Source: Maribacter vaceletii
GTDB taxonomy: Bacteria > Bacteroidota > Bacteroidia > Flavobacteriales > Flavobacteriaceae
Direction: 5' to 3'
NCBI RefSeq assembly: GCF_003634105.1
Contig: NZ_RBIQ01000007.1
Span: 806,001 to 870,000 of the forward strand
Length of the DNA stretch: 64,000 nt
Below are positions 1-64,000 of the stretch, in pieces. Made by a program: the position numbers and the translations under genes. The stretch's first letter is position 1. Every line of letters begins with the position of its first letter. The notes below the pieces were generated by a model that was given only the letters and a program-made list of their open reading frames with translations, made no database searches and was not told the DNA's origin.

Positions 1-957
1 AAAAATTGGCATAATTATTAAAGCCACAAATAAATTTATTAACCCTAAAGCAGTATAAACAATAAAGAACAGTGTAAAAAACTTGCGCTTTTCGTTTGTA
101 AGCAATTCTGGTTTTACAGTAAATAACATAAGCGGTAACGCAAAACAAATAGCCATATATAAGGCATTATGCTCTAGTAATAAGTTTATGTTTATTGGTA
201 AATATTTGTAAAAGAAGCCAAAGAATAGAACCCCTATCATGGGCGCTAAAAAATTAGATTTAGTGATTTTAGCTACTACCCAATATAGAATTAAACTTAC
301 TGCAAAAGTTTCTAACAATCCAAAAGAATGTACTGCCATTTCTTCACTAATGCCTGTTATTTTGCTATAAAAATTTATTAAAGCATTTTCTCCTAGCATA
401 ATAAAGCCAGGAGTAAACCATTTATTTTCATTAAACTGTTTTACAAATTCTAAATTCTGAATCCACAATCCAGATAATGTATATAAATCATTTTTTAGAA
501 ATAAATATCTTGAAACAAAACAAGCAAAAGAAACTAAAAAAGCTGTTAAAACTTTAAAATTAATCCTCTTAGGAATAAAAAAGTTTTTACTCTTTTTTAC
601 TTGCTTAGAAATATTTGGTCTTTCTTCCATAAACTTAAAAAAAGAAAGAAGAAAAGCTTTTCTCTTTTTTTGAATTTGACTAGCAGAATTATGAAAGCTT
701 CCTAAATCTAAATATAAATAAAGAAGTAATCCTATGAACAAAGAGATTAATGTAAAAACATCATACATCTTAAAATGTACTAGTGCAAAAATTAATAATA
801 ATATTGCACTCCCAAAGAATATAGAACGCTTTACTACATAATCTAAATTATAGGTTTTTATTGGTTGCTTTGTAACTATTTGATGTACAAAAAGTACTCC
901 TAAGAAAAGTAGTAAAACCCTAAAAGGGCCTAATAGAACATTATCTAGAATTACCAT
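1..957 (-). CDS. multi-span membrane protein of the Pel-like locus (partial)
   Basis: An open frame starts at the ATG at 957 and runs off the left edge without a stop, giving at least 319 residues. The start reads MVILDNVLLGPFRVLLLF and is followed by several hydrophobic segments (about residues 5-22, 43-60, 65-82, 130-150, 200-300) separated by a basic loop near residues 95-125. It begins 3 bp after the stop of the GH114-like gene, so it belongs to the same minus-strand operon as pelF and pelG. The alternation of long loops and membrane spans is compatible with a GT-C-type glycosyltransferase or a polymerase/export partner, but I do not recognise the family. It could fill the inner-membrane role that PelD/PelE have in Pseudomonas, although I see no GAF or GGDEF-like part in the visible portion. 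Confidence 0.75.
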   Translation of the reverse strand, partial: MVILDNVLLGPFRVLLLFLGVLFVHQIVTKQPIKTYNLDYVVKRSIFFGSAILLLIFALVHFKMYDVFTLISLFIGLLLYLYLDLGSFHNSASQIQKKRKAFLLSFFKFMEERPNISKQVKKSKNFFIPKRINFKVLTAFLVSFACFVSRYLFLKNDLYTLSGLWIQNLEFVKQFNENKWFTPGFIMLGENALINFYSKITGISEEMAVHSFGLLETFAVSLILYWVVAKITKSNFLAPMIGVLFFGFFYKYLPININLLLEHNALYMAICFALPLMLFTVKPELLTNEKRKFFTLFFIVYTALGLINLFVALIIMPIF

Positions 958-960
958 TTT

Positions 961-1776
961 TTAATTACTTTTAAATTTTGGAATAGTTTGTAAATCTATT
1001 TGTCCTACAAATGATGAAAACCCCATTTTTTTTAACTCCTTATTAATAATCGTTTTCATCTCCAAAGTTTCGGCATATTCTATTATATATATTGGTTTTT
1101 TTACTTGTTTTTTTGTTGCTCTTAAATTTTCTACAATTTGTTTTTTAGTAACCTTATCTCTTAACTTATATTCTTTTTTTTCAAAATTATAAGAGCTAAT
1201 AACAGATTCTATAAGGATAGCATTAGTTATGTTTTTAAAATCTTTAGCTAAAAAAAGACCTCCATTTTGAACCAAATAAATGTCTTTGTTTTTACTTTTA
1301 AGATTCTTTAAAAAACTTATAAATTCTTCTTTTTGATTATATAAGTTTCCCCACTTAGAAACATTATCTAAATTATCTAAAAACAAACCTTGAACGCCTT
1401 TTTTTTGCATTCTATTAATTTCATTTAATAATACCTGTTGTGCGTTCTTATTCTTTATATCAATGAAATGACTATTCCAAGTATCATTTTTCCCTAAGGT
1501 ATATGGTTTAATCTCTTTATAAAAAGAAGCATATTCATTTACTTCGGATAAGCTTAAATAAGCTACAACCTTTTTATTATTTTTATTAAATACAGCAATT
1601 TCTGATGAAGAATAATGTCCCGATTCTATAATTACTAAAGCATAGCCTTTTACTAATTCTGGATTTACTTTACCATAACAAACAAACAATTTCTCTTGTA
1701 TAGAATTATCCTTAGTATGCATCTGTGACACACCTAAAAAAGGTAATAAAAAGTAAAACATACTAATAAGCTGCAT
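961..1776 (-). CDS. GH114-like TIM-barrel protein (endo-alpha-1,4-polygalactosaminidase-related), secreted
   Basis: This 271-aa protein has a short hydrophobic N-terminus (MQLISMFYFLLPFLGVS) that looks like a signal peptide. The body carries motifs of the GH114/spherulin-4 group: VVAYLSLSEVNEY near residue 70, GVQGLFLDNLDN near residue 128 with the acidic residues expected at a barrel strand end, and YIIEYAE near residue 230. GH114 members and the hydrolase domain of PelA cleave partly deacetylated galactosaminogalactan/Pel-type polymers. It overlaps the 3' end of pelG by 14 bp, which argues for coupled translation. In Pseudomonas this activity is fused to a deacetylase in PelA; here the hydrolase stands alone, so a trimming or release role for the secreted polymer is likely. 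Substrate is inferred from neighbours. Confidence 0.8.
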   Translation of the reverse strand: MQLISMFYFLLPFLGVSQMHTKDNSIQEKLFVCYGKVNPELVKGYALVIIESGHYSSSEIAVFNKNNKKVVAYLSLSEVNEYASFYKEIKPYTLGKNDTWNSHFIDIKNKNAQQVLLNEINRMQKKGVQGLFLDNLDNVSKWGNLYNQKEEFISFLKNLKSKNKDIYLVQNGGLFLAKDFKNITNAILIESVISSYNFEKKEYKLRDKVTKKQIVENLRATKKQVKKPIYIIEYAETLEMKTIINKELKKMGFSSFVGQIDLQTIPKFKSN

Positions 1777-3370
1777 AATAATGATAATCTAGTTTTTTAA
1801 AAAAGATAATAGTTTCTCTCAAAGTTAATAGCATAAAAAGCCCTGCTCCTACTAGCATACCTACAACGCTATATTCATAACTTATTACCCTACATAAAAT
1901 AAAGCCTACTATTAAATTAGCCAAACAAGCAATTAGTATAGAACGTAATGGTCCTTTTGGAGCATCTAGTGTAAATAGATATAAAGAGTTAAGCATACCC
2001 CATGTTAAAAACAAATACCCTATGCCTCCTATAATACATACTTTAACACTTATAAAATCTAAAGCTTCTCCAAAATTAGCTTGGTACCCCCATGGTTGAG
2101 TAATTAATAAATAGATAAAAGTTGTAGTTAAAAGTGCCGTAAGTAGCAACAAAGAAATATGCCCTAAATACATTTTAAACAAGCTACGGTTAAATGTATC
2201 TTTATTTACTAATAAAATATTACGTTGCTTAACATCTAAAAATTTACTAAAAGAAGCAATGGAATATTCTAAAACACCTGCCAACATAAAGAAAATAACA
2301 ATTGCTAAATCCATCCCAATTTCATAGTTCTTTTCATAAAGAAAAATAAACTGATGTGTTAAATCTATATCTGCAGACCATGCTAATATTCTATCAATAA
2401 AAATAAAAACATAAATAAGGGTTCCGTAAAAAAAGTATCTATAGTTTTTATAGATTACCATTAGCTTTTTTGGTCTAAGAGTTTCTTCTGTATAAGACCC
2501 CTTTTTCTTATTAAAAAAATACTCTAAGAATAATTTTGATATGAATATAGCTACTGCAATACCTACCCAATGTGTTACATATACATGTAACGTAGTATAA
2601 AGTTTTAAACCTAAAGCTATACCCGTTGCCATTAATATTGCTAAGGATATTACCCATCTTTGCCTTATAGTATGAAAAGGGGCCGATACCAAAAGAAGCA
2701 ATCCTATTAAAAAGGCATAAACACAAGTAATTAAAATGAATGAAAAAGGATAAAGATTAAACAGAAAATTTATAGCAGAAATAACTAAAAATGTTACCAA
2801 TAGCCCTTTTATTCCAGATTCTATTAATTTATTAACCACCATCTTTGCTTGTTTATACTCTTGATGATGCCAATAAAAAGATGCTTGCCTTCCAAGTACC
2901 TGAACGTATCCTCCAGATGCTATTAGGCCTATAATTACACCAAATACTACAGAGGTAGACTGTACAATATTAAAACCAATAAAAGCCCATAAAGAATAGC
3001 CAAAAACAATTATAGATGCTATTTGTAAAAAAATTGGTAGTAAATGAAATATTCCTAGTGGATAAAATTGCACTAACAATTTTGTTTTCATCCATAAATA
3101 ACTAGAGACTGGTATAACTGATTTTTTGTCTTTTGCCTTTTTAAGCTCATTTACATTTTTAAGAGACTCTATATCTCTACTTTTTAAATCTTCATAAATA
3201 TGCTTTGCTAAATCTGAAATAGATACAAATCCATAATCTGAAAATACATCTTTATCGCGTATTCCAAAAGATTCTAAAGTAGCCAAAACAACCATAACAC
3301 TAACAGGATTTCCTATTTTTTGTATTACAGATGTAGTTACAGTTTCTATATTATTATGTAGACTTTTCAT
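1763..3370 (-). CDS. pelG: PelG-like exopolysaccharide membrane transporter
   Basis: This 535-aa protein has a soluble N-terminal part of about 95 residues followed by about twelve hydrophobic segments, matching the Wzx/MATE-like layout of PelG, the inner-membrane component that moves the Pel polymer together with PelF. The start MKSLHNNIETVTTSV and the segment SGGYVQVLGRQASFYW near residue 155 resemble PelG-type N-terminal membrane regions. It is longer than Pseudomonas PelG (about 456 aa), mostly because of the N-terminal extension. It lies 26 bp downstream of pelF on the same strand and overlaps the next gene, so it is an operon member. The assignment depends partly on the PelF neighbour; a generic flippase is the alternative. 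Confidence 0.82.
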   Translation of the reverse strand: MKSLHNNIETVTTSVIQKIGNPVSVMVVLATLESFGIRDKDVFSDYGFVSISDLAKHIYEDLKSRDIESLKNVNELKKAKDKKSVIPVSSYLWMKTKLLVQFYPLGIFHLLPIFLQIASIIVFGYSLWAFIGFNIVQSTSVVFGVIIGLIASGGYVQVLGRQASFYWHHQEYKQAKMVVNKLIESGIKGLLVTFLVISAINFLFNLYPFSFILITCVYAFLIGLLLLVSAPFHTIRQRWVISLAILMATGIALGLKLYTTLHVYVTHWVGIAVAIFISKLFLEYFFNKKKGSYTEETLRPKKLMVIYKNYRYFFYGTLIYVFIFIDRILAWSADIDLTHQFIFLYEKNYEIGMDLAIVIFFMLAGVLEYSIASFSKFLDVKQRNILLVNKDTFNRSLFKMYLGHISLLLLTALLTTTFIYLLITQPWGYQANFGEALDFISVKVCIIGGIGYLFLTWGMLNSLYLFTLDAPKGPLRSILIACLANLIVGFILCRVISYEYSVVGMLVGAGLFMLLTLRETIIFFKKLDYHYYAAY

Positions 3371-3396
3371 GAAGAAAAAAAGGGGTTATTATTTTT

Positions 3397-4908
3397 TTAA
3401 TTTTCTACCAAATGGGTATGTGTTTCACCTAAATTTTGATAGGTTTCTTCAAAAGACTTAATAAATTTTTCTATAGTAAAACGGTTGGTTACTTTATTTC
3501 TTGCATTTTCTCCCATCCAACTTCTTAGTTGTTGATTTTCTAATAATTTAACAACGTTCTCTGCTATTTCCACATAATCTTTAGGCTTACAAACAAGTCC
3601 GCAAGTATCATCTATAGCTTCTGTAACACCACCAACATCTGTAGAAACAACTGGAACACCACAACTCATAGACTCTATTACAGTGTATGGAAAACCTTCC
3701 GAAATTGAGGTTAATATAGATATATCTCCTTCCGAATAAATTAACTCTGGTTTATTATGAAAACCTTTCAAGAAAAAATTACTCTCTAATTTAAGCTCTT
3801 TTATCAAATTTTCACATTCTTCGGTATACTCCGGCACAGCATCTTTATTACCATAAATTAAAAACTGTACCTCTGGTATTGTTTTTATAACCTCTGCACA
3901 AGTTTTAATCATTGTAAGAATATCTTTTAAATCAAAAATTCTTGCTGCGGCTACTACTGTAGGAATGTCTTTTAAATGCTCTGGTTTAGGTCTTGGAGTA
4001 AATAAGTTTTCATCAACACCATTATATATTACGTCAATTTTAGATAATTCTGCACCATAAAAATTTTCCCAAGACACGTTAAATTTACTTACTGTTGTAA
4101 TTTTTGAAGCATGAGAATATACCAATTTGGTAATACACTCCGAAAAATTGATTAGCATCTTTTTTAAGAAATAAGAATAATCTGCAGTACTTATTGCAAT
4201 TAAACGTTCCCGAATAAAAACACCATGTTCTGTTACCAAAATAGGGGTATTATACTTATATTTTAATGCTAATGCGGGTATAACTGCAATTCCAGAAATA
4301 GTTATATGTGATATATCCATTTTAGGAACTTCTATTGCCATAGGAATAAGAAAACGATATATCCAGCGCATTGCTGTAGTCATGTCTTCTAATGGTATTC
4401 TATTTAACTCATCCTTAGGGAGCACATTAGAAATTACATTACAGAATGTATTCCAAACTGGCTCACTAGTCATTGTTGTTTTGTAATCATATTTCTGAAA
4501 AAAGCGCCACATTTTATAAAAACAAGCATTTACTGTTTTTAAAGATTGATTTTCAGAATATATTTCTTCAATGAAAGATTTAAAATTAGGAACAAAAGAG
4601 TTTATAATAATATCTTCTGATGTATATTCCCTTGCCTTTAATATGGTAGAATATTTTATGTTATAATCTACACAATCAAAAGGTTCTTCTGGAGACCACA
4701 TTGGAACCTGAATAATTTTTTTTACATTTTTTGATAATGGATATCTAGGGGTTACTTCTACTCCTGCGTTTATAGAATATAGTGTAAAATCTATCCCTTT
4801 AGTTTTAGAGCATAAATCGTGCGCCCAAGTAGAAACTCCTCCTCCATTATAGGGGTAAGTTCCTTCGGTAATAAGAAGTACATTAATAGGGTTATTGGTT
4901 AGTGTCAT
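3397..4908 (-). CDS. pelF: PelF-like GT4 family glycosyltransferase
   Basis: This 503-aa cytoplasmic GT-B glycosyltransferase shows the PelF N-terminus, LLITEGTYPYNGGGVSTWAH, where the GGGVSTW loop contacts the sugar nucleotide, and a C-terminal GT4 domain with SEGFPYTVIESMSCGVPVV, which holds the E-x7-E motif. PelF uses UDP-GlcNAc/UDP-GalNAc-type donors to polymerise the Pel polysaccharide and needs PelG in the membrane. Length is close to Pseudomonas PelF (about 507 aa). The order pelF then pelG is as in other Pel loci. A 137-bp gap separates it from the upstream lipoprotein gene and contains a short inverted repeat TTTGTTttAACAAA just before the start, so it might have its own promoter. 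Confidence 0.9.
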   Translation of the reverse strand: MTLTNNPINVLLITEGTYPYNGGGVSTWAHDLCSKTKGIDFTLYSINAGVEVTPRYPLSKNVKKIIQVPMWSPEEPFDCVDYNIKYSTILKAREYTSEDIIINSFVPNFKSFIEEIYSENQSLKTVNACFYKMWRFFQKYDYKTTMTSEPVWNTFCNVISNVLPKDELNRIPLEDMTTAMRWIYRFLIPMAIEVPKMDISHITISGIAVIPALALKYKYNTPILVTEHGVFIRERLIAISTADYSYFLKKMLINFSECITKLVYSHASKITTVSKFNVSWENFYGAELSKIDVIYNGVDENLFTPRPKPEHLKDIPTVVAAARIFDLKDILTMIKTCAEVIKTIPEVQFLIYGNKDAVPEYTEECENLIKELKLESNFFLKGFHNKPELIYSEGDISILTSISEGFPYTVIESMSCGVPVVSTDVGGVTEAIDDTCGLVCKPKDYVEIAENVVKLLENQQLRSWMGENARNKVTNRFTIEKFIKSFEETYQNLGETHTHLVEN

Positions 4909-5045
4909 GTAGGTTTTCCTATTTCTATATTTGTTAAAACAAATTCAAAGAAAACACATAACTAAGATATGTTATTTTATTTTGGTTGAAGCTATGCATT
5001 TAATCTATAAAGGGTCATATTCATTACCTTCATCGATAAAAAACA

Positions 5046-6071
5046 CTACTCATCATAGTTCTCAAAATACTCAAAGGCATCAATAATATCAAGATATACT
5101 CCATCAAACCCTGTAGATAGTATTTTATCTAAGTAGGCATCTTCATTTCCATAAATAATATTCTGCCATTCTTCTTCCCAATAGCGTACTTTAAAATTTC
5201 CTTTCCAGTTTTTATTTTCTTTATCTAACCAAACAGGTTCGTTTTTATCCCAATCACTATCCCAGTAATACCTGTAGTCTTCTGCCTCTCCAATTGACAT
5301 GTAACACATAACCAATCTTTGCCCTCCATCTGGTTTCGTTTTTAACTTTTCAATATTTAATTTTGAAAATGGAGTACCATCATTAAAGAACATATCTAAA
5401 AAAACTACATCATAATTAGAGTTTCCTATTTCATTAAGTAACTCATTTTTAGTGTCATAGTCTTCATAATTAAGAATAAATAAAAAATTCTCTGCATCAT
5501 CAAGAGAAGATACATCTCTGCTAGTTAATTTATTAAGTTTGGTAGGTACTGTTGGGATTAACGTTAAGTCTCTTTCTGTAGCAACAAAAGGGATAAAACC
5601 TAAGTTATAATTTTGTGTATATGCATCCTCTATTTTGTCCTCAGATGAACAATAATCAATAACAAAAATTGAATTTCCATACTCTTGAGAAACTTTTAAT
5701 AAGCCAACATTATAGTCTGTCACTTCTTTCTCTGTAGCAACATTATCTCTCTTATACCCATAAAATAAATTTTCTTGTCCGTTACCATCTATAGCTTCTA
5801 AATACTTTTTACTAGGAGAACCCTCAGCAGAACCTGACTTTGTCACTAATTCAATTCCATTTTGTGGTATAATAGAAAAATCAGAATTCTGTGCTTTTGC
5901 ATGTGCACTTAAACCAATAACAAAAGAACGCATATCTTCTCTAAAATCTCTATCCCCTATTGACGGAATAGTTTTTTTTTCTACCTCTGGAATATTGTTA
6001 TTACTTTTTTCACAACCTGTATTTAAAAAAAATAAAAACAAAACTAGCTTTATAAAACTCATAGTTCTCAT
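5046..6071 (-). CDS. lipoprotein of the TM1410/MJ1477 putative glycoside hydrolase family (GH114 clan)
   Basis: The predicted protein has about 341 residues from the ATG at 6071; a longer reading from TTG at 6113 would put extra residues before the signal peptide and overlap the likely promoter, so I prefer the ATG (or the one at 6062). The N-terminus MRTMSFIKLVLFLFFLNTGC ends in a lipobox (NTGC), so it is a lipoprotein. Family signs are the REDMRSFVIGLSAHAKAQN segment, IPQNGIEL, a long middle insertion, MSIGEAEDYRYYW and GFDGVYLDIIDAFEYF near the C-terminus, where the Asp residues sit at the barrel mouth. Such proteins are sometimes misnamed as cysteinyl-tRNA synthetase. Together with pelF/pelG it suggests surface processing of a galactosamine-containing polymer. 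Confidence 0.8.
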   Translation of the reverse strand: MRTMSFIKLVLFLFFLNTGCEKSNNNIPEVEKKTIPSIGDRDFREDMRSFVIGLSAHAKAQNSDFSIIPQNGIELVTKSGSAEGSPSKKYLEAIDGNGQENLFYGYKRDNVATEKEVTDYNVGLLKVSQEYGNSIFVIDYCSSEDKIEDAYTQNYNLGFIPFVATERDLTLIPTVPTKLNKLTSRDVSSLDDAENFLFILNYEDYDTKNELLNEIGNSNYDVVFLDMFFNDGTPFSKLNIEKLKTKPDGGQRLVMCYMSIGEAEDYRYYWDSDWDKNEPVWLDKENKNWKGNFKVRYWEEEWQNIIYGNEDAYLDKILSTGFDGVYLDIIDAFEYFENYDE

Positions 6072-6087
6072 AGTTTGTATAGTGCTA

Positions 6088-6095
6088 CAAATGTA
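6088..6095 (-). promoter_or_regulatory. -7 promoter element (TACATTTG) for the GH114-group lipoprotein gene
   Basis: On the minus strand TACATTTG is an exact match to the Bacteroidota -7 consensus TAnnTTTG. A TTG lies about 15 bp upstream and could be part of a weak -33 element. Transcription would start near 6081, about 10 bp before the ATG at 6071, which supports that start over the upstream TTG. Confidence 0.55.
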
Positions 6096-6117
6096 ATATA
6101 TATTTACAATCAATTAG

Positions 6118-6939
6118 TTACCCCAAACCTACATCTAAAGTCATCATTACAATAAAACCACCAATAAAGCCCATTACTGCAATATCTGTATGTTTATCTT
6201 GTTGGGTTTCTGGAATAACTTCCTCTACCACTACAAAAATCATTGCTCCTGCAGCAAAAGAAAGTGCGTAAGGTAATATTGGCTGAAAAGTAAGTACTGC
6301 CCAAGCTCCTATTACAGCTGCAATTGGTTCTACTAATGCAGATGCTTGTCCAAACATAAAACTTTTGGTTCTGCTTAAACCTTGCCTTCTTAAAGGCATA
6401 GCAACTGCAAAGCCTTCTGGAAAATTTTGAAGCCCTATACCTAAAGCTAAAGCTACTGCACCCCCAATGGAAGCACCATCAAACCCTGCAGCAACACCTC
6501 CAAATAAAACCCCAACTGCCAAACCTTCTGGAATATTATGCAAGGTTATTGCTAGTGTTAATAATACAGACCTGTGCCAAGGTGTTTTTATCCCTTCTGT
6601 TTCGCTTTCCTTAAAATTAATATGCAAATGTGGTAAAACCTTATCTAAGCCAAATAAAAATAATGCTCCAAGCAAAAAACCAACTGCTGCCGGAATTACT
6701 TTTACAAACCCTTCTCCAGGACTCATTTCTATTCCTGGAGCTAATAAACTCCAAAAACTTGCTGCTACCATTACTCCTCCAGTAAAACCTAACATGCCAT
6801 CTAAGACGGCTCTATTCATGGTTTTAAACAAAAAAACTAATGCAGCTCCTGCAGCTGTTAATCCCCATGTAAAAATTGTAGCATAAAATGCTGCTAAAAT
6901 TGGATCTATAGATTCTAAATATGCAATTACTTGTTCCAT
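6118..6939 (-). CDS. ZIP family divalent metal transporter
   Basis: This 273-aa inner-membrane protein has about eight spans and the two ZIP metal-site motifs: LTLAITLHNIPEGLAVGV in TM4 and GIGLQNFPEGFAVAMPL in TM5. It resembles the GufA/ZupT subfamily, which imports Zn, Mn or Fe. The start at 6939 lies 2 bp after the stop of the MntR/DtxR-family repressor gene, so the two are co-transcribed. A histidine-containing loop (HLHINFKESE) follows TM3. With a TonB receptor diverging from the same control region, a complete outer-to-inner membrane import route is likely. The regulator's metal ligands point to Mn or Fe rather than Zn, but this is inference. Confidence 0.92.
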   Translation of the reverse strand: MEQVIAYLESIDPILAAFYATIFTWGLTAAGAALVFLFKTMNRAVLDGMLGFTGGVMVAASFWSLLAPGIEMSPGEGFVKVIPAAVGFLLGALFLFGLDKVLPHLHINFKESETEGIKTPWHRSVLLTLAITLHNIPEGLAVGVLFGGVAAGFDGASIGGAVALALGIGLQNFPEGFAVAMPLRRQGLSRTKSFMFGQASALVEPIAAVIGAWAVLTFQPILPYALSFAAGAMIFVVVEEVIPETQQDKHTDIAVMGFIGGFIVMMTLDVGLG

Positions 6940-6941
6940 GG

Positions 6942-7598
6942 TTATTCTATTATTCTTAAATATAGGTTAGATGCTATTTGGTCTGATATTCGTATATCTA
7001 CATCTCTAATTTTTATATGCAATGAGCCATCAAACTCTTCTTTATCTACAACAAAAATAGAATCTCCTAAAGCTATTTTATTTTTATCTAAAAACTTTAA
7101 AAAAGGGGGTGAAGAGTCTTTTACTCCAACACAAATTCCTTCTTTTCCAATTGGCACTTCATTTAATAGTCTTTTAATAGATTTTTTAAACTCGCCACTT
7201 TTAGATGGTATTGGATCACCATGTGGGTCAATTTGAGGAAATCCTAAATGCTTATCTAGCATATCTATTAACTTTTCACTCTTTATATGCTCTAGTTGCT
7301 CTGCAACTTCATGAACCTCATCCCAAGAAAACTCTAATTTTTCAACTAAAAAAACTTCCCAAAGCCTGTGCTTTCTAACAATAGACAAAGCTACTTTTAA
7401 ACCATATTCAGAAAGTGTAACACCTTGGTATTTTTTATAATTTACAAGGCCTTTTTCAGACAATTTTTTAATCATATCACTAACAGAAGATGGTTTGGTT
7501 TCCATTTTTTCTGCAATAGCATTTGTAGAAACCGTTCCTTGATCTCCTTTACCTAAATGATATATAATTTTAATATAGTCTTCTTCTGAGAGGGTCAT
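6942..7598 (-). CDS. MntR/DtxR-family metal-dependent transcriptional repressor
   Basis: This 218-aa protein has a winged helix (about residues 1-62, with KPSSVSDMIKKLSEKG as recognition region), a helical dimerisation domain (63-140), and a C-terminal FeoA/SH3-like domain (about 145-218). Metal ligands visible by alignment to Bacillus MntR are Asp7, His77, Glu100, Glu103 and His104 (HEVAEQLEH); the residue matching MntR Glu11 is Lys10. Glu81 and His96 would form a DtxR-type ancillary site. Having Glu rather than Cys at the position of DtxR Cys102 favours manganese. It is the first gene of an operon with the ZIP transporter and likely represses itself and the divergent TonB receptor through the palindrome at 7648-7663. 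Confidence 0.92.
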   Translation of the reverse strand: MTLSEEDYIKIIYHLGKGDQGTVSTNAIAEKMETKPSSVSDMIKKLSEKGLVNYKKYQGVTLSEYGLKVALSIVRKHRLWEVFLVEKLEFSWDEVHEVAEQLEHIKSEKLIDMLDKHLGFPQIDPHGDPIPSKSGEFKKSIKRLLNEVPIGKEGICVGVKDSSPPFLKFLDKNKIALGDSIFVVDKEEFDGSLHIKIRDVDIRISDQIASNLYLRIIE

Positions 7599-7615
7599 TA
7601 TATTTTCATTTTTAA

Positions 7616-7645
7616 CAAAAATACATTTTTATTACTAAAAACAAA
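7616..7645 (-). promoter_or_regulatory. promoter of the MntR-like/ZIP operon
   Basis: On the minus strand TTTG (7642-7645) is followed after 18 bp by TATTTTTG (7616-7623), an exact TAnnTTTG -7 element at a normal -33/-7 distance. The predicted transcription start is near 7609, about 10 bp before the regulator ATG at 7598. The upstream edge of this promoter is 3 bp from the DtxR-like palindrome. Confidence 0.65.
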
Positions 7646-7647
7646 TT

Positions 7648-7663
7648 TTTAGATTTGCCTAAA
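7648..7663. promoter_or_regulatory. DtxR/MntR-type operator palindrome
   Basis: TTTAGATTTGCCTAAA is a 16-bp inverted repeat with six-base arms, TTTAGA and CCTAAA, differing at one position and separated by TTTG. Extended by a few bases it matches the classical 19-bp DtxR box (TTAGGTTAGCCTAACCTAA) at 13 positions by eye. It lies between the divergent repressor and receptor genes and covers the receptor's -7 element, so bound repressor should block RNA polymerase there. Confidence 0.7.
7650..7657 (+). promoter_or_regulatory. -7 element (TAGATTTG) of the TonB receptor gene
   Basis: TAGATTTG is an exact TAnnTTTG match inside the DtxR-like palindrome. It predicts a start near 7664 and a leader of about 28 bp before the ATG at 7692. 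Confidence 0.6.
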
Positions 7664-7691
7664 TTTTATTTTACTTCCACAAAAAATAGTA

Positions 7692-9980
7692 ATGAATATA
7701 CTATACAAATCTCTACTAATAAGCTTTCTAGTTTTATGCAGCTGTATTACATTAACAGCTCAAGAAGGACAAATAAATGGTGTGGTTTCTGAAAACAACA
7801 TAGCTATACCCTTTGCTAATGTTCTTTTAAAAGGAACTATTAAAGGAACATCAACAAATGAAAAAGGTGCTTTTGGATTACAAAATTTAAGTGCTGGAGA
7901 TTATACATTATCGGTTTCAGTGCTTGGCTACCAACCTTATATTAAGAAAATAGCACTTAAAGAAAAAGAAAGTAAAACAGTTCTTATAGAGTTAATAGCT
8001 TCTTCTGAAGAATTAGAAGAAACTGTAGTAACAGGAACCTTAAAAGCTGTAAATAGATTAGATAGCCCAGTTCCTGTTGAAGTATATAGCCCTACTTTCT
8101 TAAAAAAGAACCCTACCGCTAATATCTTTGAAGCACTACAAAATGTAAACGGAGTACGCCCGCAAATAAATTGTAGTGTTTGTAATACTGGAGACATACA
8201 TATTAATGGTTTAGAAGGCCCTTATACTCTGGTTTTAATAGACGGAATGCCAATTGTAAGTGGATTAGGAACTGTATATGGACTTTCTGGAATTCCTAAT
8301 TCCCTTATAGAACAAATAGAAATTGTAAAAGGCCCTGCTTCTAGTTTATATGGTAGTGAAGCCGTTGGCGGACTAATTAACGTTATTACAAAAAGTACCG
8401 ATGAAGCCCCTATATTTTTTGCCGATGCATTTGCTACAGGTTGGGAAGAATATAGTTTAGATTTAGGTGCAAAACTAAGTGTTGGTAAAAAGACAGATGC
8501 ACTAATAGGAATTAACTACTTTAATTATGATAATCCAATAGATAATAACAATGATAATTTTACCGATTTAACCATACAAGAGCGAATCTCCGTTTTTCAA
8601 AAATGGAATTTTAAACGTAAAGAAAACAGAATACTCTCCTTTGCTGGGAGATTTTTTTACGAAAATCGTTGGGGCGGAGAAATGCAATGGACACCCGAAT
8701 TTAGGGGCGGTACTGATATCTATGGCGAAAGCATTAAAACAAAAAGATGGGAAATATTAGGAAAATACCAATTACCAATTAAAGAAAAGGTCCTATTTTC
8801 ATTTTCTTATAACGATCACCACCAAGACTCTTTTTATGGAGACACACCTTATTTAGCAGACCAGCGTATTGGTTTTACACAACTTACTTGGGATAAAACT
8901 AAAGGGAAACACGATTTACTTTTTGGAACAGCATTACGCTATAATTACTATGATGATAATACTTCTGCTACCGAAACAACTACCGGCAATAATCCAGATG
9001 AAATAGTTATTCCTAGTCTTTTTATTCAAGACGAAATAAAGTTTAATAAAAAACACTCTTTATTATTAGGTGCTAGGTATGATTATGATAGTAGACATGG
9101 TTCTATTTTTACACCTAGAGCAGCCTATAAATATAAAGTTACTACCAATGGTATTATAAGATTAAATGCCGGCACAGGATTTAGAGTTGTAAATTTATTT
9201 ACAGAAGACCATGCTGCATTAACTGGATCAAGAGAAGTAATAATTGCTAATGAATTAAAACCAGAACAGTCTTACAATGCCAACCTTAATTACTTGCAAA
9301 AATTCTATGGGACCAATGGTACTTTTGCCACACTAGATGCATCACTTTTTTTTACTCATTTTAGCAATGTAATTCTACCAGATTATGACACAAACCCTAA
9401 TCAAATTATATATGATAATTTAGACGGAAAATCGGTATCTAAAGGAGCTAGTCTTAATTTAGATATTTCATTTCCCAACCAATTAAAAGTTTCTTTAGGA
9501 GCTACAATAATGGATGTTAGTAATACAGAAGATGGAATAACAGAAAGACAAATACTAACCGAAGGCTATTCTGGAACATGGGGAGTAACTTATACAATTG
9601 CGCCTTGGAATTTAACAATAGATTATACGGGCAACTTTTATGGCCCAATGCGATTACCATTATTAGGAGAACTAGACCCAAGAAGTGAATACTCCCCTGT
9701 TTGGAGCATACAAAACATACAGTTTACATATAACGGAATAAAAAACGTAGAGCTTTACGCGGGTGTTAAAAACCTTTTAGACTGGACACCCAACCGTGGA
9801 AATCCTTTTATTATTGCTAGAGCTAATGACCCATTTGATAAAGAGGTAACTTTTGATACCAACGGAGATGCTGTTGCCACAGCAAATAACCCTAACGCCT
9901 TAACTTTTGACCCAACCTATGTTTATGGACCCAACCAAGGTATTAGAGGATTTTTTGGGATACGTTATCGTTTAGATTAA
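7692..9980 (+). CDS. TonB-dependent outer-membrane receptor, probable metal or metal-chelate uptake
   Basis: The 762-aa protein has a signal peptide (cleavage likely after LTAQ near residue 24), a carboxypeptidase-regulatory-like beta-sandwich domain (about 28-110), a plug domain (about 115-235, including LIDGMPIVSGLGTVYGL and GPASSLYGSEAVGGLINVIT) and a 22-strand-type barrel to the C-terminus, which ends in an aromatic-rich strand (GIRGFFGIRYRLD). A cysteine pair, CSVC, occurs in the plug near residue 160. It diverges from the MntR-like repressor and ZIP operon and its promoter is overlapped by the predicted operator, so the cargo is probably Mn, Fe or another divalent metal, free or chelated. 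The siderophore or chelate cannot be read from the sequence. Confidence 0.9.
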   Translation: MNILYKSLLISFLVLCSCITLTAQEGQINGVVSENNIAIPFANVLLKGTIKGTSTNEKGAFGLQNLSAGDYTLSVSVLGYQPYIKKIALKEKESKTVLIELIASSEELEETVVTGTLKAVNRLDSPVPVEVYSPTFLKKNPTANIFEALQNVNGVRPQINCSVCNTGDIHINGLEGPYTLVLIDGMPIVSGLGTVYGLSGIPNSLIEQIEIVKGPASSLYGSEAVGGLINVITKSTDEAPIFFADAFATGWEEYSLDLGAKLSVGKKTDALIGINYFNYDNPIDNNNDNFTDLTIQERISVFQKWNFKRKENRILSFAGRFFYENRWGGEMQWTPEFRGGTDIYGESIKTKRWEILGKYQLPIKEKVLFSFSYNDHHQDSFYGDTPYLADQRIGFTQLTWDKTKGKHDLLFGTALRYNYYDDNTSATETTTGNNPDEIVIPSLFIQDEIKFNKKHSLLLGARYDYDSRHGSIFTPRAAYKYKVTTNGIIRLNAGTGFRVVNLFTEDHAALTGSREVIIANELKPEQSYNANLNYLQKFYGTNGTFATLDASLFFTHFSNVILPDYDTNPNQIIYDNLDGKSVSKGASLNLDISFPNQLKVSLGATIMDVSNTEDGITERQILTEGYSGTWGVTYTIAPWNLTIDYTGNFYGPMRLPLLGELDPRSEYSPVWSIQNIQFTYNGIKNVELYAGVKNLLDWTPNRGNPFIIARANDPFDKEVTFDTNGDAVATANNPNALTFDPTYVYGPNQGIRGFFGIRYRLD

Positions 9981-9990
9981 AGTAAACTAC

Positions 9991-10075
9991 CTCGGGGCAA
10001 GCCCACAAGGCATTTATAGGAAACTGATTTTGATTTCGAGGCAAGCCTCGGAGCCTTTAAATCTCGATTATCGAG
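9991..10075. repeat. intergenic repeat, copy A, with two perfect hairpins
   Basis: Between two co-directional genes lies a structured stretch containing CGAGGCAAGCCTCG (10037-10050, 6-bp arms, AA loop), CTCGATTATCGAG (10063-10075, 5-bp arms) and a first GGGGCAAGCCCAC element (9994-10006). About 65 bp of it can be aligned with 49862-49926 at roughly two thirds identity, including GGCAA, CAC, ATTcATAaGAAA and TTCGA..CAAGC blocks. It is richer in G+C than its surroundings. It may act as a terminator or mRNA end protector for the receptor gene, or be a remnant of a small mobile repeat. Confidence 0.6.
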
Positions 10076-10149
10076 TAAAATTAGTAGTAAGGTTGTTTTA
10101 TTAGTCCGACAAAATTTATATACTTTTATAAATAACTAAACCATATAAA

Positions 10150-11226
10150 ATGGCTAATTCTCTGCTTTTTATACCTGATATTTCTGGATTTACAGAATTT
10201 ATACAAACAACAGAAGTAGAACATAGCCAACATGTTATTGCCGAGCTATTAGAAGTTTTAATACAATCTAATACCGAAGAATTGCAACTTGCCGAAGTTG
10301 AAGGAGACGCTTTGTTTTTTTATAAGGAAGGAGAAGTGCCTTCGCAAGAAAGATTACTTGCGCAAATAGAATCTATGTTTATAGCATTCTACAGCCATTT
10401 AAAATTATTAAAAGAAAATAGGATTTGCCCTTGTAATGCTTGTGCAACAGCTCCCAATTTGCAATTAAAAATTATAGCACATTGTGGAGAAATACAATTT
10501 ATTGAAGTACAAAGAAACCGAAAACCTTTTGGTAAAGAAGTAATTGAAGCACATAGAATGCTTAAAAACTCTGTAGATAGTGATAACTACGTTTTAATAA
10601 GTAAATCTTTAGCTTCTGAAATAGGATTGCCTATTTATTATTATAGCAAATTATTTAAATTTAGAGAAGGTGTAAATATTTACGATTCTAAAGAACTTAC
10701 TTATATCTATGCTGTTATTAATTCTGAACTTTTACAACTTAAGCCTTTAAGATCTATAGAAAAGGTTATTTTGCCTAACCCTCCAAATTTAACCTATTCT
10801 AAAAATATTGAATTGTCTGCTGAAAAATTATATGAATATATTTCTAATTTTAAATACCGCTACTTATGGGTAAATGGAGTAGATAAATTTGAATACAATG
10901 AAAATGAAATTAATAGAAAAGGTACAGAGCATATTTGTGTTATAAAAGAAAAACACTTAGATTTTACCACTGTAGTAAAAGAAGTAAAAAAGGGACAATT
11001 AATTTATGGAGAATTCACTAAAAGCCCTCCAATAGTAGATACTTTCTATCAATTTTACACTATTACACCACTTTCTAAAGAAAAATCTAATTTAAAAATA
11101 GAAACTTACTGGTTTGTGACATCTCCAATTAAAAAAATTATAATTTTTTTAATTGCTAAAAGAAAAATTAACAAAACCGTTATACAGACCATGGAAAATA
11201 TAATCAAATTAGCATCTATAACTTAA
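10150..11226 (+). CDS. DUF2652 protein: class III cyclase-like domain plus SRPBCC-like domain
   Basis: The 358-aa protein starts LLFIPDISGFTEFI, which mirrors the metal-binding Asp strand of class III nucleotidyl cyclases, and has VEGDALFFY near residue 53 at the place of the second metal Asp. A later segment, IAHCGEIQF then FGKEVIEAHRML (about 115-140), resembles the cyclase dimer region, but the usual catalytic Asn appears replaced by Glu, so ordinary cyclase activity is doubtful. Four cysteines (CPCNAC, near 98) lie between them. The C-terminal part (about 200-350) reads like a START/SRPBCC lipid or ligand-binding fold. Function unknown. It follows the hairpin repeat after the TonB receptor gene and runs convergent to the prenyl synthase gene with a 4-bp gap. 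Confidence 0.75.
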   Translation: MANSLLFIPDISGFTEFIQTTEVEHSQHVIAELLEVLIQSNTEELQLAEVEGDALFFYKEGEVPSQERLLAQIESMFIAFYSHLKLLKENRICPCNACATAPNLQLKIIAHCGEIQFIEVQRNRKPFGKEVIEAHRMLKNSVDSDNYVLISKSLASEIGLPIYYYSKLFKFREGVNIYDSKELTYIYAVINSELLQLKPLRSIEKVILPNPPNLTYSKNIELSAEKLYEYISNFKYRYLWVNGVDKFEYNENEINRKGTEHICVIKEKHLDFTTVVKEVKKGQLIYGEFTKSPPIVDTFYQFYTITPLSKEKSNLKIETYWFVTSPIKKIIIFLIAKRKINKTVIQTMENIIKLASIT

Positions 11227-11230
11227 AAAA

Positions 11231-12205
11231 CTAAACCTCTCTTTGCATTAGGCTTTCTCCAAATTCTCTAAGAACTTCTTTATTTTCTTTAGTAATTTGT
11301 AGTTCTTCTAAAACTTCAAATGCCTTTTGCGTATACTCCGATATTTTTTCTTTAGCATTTTCTACAACACCAGTTTCCACAAAAACCTCTTTAACGGTAT
11401 CTATTTTATGTTTTGTATCATTTGGATGTATAGAATACAAATCTGTTAACTCTCTTATTTGCTCTTTTGTTCCTAACTCTAAGGCTTTTAAATATAAATA
11501 GGTTTTTTTATTCTCAATAATATCGCCACCAACTTGTTTTCCAAAAGTTTCAGGATTTCCAAAAGCATCTAAATAATCATCCTGTAATTGAAAAGCTATG
11601 CCTAGGTTTCTACCAAAATCGTAAATTCTATTTTGGTCTTCTGTACTTGCTTGTGCAATTATGCCTCCCATTTTCATTGCTGCACCAACTAAAACTGCTG
11701 TCTTATAATCTATCATTTTTAAATACTCAGAGATAGTTACATTATCTCTGGTTTCAAAATCCATATCATATTGTTGGCCTTCACAAACTTCTATGGCTGT
11801 CTTTGTAAATAATTGTGCTAGAGCCCTAAAGGTATCATTTTCATAATTTTCAAAAAGTTGGTATGCATTTATAAGCATTGCATCTCCAGAAAGTATTCCA
11901 GTGTTTATATCCCACTTTTCATGGACAGATGCTTTTCCTCTTCGTAAAGGAGCATCATCCATAATATCATCATGTACTAAAGAAAAATTATGAAAAACTT
12001 CTATTGCTAATGCTGCATCTAAAGCTTTTTTATAATCTACTCCAAAAATTTCTGCAGTCATTAAGGTTAAAACTGGTCTTAAACGCTTACCTCCCAATTC
12101 TAAAATATAGGATATAGGTTCATAAAGATTTACAGGTTCTTTGGTAATAATCTTTTTTTCTAGATAAGAAATAAATTCAGTACGGAAATAATCTACAGAA
12201 TGCAT
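11231..12205 (-). CDS. polyprenyl synthetase (trans-isoprenyl diphosphate synthase)
   Basis: The 324-aa enzyme carries both aspartate-rich motifs of trans-prenyltransferases: VHDDIMDDAPLRRGKAS near residue 78 (first, DDxxD type with following Arg-Arg) and FQLQDDYLDAFG near 210 (second). It condenses isopentenyl diphosphate onto allylic diphosphates to give C15-C40 products for quinones, carotenoids or undecaprenol precursors. The two positions before the first motif (FSLVHDD) carry no very bulky residue pair, so a longer-chain product is possible, but chain length is not certain. It is convergent with the DUF2652 gene and divergent from the sigma-factor gene. The window also contains dxs, which supplies the same pathway. 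Confidence 0.9.
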   Translation of the reverse strand: MHSVDYFRTEFISYLEKKIITKEPVNLYEPISYILELGGKRLRPVLTLMTAEIFGVDYKKALDAALAIEVFHNFSLVHDDIMDDAPLRRGKASVHEKWDINTGILSGDAMLINAYQLFENYENDTFRALAQLFTKTAIEVCEGQQYDMDFETRDNVTISEYLKMIDYKTAVLVGAAMKMGGIIAQASTEDQNRIYDFGRNLGIAFQLQDDYLDAFGNPETFGKQVGGDIIENKKTYLYLKALELGTKEQIRELTDLYSIHPNDTKHKIDTVKEVFVETGVVENAKEKISEYTQKAFEVLEELQITKENKEVLREFGESLMQREV

Positions 12206-12380
12206 GCTTGCAATTTTTTTTCAAAAATACGTCCATTTTATCAAATCTTCTTCAAGATAAATTACAACCTCTAAAAAGAAATATCTTTTCTCTTTTATAT
12301 GATTTATAAAAATAAATGCAATAGTTTTAAAAAACTTCGTCTTTATAGACAACCAACCTAGGTAATTTACCAAATAAGTA

Positions 12381-12917
12381 ATGCCAAACACTGAGAATAA
12401 CAAAAATTTAAAGTTGTTTTTTAATAACGAATATGTTTCGTTAAAGGCATATGTACACTCTAAAATTAAAGACACAACAGATCGTGATGCAGAAGATATT
12501 ATACAAGAAGTAGCTTTAAAACTTTTTTCCAGAACCGATAATTCTTCTCCTATTACTAACATTACAAGTTTTGTTTACCGCGCTATAAAAAATAAAATTA
12601 TAGATACTATGCGTACCAAAACTAAAAGAATGTCTTTTGAGGAGCAAACAGAATTAAAACTACTAGAATTTTCGGAGCTTTTCTATGAAAATTCCTCTGA
12701 TATATATTCGGATACTATTAAAATAGAATTAAAAAAAGCAATTAGTAATCTAAAACCCGAATATCAAAGCATTCTAATTGCGGTAGATTTTGAAGGATAT
12801 AATTATAAAGAAATAGCAAATGAAACAGGAATACCTATAGGAACGCTAATGTCTAGAAGACATAGAGCATTATCCATATTAGCAAAAAAATTAGAAACTA
12901 AAAGACATATAAATTAA
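12381..12917 (+). CDS. ECF-type RNA polymerase sigma factor
   Basis: The 178-aa protein has a sigma-70 region 2 (about residues 12-75, including RDAEDIIQEVALKLFSR) and a region 4 helix-turn-helix (about 115-168, KPEYQSILIAVDFEGYNY then EIANETGIPIGTLMSRRHRA). No region 1 or 3 is present, as expected for an ECF factor. The next gene, 11 bp downstream, encodes a small membrane protein that may be its target or its modulator; no typical FecR or zinc-finger anti-sigma is present. The signal is unknown. I saw no clear ECF-type promoter in the 175-bp upstream gap. Confidence 0.88.
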   Translation: MPNTENNKNLKLFFNNEYVSLKAYVHSKIKDTTDRDAEDIIQEVALKLFSRTDNSSPITNITSFVYRAIKNKIIDTMRTKTKRMSFEEQTELKLLEFSELFYENSSDIYSDTIKIELKKAISNLKPEYQSILIAVDFEGYNYKEIANETGIPIGTLMSRRHRALSILAKKLETKRHIN

Positions 12918-12928
12918 AAAATAAAATT

Positions 12929-13342
12929 ATGGAACAGTATATAAAACATAAAATTAGAAGTAAAAATATAGGGACAATAATTGGTTGGGTTATTTTTGGA
13001 ATATTTGCCGCAATAGCCCTTGCTATTCTTTTAGGCTACGGAATTATGTGGCTCTGGAACTGGCTAATGCCAGAACTATTTGGTCTTGCCACTATTGGGT
13101 ATTGGCAAGCTATTGGGCTATTTGCACTCTCTAAAATTCTTATAGGAAGTATTGGTTGTGGTAGCAGCTCTGGCTCATCTAGGAGTAAAAAAAATAAGCC
13201 TTCTTCTAACAAGGATGATATGAATTGTAATGATTTTTCTAAATGGAAACAATATGACAAATTCTGGAAAGAAGAAGGAGAAAGTGCTTTTAACTCGTAT
13301 TTAAATAAAGATTCTGTAGATAAAGAGCAGTCAGAAAAATAG
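12929..13342 (+). CDS. small membrane protein paired with the ECF sigma factor
   Basis: The 137-aa protein has a basic N-terminus, two hydrophobic segments (about 18-48 and 58-78) joined by the motif LWNWLMPELFGLATIGYWQA, then a Gly/Ser/Lys-rich linker (CGSSSGSSRSKKNK) and a charged C-terminal tail (DFSKWKQYDKFWKEEGESAF). The WLMP-LFG-WQA pattern recurs in many Gram-negative small proteins of unknown function that often follow ECF sigma genes. It starts 11 bp after the sigma gene and is likely in its operon. A role in sensing membrane stress, or as a membrane tether for the sigma factor, is possible but not shown. Confidence 0.8.
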   Translation: MEQYIKHKIRSKNIGTIIGWVIFGIFAAIALAILLGYGIMWLWNWLMPELFGLATIGYWQAIGLFALSKILIGSIGCGSSSGSSRSKKNKPSSNKDDMNCNDFSKWKQYDKFWKEEGESAFNSYLNKDSVDKEQSEK

Positions 13343-13368
13343 TATATGTTAAAAAAAAGTAAAACTTT

Positions 13369-13396
13369 GGAAACTTTTAATGTTTTTAAAGTTTCC
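13369..13396. promoter_or_regulatory. palindromic operator of the TetR-efflux operon
   Basis: GGAAACTTT and AAAGTTTCC form perfect 9-bp arms separated by 10 bp, ending 6 bp before the -7 element at 13403. Size, symmetry and location, covering the -33 region just in front of a TetR gene, are as expected for a TetR-family operator, suggesting autorepression and co-repression of the efflux genes. Confidence 0.7.
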
Positions 13397-13402
13397 TTGA
13401 CT

Positions 13403-13410
13403 TATATTTG
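13403..13410 (+). promoter_or_regulatory. -7 element (TATATTTG) of the TetR-efflux operon
   Basis: TATATTTG matches TAnnTTTG exactly and lies 8 bp before the TetR ATG at 13419. The transcript would begin within a few bases of the start codon, that is, with a very short or no leader. Confidence 0.6.
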
Positions 13411-13418
13411 CCACCTAT

Positions 13419-14024
13419 ATGAAAGAAAAAATTCTAGAAAAGGCGGCTGATATGTTTTTAAACTATGGGTTTAAAAGCGTTACGATGGACGATTTAGCGC
13501 AGGAAATGGCTATTTCTAAAAAAACTATTTATTCTCATTTTAAAAATAAAACAGAGTTAGTAAATGAAATTACTTCATCCCTATTTTGTTCTGTATCCGA
13601 AGGGATTGATGCTATATGTGCATTAGAAAAAAATCCTATTGAAGAGCTTTATGAAATAAAGAAATTTGTTTTACTGCACTTAAAAGGAGATAAAACTTCT
13701 CCCCAATATCAATTACAAAAGTATTATCCTAAAATACATGACTCCATAAAACAAAAACATTTTGAAGTCATGAATGAGTGCGTAATTGTTAATATAAAAA
13801 GAGGCCTAGAAATGGGAATTTACAGAGAAAACCTGAATATAGATTTTATTTCAAGAATATACTTCTCTGGTGTAACAAGCATTAAGGACTTAAATCTTTT
13901 TCCATCAAAGACCTTTAGTCCAGCTAAACTTATGAATGAATATTTAGAATACCACTTAAGAGGTATTGTAACCCCTAAAGGAAGAAAAATATTAAATACA
14001 ATCATCAATTCAAATCAAGATTAA
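13419..14024 (+). CDS. TetR/AcrR-family transcriptional regulator of an efflux operon
   Basis: The 201-aa protein has a TetR N-terminal helix-turn-helix (about residues 5-50: AADMFLNYGFKSVTMDDLAQ, then SKKTIYSHFKNKTELV) followed by an all-helical ligand-binding and dimerisation domain. It is the first gene of a four-gene operon with TolC, membrane-fusion and RND pump genes; the next ATG directly follows its stop codon. The palindrome at 13369-13396 is its likely binding site. The inducer is not evident. Confidence 0.92.
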   Translation: MKEKILEKAADMFLNYGFKSVTMDDLAQEMAISKKTIYSHFKNKTELVNEITSSLFCSVSEGIDAICALEKNPIEELYEIKKFVLLHLKGDKTSPQYQLQKYYPKIHDSIKQKHFEVMNECVIVNIKRGLEMGIYRENLNIDFISRIYFSGVTSIKDLNLFPSKTFSPAKLMNEYLEYHLRGIVTPKGRKILNTIINSNQD

Positions 14025-15365
14025 ATGCAAACTAAATTAGTATTATTATTAACCATAGTCCTTTGTAATTTAGGGCTAGCACAAGAGAAAACATATAGCT
14101 TTACGTTAGACGAAGCTGTATCTTTTGCTCTAGAAAACAACTACAGCGCCATAAATGCAAATAGAGATATTATTGCTGCGCAAAAACAAAAATGGGAAAC
14201 CATTGCTGGCGGTTTACCACAAATTAATGGCTCAATAAGTTACCAAAACCAGTTAAAACAGCCAGTTTCTTTAATTCCTGGAGAATTTGCTGGTGGTGCA
14301 CCTGGTACATTTGTTCCTATTGTTTTTGGGCAAGCACAATCTGCTTCTGCAACAGCAACCTTATCGCAACAAATTTTTGATGGCTCCTATATAGTAGGCG
14401 TACAGGCCTCTAAAGTATTTTTAAATTATAGCGCTAATAACAAAGAAAAAACAGAATTAGAAATTCGTAAAGCAGTAACAGAAGCTTATGGTAATGTTTT
14501 GTTGGCGCAAGAAAGCATTGCTATTTTAGAAAAAAATAAAGAAACACTTTCTAAAACATTATTTGAAACAACCAAAATATTTGAAAATGGTTTAGGTGAT
14601 GAAGAAAGTGTAGACCAATTACAAATTACCTTATCTTCTATAGATAACCAATTAAAAAATGCAGTTCGTCTTAAAGGTATTACGTTACAAATGCTAAATT
14701 TAGTTATGGGTATTGCTATAGATGCACCAACACAATTAGAAGATAATTTAGACGCTCTTACAGAAAAGCAGGTTAAGCCTAATTTATTAGAAACCAACTT
14801 AAATATAGATAACAATATAGATTATAAACTTGCTACAAATTTAAAGCAGCAACGTTTTTACGAACATAAACTTGCAAAAAGTAGAGCTTTACCTAGTTTA
14901 AATGCTTTTGTTAATTATGGCACTTCTGCTTTTGCAGATGATTTTAACTTTTTTAATAGTGAACAAAAATGGTTTAACTCCTCTATCTTAGGAGTAGACC
15001 TTAATATTCCAATTTTTAGTTCACTAAAAAGAAGTGCAAGTACGCAACGTGCAAAAATAGAATTAGAAAAAGCGAAAACGCAACTACAAGAAGCAGAACA
15101 ACAGATACGCTTACAGTTAGAAAGTGCTAAGAGCAATTATATTCTTGCCATTGAAAATTATCAGACCACAAAAGATAATTTAAGTTTAGCAGAAAGAATT
15201 GAGAAAAAAAATCAAATAAAATATTTTGAAGGACTTGCTACTAGTTTTGAGTTAAGACAAGCACAAACCCAACTTTACAGTACACAACAAGAATATTTAC
15301 AATCTATGATAGAAGTTATCAAAAAGAAAACAGAATTAGAAATTATTCTAAATACACAATCATAA
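14025..15365 (+). CDS. TolC-family outer-membrane efflux protein
   Basis: The 446-aa protein has a signal peptide (MQTKLVLLLTIVLCNLGLAQ) and two outer-membrane efflux protein repeats, each with long coiled-coil helices (about 30-230 and 240-440); YSFTLDEAVSFALENNY at the N-terminus is typical. It forms the trimeric tunnel for the adjacent RND pump. Its ATG follows the tetR stop without a gap, indicating tight coupling, and the fusion-protein gene starts 32 bp after it. Confidence 0.93.
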   Translation: MQTKLVLLLTIVLCNLGLAQEKTYSFTLDEAVSFALENNYSAINANRDIIAAQKQKWETIAGGLPQINGSISYQNQLKQPVSLIPGEFAGGAPGTFVPIVFGQAQSASATATLSQQIFDGSYIVGVQASKVFLNYSANNKEKTELEIRKAVTEAYGNVLLAQESIAILEKNKETLSKTLFETTKIFENGLGDEESVDQLQITLSSIDNQLKNAVRLKGITLQMLNLVMGIAIDAPTQLEDNLDALTEKQVKPNLLETNLNIDNNIDYKLATNLKQQRFYEHKLAKSRALPSLNAFVNYGTSAFADDFNFFNSEQKWFNSSILGVDLNIPIFSSLKRSASTQRAKIELEKAKTQLQEAEQQIRLQLESAKSNYILAIENYQTTKDNLSLAERIEKKNQIKYFEGLATSFELRQAQTQLYSTQQEYLQSMIEVIKKKTELEIILNTQS

Positions 15366-15397
15366 TCAAAAAACAACAATCAATAAAGACATTAAAA

Positions 15398-16567
15398 ATG
15401 AAAAAAATAATCTACCTAACAGCCATTACAATAGTATTGTATTCTTGTGGAGGCAAACAAGAGCAATCTGTAGAAAGTACTATTGCATCACAAGATATTA
15501 ACGCCATAAGAAATCTAAAAAGCTCGCTTTCTGAGAAGCAAATAGCATTAGATTTAGATATGAAACAGCTAGATTCTGTAATTGCTATTTTAGACAGTAA
15601 TGAAAAATTGCCATTAGTAACAACCGTTGTTGCTAAAGAAAGTGTTTTTAATCACTTCTTAGAGTTACAAGGTAATGTTAAAACAAAACAGAATGTTTTA
15701 ATTTACCCAGAAACTTCTGGCACATTACAACGTGTTTATGTAAAAGAAGGCCAAAAAGTAAAAAAAGGACAAATATTAGCATCTATAGATGATGGTGGTA
15801 TGGCAAGCCAATTACAACAATTAAAGACACAAGCAGAACTTGCTAAAACGACCTTTGATCGCCAAAAAAGATTATGGGAACAAAAAATAGGCTCAGAGAT
15901 TCAGTACTTACAAGCAAAGACTAATTATGAATCTTCGGAAAGTGCTGTTAAACAAGCACAAAGTATGTTTAGCAAATCTACTATTAGAGCTCCGTTTTCT
16001 GGAGTTATAGATAATGTAATAAAAGACCAAGGTACTGTTGTAGCTCCAGGCCCTGGATCAGAAGTGTTTCGTATTGTAAATTTATCTAATATGTATATAG
16101 AGGTAGATGTTCCAGAAACACACCTAAATAACATAAAAAAAGGAAAAGAAGCTATTGTATATTTTCCAGTATTAGGAGATACAGTATTAACAAAAGTTAG
16201 ACAAACAGGTAATTTTATAAACCCTAGTAACCGCTCTTTTAGTGTAGAAATTCCTGTTGAAAATAAAACCGGAAACATTAAACCTAACTTAACAGCAAAA
16301 GTTAACCTTAATGATTACTCTAAAGATAATGCCATTTTAATACCACAAAGTATTATTTCTGAAAATGCAGAAGGGCAACAATATGTATATGTTGCAGAAC
16401 AAAATGGAGAAAATAAAGCAAAAGCAACAAAACGTATTATAAATACAGGAAAAACACAAGAAGGACTAGTAGAAATTGTTAGCGGCATCACTAAAGGAGA
16501 GCACTTAATTAAAGAAGGTGCAAGGAATGTTAATGATGGTCAAAACGTACAAATCTTAAACGAATAA
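15398..16567 (+). CDS. RND efflux periplasmic adaptor (membrane fusion lipoprotein)
   Basis: The 389-aa protein has a lipoprotein signal (MKKIIYLTAITIVLYSCGG, Cys near residue 17), an N-terminal coiled coil around residues 27-68, then the barrel-sandwich hybrid halves (VYVKEGQKVKKGQILASIDD near 115 and IRAPFSGVIDNVIKDQGTVV near 200) around an alpha-hairpin, and a beta-barrel domain. HlyD/AcrA-type adaptors link the RND pump and TolC. It starts 32 bp after the tolC-like gene and ends 4 bp before the pump gene. The long N-terminal coil before the first half-motif is a feature of Bacteroidota members. Confidence 0.93.
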   Translation: MKKIIYLTAITIVLYSCGGKQEQSVESTIASQDINAIRNLKSSLSEKQIALDLDMKQLDSVIAILDSNEKLPLVTTVVAKESVFNHFLELQGNVKTKQNVLIYPETSGTLQRVYVKEGQKVKKGQILASIDDGGMASQLQQLKTQAELAKTTFDRQKRLWEQKIGSEIQYLQAKTNYESSESAVKQAQSMFSKSTIRAPFSGVIDNVIKDQGTVVAPGPGSEVFRIVNLSNMYIEVDVPETHLNNIKKGKEAIVYFPVLGDTVLTKVRQTGNFINPSNRSFSVEIPVENKTGNIKPNLTAKVNLNDYSKDNAILIPQSIISENAEGQQYVYVAEQNGENKAKATKRIINTGKTQEGLVEIVSGITKGEHLIKEGARNVNDGQNVQILNE

Positions 16568-16571
16568 GTTT

Positions 16572-19500
16572 ATGAGCAAGCAGAAAAAAAACGTCAATAA
16601 AGAATTTGGATTATCCTCCTGGTCTATTAATAATCCATCTGTAATTTATGTAATGATTGGGTTATTTTTATGGATTGGCCTTAAAGCATACTTTGCTATG
16701 CCTAGAGAAGACTTTCCTGAAATTGTAGAAACCAAAATATACATTAGCACACCTTATCCTGGTAATACTGCCGAGGATGTAGAACGTTTAATTACAGATC
16801 CTCTTGAGGATAGAATTAACAATGTAAGTAACGTTGTAAAAGTTACCTCTACCTCCCAAGAAGATTATTCTATAATTACAGTAGAGTTTGATGAGGAATT
16901 AACTGTAGAGCAAGCCAAACAAAAAATAAAAGACGAAGTAGATGGTGAAAAAGCAGGGGAAGACTGGCCTACTTTTAACAATGCTAAAGTAGAACCTAAT
17001 ATTTTTGATCTAAATCTCTCGGAATCTTTTCCTATTATGAATGTTAATTTTACAGGAGATTACCCTGTAGATAAACTAAAAGATTTTGCGGAGTATTTAG
17101 AAGATGAGATTGAAGACCTAGAAGAAATTAAAGAAGTAGATATTCTTGGTGCTCAAAAAAGAGAAGTAGAAGTTGCTGTAGATGTTTATAAAATGATGGC
17201 AGCTAAAATTAGTTTTCAAGATGTTTTAACAGCTATTAGCGGTGGTAATATGACCATGTCTGCAGGTAACATTAAAACCGGAGAGCAACGTAGAACCATT
17301 AGGATAATGGGTGAAGTTGTAGATCCACAAGAACTAAATAACTTTGTTGTAAAATCTGAAAACGGTGCTACCTACTTAAAAGACATTGCAAAAGTTTCTT
17401 TTGGCGAAGAAGAGAAAACCACTTTTGCACGTGAATTTGGAGAAAGCGTAGTAATGCTAGACATTAAAAAACGATCCGGTAAAAACATGATCGAAGCTTC
17501 TTCTAAAATTAGAGAAATTGTAAAAGAAGCTAAAGAAAATTACTATCCTAAAGATCTTAATATTTCTATTGTAAATGATTCCTCTGGAAGAACACTAAAC
17601 CAAGTAGACGATCTTGTAAACAATATTATATTTGGAATTATTTTAGTAGTAACGGTTTTAATGTTTTTCTTAGGTTTCCGTAATGCCTTATTTGTTGGTT
17701 TTGCTATTCCTATGTCTATGTTCATGTCTTTCATGATTCTATCTCTGTTAGGCTACACCTTAAACACCATGATTCTTTTTGGAATGATTATGGGACTAGG
17801 TATGTTAGTAGATAATGGTATTGTAGTAGTAGAAAATGTATATAGATTAATGGACGAGGGAATGTCCAGAACCGAAGCCGCTAAAAAAGGTATTGGTGAA
17901 ATAGCTTTCCCTATTATTATCTCTACACTAACAACTGTTGCTGCCTTTGTTCCATTAGGTTTATGGCCGGGAATTATGGGGCAATTTATGAAGTACTTTC
18001 CAATTACATTATCTGTAGTTTTAGGCTCCTCTTTATTTGTTGCTATTTTCATGAATTCCATGCTTGTTTCTCAATTTATGGAACTTGGAGAAAAAGTACT
18101 TAAAGTAAAGCAATTAATAAAAATTAGTGCTATTCTTGGTGGTTTTGGACTATTTATACTAGTCTTTGGCGGTGCAATGCGCGGACTTGGTTCAGTAATG
18201 ATAGTTACAGCCATTATGTTTTGGGTATATAAATATGCGCTTAAAAAATGGGCCATTAGCTTTCAGAAAAACACAATGGTTAAATTTGAAAACTGGTATG
18301 AAAGAAGAATACAACACGCTTTAAGAGGGAAAAATGTATACTGGTATTTTGGAATTACTTTTCTTTCTTTAATTGCCGTTTTTATGCTTTTTGGTATGTC
18401 TGTAGGTTCTGGAAGAACCAAAATAGAATTTTTTCCAGACAATACGCCTAATGAGATTTATGCCTATATAGAATACCCACAAGGAACCTCTATCGAAAAA
18501 ACAAATAAAATTACAAAGGCTATAGAAAAAAGGGTTTATGATGTTATTAATAGTGAACCATATATAAACGGAGACAGTAACTATTTAGTAGAATCTGCTG
18601 TTTCTAAAGTTGGCGAAGGAGCAGGTAACCCACAAACAGATGGCGGTTCCTCTGCGGAAATGCCACATAGAGGAAAAGTTACCATTTCTATGCGAGAGTA
18701 TAAATATAGAGGCGGAAGAGATACCGAAGAGCTACGTGGAAAAATACAAACAGCTTTAAGAGGTATTTATCCAGGAGTTGCTATATCAGTAGAGAAAGAT
18801 GCCGCTGGCCCACCAGCCGGATACCCTATAAACATAGAAATTGAAGGTAAAGACTATGAAGAACTTATAAATGCAGCAGAAGATGTTCGTAATTTTATAA
18901 ATACTAAAAACATAGCTGGTATAGAAGAACTTAAGATTGATGTTAATAAGAGTAAACCATCTATGGAAGTATCTGTAGATAGAGAAAAAGCAGGTGAACT
19001 AGGTGTAACCGTTGGCCAAGTAGGACAGCAATTAAGGCGTTCTTTATTTGGTGAAAAAGCTGGTGTTTATAAAATTAATGGAGATGATTATGACATTAAC
19101 GTTCGCTTTAACGAAGACATACGTTACAATAAAAGTGCTCTATTTAATCAAAAAATTATTTTTAGAGATCCTTCTAATGGGCAAATAAAAGAAGTTCCTG
19201 TTTCTGCTGTTGCAAAACAAAGAAACACTTCTGGGTTTAGTGCTATTAAACACAAAAATAAAAAACGAATAGTAACTATTTATTCTGGATTAAAACCGGG
19301 ATTTACAGATGCTACAGTTATTGTTGCTCAGATTCAGAAAGAAATGGAGAGCTACAAAAAATTACCACAAGATGTTAAAATAGATTTTACAGGACAAATA
19401 GAAGAACAAAACAAGCAAATGGCATTCTTGGTAGGTGCTTTCTTTTCTGGCCTTGGTTTAATTATGTTAATATTAATATTTCAGTTTGGTGGTATTTCTA

Positions 19501-20063
19501 AACCTTTAATAATAATGATTGCCATTTTCCTAAGTTTCATTGGAGTATTTGGTGGTTTAATGATAACTGGTTGGTCTTTTGTTATAATGATGACCATGAT
19601 GGGTATTATTTCCTTAGCTGGTATTGTAGTAAATAATGGCGTAGTACTTTTAGATTATACCCAAATTTTAATAGACAGAAAAAAGGTAACATTAAATATA
19701 GATGAAAAAGAGTTGCTTAATATGGAACAGGTAACAGATATTCTAACCAAAGGTGGTAAAGCAAGGTTACGCCCAGTAATTTTAACCGCAATTACAACAG
19801 TACTTGGTTTAATTCCGCTTGCAATTGGTTTAAACATAGATTTTTTCTCACTATTCTCTGAATTTAACCCAAAAATATATATGGGTGGTGATAATGTAAT
19901 TTTTTGGGGACCTTTAGCATGGACTGTTATATTTGGATTAATAGTAGCAACCTTCCTAACCCTTATAATTGTTCCGGTATTATTTAATATTATATACCGT
20001 ATAAAAATTGCAGTGAAAAGAAAGCCAAAAACAGCTACAAAAGAAATAGATATAGCTGTTTAA
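16572..20063 (+). CDS. RND-family efflux permease (AcrB/MexB-like)
   Basis: The 1163-aa inner-membrane pump has the RND layout: TM1 (about 18-38), first periplasmic porter loop, TM2-6 (about 350-510) with GLGMLVDNGIVVVENVYR carrying the proton-relay Asp, an extra span pair and helical insertion (about 520-600), second porter loop, and TM8-12 (about 945-1140) with GIVVNNGVVLLDYTQ and GKARLRPVILTAITTVLGL. It is about 100 residues longer than E. coli AcrB, due to the central insertion and the C-terminus. Substrates are not deducible; drugs, bile-like amphiphiles or fatty acids are all possible. A strong terminator follows. Confidence 0.94.
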   Translation: MSKQKKNVNKEFGLSSWSINNPSVIYVMIGLFLWIGLKAYFAMPREDFPEIVETKIYISTPYPGNTAEDVERLITDPLEDRINNVSNVVKVTSTSQEDYSIITVEFDEELTVEQAKQKIKDEVDGEKAGEDWPTFNNAKVEPNIFDLNLSESFPIMNVNFTGDYPVDKLKDFAEYLEDEIEDLEEIKEVDILGAQKREVEVAVDVYKMMAAKISFQDVLTAISGGNMTMSAGNIKTGEQRRTIRIMGEVVDPQELNNFVVKSENGATYLKDIAKVSFGEEEKTTFAREFGESVVMLDIKKRSGKNMIEASSKIREIVKEAKENYYPKDLNISIVNDSSGRTLNQVDDLVNNIIFGIILVVTVLMFFLGFRNALFVGFAIPMSMFMSFMILSLLGYTLNTMILFGMIMGLGMLVDNGIVVVENVYRLMDEGMSRTEAAKKGIGEIAFPIIISTLTTVAAFVPLGLWPGIMGQFMKYFPITLSVVLGSSLFVAIFMNSMLVSQFMELGEKVLKVKQLIKISAILGGFGLFILVFGGAMRGLGSVMIVTAIMFWVYKYALKKWAISFQKNTMVKFENWYERRIQHALRGKNVYWYFGITFLSLIAVFMLFGMSVGSGRTKIEFFPDNTPNEIYAYIEYPQGTSIEKTNKITKAIEKRVYDVINSEPYINGDSNYLVESAVSKVGEGAGNPQTDGGSSAEMPHRGKVTISMREYKYRGGRDTEELRGKIQTALRGIYPGVAISVEKDAAGPPAGYPINIEIEGKDYEELINAAEDVRNFINTKNIAGIEELKIDVNKSKPSMEVSVDREKAGELGVTVGQVGQQLRRSLFGEKAGVYKINGDDYDINVRFNEDIRYNKSALFNQKIIFRDPSNGQIKEVPVSAVAKQRNTSGFSAIKHKNKKRIVTIYSGLKPGFTDATVIVAQIQKEMESYKKLPQDVKIDFTGQIEEQNKQMAFLVGAFFSGLGLIMLILIFQFGGISKPLIIMIAIFLSFIGVFGGLMITGWSFVIMMTMMGIISLAGIVVNNGVVLLDYTQILIDRKKVTLNIDEKELLNMEQVTDILTKGGKARLRPVILTAITTVLGLIPLAIGLNIDFFSLFSEFNPKIYMGGDNVIFWGPLAWTVIFGLIVATFLTLIIVPVLFNIIYRIKIAVKRKPKTATKEIDIAV

Positions 20064-20073
20064 TATATATTAA

Positions 20074-20110
20074 AAAAGCCTCTAACATATTATCTTTTAG
20101 GGGCTTTTTA
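20074..20110 (+). terminator. terminator of the efflux operon
   Basis: AAAAAGCCTCTAA pairs with TTAGGGGCTTTTT (one G-U pair) around a 10-base loop and ends in a T-run. It lies 10 bp after the RND stop. Confidence 0.8.
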
Positions 20111-20199
20111 ATGTTTAAAATACCTAAAAAAGTCTTAGGGAAATTTTATAAGAAGCCCAAACCCTTTTTATAAGTTGCATATAAACATTACACCATAAA

Positions 20200-20233
20200 A
20201 AAAGCTCTTATTACCAAGGTAATAAGAGCTTTT
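20200..20233. terminator. perfect hairpin terminator, probably for the MORN gene on the minus strand
   Basis: AAAAGCTCTTATTACC and GGTAATAAGAGCTTTT are 16-bp perfect arms around AA. It is 17 bp past the stop of the minus-strand MORN-repeat gene, with T-runs on both strands, so it can work in either direction. Confidence 0.8.
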
Positions 20234-20249
20234 ATATAGTTAAAAACTT

Positions 20250-20600
20250 TTATTTATTTAAAACTACTGCTTCTGCATTATTCCATTGAATAACATTTGC
20301 AATTTGGTTATTAGAATAATCTACTTCACTAAGTCCTTCACCTTTCCAAAAAAACCATTTTCCAGTTTTTACACCATTTTCATATTGTCCCATGGCAATT
20401 TTTTTACCATTTTCATTATACATTTTCCACTCCCCGTGTAACTCTTTATCTACAAAATAACCAGTTTGAGAAACTTCTCCATTATCGTGGTAAAAAGTTG
20501 CTTTTACTATTTCTCCTTCTATTTCATAAGAAGGACTTTTATCTTGTGCATATATACTGACAGTCGCTATAAGTGCTAAAAAGAATATTGCTTTTTTCAT
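20250..20600 (-). CDS. secreted MORN-variant repeat protein
   Basis: The 116-aa protein has a signal peptide (MKKAIFFLALIATVSIYAQ) and about three MORN-variant/YwqK-type repeats: KATFYHDNGEVSQTGYFVDK, HGEWKMYNENGKKIAMGQYEN and TGKWFFWKGEGLSEVDY, each built on the G-W-x-x-Y/W-x-x-x-G-x pattern. Such proteins are common in Bacteroidota periplasm or outer surface; databases sometimes call them YwqK-family antitoxins, but no toxin gene is next to it. Function unknown. It has its own promoter and terminator. Confidence 0.85.
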   Translation of the reverse strand: MKKAIFFLALIATVSIYAQDKSPSYEIEGEIVKATFYHDNGEVSQTGYFVDKELHGEWKMYNENGKKIAMGQYENGVKTGKWFFWKGEGLSEVDYSNNQIANVIQWNNAEAVVLNK

Positions 20601-20642
20601 AATTTTATATTTTTTATATACGTTATACTAACATTAACGTTA

Positions 20643-20650
20643 CAAATATA
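20643..20650 (-). promoter_or_regulatory. -7 element (TATATTTG) of the MORN-repeat gene
   Basis: On the minus strand TATATTTG matches TAnnTTTG exactly, with a TTG about 20 bp upstream as a -33 candidate. The leader to the ATG at 20600 would be about 36 bases. Confidence 0.5.
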
Positions 20651-20824
20651 GAAATATTTTACACAAAATCAACAAATACGTAACATTTAATTTACATTAA
20701 ATTAACATTGAACACACAAGTATCTAATTATTAGCTAATTAACTATTTGACTCTTATTTACATTGGTCGGCATAATTAAATAAAAATCCGTTGTAATATA
20801 ACCTACTAAATTGCTGATACTTCT

Positions 20825-20832
20825 TAAATTTG
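20825..20832 (+). promoter_or_regulatory. -7 element (TAAATTTG) of aspS
   Basis: TAAATTTG matches TAnnTTTG exactly, 19 bp before the aspS start codon; the leader would be about 13 bases. Confidence 0.5.
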
Positions 20833-20851
20833 CCCTCAAAAGTAAAATATC

Positions 20852-22606
20852 ATGTATAGGAGTCATACTTGTGGTGAATTAAGAGAGGAACATATAGAAA
20901 ATAACATTACCCTATCTGGTTGGGTACATAAGACAAGAGATAAAGGTTTTGTTGTTTGGATAGATTTACGTGACCGTTTTGGAATAACCCAACTTATTTT
21001 TGATGAGGAAAGAACTTCTAAAGAGCTTTTAGAACAAGCTCGTAGTCTTGGAAGAGAGTTTGTAATTCAAATAAAAGGTACCGTTTTAGAAAGAGCCTCT
21101 AAAAATGCAAATATCCCAACTGGGAATATAGAAGTATTGGTACAAGAGCTAACTATTCTCAACGAGTCTAAAACACCTCCTTTTACCATTGAAGATGACA
21201 CCGATGGTGGGGAAGATATTCGTATGAAATATCGTTACCTAGATATTAGAAGAAATATAGTAAAGAACAACCTTATATTTAGGAGTAAGGTTTCTATGGA
21301 AGTACGCAAGTACCTTTCCGACGGTGGTTTTATAGAAGTAGAAACTCCGTATTTAATTAAATCTACTCCAGAAGGTGCCAGAGATTTTGTGGTTCCTAGC
21401 CGTATGAACGAAGGGCAATTTTATGCCTTACCACAATCGCCACAAACCTTTAAGCAATTACTTATGGTAGGTGGCATGGATAAGTACTTTCAAATTGTAA
21501 AATGCTTTAGAGATGAAGATTTGCGTGCAGATCGCCAGCCAGAATTTACACAGATAGATTGCGAAATGGCATTTGTAGAACAAGAAGATATTTTAAATGC
21601 TTTTGAAGGTTTAACAAAACACCTTTTAAAAGAAATTAAAGGTATAGACATTAGTTCTTTCCCAAGAATGACATATGATGCTGCTATGGCCAAATATGGT
21701 AATGACAAACCAGATATTCGTTTTGGAATGGAGTTTGGAGAACTAAACGCTGTTGCAAAACACAAAGAATTTAATGTCTTTAATTCTGCAGAGCTAGTGG
21801 TAGGTATTGCAATACCAGGAGCAGCAACCTATACCAGAAAAGAAATAGATAAACTTATAGATTGGGTACGTAGACCACAAGTAGGTGCCAAAGGAATGGT
21901 TTATGTAAAATGTAATGAAGATGGTACTTTTAAATCTTCAGTAGATAAATTCTATGACCAAGAAGATTTAGCAAACTGGGCAAAAGTTACTGGAGCTAAA
22001 GCTGGCGATTTAATATGCATGCTTTCTGGAGATACCAATGCAACAAGAGCACAATTAAGTGCTTTACGAATGGAAATGGCAGAACGTCTAAACCTACGTA
22101 ATCCAGAAGAGTTTGCTCCATTATGGGTAATAGATTTTCCTTTATTAGAGTTAGACGAGGAAACAGGAAACTACCATGCCATGCACCACCCATTTACATC
22201 TCCAAAACCTGGACAATTAGAATTATTAGATACCAACCCAGGAGCTGTAAAAGCAAATGCGTATGATTTGGTACTTAATGGTAATGAAATTGGCGGAGGT
22301 TCTATTCGTATTCATGATAAAGAAACGCAAGCAACTATGTTTAAGCATTTAGGGTTTTCTCCTGAAGAGGCAAAAGCACAATTTGGTTTTTTAATGGATG
22401 CTTTTCAATATGGCGCTCCTCCTCATGGTGGTATTGCTTTTGGTTTAGATAGATTAGTTTCTATTTTAGGCGGACAAGAAACCATAAGAGACTTTATTGC
22501 TTTCCCTAAAAACAATAGCGGACGAGATGTTATGATAGACGCCCCTGCTCCTATTGATAAGGAACAATTAAAAGAACTGCGGTTACAACTAAACTTAGAG
22601 TCTTAA
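20852..22606 (+). CDS. aspS: aspartyl-tRNA synthetase
   Basis: The 584-aa class II synthetase charges tRNA-Asp. It has an N-terminal OB-fold anticodon-binding domain (about 1-105), motif 1 around residue 150, motif 2 with [19 protein letters not shown] near 218, a bacterial-type GAD insertion (about 285-415) and motif 3 with [19 protein letters not shown] near 535. The length and GAD insertion are those of the bacterial enzyme. It is flanked by its own promoter and a hairpin terminator, so it is monocistronic or read through only weakly. Confidence 0.97.
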
Positions 22607-22612
22607 TATTAT

Positions 22613-22638
22613 AAAATCCTGCTAATTAGCAGGATTTT
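22613..22638 (+). terminator. aspS terminator
   Basis: AAAATCCTGCTAA and TTAGCAGGATTTT form a perfect palindrome 6 bp after the aspS stop, followed by further T residues. Confidence 0.8.
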
Positions 22639-22668
22639 TTTAATACTTTTAAGAAAGGATTTAAATAA

Positions 22669-24453
22669 ATGCCAACCCAACAAAAAAATCTATTCACAAA
22701 ACTTCTTAAATGGAGATATAAACATATCTCTGATAAGAATTTTACACATATATTAAGTATTCTAGTAGGTTTACTTGCGGGTTTAGCATCGGTTACTCTA
22801 AAAAATCTTACCTTTTTCATTAGTTCTTCTCTAGAAACAGGGATTGTTTTTTCAAGTAATCAGTTATACTTTATATTACCTATCCTAGGTTTAACATTGG
22901 TATATCTATATGTAAAATACATCCACAAAGAAAAAATAGAACATGCTGTATCTTCTATTTTATTTGCGCTATCTAGAAAAAAAAGCCTCATCAAACTTAA
23001 AAAAATATATAGTCCTTTAATTACCGCACCACTTACAGTTGGCTTTGGAGGTTCTGTAGGGTTGCTAGGACCAGCAGTAGCATCTGGAGCAGCCATAAGT
23101 TCTAACCTTGGTCGTATACTACACGTAAATGCTAAAACACGCTCTTTGTTAATTGCATGTGCATCTGCAGGGGCAATAGCCTCTATATTTCAATCCCCTA
23201 TTGCAGCTATTATTTTTGCCGTAGAAGTTTTTAGCTTAGATTTTACTATGCTTTCTGTACTTCCGTTACTTTTAGCATCTATCTCTGGAGTACTAACTTC
23301 TTATTTCTTTTTGGGAAATGAGGTGTTATTTAAATTCTCTTTAACCGATAATTTTGAAATTAAAGACACCCTATTTTATATTTTACTAGGTGTAGGTACT
23401 GCCATAGCTTCTATCTATTTTACCAAAATGTATTTTGGAATTCTTACCCTTTTTAAACCCCTAAAAAGCCCAAAATACAGGCTCTTAGTTGGTGGGTTAG
23501 CCATTGGTATTATGCTCTATTTTATTCCCCCACTATATGGTGAAGGTTTTGGTTTTATTAATAATCTTTTAGAAGGCAATCATTTAAAAGCTATAGGAAC
23601 CACTCCTTTTGATGCGTATAGAAATAATATATGGGTGGTAATTTCGCTACTATTTGGACTTACCATTTTTAAGGCAGTAGCAATGACCACCACGTTTGCC
23701 GCTGGTGGTTCTGGTGGTATTTTTATACCAACTATGGTTATGGGAAGTGCTTTAGGGAATGTTGTAGCTAAAGTAATTAATAACCTTGGTTTAGGCTTTT
23801 CTGTATCTGAAAGTAACTTTACACTAATAGGAATGGCAGGCTTAATTGCAGGGGTATTGCATGCGCCTTTAACTGCAATTTTCTTAATAGCAGAAATAAC
23901 TGGTGGATATGAATTATTTGTTCCATTAATGATAACTGCATCTATATCTTACTTAATAACTAAGAATGCAGTAGATCACTCTATTTATACTAGAGAACTT
24001 GCAGAAAGTGGTAACCTATTAACCCATAATAAAGATAAAACGGTATTAACTTTAATGGAGTTAGATGATGTTATAGAAGATAATTTTAAGGTAATACACC
24101 CTGAAATGACACTTGGAGACATGTTACTTAAATCTGTGTCAAAATCTACAAGAAATATTTACCCAGTGGTAGATGATAGTAAAGCTCTAGTTGGTATTGT
24201 TTTGTTAGATGATATAAGGGAGTTTATGTTTGATAGAGCTTTGTATAAAACCACAAAAGTAGAAACTTTTATGCACCAAGCTCCAGATTATATTTTTTAT
24301 GGAGATGATAGTATGCAAATAGTAATGCAAAAATTTCAAAATAGTGGCGCTTGGAATTTACCTGTTATTAAAAAAGGAAAGTATATGGGCTTTGTTTCTA
24401 AATCTAAATTATTAACTGCGTATAGACGTAAACTAATTAATTTTACCGAATAA
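22669..24453 (+). CDS. CLC-family chloride channel-like protein with CBS domains
   Basis: The 594-aa protein has a CLC membrane domain (about 25-430) and two CBS domains at the C-terminus (about 450-590). Recognisable CLC parts are GFGGSVGLLGPAVASGAAIS (near 125-144), FQSPIAAIIFAVEVF (174-188) and AGGSGGIFIPTMVMGSALG (near 345). The gating glutamate of the GREGP motif is Leu133 here, the proton-path glutamate of E. coli ClcA (E203) aligns with Val187, and the GSGIP motif is not apparent (HAVSS instead). It therefore probably does not work as a classical Cl-/H+ exchanger. A DUF3995 gene follows after 4 bp, so the two are likely co-expressed. Confidence 0.88.
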   Translation: MPTQQKNLFTKLLKWRYKHISDKNFTHILSILVGLLAGLASVTLKNLTFFISSSLETGIVFSSNQLYFILPILGLTLVYLYVKYIHKEKIEHAVSSILFALSRKKSLIKLKKIYSPLITAPLTVGFGGSVGLLGPAVASGAAISSNLGRILHVNAKTRSLLIACASAGAIASIFQSPIAAIIFAVEVFSLDFTMLSVLPLLLASISGVLTSYFFLGNEVLFKFSLTDNFEIKDTLFYILLGVGTAIASIYFTKMYFGILTLFKPLKSPKYRLLVGGLAIGIMLYFIPPLYGEGFGFINNLLEGNHLKAIGTTPFDAYRNNIWVVISLLFGLTIFKAVAMTTTFAAGGSGGIFIPTMVMGSALGNVVAKVINNLGLGFSVSESNFTLIGMAGLIAGVLHAPLTAIFLIAEITGGYELFVPLMITASISYLITKNAVDHSIYTRELAESGNLLTHNKDKTVLTLMELDDVIEDNFKVIHPEMTLGDMLLKSVSKSTRNIYPVVDDSKALVGIVLLDDIREFMFDRALYKTTKVETFMHQAPDYIFYGDDSMQIVMQKFQNSGAWNLPVIKKGKYMGFVSKSKLLTAYRRKLINFTE

Positions 24454-24457
24454 AACT

Positions 24458-24883
24458 ATGTTAGTCATTGCAAAAGGAATATTAGTGCTAATTTTTTTAA
24501 ACCTTTCTTGTTTACATTGGTATTGGGCCTTTGGAGGTAAATGGGGTTTAGAATATGTAATACCAACAAAAACAAATATAGAAAAAGCTATTAGCCCAAA
24601 ACCAATAGCTACTATACTAGTTGCAATTGCATTGCTTTTCATTGCATATATTTATTTACTACTTATATTTAACATCTATATAAATATACTCCCAACATGG
24701 ATTATAAAATATGGAATATGGATTGTTCCTAGTGTTTTTCTTTTAAGAGTTCTTGGTGATTTTAAATATGTTGGGCTATTTAAAAAAATAAAAAAAACAA
24801 CTTTTGCAATTAACGATACAAAATACTTTATTCCCTTGTGTGCAATTATAGCTACTCTTGGGTTTATTATTGCCTTAAATTAA
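24458..24883 (+). CDS. DUF3995 membrane protein
   Basis: The 141-aa protein has four hydrophobic segments (about 5-22, 45-68, 78-100, 118-138). The start with NLSCLHWYWAFGGKWGLEYV is the typical DUF3995 signature (H-x-x-W-x-x-G-x-x-W). Function unknown. It starts 4 bp after the CLC gene and is followed after 6 bp by another small membrane protein gene, forming a three-gene unit. Confidence 0.82.
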   Translation: MLVIAKGILVLIFLNLSCLHWYWAFGGKWGLEYVIPTKTNIEKAISPKPIATILVAIALLFIAYIYLLLIFNIYINILPTWIIKYGIWIVPSVFLLRVLGDFKYVGLFKKIKKTTFAINDTKYFIPLCAIIATLGFIIALN

Positions 24884-24889
24884 ATTATT

Positions 24890-25141
24890 TTGAAATACAT
24901 TATAACAATAATTACAATAGTCGCATTTGGTTCTATTGCTTATGGATTTACTTTAGAGGAAAGTGAAACACAACTTTCTCACAAATACATAGGGGCTGGT
25001 ACTGCAGCTTTATTTTTAGTAGCTATGCCACTTTTTCTTTATAAAGAGAGTAAAGGAAAAAAAATGAATGATTATATGCTTACCGAAGAAAATGTAAGAA
25101 AAATGCAAGGAAAGCCACCCAAAAAGACTGAAAACCAGTAA
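24890..25141 (+). CDS. small membrane protein, TTG start
   Basis: The 83-aa protein starts with TTG; no ATG fits before residue 58. It has two hydrophobic segments (about 2-19 and 33-51) and a charged C-terminus with KMQGKPPKKTENQ. It lies 6 bp after the DUF3995 gene. No function recognised. The good membrane pattern and tight spacing support it as a real gene despite the start codon. Confidence 0.7.
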   Translation: MKYIITIITIVAFGSIAYGFTLEESETQLSHKYIGAGTAALFLVAMPLFLYKESKGKKMNDYMLTEENVRKMQGKPPKKTENQ

Positions 25142-25171
25142 TTTCCAATACATTTTATTTCTATTCTAAAC

Positions 25172-25179
25172 TATTTTTG
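25172..25179 (+). promoter_or_regulatory. -7 element (TATTTTTG) of the cold-shock gene
   Basis: TATTTTTG matches TAnnTTTG exactly, 46 bp before the cold-shock gene ATG, giving an AU-rich leader of about 40 bases. Confidence 0.5.
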
Positions 25180-25225
25180 CCCAAAAAATTATAAATTAGT
25201 GTATTAATTTTTAATTTTTATTCTA

Positions 25226-25417
25226 ATGACTGGTACAGTAAAATTTTTTAATGGATCTAAAGGATATGGGTTCATAACCAATGATGATACAGGAAAAGAC
25301 ATTTTTGTTCATGCTACTGCATTAAACGGAGTACAATTAAATGAAGGGGATAAAGTAGAGTATGAAGAAGAGGAAGGCAGAAAAGGAATTGTTGCAGGAC
25401 AAGTCCAAGTTATTTAA
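25226..25417 (+). CDS. cold-shock domain protein (CspA family)
   Basis: The 63-aa protein is a single cold-shock domain that binds single-stranded RNA/DNA as a chaperone. RNP1 (KGYGFI, residues 12-17) and RNP2 (DIFVHATAL, near 25) are intact. The C-terminal half is very acidic (EGDKVEYEEEEGRKG). It has its own promoter with an AU-rich leader, which in other csp genes can take part in temperature control, but no specific structure stands out here. Confidence 0.95.
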   Translation: MTGTVKFFNGSKGYGFITNDDTGKDIFVHATALNGVQLNEGDKVEYEEEEGRKGIVAGQVQVI

Positions 25418-25434
25418 TGCTTTTGCATATAATT

Positions 25435-25878
25435 TTAATTTCTCTTTTTACTAAAAAAACGTTTTAATAGTTCAGAAGCTTCTTCTGCCAATAATCCTCC
25501 TTCTATTTTTGTTTTAGGATGTAATTTAGTGCCTAAAGCTCTGCAACCCCTCTCCAAATCTGTTGCAGCAAACACAATTCTAGAAATTTGGCTCCAATAT
25601 AATGCTCCTGCACACATTTGGCATGGCTCTAAAGTAACATACAAGGTACATTCTTTTAAATATTTACCGCCTAAAAAATTAGCTGCAGAAGTAATGGCTT
25701 GCATTTCTGCATGTGCAGTAACATCATTCAATTGTTCTGTAAGATTATGTGCTCTAGCTATAATTTTATCTTTAACTACAATAATTGCACCTACAGGAAC
25801 TTCTCCTTTATCATACGCTTCTTCTGCTTCTTGCAAAGCCTTTTTCATGTAATAGGTATCATCAAAAGGTTGGATCAT
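25435..25878 (-). CDS. tadA: tRNA-specific adenosine deaminase TadA-like
   Basis: The 147-aa zinc deaminase has HAEMQAI (catalytic His-Ala-Glu, near residue 56) and PCQMCAGALYWSQI (Cys ligands near 86). TadA converts A34 of tRNA-Arg(ACG) to inosine. Length and the EVPVGAIIVVKDKII strand fit TadA rather than cytidine deaminase. Stop lies 17 bp from the convergent csp stop. A start 10 codons later (MKKALQEAE) is possible. Confidence 0.92.
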   Translation of the reverse strand: MIQPFDDTYYMKKALQEAEEAYDKGEVPVGAIIVVKDKIIARAHNLTEQLNDVTAHAEMQAITSAANFLGGKYLKECTLYVTLEPCQMCAGALYWSQISRIVFAATDLERGCRALGTKLHPKTKIEGGLLAEEASELLKRFFSKKRN

Positions 25879-25977
25879 ATTGTAAATTTAATTCAAGAAT
25901 AATAAAAAAAGTAGGCTTTATAAAATAATGAAGAGCATAAGGTAAACTCTATATTTAATATACCGTCATAAAAACCG

Positions 25978-25985
25978 TAATTTTG
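25978..25985 (+). promoter_or_regulatory. -7 element (TAATTTTG) of dxs
   Basis: TAATTTTG matches TAnnTTTG exactly, 20 bp before the ATG at 26006. Confidence 0.5.
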
Positions 25986-26005
25986 TTACCTTAACTAATG
26001 TGGGC

Positions 26006-27781
26006 ATGCCTAAAACTTTATTATCAACTATAAATTCTCCAAACGATCTTAAAAGATTAGCACAAGAGCAATTACCACAATTAGCGCAAGAAATACGTAG
26101 TTTTATCATTACAATTGTTGCTACTAAAGAAGGACATTTAGGGGCAAGTTTAGGAGTGGTAGAGCTCACTATTGCATTACATTATGTTTTTAACACCCCT
26201 ATAGATAATCTTATTTGGGATGTGGGGCATCAAGCCTACGGGCATAAAATACTTACCGGCAGAAAAGATGTTTTTGAAACCAACAGGCAACTAAATGGCA
26301 TAAGTGGTTTTCCTAAAATTGACGAAAGTATTTATGATGCTTTTGGAACAGGGCATAGTTCTACTTCTATTTCGGCCATATTAGGTATGGCAATTGCAGC
26401 AAATATTAAAGGAGATATAACTAAAAATCATATTGCAGTAATTGGTGATGCTTCTATTGCTAGTGGAATGGCTTTTGAAGGGCTTAACCATGGTGGAGTT
26501 ACCAATGCTAATGTTCTAATTATTTTAAATGATAATGCTATTGGTATTGACCCTAGCGTAGGTGCTTTAAAAAAATACCTTACTAATGTTAAAAAAGGAA
26601 CAGCAAAGGACGAAAATATTTTTGAATGCTTAAACTTTAATTATACGGGCCCTATAGATGGTCATAATATAAATGATTTAATAAAAGAGTTAAAACGCTT
26701 ACAAAATATAAAAGGCCCCAAATTATTACATGTTATTACCACTAAAGGCAAAGGATTAAAACAAGCTGAAGAAAACCAAGTTACCTACCATGCTCCAGGA
26801 AAGTTTAACAAAACTACTGGAGATTTAATTCCTAAAAACAATTTAGTACAAGCTCCAAAATACCAAGATGTTTTTGGACATACTATTGTAGAACTAGCTC
26901 TTAATAATAAAAATATTGTAGGTATTACACCTGCAATGCCAACAGGAAGTTCTTTAAAATATATGATGGAAAAAATTCCTGACCGTGCTTTTGATGTTGG
27001 TATTGCAGAACAACATGCTGTAACCTTAGCTGCAGGTATGGTAAAAGAAGGACTTATACCCTTTTGTAATATTTATTCTACCTTTTTACAAAGAGCCTAT
27101 GACCAAGTTATACATGATGTTGCTCTACAGAACCTACCTGTTATTTTTTGTTTAGACCGTGCTGGTTTGGTTGGCCAAGATGGTGCAACACATCATGGAA
27201 TTTATGATATAGCATTTTTAAGATGCATTCCAAATCTTATTATTTTTGCTCCTTTAAATGAAATAGAATTACGAAATATAATGTACACTGCTCAATTAGG
27301 ACTAAAACATCCAATTGCAATTAGATACCCTAGAGGAAGAGGTGAAAATGTTGATTGGAAAAAGAAATTTAAAAAAATTAACATAGGAAGTTCCCAAGAA
27401 TTAAAAAAAGGCACAAAAATTGCTGTAATCTCCACTGGAACAATCGGAAATTTAGTTTCAAAAGTTATAAATGATTTAGATTCTAATACAGAAATTGGTC
27501 ACTATTCTATGCCATTTATAAAACCTTTAGACACTAATAGGCTAAAAAGTATCTGTACAAATTATGAGGCTATTATTAGTATAGAAGATGGTTGTATAAG
27601 CGGCGGATTTGGTAGTGCCATTTCTGAATTTGTTTTAGATAATACGTATAAAAACACGATTAAAATACTTGGAGTTCCTGATGTTTTTATTGAGCACGGC
27701 AGCCTAGAAGAATTACATAAAATAGCTAAAATTGACTATACAACCATTAAAAAGAGCATAAATGAATTACGCTTATCTTAA
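26006..27781 (+). CDS. dxs: 1-deoxy-D-xylulose-5-phosphate synthase
   Basis: The 591-aa enzyme makes DXP from pyruvate and glyceraldehyde-3-phosphate with thiamine diphosphate, the entry step of the MEP isoprenoid pathway. Motifs: IWDVGHQAYGHKILTGR near 70, the ThDP site GDASIASGMAFEGLNH near 145 with a distal Asn (LNDN near 175), and DVGIAEQHAVTLAAGM near 330 with the catalytic Glu. A GTG two codons earlier is possible, but the ATG fits better. It is shorter than E. coli Dxs (620 aa), as in related Bacteroidota. The 3' end overlaps the next gene by 20 bp. Confidence 0.95.
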   Translation: MPKTLLSTINSPNDLKRLAQEQLPQLAQEIRSFIITIVATKEGHLGASLGVVELTIALHYVFNTPIDNLIWDVGHQAYGHKILTGRKDVFETNRQLNGISGFPKIDESIYDAFGTGHSSTSISAILGMAIAANIKGDITKNHIAVIGDASIASGMAFEGLNHGGVTNANVLIILNDNAIGIDPSVGALKKYLTNVKKGTAKDENIFECLNFNYTGPIDGHNINDLIKELKRLQNIKGPKLLHVITTKGKGLKQAEENQVTYHAPGKFNKTTGDLIPKNNLVQAPKYQDVFGHTIVELALNNKNIVGITPAMPTGSSLKYMMEKIPDRAFDVGIAEQHAVTLAAGMVKEGLIPFCNIYSTFLQRAYDQVIHDVALQNLPVIFCLDRAGLVGQDGATHHGIYDIAFLRCIPNLIIFAPLNEIELRNIMYTAQLGLKHPIAIRYPRGRGENVDWKKKFKKINIGSSQELKKGTKIAVISTGTIGNLVSKVINDLDSNTEIGHYSMPFIKPLDTNRLKSICTNYEAIISIEDGCISGGFGSAISEFVLDNTYKNTIKILGVPDVFIEHGSLEELHKIAKIDYTTIKKSINELRLS

Positions 27782-28880
27782 AAAACTAGTCCAAAAAATA
27801 GTTCTAGCTTTATTTTTAATAACATTTTCCCTACCCTCTTTTTCTCAAGATTCTCTTGCCACAACTTCAGAAATAGATACTACAATAATTAATACTATTG
27901 TTATTAGAAAAAATCAAGAAAAAATTAAGCATATTCCAAGGGGAGCGCACTTAACAAACCCTTATATTTCTTTTAAAAAAACAAAACCTTTAGCTAAAAA
28001 ATTTAAAAGATTTAGAATTCCATCTTTCTGGATTAAGAAAAACCAATTAGGAATCAGAGTAAGTGAAGTTGCTTTTGTAAACTGGAATGCAGGTGGTAAC
28101 AACTCTATTAGTGGTCTTGGCAGTCTTAAATTTGAAAGAAATTATAAATTTAGGTATGTACAATGGGATAATGAGTTAGAGTTAAGATACGGTCTAAACG
28201 CACAGGAAGACCAGAAATTAAGAAAAACGGATGATAACATAAGAATGAGTTCTACATTTGGGTATAGAAGAGATACTATAAGTAATTGGTACTATTCTGT
28301 AAAAGCAAATCTTAGAACACAATTTTCTAATGGGTATAAATATCCTGATAGAACTACTCCTATTTCTAGGTTTATGGCTCCAGGTTATTTCTTCTTTGGT
28401 GCCGGGACATCGTATATTACTCCAGATCAAAAATTTAATTTATACATATCTCCACTAACATTAAAGTCTACCTATGTTTTAGACCAAAGACTTGCAGACA
28501 AAGGTGCTTTTGGGGTTAAAAAAGCTACTTTAGATACTAATGGAAATATAATAACACCAGGGGAAACCGTTTTTGTAGAACTTGGTTTTTTATTAACCAA
28601 TACTTGGCAAACCAACATTGCTAAAAATGTAAAAATGAAGCATAGGCTTTCTCTATATACAGATTACCTAACTAGTTTTGGTAATGTAGATGTAGACTGG
28701 GAATTAAATATTGACTTAAAAGTAAATAAATACATAAAAGCTAATATTGGAACTCATATTATTTATGATGACGATATTCTTTTTGATGAAGTTAAAGAAA
28801 ATGGTGTTGTCGTAGATGCTGGTATCCCTAGAATACAGTTTAAACAATTATTAGGTGTGGGTGTTTCTTATGATTTTTAG
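27762..28880 (+). CDS. DUF3078 outer-membrane beta-barrel-like protein
   Basis: The 372-aa protein has a signal peptide (about residues 1-29, ending LPSFSQ), a short polar region, and from about residue 100 alternating amphipathic strands with SEVAFVNWNAGGNNSISGL, the mark of DUF3078. The C-terminal residue is Phe after a Tyr-rich strand (VGVSYDF), as in outer-membrane barrels. It overlaps dxs by 20 bp, so it is translated from the same mRNA. The role is unknown; coupling to dxs is recurrent in this group as far as I recall, but I cannot verify it. Stop overlaps the convergent dgt stop by 4 bp. Confidence 0.82.
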   Translation: MNYAYLKKLVQKIVLALFLITFSLPSFSQDSLATTSEIDTTIINTIVIRKNQEKIKHIPRGAHLTNPYISFKKTKPLAKKFKRFRIPSFWIKKNQLGIRVSEVAFVNWNAGGNNSISGLGSLKFERNYKFRYVQWDNELELRYGLNAQEDQKLRKTDDNIRMSSTFGYRRDTISNWYYSVKANLRTQFSNGYKYPDRTTPISRFMAPGYFFFGAGTSYITPDQKFNLYISPLTLKSTYVLDQRLADKGAFGVKKATLDTNGNIITPGETVFVELGFLLTNTWQTNIAKNVKMKHRLSLYTDYLTSFGNVDVDWELNIDLKVNKYIKANIGTHIIYDDDILFDEVKENGVVVDAGIPRIQFKQLLGVGVSYDF

Positions 28881-30223
28881 TTTAGTTGCTTCCCCATTAT
28901 TTTATTATGAATATGTACCGCAGCACTATCAGAAAGGCTAGCTACATAACAACATGTATTTAATAAAATATTATAAAGAGAAATTTCTGTACGCTGGTAA
29001 AACTTAGGCAAAGTACTTATCATTAACCTGTCGTAGTTAGATGCCTTGTTTTCTTTTTCATTTATAAGAGCAGAAGAATACACGTCTAATATATCTGAGA
29101 TTATTTTATACCCCGCTATCTCCTTTTCTATAACTTCCTGTGCCTTATATACCTTATTTACACTTAATGTAATTATATCTTTAATTTGTGCAGCATAAGT
29201 ACTTTTATCTAATAATGACACATGAAAATCCCCTTTAAGAATGGCATCTTCATTAGTAATAAATATATCTATTGCATCTGTAATTAATGTATTTATTGCC
29301 AAAGCACGTAAATAACTTAAACGATCTTCTCTATAGACTAAAGAATTATACTTCTTAGTATTAATACTATCTTTTACTAGCTTAATTAAATACTCTAAAG
29401 CATAATCCTCAGAAATTAATCCAAGATTAATACCGTCTTCAAAATCTATAATGGTATAACAAATATCATCCGCAGCTTCTACTAAGAAAGTTAATGGGTG
29501 CCTTGCATAAGAAACCTTATCACCATTTCTTGTTTGCTTAAGGCCTAACTCATTTGCAACATTAATAAATGCTTCTTTTTCACTTTGAAAAAAACCAAAT
29601 TTTTTATCTGCAATATGTTTTGTAGGCTTTTTAGGAAGCGATTCTTTTGGATATTTCATAAAAGCACCCAAAGTAGCATAACTAAGGCGTAATCCTCCGG
29701 AAACACCTTCTTTAGATTCTGTTAGGAGTTTAAAACCATTAGCATTACCTTCAAAATCTATAATATCTTGATATTCTTTTTTAGATAAAACCGACTGGTA
29801 TTTTTTTCCAGCTCCAGTTTTAAAAAATTCCCCAATAGATTTTTCTCCACTGTGTCCAAAAGGTGGGTTCCCAATATCATGAGATAAGGCAGCTGCAGCA
29901 ACAATAGCTCCAAAATCATTGAATTTATACCCATGTATTTCACTTAAATACGGATGCTTTTCTACTATTTTTTTTCCAGCAATTCTACCTAAACTACGTC
30001 CCACAACAGAAACTTCTAAACTATGCGTAAGTCTTGTATGCACAAAATCGGTTTTAGACAAAGGAATAACTTGTGTTTTATCTTGTAAACTCCTAAAGGC
30101 CTTAGAAAATATTATACGATCATAATCTACTTCAAAACCAAGTCTAGTTTCATCTTGCTCTTTACGTAACCTTTTAAAAGTATCTCCTTGTCTTTTTAAT
30201 GATAATAATTGCTCCCAGTGCAT
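28877..30223 (-). CDS. dgt: deoxyguanosinetriphosphate triphosphohydrolase-like HD protein
   Basis: The 448-aa HD-domain enzyme hydrolyses dNTPs to nucleosides and triphosphate. Motifs are VHTRLTHSLEVSVVGRSLG near residue 62 (first His), AAALSHDIGNPPFGHSGEK near 112 (the HD pair) and a C-terminal helical region with FLVEAADDICYTIIDFEDG near 250 carrying a further Asp. Length matches type 1 dGTPases of about 440-500 aa. It probably controls dNTP pools; a related activity in phage defence is known for some dGTPases, but nothing here indicates that. Confidence 0.92.
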   Translation of the reverse strand: MHWEQLLSLKRQGDTFKRLRKEQDETRLGFEVDYDRIIFSKAFRSLQDKTQVIPLSKTDFVHTRLTHSLEVSVVGRSLGRIAGKKIVEKHPYLSEIHGYKFNDFGAIVAAAALSHDIGNPPFGHSGEKSIGEFFKTGAGKKYQSVLSKKEYQDIIDFEGNANGFKLLTESKEGVSGGLRLSYATLGAFMKYPKESLPKKPTKHIADKKFGFFQSEKEAFINVANELGLKQTRNGDKVSYARHPLTFLVEAADDICYTIIDFEDGINLGLISEDYALEYLIKLVKDSINTKKYNSLVYREDRLSYLRALAINTLITDAIDIFITNEDAILKGDFHVSLLDKSTYAAQIKDIITLSVNKVYKAQEVIEKEIAGYKIISDILDVYSSALINEKENKASNYDRLMISTLPKFYQRTEISLYNILLNTCCYVASLSDSAAVHIHNKIMGKQLN

Positions 30224-30465
30224 TGTAAAATTTTATAATATGCAAGTTACATTTTACAAAATAGTAATGCTAATAAAAAACAGTATTAACTTAATTGATA
30301 AAAATACCAACTCATTTTTTTGCAAAAACGAGACTTCTTTTTCTTAAAAAATGATACATTTATATATATTAATAACTATCAAATTTATTGAAAAATATAA
30401 CCTTTAGATAACACTGCAATCTAACTTCTTTTAGATATTTGCCGATTTATTTCTTTACAAAATTT

Positions 30466-32763
30466 ATGGATAATGTTTACTTAATAATGATTGTGGCACT
30501 TGCTTTTTTAGCAATTGCAGATTTAGTGGTCGGAGTTAGTAATGATGCTGTAAATTTTTTAAATTCTGCTATTGGCTCTAAAGCTATTTCATTTAAAACC
30601 ATAATGATTGTAGCTAGTATTGGTATTGCCTGTGGTGCCATTTTTTCTAGTGGTATGATGGAGGTTGCTCGTAAAGACATCTTTAATCCTGGTGAGTTTT
30701 ATTTTAATGAAATCATGTTCATATTCATGGCTGTTATGATTACAGACATTTTGTTGTTAGATTTCTTTAACACCTTAGGAATGCCTACCTCTACAACCGT
30801 TTCCATAGTTTTTGAATTACTAGGTGCTGCAGTTGCAATGGCTTTAATTAAAATTGCAAATAATAATGGCGCCTTTTCTGAAGTAGTACAATATATAAAT
30901 ACTGAAAAAGCTGTTATAATTATAGCTGGTATTGTACTATCTATATTAATTGCTTTTACAATAGGTGCTCTTGTACAATGGCTAACTAGGCTATTAATTT
31001 CTTTTGATTTTAAGAAAAAACCTAAATGGGTAGGTGCAGTTTTTGGAGGTATTGCTTTAACTGCAATTTCTTATTTTATACTTATTGAGGGTATTAAGGG
31101 AACTACACTGGTACAGCATAGCTTTAAAATAATAGGAAACATTACTCTTGAATCATTTATAGAACAAAAACCTTTTTTAATTATTTTTTCTACATTTTCT
31201 GTTCTTATTGCTTTATCGTTCTTATTAATATCTTTTACTAAAATTAATATTTACAAGCTAATAATTACAGTAGGTACTTTTGCCTTAGCGCTTGCTTTTG
31301 CAGGTAATGATTTAATGAATTTTATAGGTGTTCCTATTGCTGCTTGGCAATCTTATGAAGCTTGGGAAGCTTCAGGGGTTTTAGCAACAAAGTTTAGTAT
31401 GGAAATACTGTCCCAAAAAGTTCCTACACCAAACATATTACTTTTTATTGCTGGCATTATTATGGTTGTTACTCTTTGGTTTTCTAGTAAAGCAAAGGCT
31501 GTTGTTAAAACATCCATAGATTTATCTAGCCAAGAAAGAATAAAAGAACGTTTTCAACCTAATTTTATTTCTCGCTCATTAGTTAGGTTTGCAGTTAATA
31601 CTTCTGAAATTTTCACCAGTATTTTGTCAAAAAATATGCAAGACAAAATAGAAATTCAATTTACAAAAACAGCCCCAATTATATCTAAAGACAAACCGCA
31701 AGATTTACCAGCTTTTGACATGGTACGTGCAGCTGTAAACTTAATGGTTGCAGGTATATTAATTTCTATAGCAACTTCTTTTAAACTACCCTTATCTACT
31801 ACATACGTTACATTTATGGTAGGTATGGGAACATCATTAGCAGATAGAGCATGGGGAGCAGAAAGCGCTGTATATAGAGTAGCTGGAGTATTAAATGTTA
31901 TTGGCGGTTGGTTTGGTACTGCTTTAATTGCCTTTATAGCATCTGGAGGTATTTTAACCATAATCTATTTTGGAAAAGGGGTAGCTATTACGATCTTACT
32001 TTTTGCCGTATTTTTCTTATTGTTAAGAAGCTACATTTCCTATAACAGAAAAAACAAAATTCTTAAAGAAGAAGATAGTTTAAGTAAAGCGGAAAGTAGC
32101 TCTATACAAGGTGTTATAGAAGAAAGTGCACATAATGTTGCAAGAGTAGTTAAAAGGGCAAATAAAATATTTACAACAAGCTTTAATAGCCTTGCAAAAC
32201 AAGATTTAGAAACGCTTAAAAAGAATAAAAAAGGTGTTGTACGGCTTTCTGAAGAAATAGACGATTTAAGAGACCATATTTTTTATTTTATAAAAAATTT
32301 AGATGAAGCAAGTGTTGGCGCTAGTAATTTCTACATCAATATACTAGGCTATTTACAAGCCATGACACAATCTTTAGAATATATTGCTAAAGTTACACAC
32401 AAACACATTAGCAACAATCACAAAAAATTAAAATATAACCAAATTAAAGAGCTAAAAGAAATAGAGATTGAGTTAATAAAATTATTTACGGATACACAGA
32501 TAGTATTTGAGAATAGGTCTTTTGAAGAAATTGAAAGTATTGTTAAACACAAAAACAATCTTTTTAATTTAGTTTCAGAGAAAATAGAAAAACAAGTAGC
32601 AAGAACAAGGACAGAAGAATCTAGTCCTAAAAACACTACTTTATATTTTACACTACTACTAGAAACTAAAGATTTAATAACTGCAACAATGAACCTATTA
32701 GAATCTTATTATAAAGAACATGATAGCTCTGTAAAACCTGCAACTATAGATAAAGATTTTTAA
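30466..32763 (+). CDS. PiT-family inorganic phosphate transporter with C-terminal PhoU-like domain
   Basis: The predicted protein has about 765 residues from ATG 30466; a longer frame opens at a TTG at 30439 but adds no conserved sequence. The two PHO4 signatures are VVGVSNDAVNFLNSAIGSKA near residue 20 and AFAGNDLMNFIGVPIAAWQ near 280. About ten spans occupy residues 1-540 with a hydrophilic loop near 345-405. The last 230 residues are a soluble helical region resembling PhoU/DUF47. Transport is expected to be coupled to H+ or Na+. The fusion of a PhoU-like part to the transporter suggests built-in regulation. Confidence 0.9.
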   Translation: MDNVYLIMIVALAFLAIADLVVGVSNDAVNFLNSAIGSKAISFKTIMIVASIGIACGAIFSSGMMEVARKDIFNPGEFYFNEIMFIFMAVMITDILLLDFFNTLGMPTSTTVSIVFELLGAAVAMALIKIANNNGAFSEVVQYINTEKAVIIIAGIVLSILIAFTIGALVQWLTRLLISFDFKKKPKWVGAVFGGIALTAISYFILIEGIKGTTLVQHSFKIIGNITLESFIEQKPFLIIFSTFSVLIALSFLLISFTKINIYKLIITVGTFALALAFAGNDLMNFIGVPIAAWQSYEAWEASGVLATKFSMEILSQKVPTPNILLFIAGIIMVVTLWFSSKAKAVVKTSIDLSSQERIKERFQPNFISRSLVRFAVNTSEIFTSILSKNMQDKIEIQFTKTAPIISKDKPQDLPAFDMVRAAVNLMVAGILISIATSFKLPLSTTYVTFMVGMGTSLADRAWGAESAVYRVAGVLNVIGGWFGTALIAFIASGGILTIIYFGKGVAITILLFAVFFLLLRSYISYNRKNKILKEEDSLSKAESSSIQGVIEESAHNVARVVKRANKIFTTSFNSLAKQDLETLKKNKKGVVRLSEEIDDLRDHIFYFIKNLDEASVGASNFYINILGYLQAMTQSLEYIAKVTHKHISNNHKKLKYNQIKELKEIEIELIKLFTDTQIVFENRSFEEIESIVKHKNNLFNLVSEKIEKQVARTRTEESSPKNTTLYFTLLLETKDLITATMNLLESYYKEHDSSVKPATIDKDF

Positions 32764-32773
32764 TAAAAGATTT

Positions 32774-34240
32774 TTATTGTAAAGAAACTAGCTCTAAAGT
32801 GGTGGTGTACAATTCTCTGTTTTCCATTTTTGCTTTTAGCCAAGCGTAAAAACTCATTACATAAATATCTTCTTCGCGGTTATCTTTCCAATCAAAAGAA
32901 CGTTCTACTTTTTCTTTAAAAGATGATGTATTCACATTTTTAGGAGATTCATAATATGCTAGCGCTAACTGTATAAAAGTTAATACCCTTTCTTCTTTTA
33001 TTGCTATTAGCCTTTCTTTAAATTTAATTTTAAAACTCTTTACTCGCAATAAAACTAAATCTAGTTCATCTAATTCTATTACTAATAAAATTTCTAGCAT
33101 ACTCTTTTTTAATACCCATAACCAGCCCGCTTTTTTTTCATACCAAACATCACTATGATTTAATCTTTTTATAATTTGATACGCTGCTTTATATCTTTTT
33201 TGTTGAAAAAGACACATCATCTTTATTAACTGTATATCTAATGCTCCTGAGGAGTCTTTTTCTAAAATCTCCAAGGCTTTATCATGTTTTCCAGTATAAT
33301 TATAATTTAATCCTTTAAGCGTATTTAAATCCCCTAAAAAACGACGATAGTAAACCTTATTATTCCTCTTCATTTGTGCTTCCATTTTTTCTACAAAAAA
33401 CATAGAGCTCTTAAAGTTTTTATTCCTAAAATGTACCATTGCCATAACTTGTAAAATACCAATATGATAGTACAAATGTTTATGTGCCAAGGTTTCTTTG
33501 GTGCTCACTACAGCATATGCTTTTTCTATAAATGGCGTGACTCTATAATAATTACGCTGCAATTTTGCTGTTATAGAAGTTAAATTCATTAACTGATACA
33601 AGGATTTATAAGATAAGGAGGCATTTATAGATACATTAAATTTTGTAAATGCCTTTTCTACAATACCATCTAAAACAGGTAATGAATCTGTAATAAGCAT
33701 TTTTTCTTTAATTTCTGCATACGCCATATTTAATTTAAAATCTTTTTGAAAAGCCTCCATATTAAATATGGATGCCTTAAAAACTTCTTCTAAATTTAAA
33801 GAGGAATTACAGTGAGCATATTGTATTTTGGTATGGTAAATTTCATTTAGCAAAGAGTAATGATCTATAAAACTGGCTAACTTTTCTGCTTTAGCAAGGG
33901 TGTTATAACCAAGCTTGTATTCTTTTTGTTCTAAGAATAAACGGCTTACTACAAGTAATTTTATAACCTCTATCTCTTCAGAGGTTTCTCCTTCAAAACT
34001 TTTAGTAGCAATAAAATCAAGTAAACTATCTTGTAATCTTTTGCATAAAGCATGAAAAGCATTTTTATTTGGTTTACCATAGAGTTTAACATCTAAGGCG
34101 TTTGTCTCTCCTTTTAATAGATAATTAAATAAAATAATATTTTTAACATCTCCTCTACGATTCTTATTTTTTAACCATAAGACAAAATGCTGCCTATTTT
34201 CTATAGATAAAGAGTTAATAATTAAAATTATTTTATTCAT
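32774..34240 (-). CDS. TPR-like helical protein of a Bacteroidota-specific family
   Basis: The 488-aa protein has no signal peptide or membrane span. The N-terminus (IINSLSIENRQHFVLWLKNK, then ILFNYLLKGE and NAFHALCKRLQDSLLDFI) resembles a compact helical module seen at the start of many uncharacterised Bacteroidota proteins. The rest is pairs of helices with TPR-like spacing (for example HKHLYYHIGILQVMAMVHF and KNFKSSMFFVEKMEAQM near 265-295). It is probably a protein-protein interaction scaffold; function unknown. Its start directly abuts one copy of a 15-bp direct repeat described below. Confidence 0.75.
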   Translation of the reverse strand: MNKIILIINSLSIENRQHFVLWLKNKNRRGDVKNIILFNYLLKGETNALDVKLYGKPNKNAFHALCKRLQDSLLDFIATKSFEGETSEEIEVIKLLVVSRLFLEQKEYKLGYNTLAKAEKLASFIDHYSLLNEIYHTKIQYAHCNSSLNLEEVFKASIFNMEAFQKDFKLNMAYAEIKEKMLITDSLPVLDGIVEKAFTKFNVSINASLSYKSLYQLMNLTSITAKLQRNYYRVTPFIEKAYAVVSTKETLAHKHLYYHIGILQVMAMVHFRNKNFKSSMFFVEKMEAQMKRNNKVYYRRFLGDLNTLKGLNYNYTGKHDKALEILEKDSSGALDIQLIKMMCLFQQKRYKAAYQIIKRLNHSDVWYEKKAGWLWVLKKSMLEILLVIELDELDLVLLRVKSFKIKFKERLIAIKEERVLTFIQLALAYYESPKNVNTSSFKEKVERSFDWKDNREEDIYVMSFYAWLKAKMENRELYTTTLELVSLQ

Positions 34241-34320
34241 TTAATCGTAAGTAATTTAATTGCATAAATCATAAATATATGAATTTTATAATAAAATATT
34301 ATATATTTAATCATAAGTAA
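34240..34320. repeat. pair of 15-bp direct repeats between divergent genes
   Basis: TTTAATCGTAAGTAA (34240-34254) and TTTAATCATAAGTAA (34306-34320) differ by one base and are 66 bp apart; a weaker relative, ATAAATCATAAATAT, sits at about 34264. They flank the intergenic gap between the TPR-like gene and the YiaA/B-like gene and may be binding sites for a regulator of one or both. Confidence 0.45.
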
Positions 34321-34394
34321 ATTATATTTTTTGATTATTAAAAACTCTTTCACCGTTGCATCTTTGTACCATACTAAACATCAAAAAAAATAGT

Positions 34395-34862
34395 ATGGAA
34401 AATCAAATGTTTACAGAAACAAAAAAGAATACGCGATTAGAAAAAGAAAAAAAAGAGCAAGATTATGATTTAAAACCCACACCAGCTTTTATATCTGCAT
34501 CTTGGAGCGCCTTGCTTTTAGGAATGGTCTCTTTTTGTATTGGTCTATGGAATGCAGATATGCTATTGAATGAAAAAGGGTACTATTTTACCGTTCTTTT
34601 ATTTGGGCTATTCTCTGTAGTATCGGTACAAAAGAGTGTACGTGATAAAAAAGAAGGACTCCCCGTTACCGAAGCCTATTATGGTATTAGTTGGTTTACA
34701 ACTATAACCTCTATTGTGTTATTAGTTATTGGTCTTTGGAATGCAGATTTACTGTTAAGTGAAAAGGGCTTTTATGGCATGTCTTTTACCTTAAGTTTAT
34801 TCTCTGCCATTGCTGTACAAAAGAATACTCGTGACCTTAAATTTTTAGAGGAATTAGAATAG
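34395..34862 (+). CDS. YiaA/YiaB-family inner-membrane protein, tandem domain
   Basis: The predicted protein has 155 residues from ATG 34395; the frame continues 13 codons upstream without conserved sequence. After a charged N-terminus it has two copies of the YiaA/B two-helix unit, [20 protein letters not shown] with VQKSVRD, and [20 protein letters not shown] with VQKNTRD, showing internal duplication. Function of the family is unknown. Two hairpins downstream look like terminators. Confidence 0.88.
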
Positions 34863-34888
34863 AAAGTAATTTTTTATGAAAAAGCATT

Positions 34889-34958
34889 AAAACGTAATTC
34901 TAATAAATTGCGTTTTGATGTTTACCAAAAGGCAATTCTTGTATAAGGATTGCCTTTT
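34889..34958 (+). terminator. tandem hairpin terminators after the YiaA/B-like gene
   Basis: The first hairpin (34889-34916) pairs AAAACGTAATT with AATTGCGTTTT through one G-U. The second (34927-34958) pairs AAAAGGCAAT with ATTGCCTTTT around 12 bases. The second has the better stem and T-tail. Confidence 0.65.
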
Positions 34959-35176
34959 CCTATGTTTTTTAATACTAAAAATCGTTTAATACAACTTCAA
35001 TTATACTTTGTAATTTTATATTGATATTTCAGATTCTAACGCTACCATCATTATAACCAGAAACAATTTTTATTCTACCTTTTTTATTCCAAAAAAATGA
35101 CTATACAGGGCTTTCGTTTTAATGAAATAGTATCAAAAAATATATGATGAATAGCTTTATTAATTTAAGCATCTAA

Positions 35177-35761
35177 TTAACATTTATCCTTTGCTAAACT
35201 AAGTAACACATTAAGCTTTATAATATCTGATATAACACGATCCTCAAGGATTTCAAAAAAACTTTTAGAACCATATCTTATACCCCATTTTGTTCTATCA
35301 ATACTAAAAACAGCTCTATAATCAGTTTCAGAAACTGGTTGCTCTTCTATATCAAAATCTATTGAGTTTGTAATTCCTTTAATGATTAAATCTGCTTTTA
35401 ATGAAATTTTTGACTTGGATTTATAGTTCACTTCTGTTATTACTAAATAAGCAAAAGGAAATTTTTCTGTATTAAAAAAATCTCCTCCTTTTAAATGGTT
35501 TGTAAGTAGTGAATTATATTTGCTATCAATAATTGAGTTCATATCTACTATAAATTCGCCACCCACTAATAAACTATTTTTAAAAAGTAATTCCCCTCTT
35601 TTAAATTTAATTGAGCCAGAGTGCTCTACTATATCAAATGATTTTGAACCTAACCATGAAATTTTACTATCAACAATATCAATTGGTTTCTTTTCTTGGG
35701 CTGATAGGCATGTAAAATTTATTAATAGTAACATTAACATTGTTTTTAATACATTCTTCAT
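35177..35761 (-). CDS. YceI-family periplasmic protein
   Basis: The 194-aa protein has a signal peptide (MKNVLKTMLMLLLINFTCLS then AQ) and a YceI lipocalin-like beta-barrel: ISWLGSKSFDIVEHSGSIKF, KGGDFFNTEKFPFAYLVIT and VFSIDRTKWGIRYGSKSFFE are characteristic segments. YceI proteins bind isoprenoid or amphiphilic ligands. It is divergent from a membrane-anchored winged-helix regulator gene, its likely controller. The C-terminal Cys (KDKC) is unusual. Confidence 0.9.
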   Translation of the reverse strand: MKNVLKTMLMLLLINFTCLSAQEKKPIDIVDSKISWLGSKSFDIVEHSGSIKFKRGELLFKNSLLVGGEFIVDMNSIIDSKYNSLLTNHLKGGDFFNTEKFPFAYLVITEVNYKSKSKISLKADLIIKGITNSIDFDIEEQPVSETDYRAVFSIDRTKWGIRYGSKSFFEILEDRVISDIIKLNVLLSLAKDKC

Positions 35762-35880
35762 AATTCTAAGTTTTTAAATTTATATCTAAGATATATTTGA
35801 GCAAAGCTTTTAAATGTAAAAGGTTTGTCAAAGATTTGTAAAAAGTATGTAATCGAATACTAGACCTAATTTTCAATACT

Positions 35881-35888
35881 TAAATTTG
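35881..35888 (+). promoter_or_regulatory. -7 element (TAAATTTG) just before the membrane regulator gene
   Basis: TAAATTTG matches TAnnTTTG exactly but ends only 4 bp before the ATG at 35893, so the transcript would start at or near the first codon (leaderless) unless the true promoter is further upstream. Confidence 0.4.
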
Positions 35889-35892
35889 CTTA

Positions 35893-36738
35893 ATGGTTAA
35901 ACCTAAAAAAAGTGTCTTTTATATCTTGGGGATTTTAATTCTTGTATTAATCTATTCTATCTTTGTAAATACTACCTTTCCTAAAACCGAAATTATAAAT
36001 GTGTCTCTTCGTAATATAGGCCACAAGTTATTACTAAAAAATAACGATACATCCTCTTTAGTCTTACCCATTAAAAAAAAATCCAACAATTGGTTCGAAA
36101 TTTCATTTGATTCAAAAATCTCAATCTCTCCTAGTTTTTTAACCAAAACTGTTAGTACTACTTTTAAGAGACTAAAATTACCTGCAAATTATATTGTCGA
36201 AGTAAAAAGTTGTGAGTTAAACGAAATAGTTTATAGTTACAAAATGTCTCTGAAAGAAGAGGGGGTTATTATCCCATGTATTGGCAGAGATTTGCCAAAA
36301 TCTTGCTATAAATTAAACATAAAGTTCCTTTCTTCCTCTAAAAAACCATGGAACTTCATTCCTTATAGTTTAATAAGTATTGGGGTTATAATAATTTTCT
36401 ATTTTTTACTTAAAAAAAAAGAGCAAAAGAAAAAAAATATTACAAAGGCTTCTTATAATATAAAAGACATCTTAAATACTGAGGAAAGAAAATTAATTCT
36501 CAACGGTATTGAAATAGATTTAAGTGAAAAAGAAACAGAAATATTAACATTATTTCTAAACAAACCAAATCAAATTATATCAAGAGAAAAACTACAAAAA
36601 GAAATTTGGGAAGACAAAGGTGTTATTGTAGGCAGAAGTTTAGATACATATATTTCTAAACTCAGAAAAAAATTAAGGAAAAACAGCTCTATAGAGATTC
36701 TTAATATTCGTGGTAAAGGCTATAAAATGAAGATCTAA
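35893..36738 (+). CDS. membrane-anchored winged-helix transcriptional regulator (OmpR-type DNA-binding domain)
   Basis: The 281-aa protein has a span near residues 9-27, a periplasmic part of about 125 residues with two Cys (SCELN and IPCIG, plus KSCYK near 140), a second span (about 155-173), and a cytoplasmic OmpR/PhoB-like winged helix at the C-terminus (about 190-281: LSEKETEILTLFLNKPNQII, SREKLQKEIW, GRSLDTYISKLRKKL, NIRGKGYKMKI). It is thus a one-component signalling protein like ToxR/CadC, but with the DNA-binding domain at the C-terminus. The divergent YceI gene is the obvious target. The signal is unknown. Confidence 0.85.
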   Translation: MVKPKKSVFYILGILILVLIYSIFVNTTFPKTEIINVSLRNIGHKLLLKNNDTSSLVLPIKKKSNNWFEISFDSKISISPSFLTKTVSTTFKRLKLPANYIVEVKSCELNEIVYSYKMSLKEEGVIIPCIGRDLPKSCYKLNIKFLSSSKKPWNFIPYSLISIGVIIIFYFLLKKKEQKKKNITKASYNIKDILNTEERKLILNGIEIDLSEKETEILTLFLNKPNQIISREKLQKEIWEDKGVIVGRSLDTYISKLRKKLRKNSSIEILNIRGKGYKMKI

Positions 36739-36805
36739 ATTTCTTCGATAAAATTAACCCTTACAATACATCTGATTTTCACAAGTCGGAAAAGACCTTA
36801 GAGGA

Positions 36806-37390
36806 CTATCTATAAAAATTCATCTCATCTATATATTTCCAAACCACTTTTGGCAACAAAGGTTTTATGTTTTTACCTAATTTATGGTTTTTGCGAATAA
36901 ATGTGGATGAAATTTCCATTATTGGAGCATCTACCCTATGTATTTTAGGGTGATTTTTAAACTGATGTTCTACAACGCCACTAGAAACTCTAGGATATAC
37001 ATAAATAGAATACTCTTCTAAAATAATATCGAAATTTTTCCATTTATGAAAGCCCTTTAAATTATCTTCTCCCATAATTAATGAAAATTCATAATCTTTT
37101 GGGTACTTTTCCGAAAGGACTGCCAAGGTGTTTATGGTATAATTTGGCTGTGGTAAATCAAATTCAATAGTACTTGGTTTTAAACCATCATACTCTTTTA
37201 CGGCCTCATATACCATTTGGTATCTATGATTGTTATCTAGTAAAGTTTTCTTTGTTTTAAAAGGGCTTTGCGGAGTTACCACAAACCAAACCTCGTCTAA
37301 ATCTGAGAACTCTACCATGTGGTTAGCAATTACTAAATGCCCTAAATGTATAGGATTAAAAGTGCCAAAATAAAGCCCTACTTTTTTCAT
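36806..37390 (-). CDS. nadD: nicotinate-nucleotide adenylyltransferase
   Basis: The 194-aa enzyme adenylates nicotinate mononucleotide in NAD synthesis. It has the nucleotidyltransferase motif GLYFGTFNPIHLGHLVIA (HxGH) at the N-terminus and ISSTFIRKNHKLGKNI near residue 165, the ISSTxIR motif. It is the last gene of the yicC-gmk-nadD operon, 11 bp after gmk. Confidence 0.95.
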   Translation of the reverse strand: MKKVGLYFGTFNPIHLGHLVIANHMVEFSDLDEVWFVVTPQSPFKTKKTLLDNNHRYQMVYEAVKEYDGLKPSTIEFDLPQPNYTINTLAVLSEKYPKDYEFSLIMGEDNLKGFHKWKNFDIILEEYSIYVYPRVSSGVVEHQFKNHPKIHRVDAPIMEISSTFIRKNHKLGKNIKPLLPKVVWKYIDEMNFYR

Positions 37391-37401
37391 TTACTAGCTT
37401 A

Positions 37402-37980
37402 CTATTCTTTTGGATTTACAAAACTTTCTACAAGGTCATGTGCCTCTTTTAAAGCAACATCTAAATCGTAATTTTTAATAATTTTATCAAACTGTGGTGC
37501 AGTGGCAAGTTCTACTCCAGCTTTTGCAATTCGCATATTTATTTTGTCATCACTCTCAGTGCTTCTTTTTTTAAGCCTAATCTTGAGTTCATCTATACTT
37601 GGAGGTTTTACAAAAACTGCTAATGTCTCTTTCGGGAATTTCTTTTTAATACGCAATCCTCCTACAACATCTATATCAAAAATTACATTTTTCCCTTCTG
37701 CCCAAAGGCGTTCTACTTCTGTTTTTAAAGTACCATAAAAATTATCTCTATATACTTCTTCCCACTCTAAAAAATCATCATTCTTAATGTGCTTCTTAAA
37801 CTCAGAAACAGTCATAAAATAATAATGTTCTCCATTTTTTTCTTTTCCTCGTCTAGGTCTAGATGCAGCAGAAACAGAAAATGCCAAATTTAAATCTGGT
37901 TGCTCTAATAAGTGCCTAACTATAGTAGTTTTACCACTACCTGATGGTGCCGAAAAAATTATTAATTTACCGCCTGCCAT
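37402..37980 (-). CDS. gmk: guanylate kinase
   Basis: The 192-aa kinase phosphorylates GMP to GDP. It has a P-loop (FSAPSGSGKTTIVRHLL, residues 9-25), the GMP-binding SRPRRGKEKNGEHYYFM segment near 42 and a lid region with RLKKRSTESDDKINMRI near 137. The start overlaps the yicC stop by one base (TAATG arrangement), so translation is coupled. Confidence 0.96.
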   Translation of the reverse strand: MAGGKLIIFSAPSGSGKTTIVRHLLEQPDLNLAFSVSAASRPRRGKEKNGEHYYFMTVSEFKKHIKNDDFLEWEEVYRDNFYGTLKTEVERLWAEGKNVIFDIDVVGGLRIKKKFPKETLAVFVKPPSIDELKIRLKKRSTESDDKINMRIAKAGVELATAPQFDKIIKNYDLDVALKEAHDLVESFVNPKE

Positions 37981-38837
37981 TATAAAACATTCAACATTTG
38001 TTCTTTAATTTTTTCTAACTCATCTTTCATCTGTACCACTATTTGCTGCATAGGAGCATAATTTGCTTTAGAGCCTATAGTATTAATTTCTCTTCCTATT
38101 TCTTGGCATATAAATCCAAGTTTTTTTCCATTACTGTCTGATGAGCTTAATGTTTTTGTAAAATATTCTAAATGATTCTTTAAACGTACTTTTTCTTCTG
38201 TTATATCATATTTTTCTAGGTAGTAAATAAGTTCTTGTTCAAACCTATTAGCATCTACATCTGCAGTTAAATCTGCAACTGCTTTTTCTAATTTTTCTCT
38301 AATAGTAGCTTGCCTATCTGGATCTATAGTCTTAACTTCTTCTAACAATGAAGTTAACTTACTTACTCTTAATTTAAAATCGGATTCTAAAACACTCCCC
38401 TCTTCGGATCTAAATGTATTAATTTCCTGCAAGGCTTTGACTAATGCTTCTTTTATAGAACTATATTCTGCCTCATCTATATCTTCTTTTTCCGTTTTCA
38501 TAGCATCTGGCATACGCAATGCCATTTCAAGAAGTTGTATAGATTCTCCTTCTGCAATAGACTGTAATTGCTTCATATATTGCTTTACAGTAACTTCATT
38601 TACCTGAGCAGAAGTACTATCTCCTGTGTTTTCTATATATAAACCAAAATCTACCTTACCACGAACTAAAGAGCTTGCAATTACCTTTCGCAATTCTAAT
38701 TCCTTTTCTCTGTATGCCGAAGGCATTCTTGCATTTAAATCTAAGTTTTTGCTATTTAAGGACTTTAATTCTACTGTAATTTTTTTTGAGGGAAGTTGTA
38801 TTACATGTTTCCCAAACCCGGTCATGGATTGAATCAT
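37980..38837 (-). CDS. yicC: YicC/YloC-family endoribonuclease
   Basis: The predicted protein has 285 residues from ATG 38837, where the usual family start MIQSMTGFGKHVI begins; the frame opens 7 codons earlier, but that start would lie upstream of the predicted transcription start. The N-terminal YicC domain (about 1-155) and C-terminal DUF1732 domain (about 200-285, ending MQQIVVQMKDELEKIKEQML) are both present. Family members cleave RNA. The order yicC-gmk-nadD is a common bacterial arrangement. Confidence 0.93.
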   Translation of the reverse strand: MIQSMTGFGKHVIQLPSKKITVELKSLNSKNLDLNARMPSAYREKELELRKVIASSLVRGKVDFGLYIENTGDSTSAQVNEVTVKQYMKQLQSIAEGESIQLLEMALRMPDAMKTEKEDIDEAEYSSIKEALVKALQEINTFRSEEGSVLESDFKLRVSKLTSLLEEVKTIDPDRQATIREKLEKAVADLTADVDANRFEQELIYYLEKYDITEEKVRLKNHLEYFTKTLSSSDSNGKKLGFICQEIGREINTIGSKANYAPMQQIVVQMKDELEKIKEQMLNVL

Positions 38838-38855
38838 ATATAGATTATTTGCCTG

Positions 38856-38863
38856 CAAAGATA
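38856..38863 (-). promoter_or_regulatory. -7 element (TATCTTTG) of the yicC-gmk-nadD operon
   Basis: On the minus strand TATCTTTG matches TAnnTTTG exactly and predicts a start near 38849, about 12 bases before the ATG at 38837. This decides the start of yicC against the longer frame from 38858. Confidence 0.55.
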
Positions 38864-38915
38864 ATTAAAGCATACTATTTAAAAGCATATGCCTTATTTT
38901 TAAAAGTTAGCGCAT

Positions 38916-38947
38916 AAAAAAAGCTGTATAATTAAACAGCTTTTTTT
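38916..38947 (-). terminator. terminator after the DUF1080 gene
   Basis: AAAAAAAGCTGT and ACAGCTTTTTTT are perfect 12-bp arms around an 8-base loop, 16 bp past the DUF1080 stop on the minus strand. Confidence 0.8.
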
Positions 38948-38962
38948 ATCTAAATTATTTAT

Positions 38963-39730
38963 CTATAACTCCCTTACCCAGATATTCCTATAACTTACTC
39001 TACTATTATCTCTATGGTCTTGTAATTTTATAGGGCCTTTACCATGTGGAGGATTTTTAGGCCACCCTATATATGGAGTAGTTCCTTTAATTTCTACATG
39101 ATCCTGAATAAGTATACCATTATGTAGTACTGTTAAAGTACCTGATTTTATTTTTACCCCTTTTTCATTAAACTCAGGAGCATGATACACTATATCATAA
39201 ACATTCCACTCTCCACTAGGAACAGATGCCATTGCTAAAGGGGTGTGTTGTTTGTAAACAGACCCAACTTGACCATTAACATAGGTATCATTATCGTTAT
39301 TATCCAAAACTTGCACTTCATACTTACCTTGAATAAAAACACCACTATTTGCTCTATTTTGCCCTTTCCCTTTAATATCTGCTGGGGACTGCCATTCTAT
39401 ATGTAATTGTATATCGCCAAATTTTTGCTTGGTTTGTATATCTCCCGATTTATTTTTAACCGTTACACTCCCATCTTCATTAATAAGCCAAGTAGCTTTT
39501 TCTTTAGTTTTAGTATGCTCCCAACCATCTAAATTTTTCCCGTCAAACAATACAATAGCATCACTAGGAACTCCATTAATATTCTTTTTTACAACAGGAA
39601 CTACTGGCTCATAAAATTCTGTTTCCTCTGGTTTTGTTGGCTCTTTATTTTCTGTAACTATTTCTTTTTGACTATAGCAACTATTAGCTACAAAAGCAAC
39701 AAGTACAAAAGCTAGGCGTAATTTTTTCAT
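38963..39730 (-). CDS. DUF1080 family protein (3-keto-disaccharide hydrolase-like)
   Basis: The 255-aa protein has an N-terminal signal (MKKLRLAFVLVAFVANSCYS; either a lipoprotein Cys or ordinary cleavage after it). The DUF1080 beta-jelly-roll starts at VLFDGKNLDGWEH near residue 62 and has FGDIQLHIEWQSP, NSGVFIQGKYEVQVLDN and GPIKLQDHRDNSRVSYRNIW. The family is known as 3-keto-disaccharide hydrolase because members cleave C3-oxidised glycosides. It is downstream of a TIM-barrel sugar isomerase-like gene (67-bp gap), and two GMC dehydrogenases lie nearby, which fits that pathway. Confidence 0.9.
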   Translation of the reverse strand: MKKLRLAFVLVAFVANSCYSQKEIVTENKEPTKPEETEFYEPVVPVVKKNINGVPSDAIVLFDGKNLDGWEHTKTKEKATWLINEDGSVTVKNKSGDIQTKQKFGDIQLHIEWQSPADIKGKGQNRANSGVFIQGKYEVQVLDNNDNDTYVNGQVGSVYKQHTPLAMASVPSGEWNVYDIVYHAPEFNEKGVKIKSGTLTVLHNGILIQDHVEIKGTTPYIGWPKNPPHGKGPIKLQDHRDNSRVSYRNIWVREL

Positions 39731-39797
39731 TTTATAATTCTTTTATTTTGATATTTCTGTAAAACACCATTTTATTCACTGAATAACAAAGTATGTT

Positions 39798-40850
39798 TTA
39801 AATCCCTAAAATTCCTTTTAAGGCATCTTTATCTGTATCTCTCCCCGCAAAATCATCAAATGTTTTTTGAGTAGCTTCTATTATGTGTTTTTTAATAAAC
39901 GGGGCACCTTCGCGAGCACCTTGTTCAGGACTCTTCATACAACATTCCCATTCCATAACTGCCCAAACGTCGCAGCCGTATTGCGTAAGTTTAGAGAATA
40001 TTCCGCTAAAATCTACTTGACCATCTCCTGGAGATCTAAACCTACCGGCTCTATCTATCCAATCCGAATATCCGCCATAAACACCTTGCTTACCAGTTGG
40101 GTTAAATTCAGCATCTTTTACATGAAAAGCCTTTATAAAAGAATGGTAATGGTCTATATACGTTAAATAATCTAAGTTTTGTAACACAAAATGACTTGGG
40201 TCATATAACATATTTACACGCTTATGATTATTTGTTGCTGCTAAAAAACGCTCAAAAGAAACACCATCATGTAAATCTTCCCCTGGGTGAATTTCATAAC
40301 AAACATCTACCCCTTTTTCATCAAAATGATTAAGAATAGGCATCCATCTATTTGCAAGTTCTTCAAAACCTAGTTCTACTAATCCTGGAGGTCTTTGTGG
40401 CCACGGGTACATAGTATGCCAAAGTAATGCGCCAGAAAAAGTTGCATGGGACTTTAACCCCAAACGGTTACTTGCAGTACCTGCCTTTTTAACAGTTTCT
40501 ATTGCCCATTCTGTTCTTGCTTTTGGGTTATTTTTTACAGCATCTGGTGCAAAACCATCAAACATAGAGTCATAGGCAGGGTTAACTGCCACTAATTGGC
40601 CTTGTAAATGCGTAGAAAGCTCTGTTATTTCTAATCCGTAAGAATTAACCTTTCCTTTTAATTCATCACAATAGGTTTGGCTTTCTGCAGCTTTGTCTAA
40701 ATCTATTAAAAAAGATTCCCATGTAGGTATTTGTATTCCCTTATATCCTAAATCTGCTGCCCATTTACACATACCATCTAAGGTATTAAATGGAGCTTTA
40801 CTATCTACAAATTGTGCTAAAAAAACAGCAGGTCCTTTTATCGTTTTCAT
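39798..40850 (-). CDS. sugar phosphate isomerase/epimerase-like TIM-barrel protein
   Basis: The 350-aa cytoplasmic protein (no signal peptide) belongs to the xylose-isomerase-like AP endonuclease 2 superfamily. Likely metal ligands are in CYEIHPGEDLHDG (Glu), MLYDPSHFVLQNL (Asp, His), AFHVKDAEF (His) and AVMEWECC (Glu). Related proteins act on 3-keto sugars as isomerases or lyases. It is first of a two-gene operon with the DUF1080 protein and divergent from a GMC oxidoreductase gene across a 181-bp gap, where I found no exact -7 element. Confidence 0.88.
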   Translation of the reverse strand: MKTIKGPAVFLAQFVDSKAPFNTLDGMCKWAADLGYKGIQIPTWESFLIDLDKAAESQTYCDELKGKVNSYGLEITELSTHLQGQLVAVNPAYDSMFDGFAPDAVKNNPKARTEWAIETVKKAGTASNRLGLKSHATFSGALLWHTMYPWPQRPPGLVELGFEELANRWMPILNHFDEKGVDVCYEIHPGEDLHDGVSFERFLAATNNHKRVNMLYDPSHFVLQNLDYLTYIDHYHSFIKAFHVKDAEFNPTGKQGVYGGYSDWIDRAGRFRSPGDGQVDFSGIFSKLTQYGCDVWAVMEWECCMKSPEQGAREGAPFIKKHIIEATQKTFDDFAGRDTDKDALKGILGI

Positions 40851-41031
40851 TTTAATGTTTTTAGTATATTTTTCGTAATATTTCGCGTTTTTTTGTGAAT
40901 TATTTTGCTTTTCTGCAAGAAATTTTTATGAATATGCAGTATATTTAGTGTTATTCTGCCATATTATTAATATCTCACCAGATACGTTATAAATATAGGC
41001 ATAACATCATTATTATTTTTAAAAAAGTGCA

Positions 41032-42735
41032 ATGAATAACGAAGAAATTTACGATGCCATAGTAGTAGGAACTGGAATAACTGGAGGTTGGGCAGCTAAA
41101 GAATTATGTGAAAATGGTTTAAAAACTTTAGTGCTTGAACGTGGTCCTATAGTTAAACATATAGAAGATTACAAAACCATGAATGACGACCCTTGGAATT
41201 ACCCCCTTAAAGGCGAACTTTCTAAAGAAGATAAAAAGAAACAACATATTCAAAATAGGGTTGGTTGGGCACCAAAAGAAGACAACAAACATTTTTTTGT
41301 AAATGATTTGGAGCATCCCTATGAAGAAATTAAACGTTTTGACTGGATACGTGGTTATCATGTTGGTGGGCGTTCTTTAACTTGGGGAAAACAAAGTTAT
41401 AGATGGAGTGATATTGATTTTAAAGCAAACAAAAAAGATGGAAATGGGGTAGATTGGCCAGTGCGCTATAAAGATATTTCTCCTTGGTATGATAAGGTGG
41501 AAGAATACATTGGTGTAAGTGGTCAAAATTTAGGGTTAAAACAGCTTCCAGATGGAATATTTCAACCCCCTATGGGTTTAAACTGTGTAGAAGAAGCCCT
41601 AAAAGAGTCCATGGCATCTTCATTTGATGATGGTAGATTATTAACTATTGGTAGGGCAGCTCACCTTACAGATAAAAATGCAAAATTTGAAGGGAGAAAT
41701 CCTTGCCAATATAGAAATAGATGTAGCCGAGGCTGTCCTTTTGGAGGTTATTTTAGTAGTAATTCTTCTACCCTTCCTGCTGCCGAACGAACTGGAAACA
41801 TGACATTAAGGCCAAACTCTATTGTTCATGAAGTAGTTTATGATGCTAAAACAAAAAAAGCAACTGGAGTAAAAATTATTGATGCACTAACGAATGAAAA
41901 AATAGAATATAAAGCTAAAGTTATTTTCTTATGCGCATCTGCAATGGCATCTGTTGGGATATTATTACAATCTAAGTCTGAACGTTTCCCTAATGGCCTT
42001 GGGAATGATTCTAATGTATTAGGAAGAGGTATTATGGACCACCATTACCAGTTAGGAGCTTCTGCAAAAGTAGATGGCTTTTTAGATAAATATTACAAAG
42101 GAAGAAGACCCAATGGATTTTATATTCCAAGATTTGTAAACTTAGATAAAAAAACTAGTCGAAAAGAATATCTAAGAGGCTTTGGATTCCAGGGCGGAGC
42201 AAGTAGAGGTAATTGGTCTGAAGCAATCGCCGAAATGGGTTACGGCGCAGAATTAAAAGAACACATTTTAAAACCTGGACAATGGCAAATTGGCGCCACT
42301 GGTTTTGGAGAAATGTTGCCCCATGATGATAATAGGGTTATGCTAAGTAAAACTAAAAAAGATAAATGGGGATTACCGCAACTTGCTTTTGATGTAGAGT
42401 TTAAAGAAAATGAACTAAACATGAGAAAAGACATTCTTATAACCATAGAAGAAACATTTAAAGCGGCAGGTTTTAAAGATGTTTCTACCTATGACAATTC
42501 CACTGGCCCAGGCCTTGGAATACATGAAATGGGTGGTGCAAGAATGGGGCATTCTGCTAAAACATCTATCGTAAATAAATACAACCAAATACATAGCGTA
42601 CCAAATGTTTATGTAACAGATGGTGCTTTTATGAGTTCTTCTAGTTGTGTAAACCCTTCATTAACTTATATGGCTTTTACAGCAAGAGCTGCAAACCATG
42701 CTGCAAAGGAATTTAAAGCAGGTGCATTTTCTTAA
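41032..42735 (+). CDS. GMC oxidoreductase, probable glycoside 3-dehydrogenase catalytic subunit
   Basis: The 567-aa flavoprotein starts with an FAD-binding Rossmann motif (IVVGTGITGGWAAKELCENG). A motif CQYRNRCSRGCPFGG near residue 224 has three closely spaced Cys like the [3Fe-4S] site of FAD glucose/glucoside dehydrogenases. The C-terminal GMC part holds GIHEMGGARMG near residue 500 with the catalytic His and SSCVNPSLTYMAFTARAANH with the partner Asn. It has no signal peptide; such subunits are usually exported with a Tat-carrying small subunit. It is about 60-65 % identical by eye to the GMC protein at 47423. No small-subunit gene follows directly, so it may share the partner at 49138. Confidence 0.88.
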   Translation: MNNEEIYDAIVVGTGITGGWAAKELCENGLKTLVLERGPIVKHIEDYKTMNDDPWNYPLKGELSKEDKKKQHIQNRVGWAPKEDNKHFFVNDLEHPYEEIKRFDWIRGYHVGGRSLTWGKQSYRWSDIDFKANKKDGNGVDWPVRYKDISPWYDKVEEYIGVSGQNLGLKQLPDGIFQPPMGLNCVEEALKESMASSFDDGRLLTIGRAAHLTDKNAKFEGRNPCQYRNRCSRGCPFGGYFSSNSSTLPAAERTGNMTLRPNSIVHEVVYDAKTKKATGVKIIDALTNEKIEYKAKVIFLCASAMASVGILLQSKSERFPNGLGNDSNVLGRGIMDHHYQLGASAKVDGFLDKYYKGRRPNGFYIPRFVNLDKKTSRKEYLRGFGFQGGASRGNWSEAIAEMGYGAELKEHILKPGQWQIGATGFGEMLPHDDNRVMLSKTKKDKWGLPQLAFDVEFKENELNMRKDILITIEETFKAAGFKDVSTYDNSTGPGLGIHEMGGARMGHSAKTSIVNKYNQIHSVPNVYVTDGAFMSSSSCVNPSLTYMAFTARAANHAAKEFKAGAFS

Positions 42736-42792
42736 AATGACTATATTGCACAACACTAACAATATTAAAAACTATAAACGCGTTCATTAGTA

Positions 42793-43257
42793 ATGGAAAA
42801 TTCATCAGCAAGAAATATGTGGGGAGATTATTTAGATAAGCATTTAGAAGATGCTTTTCATGAGGCTCCAAAAACAATCCATTTTTGTGATAATGAGAAT
42901 GATGCTAATGAATGTGCTAATCTTGTAAAATCTGGCATAAAAAAAGCTACTACAGATTCTCTTATTGGTATTCAAAACAGAAAAGAAAGACTTCCTAAAA
43001 TAGGAGACTTTACTGTTATTACCAATTGGGAAGGAGAAGCTCAATGTATTGTAGAAACTACTAAAGTTATCCTAAAACCTTATTTTAGTATTGACGAAGC
43101 TTATGCAAATAAAGAAGGGGAGGGAGATAAGTCTTTAGCGCATTGGAAAAAAGTACATTGGGATTATTACACTAGAGAATTAGGTGCTTTTAATCGCAAA
43201 CCTAGTGAGAGCATGATTGTAGTTTGCCATGAATTTAATGTTGTTTTTAAAAGGTAG
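42793..43257 (+). CDS. ASCH domain protein
   Basis: The 154-aa protein shows an ASCH fold: VKSGIKKATTDSLIGI near residue 45, then LPKIGDFTVITNWEGEAQCI and a C-terminal strand SESMIVVCHEFNVVF. ASCH (PUA-like) proteins bind RNA or act as N4-acetylcytidine amidohydrolases; the active residues cannot be confirmed here. It lies 57 bp after the GMC gene and is followed by a strong terminator. Link to sugar metabolism is not evident. Confidence 0.82.
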   Translation: MENSSARNMWGDYLDKHLEDAFHEAPKTIHFCDNENDANECANLVKSGIKKATTDSLIGIQNRKERLPKIGDFTVITNWEGEAQCIVETTKVILKPYFSIDEAYANKEGEGDKSLAHWKKVHWDYYTRELGAFNRKPSESMIVVCHEFNVVFKR

Positions 43258-43277
43258 TATTTTAACTTAAAACATAA

Positions 43278-43309
43278 AAAAATGCAGCCCTATATAAGGC
43301 TGCATTTTT
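43278..43309. terminator. bidirectional terminator between ASCH and Gfo/Idh genes
   Basis: AAAAATGCAGCC pairs perfectly with GGCTGCATTTTT around an 8-base loop, between the stops of two convergent genes. Confidence 0.85.
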
Positions 43310-43329
43310 ATAAATTATTAGTACCTAAT

Positions 43330-44472
43330 TTAGGATTCTAATTTAACCCAAATATTACCTGCTTTATGAGATTCAACTGTAGCTTCAATAAAATTCATTC
43401 CACGAACGCCATCTAACATAGTAGGAAACTCTCCGTCATTATACTTTTCTCCTCTAATTGCTTTTGCAGCTCCTAAATAAATATTAGCCATAGAATCAAA
43501 AATACCTTCTGGGTGTCCTGGAGGTAATTTTGTTCCCCCTAAAGATAAATCGGAGTTATACGCATGCCCAGGTTTATACACTTGCATTGGTTCTGTGTCG
43601 CTCAATTTATATAAGAAATTAGGATTCTCTTGCTCCCACTTAAAAGCAGCTTTTTCCCCATATATTGCAATAGACAATCCATTTTCTTCTCCTGTAGCAA
43701 CTTGACTAGAACGTATTAATCCTTTTACATGATTATCCATACGTACTAGAACAGTACCATCAACATCCATCTGGTTGTCTTCATACAAATAATTAAAATC
43801 AGACAAAATAGAATCTATACGTAATCCTGTAGTATATTCAATTAAATTAAAAGCATGCACACCAATATCACCAATACAAGAACTAATACCTGCCTTTTTA
43901 GGATCTAATCTCCAAACAGAAGAACGTTTTTCTTGATCATGGATTATTGTATTTATCCATCCTTGATAATAAGAAGCATCTACTTTATGAATTTTTCCTA
44001 AAGCACCAGATTTGATCATTTCTCGCATTTGGCGTACCATTGGGTATCCTGTATATGTATGCGTTAACGCAAAAACTGCTCCTGATTTTTTATGTGCCTC
44101 TTGTAATATTTTTGCTTCTTCTAGACTTGTTGTCATTGGCTTTTCACAAATAACATGAAAACCATTATCTAACAACTTTTTTGCCATTGGAAAATGCAAA
44201 AAATTAGGAGTAAGTATAGAACAAACTTCTATTCTTTCTTCTTTTGGAAGTTTCATTTCTTCTTCCACAAAAGTGTCAAAATCTTTATATATTCTATTTG
44301 TTGGAACATCTATCTCTTTCGCAAAAGCCATGTTTGCATCAAAATCTGGATTAAATACTGCTCCTGTTATTTGATAATTATCATTTATATGTGATGCAAC
44401 TCTATGTAATACTCCAATAAGAGAATCTCCGCCTCCGCCAAGAATTCCTAACCTAATTTTTTTACTCATCAA
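43330..44472 (-). CDS. Gfo/Idh/MocA-family oxidoreductase
   Basis: The 380-aa protein has an N-terminal NAD(P) Rossmann fold (KIRLGILGGGGDSLIGVLHR) and the family motif VICEKPMTTSLEEAKIL near residue 108 with the conserved Lys. A C-terminal substrate domain includes SSCIGDIGVHAFNLIEYTTG, where the catalytic Asp/His lie. It is the last gene of an operon with a sugar transporter, DinB-like and TIM-barrel genes. In the proposed pathway it would reduce or oxidise a (3-keto) sugar with NAD(P)(H). Confidence 0.92.
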   Translation of the reverse strand: MMSKKIRLGILGGGGDSLIGVLHRVASHINDNYQITGAVFNPDFDANMAFAKEIDVPTNRIYKDFDTFVEEEMKLPKEERIEVCSILTPNFLHFPMAKKLLDNGFHVICEKPMTTSLEEAKILQEAHKKSGAVFALTHTYTGYPMVRQMREMIKSGALGKIHKVDASYYQGWINTIIHDQEKRSSVWRLDPKKAGISSCIGDIGVHAFNLIEYTTGLRIDSILSDFNYLYEDNQMDVDGTVLVRMDNHVKGLIRSSQVATGEENGLSIAIYGEKAAFKWEQENPNFLYKLSDTEPMQVYKPGHAYNSDLSLGGTKLPPGHPEGIFDSMANIYLGAAKAIRGEKYNDGEFPTMLDGVRGMNFIEATVESHKAGNIWVKLES

Positions 44473-44513
44473 CTTAAATATTTAATTTCTTTACTACTTA
44501 TTTTTAATACTAT

Positions 44514-45746
44514 TTATGCAATAGCATCTTCTCCGTGTCCAATTCTATTTTTTTCAATCTTATTACGCATAAAGAATAAAATTCCAAACAATACAACTAG
44601 AGCTAATGGAAAAAACACTACTATTCCTAAAACGGCTTTTCCTGCTGCAATTTCTGCCAAAACTCCTGATAAACCAGATGCTAAAGCATTATTTTTTTCT
44701 TCATCTAACCAAGAACCAATTACTGGATTCCACATAGAGGTAGCAAACATTCCAGCTCCACCAACTAACGACATTCCTAATGCACCTGTTTTTGGCAAGT
44801 ATTCTGATACAAAACCAATCATAGTTGGCCAAAAGTAACAAACTCCTAAAGCAAATAATGCAGCCGCAACATATATCATAGAGCCATCTACTATACTCAT
44901 AAGATAAATAGCTACACTAGTAATTATTGCAGACATCCAAAGAACCCCTGCAGGGTTTAATTTATGTACAATTGGTCCTGCAAAAAACCTGCCTAAAGCC
45001 ATAATACCAGTTACTAAAGCCAATACTAACATAGGGCTAGCACCAGAGCTACCTAAAATAGTTTCTATCCATTGTTGTGGTATAAACTCAGAAACCGCTG
45101 TTAATGTCATGCAAAGTGCCATAAAAATAAATAATGGACTTGCTAAGGCTTTTATATTATTAGATGTGTTAGATTCCATATTCTTACTTTCAGGAAATTT
45201 TTGAGTAAATATTAAATACCCATAAATTAATGTAGGAATTAGCATTGTTGCTATTAAGGTTTGCCACCCCATTCCGGCATCTGTTAAAAATTTAGTTACT
45301 AAAGCCCCTATAACAAGACCCCCAGGAAACCAAACATGAAATTTATTTAACATTGCTGTTCTGTTGTTAGTATACATTTCTGCTATCATTGGATTACATG
45401 CTGCTTCTACAGAACCATTTGCAAAACCAATAAAGAAGGTAGATATGATTAATGTCCAGAAACCACCTGCAAAAATGGTTAATAACAGCCCTAGCATATG
45501 ACATATGAAGGCAACAATCATTAATTTTTTAGCGCCCACAGTATTATAAAGTAACCCTCCAAGAATCATTGCTAGCGGAAACCCTAGAAAAGCCATACTA
45601 TTTATCCAACCTAATTCTTTATTAGAAATTTCAAAATCTACTCCTAATTGATTTAAAATACCTGCTCTTATTGCAAATGTCATAGACGTTACAATTAGAG
45701 AAATACAGGCTGCTAAAAATATTTGGTTTTTATTTACTTCTTTCAT
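44514..45746 (-). CDS. MFS transporter, FucP-like sugar:proton symporter
   Basis: The 410-aa protein has twelve predicted spans. FFIGFANGSVEAACNPMIAE near residue 105 and NKFHVWFPGGLVIGAL near 135 are typical of the FucP/sugar subgroup in Bacteroidota. It lies 41 bp upstream of the Gfo/Idh/MocA gene and 45 bp downstream of the DinB-like gene, so it is likely to import the sugar handled by the operon. Confidence 0.88.
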   Translation of the reverse strand: MKEVNKNQIFLAACISLIVTSMTFAIRAGILNQLGVDFEISNKELGWINSMAFLGFPLAMILGGLLYNTVGAKKLMIVAFICHMLGLLLTIFAGGFWTLIISTFFIGFANGSVEAACNPMIAEMYTNNRTAMLNKFHVWFPGGLVIGALVTKFLTDAGMGWQTLIATMLIPTLIYGYLIFTQKFPESKNMESNTSNNIKALASPLFIFMALCMTLTAVSEFIPQQWIETILGSSGASPMLVLALVTGIMALGRFFAGPIVHKLNPAGVLWMSAIITSVAIYLMSIVDGSMIYVAAALFALGVCYFWPTMIGFVSEYLPKTGALGMSLVGGAGMFATSMWNPVIGSWLDEEKNNALASGLSGVLAEIAAGKAVLGIVVFFPLALVVLFGILFFMRNKIEKNRIGHGEDAIA

Positions 45747-45791
45747 TTCCTTATATATTTAATTAGTTGGTGTTGTTATTAAGTTCTAAAG

Positions 45792-46235
45792 CTATCTTTT
45801 ATAAATAGCATAATCTAGAATTAGGGGGTCTAGTCCCTTTTTTCTAAAGTCTTTTGCTATTTGCCCTCTATGCTGGGTTGAGTGGTTTATGATATGAAAT
45901 AGCATATCTTGTAGTGTATTTGTAAAAAGCCGTCCTTCAGAACTCTCATAATCTATTCTATCCTCAAAATCATCTGCATTACTTGTTATTTCAAAAGAAT
46001 TTCTTTGATTTTCATAATGAATATCCTCCCACTCTTTTATATCATGTAATTGCCATATAGTGTATTTAGAAGGAATATTTATTATCCTAGAATTCCAAAT
46101 ATGATGCGCATTTAAAATATGGCTAAATAATCTAATTGTTTTATCAGGTATAGTTTCCATTGCAATACACTGCTCTATTATTTTTTTGTTGCAATAAAAA
46201 TTATAATCAAACATCTGATTAAAAAAACCCTTCAT
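45792..46235 (-). CDS. DinB-like four-helix-bundle protein
   Basis: The 147-aa protein has the DinB/YfiT-like layout with three potential metal ligands: His near residue 44 (LNAHHIWNSR) and two His in the C-terminal helix (IINHSTQHRGQIAKDFRKKG near 116-120). Family members often bind divalent metals and transfer or bind small thiols. It starts 12 bp after the TIM-barrel lipoprotein gene, so it is in that operon, but its connection to sugar metabolism is unclear. Confidence 0.85.
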   Translation of the reverse strand: MKGFFNQMFDYNFYCNKKIIEQCIAMETIPDKTIRLFSHILNAHHIWNSRIINIPSKYTIWQLHDIKEWEDIHYENQRNSFEITSNADDFEDRIDYESSEGRLFTNTLQDMLFHIINHSTQHRGQIAKDFRKKGLDPLILDYAIYKR

Positions 46236-46247
46236 AATATGTATTAA

Positions 46248-47252
46248 TTATTTAACTTTTTTAGAAGCACTTACTAACAATTTTTTTGTTGCTAATATAC
46301 CTTCTTCTTCCCCTAGTATTTTACCTTCGTATTCTACTCCTATAAAACCAGTATACCCTGCATCTTTTACAATTTGAAGCATTTTTACGTAGTTTATTTC
46401 AGTTTCGTTTCCATTAACATCAAAATCATGCGTTTTAGCACTAACGGCTTTTGCCCTTGGCATTAATTCTTTTACCCCTTGGTATTTGTCATATTCATTT
46501 GCACAGCCCTTAGATCTATCTTTTTTATCATTTCTCTTGATGCAAAAATTACCAAAATCTGGCAATGTTCCACAATTGTCCATATTTACAAGCTCCATAA
46601 CTTCCGCTACTAAAGCTCCATTAGAGGAAAGACCTCCGTGGTTTTCTACTATTATATTTATATTCTTTGTTTGTGCATAAGTAGCTAATTGTGTTAAACC
46701 ATCAACAGCATTTTTTTTCCATTCTTCAGGAATGTCGCTACCCGCTAAATTAACTCGTATAGAATGGCAACCCATTGCAGCTGCAGCATCTACCCATTTA
46801 TAATGTTTTTCTATTGCATTTTTTCTTTCTTTAGCATTGGTTACCGCTAATTTTCCTTGACCATCTATCATAATAATCAAATTTTGCATCCCATGCTTTT
46901 TTGCTTCCGCATTACATTTTTCTACAAAAGAAGCCATTGCTTCTTTGGAGTAATTTGCTTTAGATAATTCTGGGTTGTATAATTGACTTACATATTCTAA
47001 ACCACTAAAACCCAACTTTTTTGCTTTTTCAGCAAATGTATAAGGATCTACACCTTTTTCTTTTATCATGGTATGTATAGACCATTGCGCTAATGATAAT
47101 TTAAAAAAAGGATCCGCACTAACTACTACCTCTTCTTTAGTAGTTTCTTTTTCTGAAGTTTCCTTTTTTACTTCTTTACAGGAATATGCAGTAGCAAATA
47201 AAATGACTACCAATAATCTAATTTTTGTATTTACAATACTATTCTTTCTCAT
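46248..47252 (-). CDS. periplasmic TIM-barrel sugar isomerase/epimerase-like lipoprotein
   Basis: The 334-aa protein has a lipoprotein signal ending TAYSCKEV (Cys near residue 25), then a xylose-isomerase-like barrel. Ligand candidates are NINIIVENHGG (Glu), TLPDFGNFC (Asp), AVSAKTHDFD (His) and FIGVEYEG (Glu). Export of such a barrel is characteristic of Bacteroidota sugar loci, where related lipoproteins act on 3-keto-glycosides as lyases. It is the first gene of the operon leading through DinB-like and MFS to Gfo/Idh/MocA, and diverges from the second GMC gene. Confidence 0.88.
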   Translation of the reverse strand: MRKNSIVNTKIRLLVVILFATAYSCKEVKKETSEKETTKEEVVVSADPFFKLSLAQWSIHTMIKEKGVDPYTFAEKAKKLGFSGLEYVSQLYNPELSKANYSKEAMASFVEKCNAEAKKHGMQNLIIMIDGQGKLAVTNAKERKNAIEKHYKWVDAAAAMGCHSIRVNLAGSDIPEEWKKNAVDGLTQLATYAQTKNINIIVENHGGLSSNGALVAEVMELVNMDNCGTLPDFGNFCIKRNDKKDRSKGCANEYDKYQGVKELMPRAKAVSAKTHDFDVNGNETEINYVKMLQIVKDAGYTGFIGVEYEGKILGEEEGILATKKLLVSASKKVK

Positions 47253-47284
47253 ATCTTTTTTGGTTCTATTTTTTCGTTATATGT

Positions 47285-47292
47285 CAAAAATA
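47285..47292 (-). promoter_or_regulatory. -7 element (TATTTTTG) of the TIM-barrel lipoprotein operon
   Basis: On the minus strand TATTTTTG matches TAnnTTTG exactly, giving a leader of about 26 bases before the ATG at 47252. Confidence 0.5.
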
Positions 47293-47422
47293 GTGGTATT
47301 TATCGTATTGCACAATTGTAAAATACTACAACGTTATAGTAAATCTTTCCTAATTATTAAGGGAAATAAATGTAGAAAATTAATTTTATATTTAATAAAT
47401 TTAGGGATTAAACAATTAATAC

Positions 47423-49138
47423 ATGAGCAAATTTTATTATAACGAAGAACAAGATTTTTACGATGCAATTGTTGTTGGGACTGGAATAAGTGGTGGATGG
47501 GCTGCTAAAGAACTGTGTGAAAACGGTCTAAAAACCTTAGTTTTAGAACGAGGTAAAATGGTTACCCATATAAAAGACTATGAAACTGCTCATAAAGACC
47601 CTTGGGACTTTCCAAATGGTGGACAACCTACACAAGAAGAACTTGCCAAACAACCAAAGCAAAGTAGAACCGGTTACACTACTAAATCTGCTAGTTCTAT
47701 GTGGTTTGTTAATGATTTAGAGCACCCATATAACGAAACAAAACGTTTTGATTGGATGCGTGGTTACCACGTTGGTGGGCGTTCTTTACAATGGGGTAGA
47801 CAAAGTTATCGTTTAAGTGATATTGATTTTACTGCAAATAAAAGAGAAGGCATTGCCGTTGACTGGCCTATACGTTATAAAGATATAGCTCCTTGGTATG
47901 ATAAAGTAGAAGAATACATAGGAGTTAGTGGAGAAAATTTAGGCTTAGAACAATTACCTGATGGTAAATTTCTTCCAAAAATGGATCTTAATTGTGTTGA
48001 AGAACACCTAAAAGAAAAAGTTGCCGAAAATTTTGATGGAAGGGTGGTAACTGCTGGTAGAGTTGCTCATATAACTGGGAATAAAGAATTTGATGGCAGA
48101 ACTAAATGTCAATTTAGAAATAGATGTATAAGAGGGTGTCCTTTTGGAGCATACTTTAGTAGTTTATCTTCTACTTTACCAGCAGCAGAACGTACAGGTA
48201 ACATGACATTAAGACCAGACTCTATTGTTCATGAAGTTATATATGACCCAAAAACAAAACGAGCTACTGGCGTTAGAGTAATTGATAGATTAACTAAAGA
48301 AAAGTTTGAATTTAAGGCCAAAGTAATATTCTTATGTGCCTCAGCAATTGCATCTACCTCTATACTAATGCAATCTAAGTCCGAAACTTTTCCTAATGGA
48401 ATGGGAAATACATCTGACCAGTTAGGGCGTAATATTATGGACCATCATTTAAAAGTTGGCGCCAGAGCAAAAGTGGATGGTTTTACAGATAAATATTATA
48501 AAGGAAGAAGACCAAATGGAATATATATTCCTAGATTTAAAAATTTAGGAAGAGATAGTAATACTAAATCTTACAAAAGAGGATTTGGTTACCAAGGAAG
48601 TGCTTCTAGAGGTAATTGGGAAGATTCTATTGCCGAACTGTCTCATGGTAAAAATTTAAAAGATGCCATTTTAAAACCAGGAGGATGGACTATTGGTATT
48701 GGAGGGTTTGGAGAGGTTCTTCCTTATGAAGATAATAGGTTTACTTTAGATTACGATAAAAAAGACCAATGGGGCTTACCAACTGTTACTTTTGATGCAG
48801 AATTAAAAGAGAATGAGCGTAATATGCGTAAAGACATGCAAGAATCTGCTATAGAAATGTTAACTAAAGCCGGGTTTAAAGATGTAGAAGGTTATGATGA
48901 TACTTCTGCTGCACTTGGACTAGGTATTCATGAAATGGGGACTGCTCGTATGGGAAGAAATCGTAAAACATCTGTTCTAAACGGAAATAACCAATTACAT
49001 GATGTCTCAAATGTTTATGTAACTGATGGCTCTTTTATGACATCGTCTAGTTGTGTAAACCCATCATTAACTTATATGGCATTTACAGCCAGAGCTGCTA
49101 ATCATGCTGCTGAACAATTTAAAAAAGGAAAACTATAA
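47423..49138 (+). CDS. GMC oxidoreductase, probable glycoside 3-dehydrogenase catalytic subunit (second copy)
   Basis: The 571-aa flavoprotein is a paralogue of the one at 41032: Rossmann motif IVVGTGISGGWAAKELCENG, three-Cys motif CQFRNRCIRGCPFGAYF near residue 229, and C-terminal GIHEMGTARMG and SSCVNPSLTYMAFTARAANH. The stop overlaps the next start by one base, so it is translationally coupled to the subunit-3-like protein, the expected exported partner. Oxidation of a glycoside at C3 with electrons passed through the Fe-S site to a cytochrome is the likely reaction; I saw no cytochrome c gene in the locus. Confidence 0.9.
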   Translation: MSKFYYNEEQDFYDAIVVGTGISGGWAAKELCENGLKTLVLERGKMVTHIKDYETAHKDPWDFPNGGQPTQEELAKQPKQSRTGYTTKSASSMWFVNDLEHPYNETKRFDWMRGYHVGGRSLQWGRQSYRLSDIDFTANKREGIAVDWPIRYKDIAPWYDKVEEYIGVSGENLGLEQLPDGKFLPKMDLNCVEEHLKEKVAENFDGRVVTAGRVAHITGNKEFDGRTKCQFRNRCIRGCPFGAYFSSLSSTLPAAERTGNMTLRPDSIVHEVIYDPKTKRATGVRVIDRLTKEKFEFKAKVIFLCASAIASTSILMQSKSETFPNGMGNTSDQLGRNIMDHHLKVGARAKVDGFTDKYYKGRRPNGIYIPRFKNLGRDSNTKSYKRGFGYQGSASRGNWEDSIAELSHGKNLKDAILKPGGWTIGIGGFGEVLPYEDNRFTLDYDKKDQWGLPTVTFDAELKENERNMRKDMQESAIEMLTKAGFKDVEGYDDTSAALGLGIHEMGTARMGRNRKTSVLNGNNQLHDVSNVYVTDGSFMTSSSCVNPSLTYMAFTARAANHAAEQFKKGKL

Positions 49139-49788
49139 TGGATAGAAGAAAAGCACTAAAAAATATGGGGTTGTCTCTTGGTTACGTAGTAGCCACTCCT
49201 ACCCTACTAAGCATTGTTCAAAGTTGTAAAACAGAAAAAACACTTGAATGGGTTCCAGATTTCTTTACTAAAGAGCAAGGGGAAACTTTAATCTCCTTAG
49301 TAGATTTAATTCTACCAGCCACAGATACTCCTTCTGCTTCGGAATTACAAGTGCATTTATTTATAGATAAATTTTCTAAAGAAGTAATGCCTAAAGAACA
49401 GCAAGATGTTTTTAAAACTACATTTAATGCATTTACTAACACAGCTTTAAAAGATTCTGGAAAAGAGTCCCCTAAAGAGCTAACTTCAGCTAATTTAGAT
49501 ATGTCTTTATCTAAAGCATTAAAAATAAGTAAAGGGCAACAAAAAGAAAATGATAAAGCTATTATGGTATATAACAATGCTATTGCTGCTCAAAATAGTT
49601 CGGTAGTTCTTGCTGATGATGTTGCATGTTATGCTTTTGCTAGCAAGTTAAGAGGACTGACTATTTGGGGGTATAAAACCTCTGAATATGTTGGAGAAAA
49701 GGTTTTAGCATACCTACCTATACCTGGAGAATATATAGCTTGTGGTGATGTGGAAGAACTAACACAAAACAAAGCCTGGTCTTTATAA
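49138..49788 (+). CDS. gluconate 2-dehydrogenase subunit 3 family protein (dehydrogenase small subunit)
   Basis: The 216-aa protein starts MDRRKALKNMGLSLGYVVAT with a twin Arg followed by a hydrophobic stretch and VQSC, so a Tat signal, possibly with lipid attachment at the Cys near residue 30. The rest has the subunit-3 pattern LISLVDLILPATDTPSASEL and GLTIWGYKTSEYVGEKVLAY near the C-terminus. Such subunits carry the flavin subunit through the Tat system and stabilise it. One-base overlap with the GMC gene confirms the pairing. A strong terminator follows. Confidence 0.92.
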   Translation: MDRRKALKNMGLSLGYVVATPTLLSIVQSCKTEKTLEWVPDFFTKEQGETLISLVDLILPATDTPSASELQVHLFIDKFSKEVMPKEQQDVFKTTFNAFTNTALKDSGKESPKELTSANLDMSLSKALKISKGQQKENDKAIMVYNNAIAAQNSSVVLADDVACYAFASKLRGLTIWGYKTSEYVGEKVLAYLPIPGEYIACGDVEELTQNKAWSL

Positions 49789-49806
49789 ATTATAACACTT
49801 AGTTTT

Positions 49807-49844
49807 AAATTAAAAAGTGGCTTAGATAAGCCGCTTTTTAATTT
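49807..49844 (+). terminator. terminator of the GMC/subunit-3 operon
   Basis: AAATTAAAAAGTGGCTTA pairs with TAAGCCGCTTTTTAATTT (one G-U pair) around GA, 18 bp after the stop. Confidence 0.85.
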
Positions 49845-49857
49845 AAACTCGCAAATA

Positions 49858-49930
49858 AGATTGAGGCAAACTCACGAGCTATTCATAAGAAAACAACTTA
49901 TAAAATTCGAATCAAGCTTTGGAACATATA
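49858..49930. repeat. intergenic repeat, copy B (degenerate)
   Basis: This stretch aligns with 9994-10055 over about 65 bp: TGAGGCAAACTCACGAG against GGGGCAAGCCCACAAGG, ATTCATAAGAAAA against ATTTATAGGAAAC, and ATTCGAATCAAGCTTTGGA against TTTCGAGGCAAGCCTCGGA. The hairpin arms seen in copy A have decayed. It lies just after a terminator. The following 220 bp up to the small ORF at 50151 show nothing recognisable. Confidence 0.5.
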
Positions 49931-50150
49931 AATTATTCAGTGAAAATCTCATTCACTTTAAAACTAATGGGGAATATTTTTATAATTGTAGGATTTTTCC
50001 TATATTTGATATTATAGAAAGACATTACCAATAAACTAATTTCACTATATTCTATTAAAAATTAACACATTAACAAATTTTTAATAGTGTGGTTTGTAAT
50101 TTTTTAATAACTATGCCGTTCTAATATATATACATTAAAAATTTATAATC

Positions 50151-50234
50151 ATGGACAACTATATTATTATACTGGCTTTGTACGTGATGGCATATATATT
50201 CTCTTTAGTATTTAAGCCATACTTCAAAAAATAA
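50151..50234 (+). CDS. candidate 27-aa membrane peptide
   Basis: ATG to TAA encodes 27 residues: MDNYIIILALYVMAYIFSLV then FKPYFKK, that is one membrane span with a basic C-terminal tail, as in known small membrane proteins. It is in a 551-bp gap between a terminator (49807-49844) and the nrdA terminator (50285-50318). An AT-rich upstream region has no exact -7 element. With this length and base composition chance cannot be excluded. Confidence 0.35.
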   Translation: MDNYIIILALYVMAYIFSLVFKPYFKK

Positions 50235-50284
50235 CAATTTTTGTATTTAGTATATCTTATACTATTTATAAAAAAATCATATAA

Positions 50285-50318
50285 AAAAGCCCTAGTAAAA
50301 TTGTTTACTAGGGCTTTT
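50285..50318 (-). terminator. terminator of the nrd operon (works in both directions)
   Basis: AAAAGCCCTAGTAAA and TTTACTAGGGCTTTT are perfect 15-bp arms around ATTG, 22 bp past the nrdA stop on the minus strand, with T-runs on both sides. Confidence 0.85.
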
Positions 50319-50339
50319 CTTGTACTATATAGAGTAGTT

Positions 50340-52832
50340 TTAAGAACCACACATTAAACAATCATCATCCGCTTGTCCTTCTTTAGCTCTTGCAATCATT
50401 TCCTTCATTTCTTCTGGGGTTAATGGCTGCACATCTAGTTCTGGTTGTACAACCGTAGTTGCTGCTTTTACCTCCATAGACACTGCTTCTGCCGCTGTTG
50501 GCGCAGGCGTAGCAGCTGTTACCTCTGCTTCTGCTGCTATACTTACAGGCACTTCTTTTTTCTTTGTATTGTCTAACGTAAACTTAATTGCATCTACAGC
50601 TGCTTTAGTACGTAAATAATACATTCCTGTTTTTAAACCACTCTTCCATGCATAAAAGTGCATAGATGTTAATTTAGAATAATTAGCATTCTCCATGAAT
50701 AAGTTTAAAGACTGACTTTGATCAATAAAGTAACCTCTATGGCGACTCATATCAATAATATCCTTCATACTTAATTCCCAAACTGTTTTATATAAATCTC
50801 TAATATCTTGAGGAATAGTCTCTATATGTTGTATAGATCCGTTTGCACGCATTAGTTCTTGCTTCATGTTTTCATTCCACATCCCCAAATCAACTAAATC
50901 CTCTAATAAATGCTTATTTACAACAATAAATTCTCCTGAAAGTACCCTTCTTGTATAAATATTAGAAGTATACGGCTCAAAACACTCATTATTACCTAAT
51001 ATTTGAGAAGTAGATGCTGTTGGCATAGGAGCAACTAATAAAGAATTACGAACACCATTCTTTAATACATCTTTTCTTAATTTTTCCCAATTCCATCTTC
51101 CAGAAAGTTCCTCATCTTTAATTCCCCAAAGATTGTATTGGAATTCTCCCTGTGACATTGGAGAGCCCTCATAAGAAGAATATGCCCCTTCTTCTTTTGC
51201 CATTTCCATTGAAGCTGTTACCGCTGCAAAATAAAGCGTTTCAAAAATCTCTTGGTTTAATTTTTTTGCATCATCACTTGTAAAAGGCATGCGTAACATA
51301 ATAAATGCATCTGCAAGACCTTGCACGCCTAAACCAATAGGTCTATGGCGCATATTAGAATTTTCTGCCTCTTTTACTGGGTAATAATTTCTATCTATTA
51401 CTTTATTTAAATTCTTTGTAACCCTTTTTGTTACTTTAAATAATTCTTTATGATCAAACGCTCCGTTTTTAACAAACATTGGTAACGCAATAGAAGCTAA
51501 ATTACATACAGCTACCTCGTCTGGAGAAGTATACTCCATTATTTCTGTACATAAATTAGAAGAACGAATTGTACCTAAATTCTTTTGGTTACTCTTACGG
51601 TTAGCTGCATCTTTATACAACATATAAGGGGTTCCTGTTTCTATCTGAGATTCTAATATTTTCTCCCAAAGTTCACGAGCCTTAACTGTTTTTCTTCCTT
51701 TTCCTTCTGCTTCATACTTTAGGTACAAGGTTTCAAACTCTTCACTATGTTTTGTAAATAAACCAGGACATTCGTTAGGACACATTAAAGTCCAATCCTC
51801 ATTTCCTTCTACTCTTTTCATGAATAAATCAGAAATCCACATAGCATAAAACAAATCACGAGCACGCATTTCTTCTTTACCGTGGTTCTTTTTTAAATCT
51901 AAGAATTCAAAAATATCGGCGTGCCATGGTTCCATATAAATAGCAAAACTACCTTTACGTTTTCCTCCTCCTTGATCTACATATCTTGCTGTATCATTAA
52001 AAACTTGTAACATTGGAACTATACCATTAGACGTACCATTGGTACCTGCAATATAGGACCCTGTAGCTCTTACATTATGTATAGATAACCCTATACCACC
52101 AGCAGACTGAGATATTTTAGCTGTTTGCTTTAAAGTATCGTAAATACCATCTATACTATCATCTTTCATTGCTAAAAGAAAACAAGAAGACATTTGTGGT
52201 TTTGGAGTACCAGAATTAAAAAGAGTTGGTGTAGCGTGAGTAAAATATTTTTTAGACATTAACTCATACGTCTCTATAGCAGCATCTAAATCATTTAAAT
52301 GTATTCCTATAGAAACACGCATAAGCATATGTTGCGGTCTTTCTGCAATTTGACCATTTATTTTTAACAGATAAGAACGCTCTAGTGTTTTAAAACCAAA
52401 ATAGTCGTAGCCAAAATCTCGGTTATATATAATTGTAGAGTCTAATTTTTCAGCGTTTTCAGATATAACATTAAAAACCTCATCAGAAAGCAACGGAGCT
52501 TCTTTACCAGTTCTAGGGTTTACATACAAATACAAATCTTTCATTGTTTCGGAGAAAGATTTTTTTGTGTTTTTATGCAAGTTAGAAACAGAAATACGAG
52601 CTGCTAATTTTGCGTAATCTGGATGCGTTGTGGTCATTGTTGCTGCAATCTCAGCTGCAAGATTGTCTAACTCCGAAGTTGTAACACCATCATACAAACC
52701 TTCAATTACTCTCATTGCCACTTTAAGTGGATCTACTAAAGCATTTAGTCCATAACAAAGTTTACGAACTCTTGCTGTAATTTTGTCGAACATTATTAGT
52801 TCTTTTCTTCCGTCTCTTTTTACTACATACAT
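50340..52832 (-). CDS. nrdA: class Ia ribonucleoside-diphosphate reductase, alpha subunit
   Basis: The 830-aa catalytic subunit reduces ribonucleoside diphosphates. It has an N-terminal ATP-cone (about 1-95, starting [20 protein letters not shown]), [20 protein letters not shown] near 205 with the substrate-site Cys, [20 protein letters not shown] near 428 with the radical Cys region, and a C-terminal pair CLMC for re-reduction. A linker of about 50 residues rich in Ala/Glu/Val precedes that tail. It follows nrdB at 129 bp on the same strand. Confidence 0.96.
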
Positions 52833-52867
52833 ATTGCTACAAGGGTTTTAATGGTGTGTTAATATTA

Positions 52868-52956
52868 GGGTCGGTTAATAATCAACCGTCCTAACTAGTT
52901 TTACTGCAGGTTTTTATAATTAATTGGGGTATAAAACAACAAACTAATGTTGTTTT
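52868..52956 (-). promoter_or_regulatory. two hairpins in the nrdB-nrdA intercistronic gap
   Basis: In mRNA orientation the first hairpin (52933-52956) has 9-bp perfect arms AAAACAACA/TGTTGTTTT just past the nrdB stop with a weak T-tail; the second (52868-52892) pairs GGaCGGTT with AACCGaCC around 7 bases, about 36 bp before the nrdA ATG. They could attenuate, stabilise or process the transcript and set the subunit ratio. Confidence 0.5.
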
Positions 52957-52961
52957 AGGCA

Positions 52962-53948
52962 TCAGAAATCAGCGTCGAAACTTATTTTCTGAGAATCTTC
53001 ATCATCCTCTGTATTTAACACGCCGGCTTTTTGATATTCTGAAACGCGTTTTTCAAAGAAATTAGTTTTTCCTTGTAAGGAAATCATATCCATAAAATCG
53101 AACGGATTGGTAGAATTATACACTTTATCGCATCCTAATTCTACTAATAAACGATCCGTAACAAATTCAAGATACTGGGTCATTAATTTAGCATTCATTC
53201 CTATTAAGCTAACAGGAAGTGATTCTGTTATAAACTCTCTTTCTATATTAAGAGCATCTACTAAAATTTCTTTTATTCTTTCTTTTGGAACTTTATTTAC
53301 AATATGATGGTTGTGTAAATGCACAGCAAAATCACAATGCATACCTTCATCTCTTGAAATTAACTCATTAGAGAAGGTTAAACCAGGCATAAGACCTCTC
53401 TTTTTTAACCAATATATAGAGCAAAAAGAACCTGAGAAGAAAATACCTTCTACTGCTGCAAACGCTATTAAACGTTCTGCAAAACTTGGAGACTCTATCC
53501 ATTTAAGAGCCCAATCTGCTTTTTTCTTAATTGCAGGAAAATTTTCTATTGCCTGGAAAAGTTTTGTTTTTTCCTTATCATCCTTAACATACGTATCTAT
53601 TAATAGAGAATAGGTTTCTGAATGTATGTTTTCCATCATTATTTGAAAACCATAGAAAAATTTTGCTTCTGAATATTGTACTTCATTCACAAAATTTTCT
53701 GCTAAATTTTCATTTACTATACCGTCTGATGCAGCAAAAAATGCAAGAATATGTTTTATAAAATATCGTTCATCGTCACTTAACTTATTATTCCAGTCGG
53801 TTAAGTCTTCATGCAAATCTATTTCTTCTGCCGTCCATATACATGCCTCTTGCTTTTTATACCAATCCCATAAATCATTATGTTGAATTGGAAATATTAC
53901 AAACCGATCTTTGTTTTCGGCTAAAATGGGCTCAATGGATATAGACAT
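52962..53948 (-). CDS. nrdB: class Ia ribonucleoside-diphosphate reductase, beta subunit
   Basis: The 328-aa diiron protein supplies the tyrosyl radical. Ligand motifs are all present: [14 protein letters not shown] (first Asp), [18 protein letters not shown] (Glu, His, and the radical Tyr at the expected +7 spacing from the Glu), [17 protein letters not shown] (Glu) and [17 protein letters not shown] (Glu and His). The C-terminal tail is acidic ([15 protein letters not shown]) and should bind NrdA. It is the first gene of the nrdB-nrdA operon. Confidence 0.96.
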
Positions 53949-54008
53949 AATAATTTGTGCTTTTTATATTTTATTTTACTAGAAAAAAAACCTCCCTCTA
54001 CGGACTAA

Positions 54009-54016
54009 CAAAGATG
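54009..54016 (-). promoter_or_regulatory. possible -7 element (CATCTTTG) of nrdB
   Basis: On the minus strand CATCTTTG deviates from TAnnTTTG at the first base only. It lies about 60 bp before the nrdB ATG and would leave a leader of about 53 bases. No palindromic NrdR box pair was recognised. Confidence 0.35.
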
Positions 54017-54159
54017 TAAAATTAACGCCAAATTTTAAGGGCTAATTAAGTAATATGGTCACAAAGTTTTTAACACACAATGTTGAAATGTATGTTGACC
54101 AGTAATGTTTATTAGCCTTTACAAAGAATTGATTTTTGAAATAAAAATAGAGTAAAAAA

Positions 54160-54350
54160 AATAAACCAAAAAGTATAAAAATTTATACTTTTTGGTTTAT
54201 TAAAATTGGACTCCTGATTAACGTAAAGCCCTAACACCCAGTTACTACCAAAATACGGTTCCCCAATGCACCTAATGAAAGATAATTATTACAATTTAGC
54301 TGATTTAGGTAGTTCCCCCGAAACCTATTCTCAACAAGATTCCAATTTCC
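54160..54350 (-). ncRNA. candidate structured small RNA, 6S RNA-like
   Basis: The region has no good ORF but ends, in minus-strand direction, in a perfect terminator: AATAAACCAAAAAGTATAAA (54160-54179) pairs with 54182-54201 and is followed by seven T. Because both flanking genes point away, this terminator must end another transcript. Upstream of it the RNA folds as a long rod: TTGGAATCTTGTT (54346-54334) pairs with AATCAGGAGTCCAA (54219-54206); further inside ACTACC pairs with GGTAGT and ATCAGCTAA with TTAGGTGCAT, leaving a large central unpaired region with GGGGGAA and GGGGAACC. Length near 190 nt, rod shape and central bubble match 6S RNA, known in Flavobacteria; other sRNAs are possible. 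The 5' end is uncertain. Confidence 0.6.
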
Positions 54351-54380
54351 AACTGGTTGGTTGTTGGTTTTAATTGTAAT

Positions 54381-54631
54381 AATACATTGTACAGCAAAAT
54401 TTTAAAATTTGCTTAGGAACCGTAACTTTTAAATTGGTAATGTCTAGATAAAAAATATTATTTTTTTATTTAATAATAATTACAAAATTATAACATTTAA
54501 ATTATCTTTTTAGACGGTTTTTCCTTCTATTTTTAAGAATTTCTGTACTAAATTTCTATATTATCAGTATAATTAAACAATTTTAGATAATGCAAAACCA
54601 CATTTCATTCAATAGTACTACAACTACATAA
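54381..54631. other. AT-rich gap, nothing recognised
   Basis: Very AT-rich sequence between the candidate small RNA and the 42-aa ORF. It should contain the small RNA promoter on the minus strand; I found only a weak candidate (AAATTTTG near 54400). No repeats or ORFs stand out. Confidence 0.5.
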
Positions 54632-54760
54632 TTATTTTTTAAATTCAATTACCCCTACTACATTATTTTGCAAAGGTAATTTCTTGTCCTCATCATCCAC
54701 TAAAGCGGCAAAAAACAATAATGAAAGCAAAAAAATAAACATTAAAAGACACCTTTTCAT
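54632..54760 (-). CDS. candidate 42-aa secreted or membrane peptide
   Basis: ATG at 54760 to TAA encodes 42 residues: a typical signal-like start (MKRCLLMFIFLLSLLFFAAL) followed by an acidic, then neutral tail (VDDEDKKLPLQNNVVGVIEF, KK). Positive start, long Leu/Phe core and polar tail are what a small exported peptide should look like. It diverges from the LytTR regulator gene. Upstream TATATTTT is one base off the -7 consensus. Confidence 0.5.
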   Translation of the reverse strand: MKRCLLMFIFLLSLLFFAALVDDEDKKLPLQNNVVGVIEFKK

Positions 54761-55023
54761 TTTAAAAAAATTAATTAAAATATATACTAAGGGAACCTAA
54801 AAAATTCTCTCAAATATACTTTAATAGATATATTACAACTCTTAAAATGTATAAATGGTAATTAATTTTGTATATATGGAAATAATATAAAAAACAAACA
54901 TTTGACATTTGTAGTTTATTACTTACCAATGTAATCGTTTTTGTATAAAAAATTCTCCCTTACCATTTACACTTAATTACAAACCATTAATACATATTTA
55001 TATAATAAATTACATAATAATTA

Positions 55024-55031
55024 TATTTTTG
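55024..55031 (+). promoter_or_regulatory. -7 element (TATTTTTG) of the LytTR/histidine-kinase operon
   Basis: TATTTTTG matches TAnnTTTG exactly; the predicted leader to the ATG at 55061 is about 23 bases. The upstream 260 bp back to the small peptide gene hold only AT-rich sequence. Confidence 0.55.
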
Positions 55032-55060
55032 GTTACCTTATTTAAACGCAATATTTAACT

Positions 55061-55795
55061 ATGCTAAAAGCTGTAATTGTAGACGATGAAATTAAAGCCT
55101 TGCAAAGCTTATCTTGGGAGCTAACAAACTTTAGTAAAGAAATTAATGTAGTGGCTTCTTTTACAGATCCATTTGAAGCATTAAGTTATTTAGAAATAAA
55201 CACACCTGATTGTTTATTTTTAGATATAGAAATGCCAACCATGGACGGTTTTCAATTTATTCAAAAATTACAGAATAAAAATTTTCCTGTTGTAATTACA
55301 ACCGCTTATAATCAATACGCAATAAAAGCTTTAAAAAATGAGGCTTTAGATTATTTGCTAAAACCTATAGATACGGACGATTTAGAAGAAACAATTGTTA
55401 AAATAAAAAAATTTAATGCCAAAAATTTAACAGTAGATAAATTAGAAAAAATTCTTCTAAATTTTAACTCCTCAACAAACACTAAAAAAATTACCTTTAA
55501 CACAGATGGCAAACTACTGTTTTTAGAAAGTAATGAAATTTTATATGCAGAATCTGACGGGAATTATAGCACCATTTTTTTAACTGACGGTCAAAAAATA
55601 GTCCTTACAAAAAAATTAAAAGAAGTAAATGAGTTACTGCCTCCAGATACATTTTTTAGAATTCATAACTCCTATATTATTAACCTAAATAAGATAAAAG
55701 AATTTTTAAAAACCGATGGGTATGTAATCTTAAATTCTAATCATAAAATACCTGTGTCTAGACAAAAAAAATCTGATTTTCTAGATTTGTTATAA
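55061..55795 (+). CDS. LytTR-family response regulator
   Basis: The 244-aa protein has a receiver domain (about 1-120) with acidic pocket VDDE, phospho-acceptor Asp in DCLFLDIEMPTMDGF near residue 54 and Lys in YLLKPIDT near 104, and a LytTR DNA-binding domain (about 145-244: ILYAESDGNYSTIFL, FFRIHNSYIINLNKIKEF, KIPVSRQKKSDFLDLL). It is the partner of the histidine kinase that starts 19 bp downstream. Confidence 0.95.
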   Translation: MLKAVIVDDEIKALQSLSWELTNFSKEINVVASFTDPFEALSYLEINTPDCLFLDIEMPTMDGFQFIQKLQNKNFPVVITTAYNQYAIKALKNEALDYLLKPIDTDDLEETIVKIKKFNAKNLTVDKLEKILLNFNSSTNTKKITFNTDGKLLFLESNEILYAESDGNYSTIFLTDGQKIVLTKKLKEVNELLPPDTFFRIHNSYIINLNKIKEFLKTDGYVILNSNHKIPVSRQKKSDFLDLL

Positions 55796-55814
55796 ACCCA
55801 AAAAACTAATAACC

Positions 55815-57746
55815 TTGCTACAGACTAAACAAATTTTTGTACTTTTTTTTCTTCTATTTTATTCTGTTAGCTGTTATACACAAGAAGTATCTTCAGAATT
55901 TATTTCTCTAAGTGATAGTCTTATAAAGGCAGAGCCAAAAACGTATAGAGAGATAGATAAAATATTAAGGCCTAAAAGAAAAGACACTATACACATGCGC
56001 TATTTTTCAAATACCGCAGAAAGTAAAGGCTATTTTGCAGGGCAATCTTATGCTCTAAATCAGTTAGGGAGAAGGTATAGAGCATATTCTCAATTTTCTA
56101 ATGCAATTGCGTTACACACTAAAGCATTAGAAGCTGCTAATAAAGATGAAAATTTAGAATTTAAAGTATTTAGCCTAAATATGCTTAGCGTTGTATACCG
56201 CAGAACAGATGCTATTAAAACAGCCTTAGACTATAGCCAAGAAGCTCTAGAATTAGCCGAAACTGTAAAAAACCCATCAGATGGGTTAAAAAGGAGTATT
56301 AATGTTTCTTTAAACGGGATAGGTAATATATACCAAACTCTAGAGCAGTATGATTTAGCCATTAAGCAATTCGAAAAATCTATGTTTTTAGAAAAAGAAT
56401 TAGGTAATGAACTAGGTATAGCAATAAACCATCAAAACATTGGAGAATGCCAAGAGTCGCAATTAAATTTAAATGCAGCCCTAGAAAATTTTAAAACATC
56501 GCTTTATTATAACAAAAAAATAAATAACGCAATGGGCATAATTATTTGCAAGAATAGCATAGCTCAAATAAATATAAAACAAGAAAAAATAAAAGAAGCT
56601 ATTGCTATTTTAGAACCCACTTTAATTGATTCTAAATCCTTAGGAGACCAATATGTTACATCTGCTGTGCATATAAATTTAGGAACTGCATTAATGCATA
56701 TTAAAAATTATAAAGATGCCGAAAAGAACATGTTAACAGGTTTGCAATTGGCAAAAAAACATAACCTGCCTAGCGGTATAATTAAGGCAAATTTAAACTT
56801 GTCCGATTTATATAACGAACAGGGAAAATACAAAAAGGCTTTAGAGTATTATAAAGTAGCACAAGCTTTTGATGAAGGAATAACAAACGTTAGAAATTTA
56901 CGTTATGTAAATGATATGATTATTAGGTATGATACCGAAAAGAAAAGCAGCCAAATTGAAGTACTAGCCAAAGAAAATGAAATTGTAAAACTAAAATTAA
57001 GAAAAAACAAAACCACCTTACTTATTAGTGCTTTTGCACTAACACTACTTGCTGGTATTTTCTTTATACTTTACAGACAATACCAATTAAAAAACGAGAA
57101 AAAGCTACTTACCCTAGAACAAACTATGCTACGTAGCCAAATGAACCCTCATTTTCTTTTTAACTCCTTAAATTCCATTAAGTTATACATAATAAATAAT
57201 GAAAAAAAGAATGCGGTACACTATTTAAACAAGTTCTCTAAACTGGTACGTAAAATATTAGAAGCGTCTTCTTTAAAAGAAATTCCTTTAGCAGAAGAGT
57301 TAGAAACAGTAGACTTGTATATGAATATTGAAAATATTAGGTTTTCTAATGAAATTAATTTCAACATTTCTATTGCTGAGGATATTGATACACATACTAT
57401 AAAAATACCATCGTTAATTTTACAACCTTTCTTAGAAAATGCACTTTGGCATGGGCTTTCTTCTAAGGAAGGAGAAAAAAATATAAAGTTAAACGTTCGT
57501 AAATGTAAAGATGGGTTTATACATATAGAAATAACAGACAACGGAGTTGGAAGAGCAGCTGCCGAAAAAATTAAAAAAAACAAAGTTCTTAAAAGAAAAT
57601 CTATAGGAATAGATATAACCAAAGAAAGGTTAACAAATTTTTCTAGAGATTATCAAAACTCATTTAGTCTTGAAATTATAGATTTATATGATGAAAATAA
57701 AAATTCTTCAGGAACTCAGGTACTATTACACATACCTACTTTCTAG
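55815..57746 (+). CDS. TPR-containing LytS-type sensor histidine kinase, TTG start
   Basis: The 643-aa protein begins with TTG; no nearby ATG preserves the signal peptide (MLQTKQIFVLFFLLFYSVSC then YTQ). A periplasmic region of about eight TPR repeats (about 60-375, such as LNGIGNIYQTLEQYDLAIKQ) is followed by a short coiled coil, one span (about 398-418), and a His_kinase domain with RSQMNPHFLFNSLNSIKLYI (His near residue 447) and an ATPase N-box LQPFLENALWHGL and G-box ITDNGVGR. The design is typical of Bacteroidota two-component systems. Stop overlaps the convergent DUF3109 stop by 11 bp. Confidence 0.93.
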   Translation: MLQTKQIFVLFFLLFYSVSCYTQEVSSEFISLSDSLIKAEPKTYREIDKILRPKRKDTIHMRYFSNTAESKGYFAGQSYALNQLGRRYRAYSQFSNAIALHTKALEAANKDENLEFKVFSLNMLSVVYRRTDAIKTALDYSQEALELAETVKNPSDGLKRSINVSLNGIGNIYQTLEQYDLAIKQFEKSMFLEKELGNELGIAINHQNIGECQESQLNLNAALENFKTSLYYNKKINNAMGIIICKNSIAQINIKQEKIKEAIAILEPTLIDSKSLGDQYVTSAVHINLGTALMHIKNYKDAEKNMLTGLQLAKKHNLPSGIIKANLNLSDLYNEQGKYKKALEYYKVAQAFDEGITNVRNLRYVNDMIIRYDTEKKSSQIEVLAKENEIVKLKLRKNKTTLLISAFALTLLAGIFFILYRQYQLKNEKKLLTLEQTMLRSQMNPHFLFNSLNSIKLYIINNEKKNAVHYLNKFSKLVRKILEASSLKEIPLAEELETVDLYMNIENIRFSNEINFNISIAEDIDTHTIKIPSLILQPFLENALWHGLSSKEGEKNIKLNVRKCKDGFIHIEITDNGVGRAAAEKIKKNKVLKRKSIGIDITKERLTNFSRDYQNSFSLEIIDLYDENKNSSGTQVLLHIPTF

Positions 57747-58308
57747 TAAGTTCTCTTGCAACCTGTTCTAGCTCTGCATACCATTCTTCTCCAAACTTAC
57801 GAACTAAAGATTCTTTTACAAATTTATAAATTGGCACTTTTAATTCGTCTCCAAAGGCACAAGCAGGATCACAAATTTCCCATTTATGGTAGTTTACTGC
57901 TGTTAGCTCAGTATATTCTTTTACTCTAACTGGATATAAATGACATGACACAGGTTTTTTCCAATCTATTACCCCATCATTATACGCCTCTTCAATACCA
58001 CATTTGGCAATCTGTTTATCGTCAAAAATAACATACGCACAAGCACTACCATTTACCAAAGGAGTTTCCCATTCGCCATCTTCCCCTTTAATAAAAGCCC
58101 CTTGTTTTTCTATTTCTACAATTCCTTCTGCACTTAAATATGGCTTTACTTTGCTGTAAATATCCACCATAATATCGGTTTCATCTTCTGCAACTGGTGC
58201 GCCAGCTTCACCATCTATACAACATTGTCCTTTACAAGCGTTAAGATTACAAACAAAATCGTTCTCTATTATCTCTTCGGAAACTATGGTTTTACCTATT
58301 TGAAACAT
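57736..58308 (-). CDS. DUF3109 cysteine-rich protein
   Basis: The 190-aa protein has no signal peptide and carries nine or so Cys in motifs typical of DUF3109: FVCNLNACKGQCCIDGEAG near residue 20, SACAYV near 88, CGIEEAYNDG, PVSCHLYPVR near 120 and EICDPACAFG near 145. The arrangement resembles YkgJ-type zinc or iron-sulphur binding clusters. Function unknown. Confidence 0.9.
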   Translation of the reverse strand: MFQIGKTIVSEEIIENDFVCNLNACKGQCCIDGEAGAPVAEDETDIMVDIYSKVKPYLSAEGIVEIEKQGAFIKGEDGEWETPLVNGSACAYVIFDDKQIAKCGIEEAYNDGVIDWKKPVSCHLYPVRVKEYTELTAVNYHKWEICDPACAFGDELKVPIYKFVKESLVRKFGEEWYAELEQVARELTRK

Positions 58309-58395
58309 ATAATTTTATAAAGTGCCAAGATACGTTTTCTTCTATATTCTTCTAGTTTATTTTATTACTTAACATCTAAAATTTGATAATAAACG

Positions 58396-58403
58396 TACAT
58401 TTG
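58396..58403 (+). promoter_or_regulatory. -7 element (TACATTTG) of the MarC-like gene
   Basis: TACATTTG matches TAnnTTTG exactly and predicts a start near 58410, which lies downstream of the TTG at 58383 and so supports ATG 58419 as the start of the gene. Confidence 0.55.
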
Positions 58404-58418
58404 ACCAAATGTTTTGAT

Positions 58419-58997
58419 ATGACTTTTAATTTTGATTTTAGAGAAATTGTTACTTCTGGTATGATTCTTTTTGCAGTAATAGATATTATTGGAAGTATTC
58501 CTATTATAATTGGATTACGCAATAAGGTAGGACATATACAATCTGAAAAAGCATCTATTGTAGCCACTTTAATAATGATTTCTTTTCTTTTTATTGGAGA
58601 AGAAATACTAAACTTAATTGGAATAGATGTAAACTCTTTTGCTGTAGCTGGAGCGTTTATTTTATTTTTCTTAGCTATAGAGATGATATTGGGCATAAGT
58701 CTTTATAAAGATGATGAGCCAGAAAGTGCTTCTATTGTTCCTATTGCATTCCCATTAATTGCAGGCGCAGGTACTATGACGTCTTTACTTTCTTTAAGAG
58801 CAGAGTTTCATGTAGAAAATATTATTATAGCCATTTTCATAAATATTATATTTGTATATATTGTTTTAAAATCTTCTAAACGTATAGAATATATTTTAGG
58901 CAGTAATGGTATTAATGTGATTAGAAAAGTATTTGGTGTAATTTTACTAGCTATTGCGGTTAAGTTATTTGCAGCTAATATTAACCAGTTATTTTAA
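58419..58997 (+). CDS. MarC-family integral membrane protein
   Basis: The predicted protein has 192 residues from ATG 58419. It has six hydrophobic segments; IVTSGMILFAVIDIIGSIPI at the N-terminus (with the conserved D-x-x-G-x-x-P) and PIAFPLIAGAGTMTSLLSLR near the middle are MarC/UPF0056 signatures. The substrate is unknown; the old link to multiple antibiotic resistance was withdrawn. A small membrane protein gene follows after 10 bp. Confidence 0.92.
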   Translation: MTFNFDFREIVTSGMILFAVIDIIGSIPIIIGLRNKVGHIQSEKASIVATLIMISFLFIGEEILNLIGIDVNSFAVAGAFILFFLAIEMILGISLYKDDEPESASIVPIAFPLIAGAGTMTSLLSLRAEFHVENIIIAIFINIIFVYIVLKSSKRIEYILGSNGINVIRKVFGVILLAIAVKLFAANINQLF

Positions 58998-59007
58998 AAA
59001 AATAAAA

Positions 59008-59211
59008 ATGAACAAGACGTTATCTATAGTTTTAATTGTTTTAGCAATTGCACTTATTGCATATAATGTAACTTTAATAGATTTTAATAATGTATTTGAA
59101 GGGAATAGTATTATTGCCTTAATAGGTATTATGGCTGCTTTAATTGCCATACTATTAATTTTAGTTTTTAATACTAGTAAAAAAATACAAAAGAAAATAA
59201 ACGAAGGTTAA
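59008..59211 (+). CDS. small two-span membrane protein
   Basis: The predicted protein has 67 residues from ATG 59008: two hydrophobic segments (about 5-22 and 31-53) and a basic tail (NTSKKIQKKINEG). The frame is open upstream into marC but without a plausible start. It lies 10 bp after marC and overlaps the convergent ctpA-like stop by 4 bp. Function unknown. Confidence 0.75.
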   Translation: MNKTLSIVLIVLAIALIAYNVTLIDFNNVFEGNSIIALIGIMAALIAILLILVFNTSKKIQKKINEG

Positions 59212-60839
59212 TTACTCTCTGCATCGTTTATCTCACCTTCTGTTTCTTGTGATAAGGTAGGAGTATCTAAATATAATACTTTAAGTAACATAGCATCTTT
59301 TGTACTTTTAATTTTTGCGTAAATATTAGCTCCGTATAGTTGTTCTGCTAATGCAGCTTTTAAATACAGTTTTACACTATCCTCAAAATCATAAAAATTC
59401 ATTTTTAGATTTCTAGCCATTGCGTATTCTACAAAATTTTCAAAAAGTATATCATCTACTTTGTAGTCACTAATAAATTCCTGTTGCGTATAGTCTTCAT
59501 ACCTTTTACGGTCTTCATCTAAATGCTCAAAAACAAAGTAGGATAGTATGCCGTAACTATCCATACTTTTTATAGCTTCCTCCTCATTAGTTCCTATTGG
59601 CACAAAAATATCTGGAATTATACCACCACCACCGTACACTATTTTGCCTTTTGGAGTTTTAAATTTTAAAGAATCGGCTACTTTTATACTATCTGCAGAC
59701 ATTAATTCGCCATTACTATAACGTTCTGTAAACTTTTTATAGTAATCTTTATTCCCGTTTTCATACGTTTTTTGAATACTTCTGCCTGTTGGTGTGTAAT
59801 ATCTAGAAACGGTTAACCTAACAGCAGAACCATCTCCTAGTTCCATTTCTCTTTGTACTAATCCTTTTCCAAAAGACCTTCTTCCTACTATAGTTCCAAT
59901 ATCATTATCTTGTAATGCTCCAGCAATAATTTCACTTGCAGATGCCGAGCGTTCGTTTATTAGAACATAGACCGGTTTATCTTCAAACTTTCCTTTTTCC
60001 GAAGCGAAAATCTTATCTATTTTTCCTTTCTTATTTTTTGTAAATAAAATAAGTTTACCGTCTTTTAAAAATTCATCTGCCATTTCTTCGGCAACACCTA
60101 AATAACCTCCTGGGTTATCTCTTAAATCTAATGTAAGTTTTTTAGCTCCTTGTTTTGTTAACTCCTTTAAAGCAGCATCAAATTCTCTATATGTGGTTTC
60201 TGCAAAACGATTAACTTTTATGTAACCCATGTCCTCTGTAAGCATATAATACGCCTCTACACTTTTAATAGGCACTAAATCTCTTTTAATTTTAACATCA
60301 AAAATTTTATCCTCTTCTTTTCTGTAAACTTTTAAATTTACGATAGTCCCTTTTTTCCCTTTAAGTTTTTTTACAATGGTTCCACTTCCAAGGTTTTTTC
60401 CATAAAGTGTATCCAAATCTGCCATTAATATTCTATCTCCCGCTTTTATACCTTTTTTAAAACTAGGCCCATTATCTATAGTTCGTATTACAGAAATTGT
60501 GTCTTTATAGGCATAAAAATTAATGCCAATACCTACAAAATCTCCCTTCATGTTATCTGCAACACGACTCATTTCTTTTTTAGGAATGTATACTGAATGC
60601 GGGTCTAGCTTTTCTAAAATATTATTTACAGTAATATCTACTATACTATCTGTGTTAATATCGTCTACATATTCATAATCTATATAGTCTATTAACCTAT
60701 TTAATTTGTCTTTTTTAGAGTTTGTAGTAAAAAGGCGTTCTGGAGAATCGTTAAAATTAAGTTTACCGCCAAGAAAAATTCCTATTGCTAAGGCAGCTGC
60801 AATAATAGTTGGCCATAAATAGGTATTTATACGTTTCAT
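59208..60839 (-). CDS. S41-family C-terminal processing peptidase
   Basis: The 543-aa protease has an N-terminal membrane anchor or signal (about 7-25), a PDZ domain (about 80-170: DFVGIGINFYAYKDTISVIR then GIKAGDRILMADLDTLYG) and an S41 catalytic core with NERSASASEIIAGALQDND near 302 (nucleophile Ser in the SASE motif) and VGRRSFGKGLVQ near 325 (general base Lys). It would trim periplasmic proteins. It is 10 bp after the dCMP-deaminase gene. Confidence 0.95.
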   Translation of the reverse strand: MKRINTYLWPTIIAAALAIGIFLGGKLNFNDSPERLFTTNSKKDKLNRLIDYIDYEYVDDINTDSIVDITVNNILEKLDPHSVYIPKKEMSRVADNMKGDFVGIGINFYAYKDTISVIRTIDNGPSFKKGIKAGDRILMADLDTLYGKNLGSGTIVKKLKGKKGTIVNLKVYRKEEDKIFDVKIKRDLVPIKSVEAYYMLTEDMGYIKVNRFAETTYREFDAALKELTKQGAKKLTLDLRDNPGGYLGVAEEMADEFLKDGKLILFTKNKKGKIDKIFASEKGKFEDKPVYVLINERSASASEIIAGALQDNDIGTIVGRRSFGKGLVQREMELGDGSAVRLTVSRYYTPTGRSIQKTYENGNKDYYKKFTERYSNGELMSADSIKVADSLKFKTPKGKIVYGGGGIIPDIFVPIGTNEEEAIKSMDSYGILSYFVFEHLDEDRKRYEDYTQQEFISDYKVDDILFENFVEYAMARNLKMNFYDFEDSVKLYLKAALAEQLYGANIYAKIKSTKDAMLLKVLYLDTPTLSQETEGEINDAESN

Positions 60840-60849
60840 TACTTTTTTC

Positions 60850-61281
60850 TTAGTTAGAAATTTCTGGTATATGTACTAATTCTACACCTGCTTTTTCTAA
60901 AAATTTAAGACCAGAATCATCTTTATATGCATTTTGATATACAACACGTTTTATACCAGATTGATGTATTAATTTACTACATTCTCTACACGGAGATAAG
61001 GTTATATATAAAGTAGCTCCATTACAAGACTGAGTAGAAGAGGCTACTTTAGATATTGCATTTGCTTCTGCATGTAAAACGTACCATTTTGTAAAACCTT
61101 CTTCGTCTTCACAAATATTATTAAACCCTGTAGGTGTTCCATTGTACCCATCAGAAATTATCATTCTGTCTTTTACAATTATTGCTCCTACTTTTTTACG
61201 CTCACAATTAGATAATAACCCCCATTCTTTTGCCATACGCAAATAGGCCTTATCATACTTTTTCTGTTTCGTCTTAATCAT
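60850..61281 (-). CDS. dCMP deaminase (ComEB-type)
   Basis: The 143-aa zinc enzyme has VLHAEANAISKVASS near residue 80 (His, Glu) and LSPCRECSKLIHQSGIKRVV near 105 (two Cys), plus the ICEDEEG insertion with a further Cys and the KKVGAIIVKDRMIISDGYNG N-terminal strand typical of dCMP deaminases. It makes dUMP for thymidylate synthesis. It is upstream of the S41 peptidase gene and separated by 90 bp from the HupE-like gene. Confidence 0.93.
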   Translation of the reverse strand: MIKTKQKKYDKAYLRMAKEWGLLSNCERKKVGAIIVKDRMIISDGYNGTPTGFNNICEDEEGFTKWYVLHAEANAISKVASSTQSCNGATLYITLSPCRECSKLIHQSGIKRVVYQNAYKDDSGLKFLEKAGVELVHIPEISN

Positions 61282-61371
61282 TTAAAAACCTCTTAATCTT
61301 ATACAGGCAAAGCACTAAGATACCTGCTTTATAAAAGAACAACACCCTATTATGGTTAAATTTAACAAACC

Positions 61372-61956
61372 TTACCAAGGAAAAGTGTTTATTAACATTG
61401 GTATCGTAATTAATACTATTGCTATAGAACCTACTACTACAAAATAGTTTTGCTTTATTTTTAACTTAGCCTGTAAAATTAATGCTAGTATTAAAATTGT
61501 TAGTACAATTAGTAATTGCGATAACTCTATTCCTAATGCAAAGCCAAATAAAGGAGAAACTTTTTCTTCTTCTCCAGAAAGCAACATTTTAAAATAATTA
61601 GAAAAACCAAACCCGTGTATTAAACCAAAAAATGCAGTTGCAATTATGTGTAACAGAATACTCTTTTCCTTTTTAATAGTATAGCTATAGAATAAATTAA
61701 AAACTGCTGTTAAAAAAATAGTAACAGGTATTAGGAACTCTATAAAACTAACATCAAAAACAACAACTTCATATACAGAAAGAACTAGTGAAGTACAATG
61801 TCCAACAGTAAAAATTGTAGCTAATAATAAAACATTTTTCCAATTTTTAAAAGTAAAAGGAAGCGCTAATGCTGCTAAAAAAAGAATGTGATCGTAAGCA
61901 GAAAAATCTAATACATGCTCTAAACCCAACTTTGTGTAAAACAAAAATTCTTGCAT
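61372..61956 (-). CDS. HupE/UreJ-family membrane protein
   Basis: The 194-aa protein has six hydrophobic segments. GLEHVLDFSAYDHILFLAAL near residue 12 and TVGHCTSLVLSVY near 52 hold the His residues conserved in HupE/UreJ_2; GLIHGFGFSNYFKMLLSGEE near 112 adds another His. HupE relatives transport nickel/cobalt, but in Bacteroidota this group is linked to no urease or hydrogenase; none is here. It is 9 bp downstream of the TerB-DnaJ gene. Confidence 0.9.
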   Translation of the reverse strand: MQEFLFYTKLGLEHVLDFSAYDHILFLAALALPFTFKNWKNVLLLATIFTVGHCTSLVLSVYEVVVFDVSFIEFLIPVTIFLTAVFNLFYSYTIKKEKSILLHIIATAFFGLIHGFGFSNYFKMLLSGEEEKVSPLFGFALGIELSQLLIVLTILILALILQAKLKIKQNYFVVVGSIAIVLITIPMLINTFPW

Positions 61957-61965
61957 AAGTTTACT

Positions 61966-62703
61966 TTAGTTAATTCCTCTTTCTTTTTGAATGTCTTCAT
62001 AGGCTTTTTGTACCCTTTTAAATTTCTCTTCGGCACCCTTTTTAATAGCTTCATTTTCCGTAATTACTTTATCTGGGTGGTATTTTTTTGCCATAGCCCG
62101 GTATGCTTTTTTTACGGCATCATCACTAGCAGATTTAGAAATTTCTAAAATTTTATAAGCGTTATCCGAAGAAGAGATAAACATTGCTTTAATACTCTCA
62201 AAATCTGTAGCACTTATTCTTAAATACCCTGCTATTTCTTTAATTTTAGCTACTTCAGGGTTACTAACATGCCCATCTGCCTTTGCAATACCAAATAAGA
62301 AGTGTATTAATTGTAGACGAACTTCATACCTAGTTCTTTGGTTTAAAAAATTACAAATACGTTGTGCAGATATTTCATGTTTCTTATTAACATCATTAAA
62401 AGTTCTAAAAATTGCATTGGCCTTTTCTTTACCGTAAGTGCTCACAAAGTATTGTCTCACATAATCCATTTCTGTTTGCGAGATTTTACCATCGGCCTTA
62501 ATTACGATAGAACATAAAGAGAGTAAATTAAGTTCAAAATCTGCTGGAGAAACTTTTTGTCTTGTGATGTCACTAAAAACGGTATTACCTCCCCCTTTAT
62601 TAGAGCTTACATTATCTATGAAACTACCAACAAAAAAACCTAAAATTGCTCCTGGGTATCTTAAGAAGAAATATCCTAAAATGGCAGCAAACCACTTAAT
62701 CAT
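61966..62703 (-). CDS. TerB-DnaJ protein (DjlA-like)
   Basis: The 245-aa protein has an N-terminal span with glycines ([20 protein letters not shown]), a TerB-like helical domain (about 50-165, with [20 protein letters not shown] and [14 protein letters not shown], the acidic K-A-D-G-x-x motifs) and a J domain at the C-terminus (about 182-245) with the HPD in [13 protein letters not shown]. DjlA-type proteins are membrane-tethered DnaK co-chaperones. It is first of an operon with the HupE-like gene. Confidence 0.93.
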
Positions 62704-62719
62704 AATATATTATTTTTTT

Positions 62720-62727
62720 CAAAGATA
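62720..62727 (-). promoter_or_regulatory. -7 element (TATCTTTG) of the TerB-DnaJ gene
   Basis: On the minus strand TATCTTTG matches TAnnTTTG exactly, predicting a leader of about 10 bases. Confidence 0.5.
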
Positions 62728-62794
62728 TGGTATTAGCGTAAAAAATTTAAATAAACGAACCGTAATGAAAATTAACCAAGTACGACAAATTAGT

Positions 62795-62802
62795 TATCTT
62801 TG
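62795..62802 (+). promoter_or_regulatory. -7 element (TATCTTTG) of the bacilliredoxin gene
   Basis: TATCTTTG matches TAnnTTTG exactly, 25 bp before the ATG at 62828. It is the same 8-mer as on the opposite strand at 62720. Confidence 0.5.
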
Positions 62803-62827
62803 TAGTAATAAATAAAATTAAGATATT

Positions 62828-63238
62828 ATGTATCCTGCGGAATTAGTTAAACCAATGAGAGAAGACTTAGCATCTGCTGGTTTTCAAGAATTATATACAG
62901 CCCAAGAAGTAGAGGGCGCAATAGCAAAAGAAGGTACAACTTTAGTAGTTGTAAATTCGGTATGTGGATGTGCTGCTGCAAATGCTAGGCCAGCTGCAAA
63001 AATGAGTTTGCAAAATGACAAAAAGCCGGACCATACAGTAACTGTTTTTGCTGGAGTAGACACAGAAGCTGTTGATGCTGCTAGAAATTTAATGATCCCT
63101 TTTCCTCCATCTTCACCATCTATGGCTCTTTTTAAAGACGGAGAATTGGTTCATATGATAGAACGTCACCATATTGAAGGAAGACCAGCACAAATGATAG
63201 CTGAGAACCTTGCGCAAGCTTATAATGAGTTTTGCTAA
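62828..63238 (+). CDS. BrxA/BrxB-family bacilliredoxin
   Basis: The 136-aa thioredoxin-fold protein has the active site NSVCGCAAANARPA near residue 53 (CGC motif) and ends PPSSPSMALFKDGELVHMIE then a helical tail. In Firmicutes these proteins remove bacillithiol from S-bacillithiolated proteins; many Bacteroidota also make bacillithiol, so the same role is plausible. It is monocistronic with its own promoter and terminator. Confidence 0.93.
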   Translation: MYPAELVKPMREDLASAGFQELYTAQEVEGAIAKEGTTLVVVNSVCGCAAANARPAAKMSLQNDKKPDHTVTVFAGVDTEAVDAARNLMIPFPPSSPSMALFKDGELVHMIERHHIEGRPAQMIAENLAQAYNEFC

Positions 63239-63261
63239 AAAATAATAAAAACATTATTTTT

Positions 63262-63290
63262 AAAACCGCTCTTTTGTAAAGAGCGGTTTT
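63262..63290 (+). terminator. bacilliredoxin gene terminator
   Basis: AAAACCGCTCTTT and AAAGAGCGGTTTT are perfect 13-bp arms around TGT, followed by a long T-run. It ends 14 bp before the acyltransferase ATG. Confidence 0.88.
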
Positions 63291-63304
63291 TTTATTTTTA
63301 CACT

Positions 63305-64000
63305 ATGGGAAAATTTTTTGCCTACATACTAACTCCAATATTTGCATTCTTTTTTATGCTTGTTTTATTGGTTTTTCAACCAATTCAGTGGGTTTGTTTA
63401 AATGTATTTGGTTATAAGGCTCATAGTATTAGTGTAAACTACTTTAATTTATTTTTAATAAGATGCACCCATATTATAGGCACAACTTATAAGTTTAACA
63501 ACCCTCACAACTTACCAACAAACAGACCTTTAATAATAGTCTCTAACCACCAGAGTATGTATGAGATTTCTCCAATAAGTTGGTGGATGCGTAAACATCA
63601 TCCAAAGTTTGTTAGCAAAAAAGAATTAGGGAAAGGTATTCCTAGCGTTTCTTACAATTTAAATCATGGTGGATCTGTTCTTATAGATCGTAACGATGGG
63701 AAACAGGCAATTAAAGAAATTGCAAAACTAGGCTCTTATATAGAAGAACATAACCGAAGTGCTGTAATATTCCCCGAAGGTACACGTAGTAGAACCGGGC
63801 ACCCAAAAAAGTTCCAAACTATGGGACTCAAAATTTTAATTAAAAAAGCACCATCGGCATTAATAGTACCTATTAGTGTAAACGATTCATGGAAAATGCT
63901 ACGCTATGGTAAATTTCCTAACGGACTTGGCAGTCATATTACTATAGATGTACACGAACCTTTAGAAATAGAAGGTGATATTGATGCTTTAATTGCCTCA
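63305..64000 (+). CDS. 1-acyl-sn-glycerol-3-phosphate acyltransferase-like (PlsC family), partial
   Basis: The frame opens at ATG 63305 and continues past the right edge (232 residues visible). It starts MGKFFAYILTPIFAFFFMLV with a membrane anchor near residues 8-30. Acyltransferase block I is IVSNHQSMYEIS (near residue 78), which has Glu where HX4D usually has Asp; block III is IFPEGTRSRTG near 155, and block IV is SALIVPISVNDSW near 180. It would acylate lysophosphatidate in phospholipid synthesis. The HX4E form needs checking for activity. Confidence 0.88.
   Translation, partial: MGKFFAYILTPIFAFFFMLVLLVFQPIQWVCLNVFGYKAHSISVNYFNLFLIRCTHIIGTTYKFNNPHNLPTNRPLIIVSNHQSMYEISPISWWMRKHHPKFVSKKELGKGIPSVSYNLNHGGSVLIDRNDGKQAIKEIAKLGSYIEEHNRSAVIFPEGTRSRTGHPKKFQTMGLKILIKKAPSALIVPISVNDSWKMLRYGKFPNGLGSHITIDVHEPLEIEGDIDALIAS

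Follow-up and report, generated by a model that had tools for sequence, protein, structure and literature searches.

Does the locus at positions 38963-49788 of a 64,000-nucleotide stretch of Maribacter vaceletii DNA (hereafter the window) encode a way of breaking glycosidic bonds by oxidation, and if so, which of its proteins makes the cut? ORF calling and Pfam searches bore out the parts that a sequence-only reading had named, namely two GMC dehydrogenases, a subunit 3, a DUF1080 protein, two TIM barrels, a Gfo/Idh/MocA oxidoreductase and an MFS transporter, all of them intact open reading frames scoring over their own Pfam cut-offs. Two small genes absent from that reading also lie here, encoding an ASCH-domain protein (42793-43257, plus strand; PF04266) and a DinB-family protein (45792-46235, minus strand; PF05163); both are probable passengers, and each was seen in 9 loci of a set of 80, the best among 593 relatives. 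The 3.89-Mb genome has four GMC (PF05199) matches, two of them in the locus, and three subunit-3 (PF13618) matches, one of them in the locus. Because such genes are few and the set recurs in relatives, the clustering goes beyond chance.

The cytoplasmic TIM barrel (39798-40850, minus strand; AP_endonuc_2), in which we saw no signal sequence, matches the solved 2-hydroxy-3-keto-glucal hydratase 8ro4 over residues 1-350 of 350 (E 2.3e-165, 553 bits). Two isomerase-like TIM barrels had been proposed, one cytoplasmic and one a lipoprotein; both are present, but the isomerase label did not hold, since the cytoplasmic one, as a full-length relative of 8ro4, is a predicted hydratase-type protein. This relatedness points to the Agrobacterium sequence of oxidation, elimination, hydration and reduction. 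Such families could also come together in a cluster for the catabolism of inositol or polyols, with IolE-like and IolG-like proteins and a GMC alcohol dehydrogenase, and NCBIfam indeed matches the hydratase to iolE and the Gfo protein to iolG; these matches are weak, however, and lie far below the cut-offs (65 against 290 bits and 40.8 against 355 bits), in contrast to the 553 bits with 8ro4. We know of no role for DUF1080 or a periplasmic GMC enzyme in the inositol pathway, which we consider extremely unlikely here and rejected on those scores.

Enzymes from an Agrobacterium GlycDH operon, which also encodes two TIM barrels and a Gfo protein, have been assayed: according to the available part of that report, one TIM barrel converts 3-keto-phlorizin to 2-hydroxy-3-keto-glucal, and preliminary evidence indicates that the other hydrates the glycal and that Gfo reduces the product to glucose (PMC10628242). 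We think it likely that the window locus encodes a comparable route of glycoside oxidation, elimination, hydration and reduction, spread over two compartments. In the periplasm, an FAD-dependent GMC dehydrogenase, exported with the twin-arginine subunit 3, would oxidise the sugar at C3, and its electrons would pass via an Fe-S cluster to an acceptor whose gene lies outside the locus. The oxidation would acidify the C2 proton, allowing the lipoprotein TIM barrel to eliminate the aglycone or the other sugar, while the DUF1080 protein may cleave as well, perhaps at other linkages. The product, 2-hydroxy-3-keto-glucal (or 3-keto-glucose), would be taken into the cell by the MFS protein, the hydratase would add water to the glycal to give 3-keto-glucose, and the Gfo/Idh/MocA enzyme would reduce this to glucose. 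A chain of C3 oxidation, elimination or hydrolysis, import and reduction had been proposed before, and it stands as the best reading given the hydratase orthologue, the Agrobacterium and Caulobacter precedents and the conserved synteny, but the kind of pathway has already been described.

Both GMC dehydrogenases are FAD enzymes (PF05199/PF00732, GMC_oxred C and N) carrying the C-x5-C-x3-C motif once each, as had been noticed, and the motif was present in 48 of the 49 GMC ORFs longer than 500 aa in related loci. GMC dehydrogenase 1 (41032-42735, plus strand) has no subunit 3 of its own adjoining it and aligns with the large subunit of fructose dehydrogenase (E 2e-41). GMC dehydrogenase 2 (47423-49138, plus strand) overlaps by its last base with subunit 3 (49138-49788, plus strand), and its type adjoins subunit 3 in related loci too. 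The nearest solved relatives of these enzymes are fructose and glucose dehydrogenases, for which we know of no action at C3. The suggestion that subunit 3 (Gluconate_2-dh3) is a Tat-type partner was upheld: it matches PF13618 with 88.4 bits against a cut-off of 23.4 and starts with MDRRKALKNMG, and among 39 homologous ORFs, 33 have RR in their first 15 residues; we predict that it serves the GMC enzyme as export partner. As for the electron acceptor, Pfam detected no cytochrome c domain among the ten locus proteins, and the DNA pattern for C-x-x-C-H matches four times in the window, none of them inside the locus. The Chitinophaga cytochrome has a single match in the genome, within an open frame of 1134 aa, and PF13442 cytochrome c domains have 12 matches there (8 over the cut-off). 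A small C-x-x-C-H ORF directly follows the hydratase gene in 14 of 80 hydratase loci (best 80 of 593 relatives), and one of these, in L055, was identified as a cytochrome c, which fits the expectation for a dye-linked dehydrogenase.

Since the hydratase loci compared were the best 80 among 593 relatives, the set leans to close ones; the hydratase itself is counted in 79 of them, that of L063 having been lost in ORF calling. Hydratase, Gfo, DUF1080, GMC, subunit 3 and lipoprotein all occur together in 23 of the 80, some loci being cut by contig ends, and in 57 of the 80 a co-directional Gfo gene ends at most 3.5 kb upstream of the hydratase. A Pseudoalteromonas plasmid has seven families co-directional in one run (Gfo, hydratase, MFS, DUF1080, GMC, subunit 3 and TIM barrel). 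Among 149 Flavobacteriaceae genomes, one per genus, 71 have the hydratase, 72 the lipoprotein and 68 both, counts that ignore shared ancestry and come without an unrelated gene pair as a control. The hydratase tally keeps 72 matches in 71 genomes, leaving out 7 weak or partial ones, with G072 (E 6e-7) uncounted; the lipoprotein tally takes the best match in each of 72 genomes plus the second ones of G030 and G049, leaving out 21 weaker ones. The two genes lie at most 15 kb apart in 64 of the 68 genomes having both and on different contigs in the other four, and subunit 3 (PF13618) is within 15 kb of the hydratase in at least 58 of 69 genomes, positions of PF13618 and PF06439 being taken among the matches listed.

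Two proteins are candidates for the cut. The DUF1080 protein (38963-39730, minus strand), a probable periplasmic lipoprotein whose N-terminus includes VANSC, matches PF06439, the 3-keto-disaccharide hydrolase family, with 144.3 bits against a cut-off of 26.8 and has 4qhz as its nearest solved structure (E 1.8e-75). PF06439 has 11 matches over the cut-off in this genome and is thus so frequent that its presence alone tells little. Another place in the same genome (L119) holds a DUF1080 and double-Gfo set. By tblastn, DUF1080 had no match in 45 of the 80 hydratase loci (best 80 of 593), 18 of which gave a match by HMM, the locus-family HMMs having been built from hits inside the same loci; L056 is the reverse case, found by tblastn and not by HMM. 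Among 26 lipoprotein loci, it was missing in 9 by tblastn and only in L044 by HMM.

The second candidate, the lipoprotein TIM barrel (46248-47252, minus strand; AP_endonuc_2), has a lipoprotein-type N-terminus. Sequence and model comparison place it nearest to 4ovx, which is solved and uncharacterised, and, among characterised proteins, nearest to the 3-keto-C-glycoside deglycosidases. In the profile search, 8 of the 12 solved sequences matching it besides 4ovx were such deglycosidases. With its AlphaFold2 model (mean pLDDT 89.1), Foldseek ranks 2-11 were deglycosidase chains. These fold matches are modest, with identities of 17-21% and TM-scores, normalised to the query length, of 0.60-0.65, and the ten chains belong to about three proteins, the Microbacterium enzyme and two of DgpC type, so they are not independent. 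Of the deglycosidase active site (E147, H149, D179, H269, K271 and E305), five of six residues are kept, and E203, H205, D232, S271, K273 and E307 of the lipoprotein are invariant in 25 of 25 sequences; thus the position of the metal ligand His269 is Ser in all of them. The OGE-type site of H-x-H, D, H and E is not found in the lipoprotein, which has E-N-H, D, S-A-K and E; in AtOGE, changing a metal His (H189A) disrupted activity. An H-x-H TIM barrel was found in a different module of the same genome (L118, 8988-9821).

We weighed three roles for the lipoprotein. Since its nearest characterised relatives cleave 3-keto-C-glycosides, the route could serve C-glycosides rather than O-glycosides, with the lipoprotein as the deglycosidase, but the CGDB beta subunit (PF19906) has no match in the genome, whereas the same search gives three in the Croceicoccus plasmid W01, and all 25 sequences compared have Ser in place of the metal His, making this very unlikely. 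Alternatively, the pathway is right but DUF1080 alone cleaves, the lipoprotein acting as an epimerase on 3-keto sugars or as a hydratase in the periplasm. Each of the 71 genomes with a hydratase, out of the 149 sampled, has a DUF1080 match (a search for hydratase genomes lacking any such match returned 0 of 71), so that the lipoprotein is never the sole cleavage candidate and phyletic distribution does not tell the two apart. In the available text of PMC9007349, moreover, BT2157 is cited as a 3-ketotrehalose hydrolase and CCNA_01705 is proposed as the 3'-ketolactose hydrolase. Epimerases follow closely behind the deglycosidases, from Foldseek rank 12 on, with UlaE, D-tagatose 3-epimerase and the 3-keto-glucoside 4-epimerase YcjR (rank 42) matching the model, and E-x-H and H-x-K motifs occur in the hydratase too, so these residues mark a chemistry class, not elimination alone. 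Against an epimerase or hydratase stand the deglycosidases among the best profile and Foldseek matches, and 8ro4 is not among the profile matches to solved sequences at E 0.01. As far as the accessible parts of the sources go, ten Pedobacter DUF1080 genes were without a lactose phenotype (PMC9007349) and deletion of Bacteroides thetaiotaomicron BT2157 or BT2158 gave no defect on raffinose-family sugars (PMC11501099). We regard cleavage by DUF1080 alone as possible but on balance doubtful. We predict instead that the lipoprotein is a periplasmic 3-keto-glycoside beta-eliminase.

Of the remaining parts, the Gfo/Idh/MocA protein (43330-44472, minus strand), read earlier as an NAD(P) oxidoreductase, exceeds the cut-offs of PF01408/PF22725, matches solved 3v5n (E 3.9e-88) and is the predicted cytoplasmic 3-keto-glucose reductase. 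The transporter (44514-45746, minus strand; PF07690, 105 bits), which we predict to take up the 3-keto sugar or glycal released by cleavage, had been called FucP-like, but its Pfam and NCBIfam matches support nothing beyond MFS_1; a PF03825-type transporter occupies its slot in L012 and L035. We tentatively suggest, with confidence a little short of even, that the 4ovx-family lipoproteins act outside the cytoplasm as single-subunit beta-eliminases of 3-keto-O-glycosides, their metal site altered by a change of His to Ser with Lys retained, that they are linked with the hydratase in roughly half of the Flavobacteriaceae genera sampled and divide the linkages with DUF1080, and that two distinct MFS-superfamily families import the 3-keto-glycal. 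Our literature search found no paper naming the 4ovx family itself, and we do not claim its function as unpublished.

The locus had also been described as lacking a SusC/SusD pair, and we likewise found none among its ten proteins or among 20 further ORFs, out of the 36 others of at least 150 aa in the window; one TonB receptor lies at 7692-9980, about 29 kb away. That no classical glycoside hydrolase is present holds for this copy but not as a general independence, as a GH2 lies inside the locus of a Zobellia relative and a GH3 in a Croceicoccus operon. If our reading is true, 71 of the 149 sampled Flavobacteriaceae genera (nearly half) have an oxidation-elimination route for glycosidic bonds that glycoside-hydrolase counts overlook, and the 4ovx family and two transporter types gain a named test reaction.

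Nasseri et al. 2024 reportedly described stepwise oxidation, elimination and hydration glycosidase systems with DUF1080 and Gfo modules in gut bacteria, the first step of which is said to be carried out by NAD-type Gfo enzymes; these systems share their chemical logic with the window locus. The Agrobacterium GlycDH/OGE/HYD/Gfo operon, as described in the available part of PMC10628242, is alike in its GMC with a Tat partner (C3-oxidising in Agrobacterium, predicted to be so here), two TIM barrels and Gfo reductase, and of these parts the window locus has the hydratase by homology and the GMC with subunit 3 over the cut-offs. It differs in that AtOGE has an H-x-H metal site, whereas the window locus has a CGE-like E-x-H lipoprotein together with DUF1080 and MFS. 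The Caulobacter lacABC/DUF1080 lactose cluster resembles it in having GMC, subunit 3, DUF1080, a transporter, two sugar epimerase-type proteins and a reductase, a likeness of gene families in which GMC, subunit 3 and DUF1080 are all present here, but the window locus lacks an equivalent of its cytochrome c subunit, LacB; Bacteroidota examples of such clusters are named in the same source, to the extent that its text was available (PMC9007349). The C-glycoside deglycosidases DgpB/C, DfgA/B and AgCGD2 share with the lipoprotein the fold and the equivalents of E147, H149, D179, K271 and E305, but judging from the accessible portion of PMC8563793 the lipoprotein is unlike them in probably being exported, in having Ser for the metal ligand His269 and in that no beta subunit was found. 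The cluster belongs to a known, little-studied kind that probably breaks sugar bonds by oxidation and then elimination, to which we add the relatives of the lipoprotein, its active site with Ser and its co-occurrence with the hydratase.

All ten open reading frames of the locus (38963-49788) exceed their Pfam cut-offs, and the gene set assigned to it in the sequence-only reading is present. They run in the order DUF1080, cytoplasmic TIM barrel (39798-40850, minus strand; a predicted hydratase, hereafter the hydratase), GMC1 (41032-42735, plus), ASCH, Gfo/Idh/MocA oxidoreductase (GFO; 43330-44472, minus), MFS transporter, DinB, lipoprotein TIM barrel (46248-47252, minus), GMC2 (47423-49138, plus) and subunit 3 (49138-49788, plus). 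One flank (36806-38858) holds genes that we take to be nadD, gmk and yicC; the other (50340-53948) holds ribonucleotide reductase genes, the small chain being identified by Pfam. The window corresponds to G000:C1:806001-870000 of the source genome (3.89 Mb, 15 contigs).

The predicted handling of 3-keto sugars by the locus finds its strongest single argument in the hydratase. Among solved structures, its residues 1-350 matched the "2-hydroxy-3-keto-glucal hydratase" 8ro4 with an E-value of 2.3e-165, the second-best match being much weaker (4.5e-41). Judged by its name, 8ro4 is probably AtHYD itself, the putative hydratase described in an Agrobacterium operon that also encodes GlycDH, a Gfo oxidoreductase and the eliminase AtOGE (PMC10628242). 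In that account AtOGE acts on 3-keto-phlorizin with release of 2-hydroxy-3-keto-glucal; the evidence that this is then hydrated and reduced to glucose is termed preliminary (PMC10628242). The closest relative of the hydratase among the best 80 of 593 comes from an uncultured Maribacter (L009; 90% identity).

GMC1 and GMC2 can be aligned over almost their entire length with fructose dehydrogenase and FAD glucose dehydrogenase, and the three cysteines of GMC1 line up with three in fructose dehydrogenase that serve as its 3Fe-4S ligands. Because inspection of the sequences revealed no signal in GMC1 or GMC2 while subunit 3 begins with a twin-arginine motif, joint export as a complex is likely, in keeping with the family. 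GMC1 and GMC2 share 69% identity; a third copy, on contig C3, shares 73% with GMC2. The genome as a whole gave four GMC matches and three subunit-3 matches, which leaves GMC1 either to share a partner or to function alone.

For the glucoside 3-dehydrogenase of Rhizobium radiobacter, the acceptor is described as a monohaem cytochrome (PMC9915066). Directly 3' of the hydratase gene, 14 of the best 80 of 593 hydratase loci carry an open reading frame of 119-149 amino acids with a C-x-x-C-H motif, and two more occur at other positions (L017, L020); the one of the 14 that was domain-scanned (L055) is a cytochrome c. The window contains no such frame. Elsewhere in the genome there are 12 PF13442 matches, eight of them over the cut-off, so it is possible that the acceptor is encoded outside the locus, with these proteins as candidates. 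At the Chitinophaga locus L055 (11188-16718) the cytochrome c is accompanied by a ThuA-GSDH-PKD-cytochrome c protein, and the cytochrome matches a 1134-residue open frame at G000:C4:19500 (L125).

When the 80 loci were searched by tblastn with the window proteins, GFO was found in 68, DUF1080 in 35, GMC2 in 34, MFS in 30, subunit 3 in 29, the lipoprotein in 26 and GMC1 in 15; the corresponding HMM counts were GFO 69, DUF1080 52, GMC 39, subunit 3 37, MFS 30 and lipoprotein 27, and 23 loci held the hydratase, GFO, DUF1080, GMC, subunit 3 and lipoprotein together. Across 149 Flavobacteriaceae genomes, one per genus, the hydratase (full-length matches) was present in 71, the lipoprotein in 72 and both in 68, raw counts that ignore kinship and have no unrelated gene pair as a baseline. 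The two genes lay within 15 kb of each other in 64 of the 68 (median 3.5 kb) and on different contigs in the other four. Three genomes had the hydratase without the lipoprotein (G110, G112, G127) and four the reverse (G025, G047, G136, G146); subunit 3 occurred in 79 and DUF1080 in 98, 27 of which lacked the hydratase. Outside the phylum, a Pseudoalteromonas plasmid carries Gfo, hydratase, MFS, DUF1080, GMC, subunit 3 and a TIM barrel in a single run, the barrel having H-x-H as in AtOGE (His132, His134). A Croceicoccus plasmid combines the hydratase with GMC, subunit 3, Gfo, GH3 and a TIM barrel adjoining a PF19906 protein, which by family name would form a C-glycoside deglycosidase subunit pair. 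On an Agrobacterium plasmid (L122) the hydratase and Gfo have no GMC nearby, and therefore the hydratase-GMC linkage is not universal. An otherwise conserved Zobellia russellii locus (L016) includes a GH2 beta-galactosidase-type gene (4206-7418), possibly hinting at galactoside substrates. In some relatives a regulator of the AraC type lies upstream of the gene for the lipoprotein (L018, 5222-6355, by Pfam; L019, 5431-6492, by sequence likeness); none was seen in the window locus.

The MFS position is occupied by a PF03825 nucleoside-symporter-type protein in Maribacter (L012) and Zunongwangia (L035) loci; an Algoriphagus locus (L078) carries such a protein facing the other way. This swap of importer within a conserved frame suggests that both types carry the same product. 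Immediately upstream of GFO, 17 of the best 80 of 593 loci have an unlabelled frame of 395-415 amino acids, few of which were domain-scanned.

At all three subunit-3 sites of the genome an exported TIM barrel lies alongside, of a different type at each. In one module (L118, contig C4) GMC and subunit 3 accompany an H-x-H barrel whose start resembles a signal; in another (L117, contig C3) GMC3 and subunit 3 stand with a barrel that begins with a twin-arginine motif, and two sulfatases plus a protein with a weak likeness to melibiases within this 11-kb stretch suggest a link to sulfated sugars. On contig C3 there is also a double DUF1080 protein followed by two Gfo/Idh/MocA enzymes (L119, 5100-9009), which resembles the Gfo-based 3-keto system BT2157-2159 of Bacteroides, and the genome seems to carry both GMC-based and Gfo-based versions. 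In L118 (4788-6846), the match of a UxuA-type mannonate dehydratase frame begins at profile position 120, and the frame and the end of a tyrosine recombinase gene overlap; this is apparently a gene that lost its 5' part at a site of integration.

The lipoprotein was modelled from an alignment of 25 members (mean pLDDT 89.1). Among solved structures, Foldseek ranked first the uncharacterised 4ovx from Planctomyces, followed at ranks 2-11 by DgpB/C and Microbacterium C-glucosyl deglycosidase chains, ten chains representing about three proteins (TM 0.62-0.65 by query length, 17-21% identity); epimerases appeared from rank 12 with E-values just slightly weaker. A profile search returned 13 solved sequences, namely 4ovx, eight deglycosidases (labelled from Foldseek titles or molecule names, 7xrf and 7bvr probably being one protein), Art22, IolI and two D-tagatose 3-epimerases; 8ro4 was absent from these. 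In the deglycosidase AgCGD2, Glu147, Asp179, His269, Lys271 and Glu305 are described around Mn, with His149 as the base (PMC8563793). Through the DgpC alignment, their lipoprotein counterparts are E203, D232, S271, K273, E307 and H205, respectively, each invariant in 25 of 25 members, and 4ovx likewise has Ser at the metal-His position. Because E-x-H and H-x-K are also present in the hydratase, this signature marks a chemistry class rather than elimination alone.

For the PF19906 beta subunit of C-glycoside deglycosidases, the source genome gave no match in a search with a positive control or in an earlier one without. The lipoprotein retains five of the six site residues of these enzymes, one metal ligand (His269) being replaced by Ser. 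The pathway type has already been published, Bacteroidota examples included, and the window system appears to be a further case of it, to which the present analysis adds a concrete predicted function for the lipoprotein TIM barrel.
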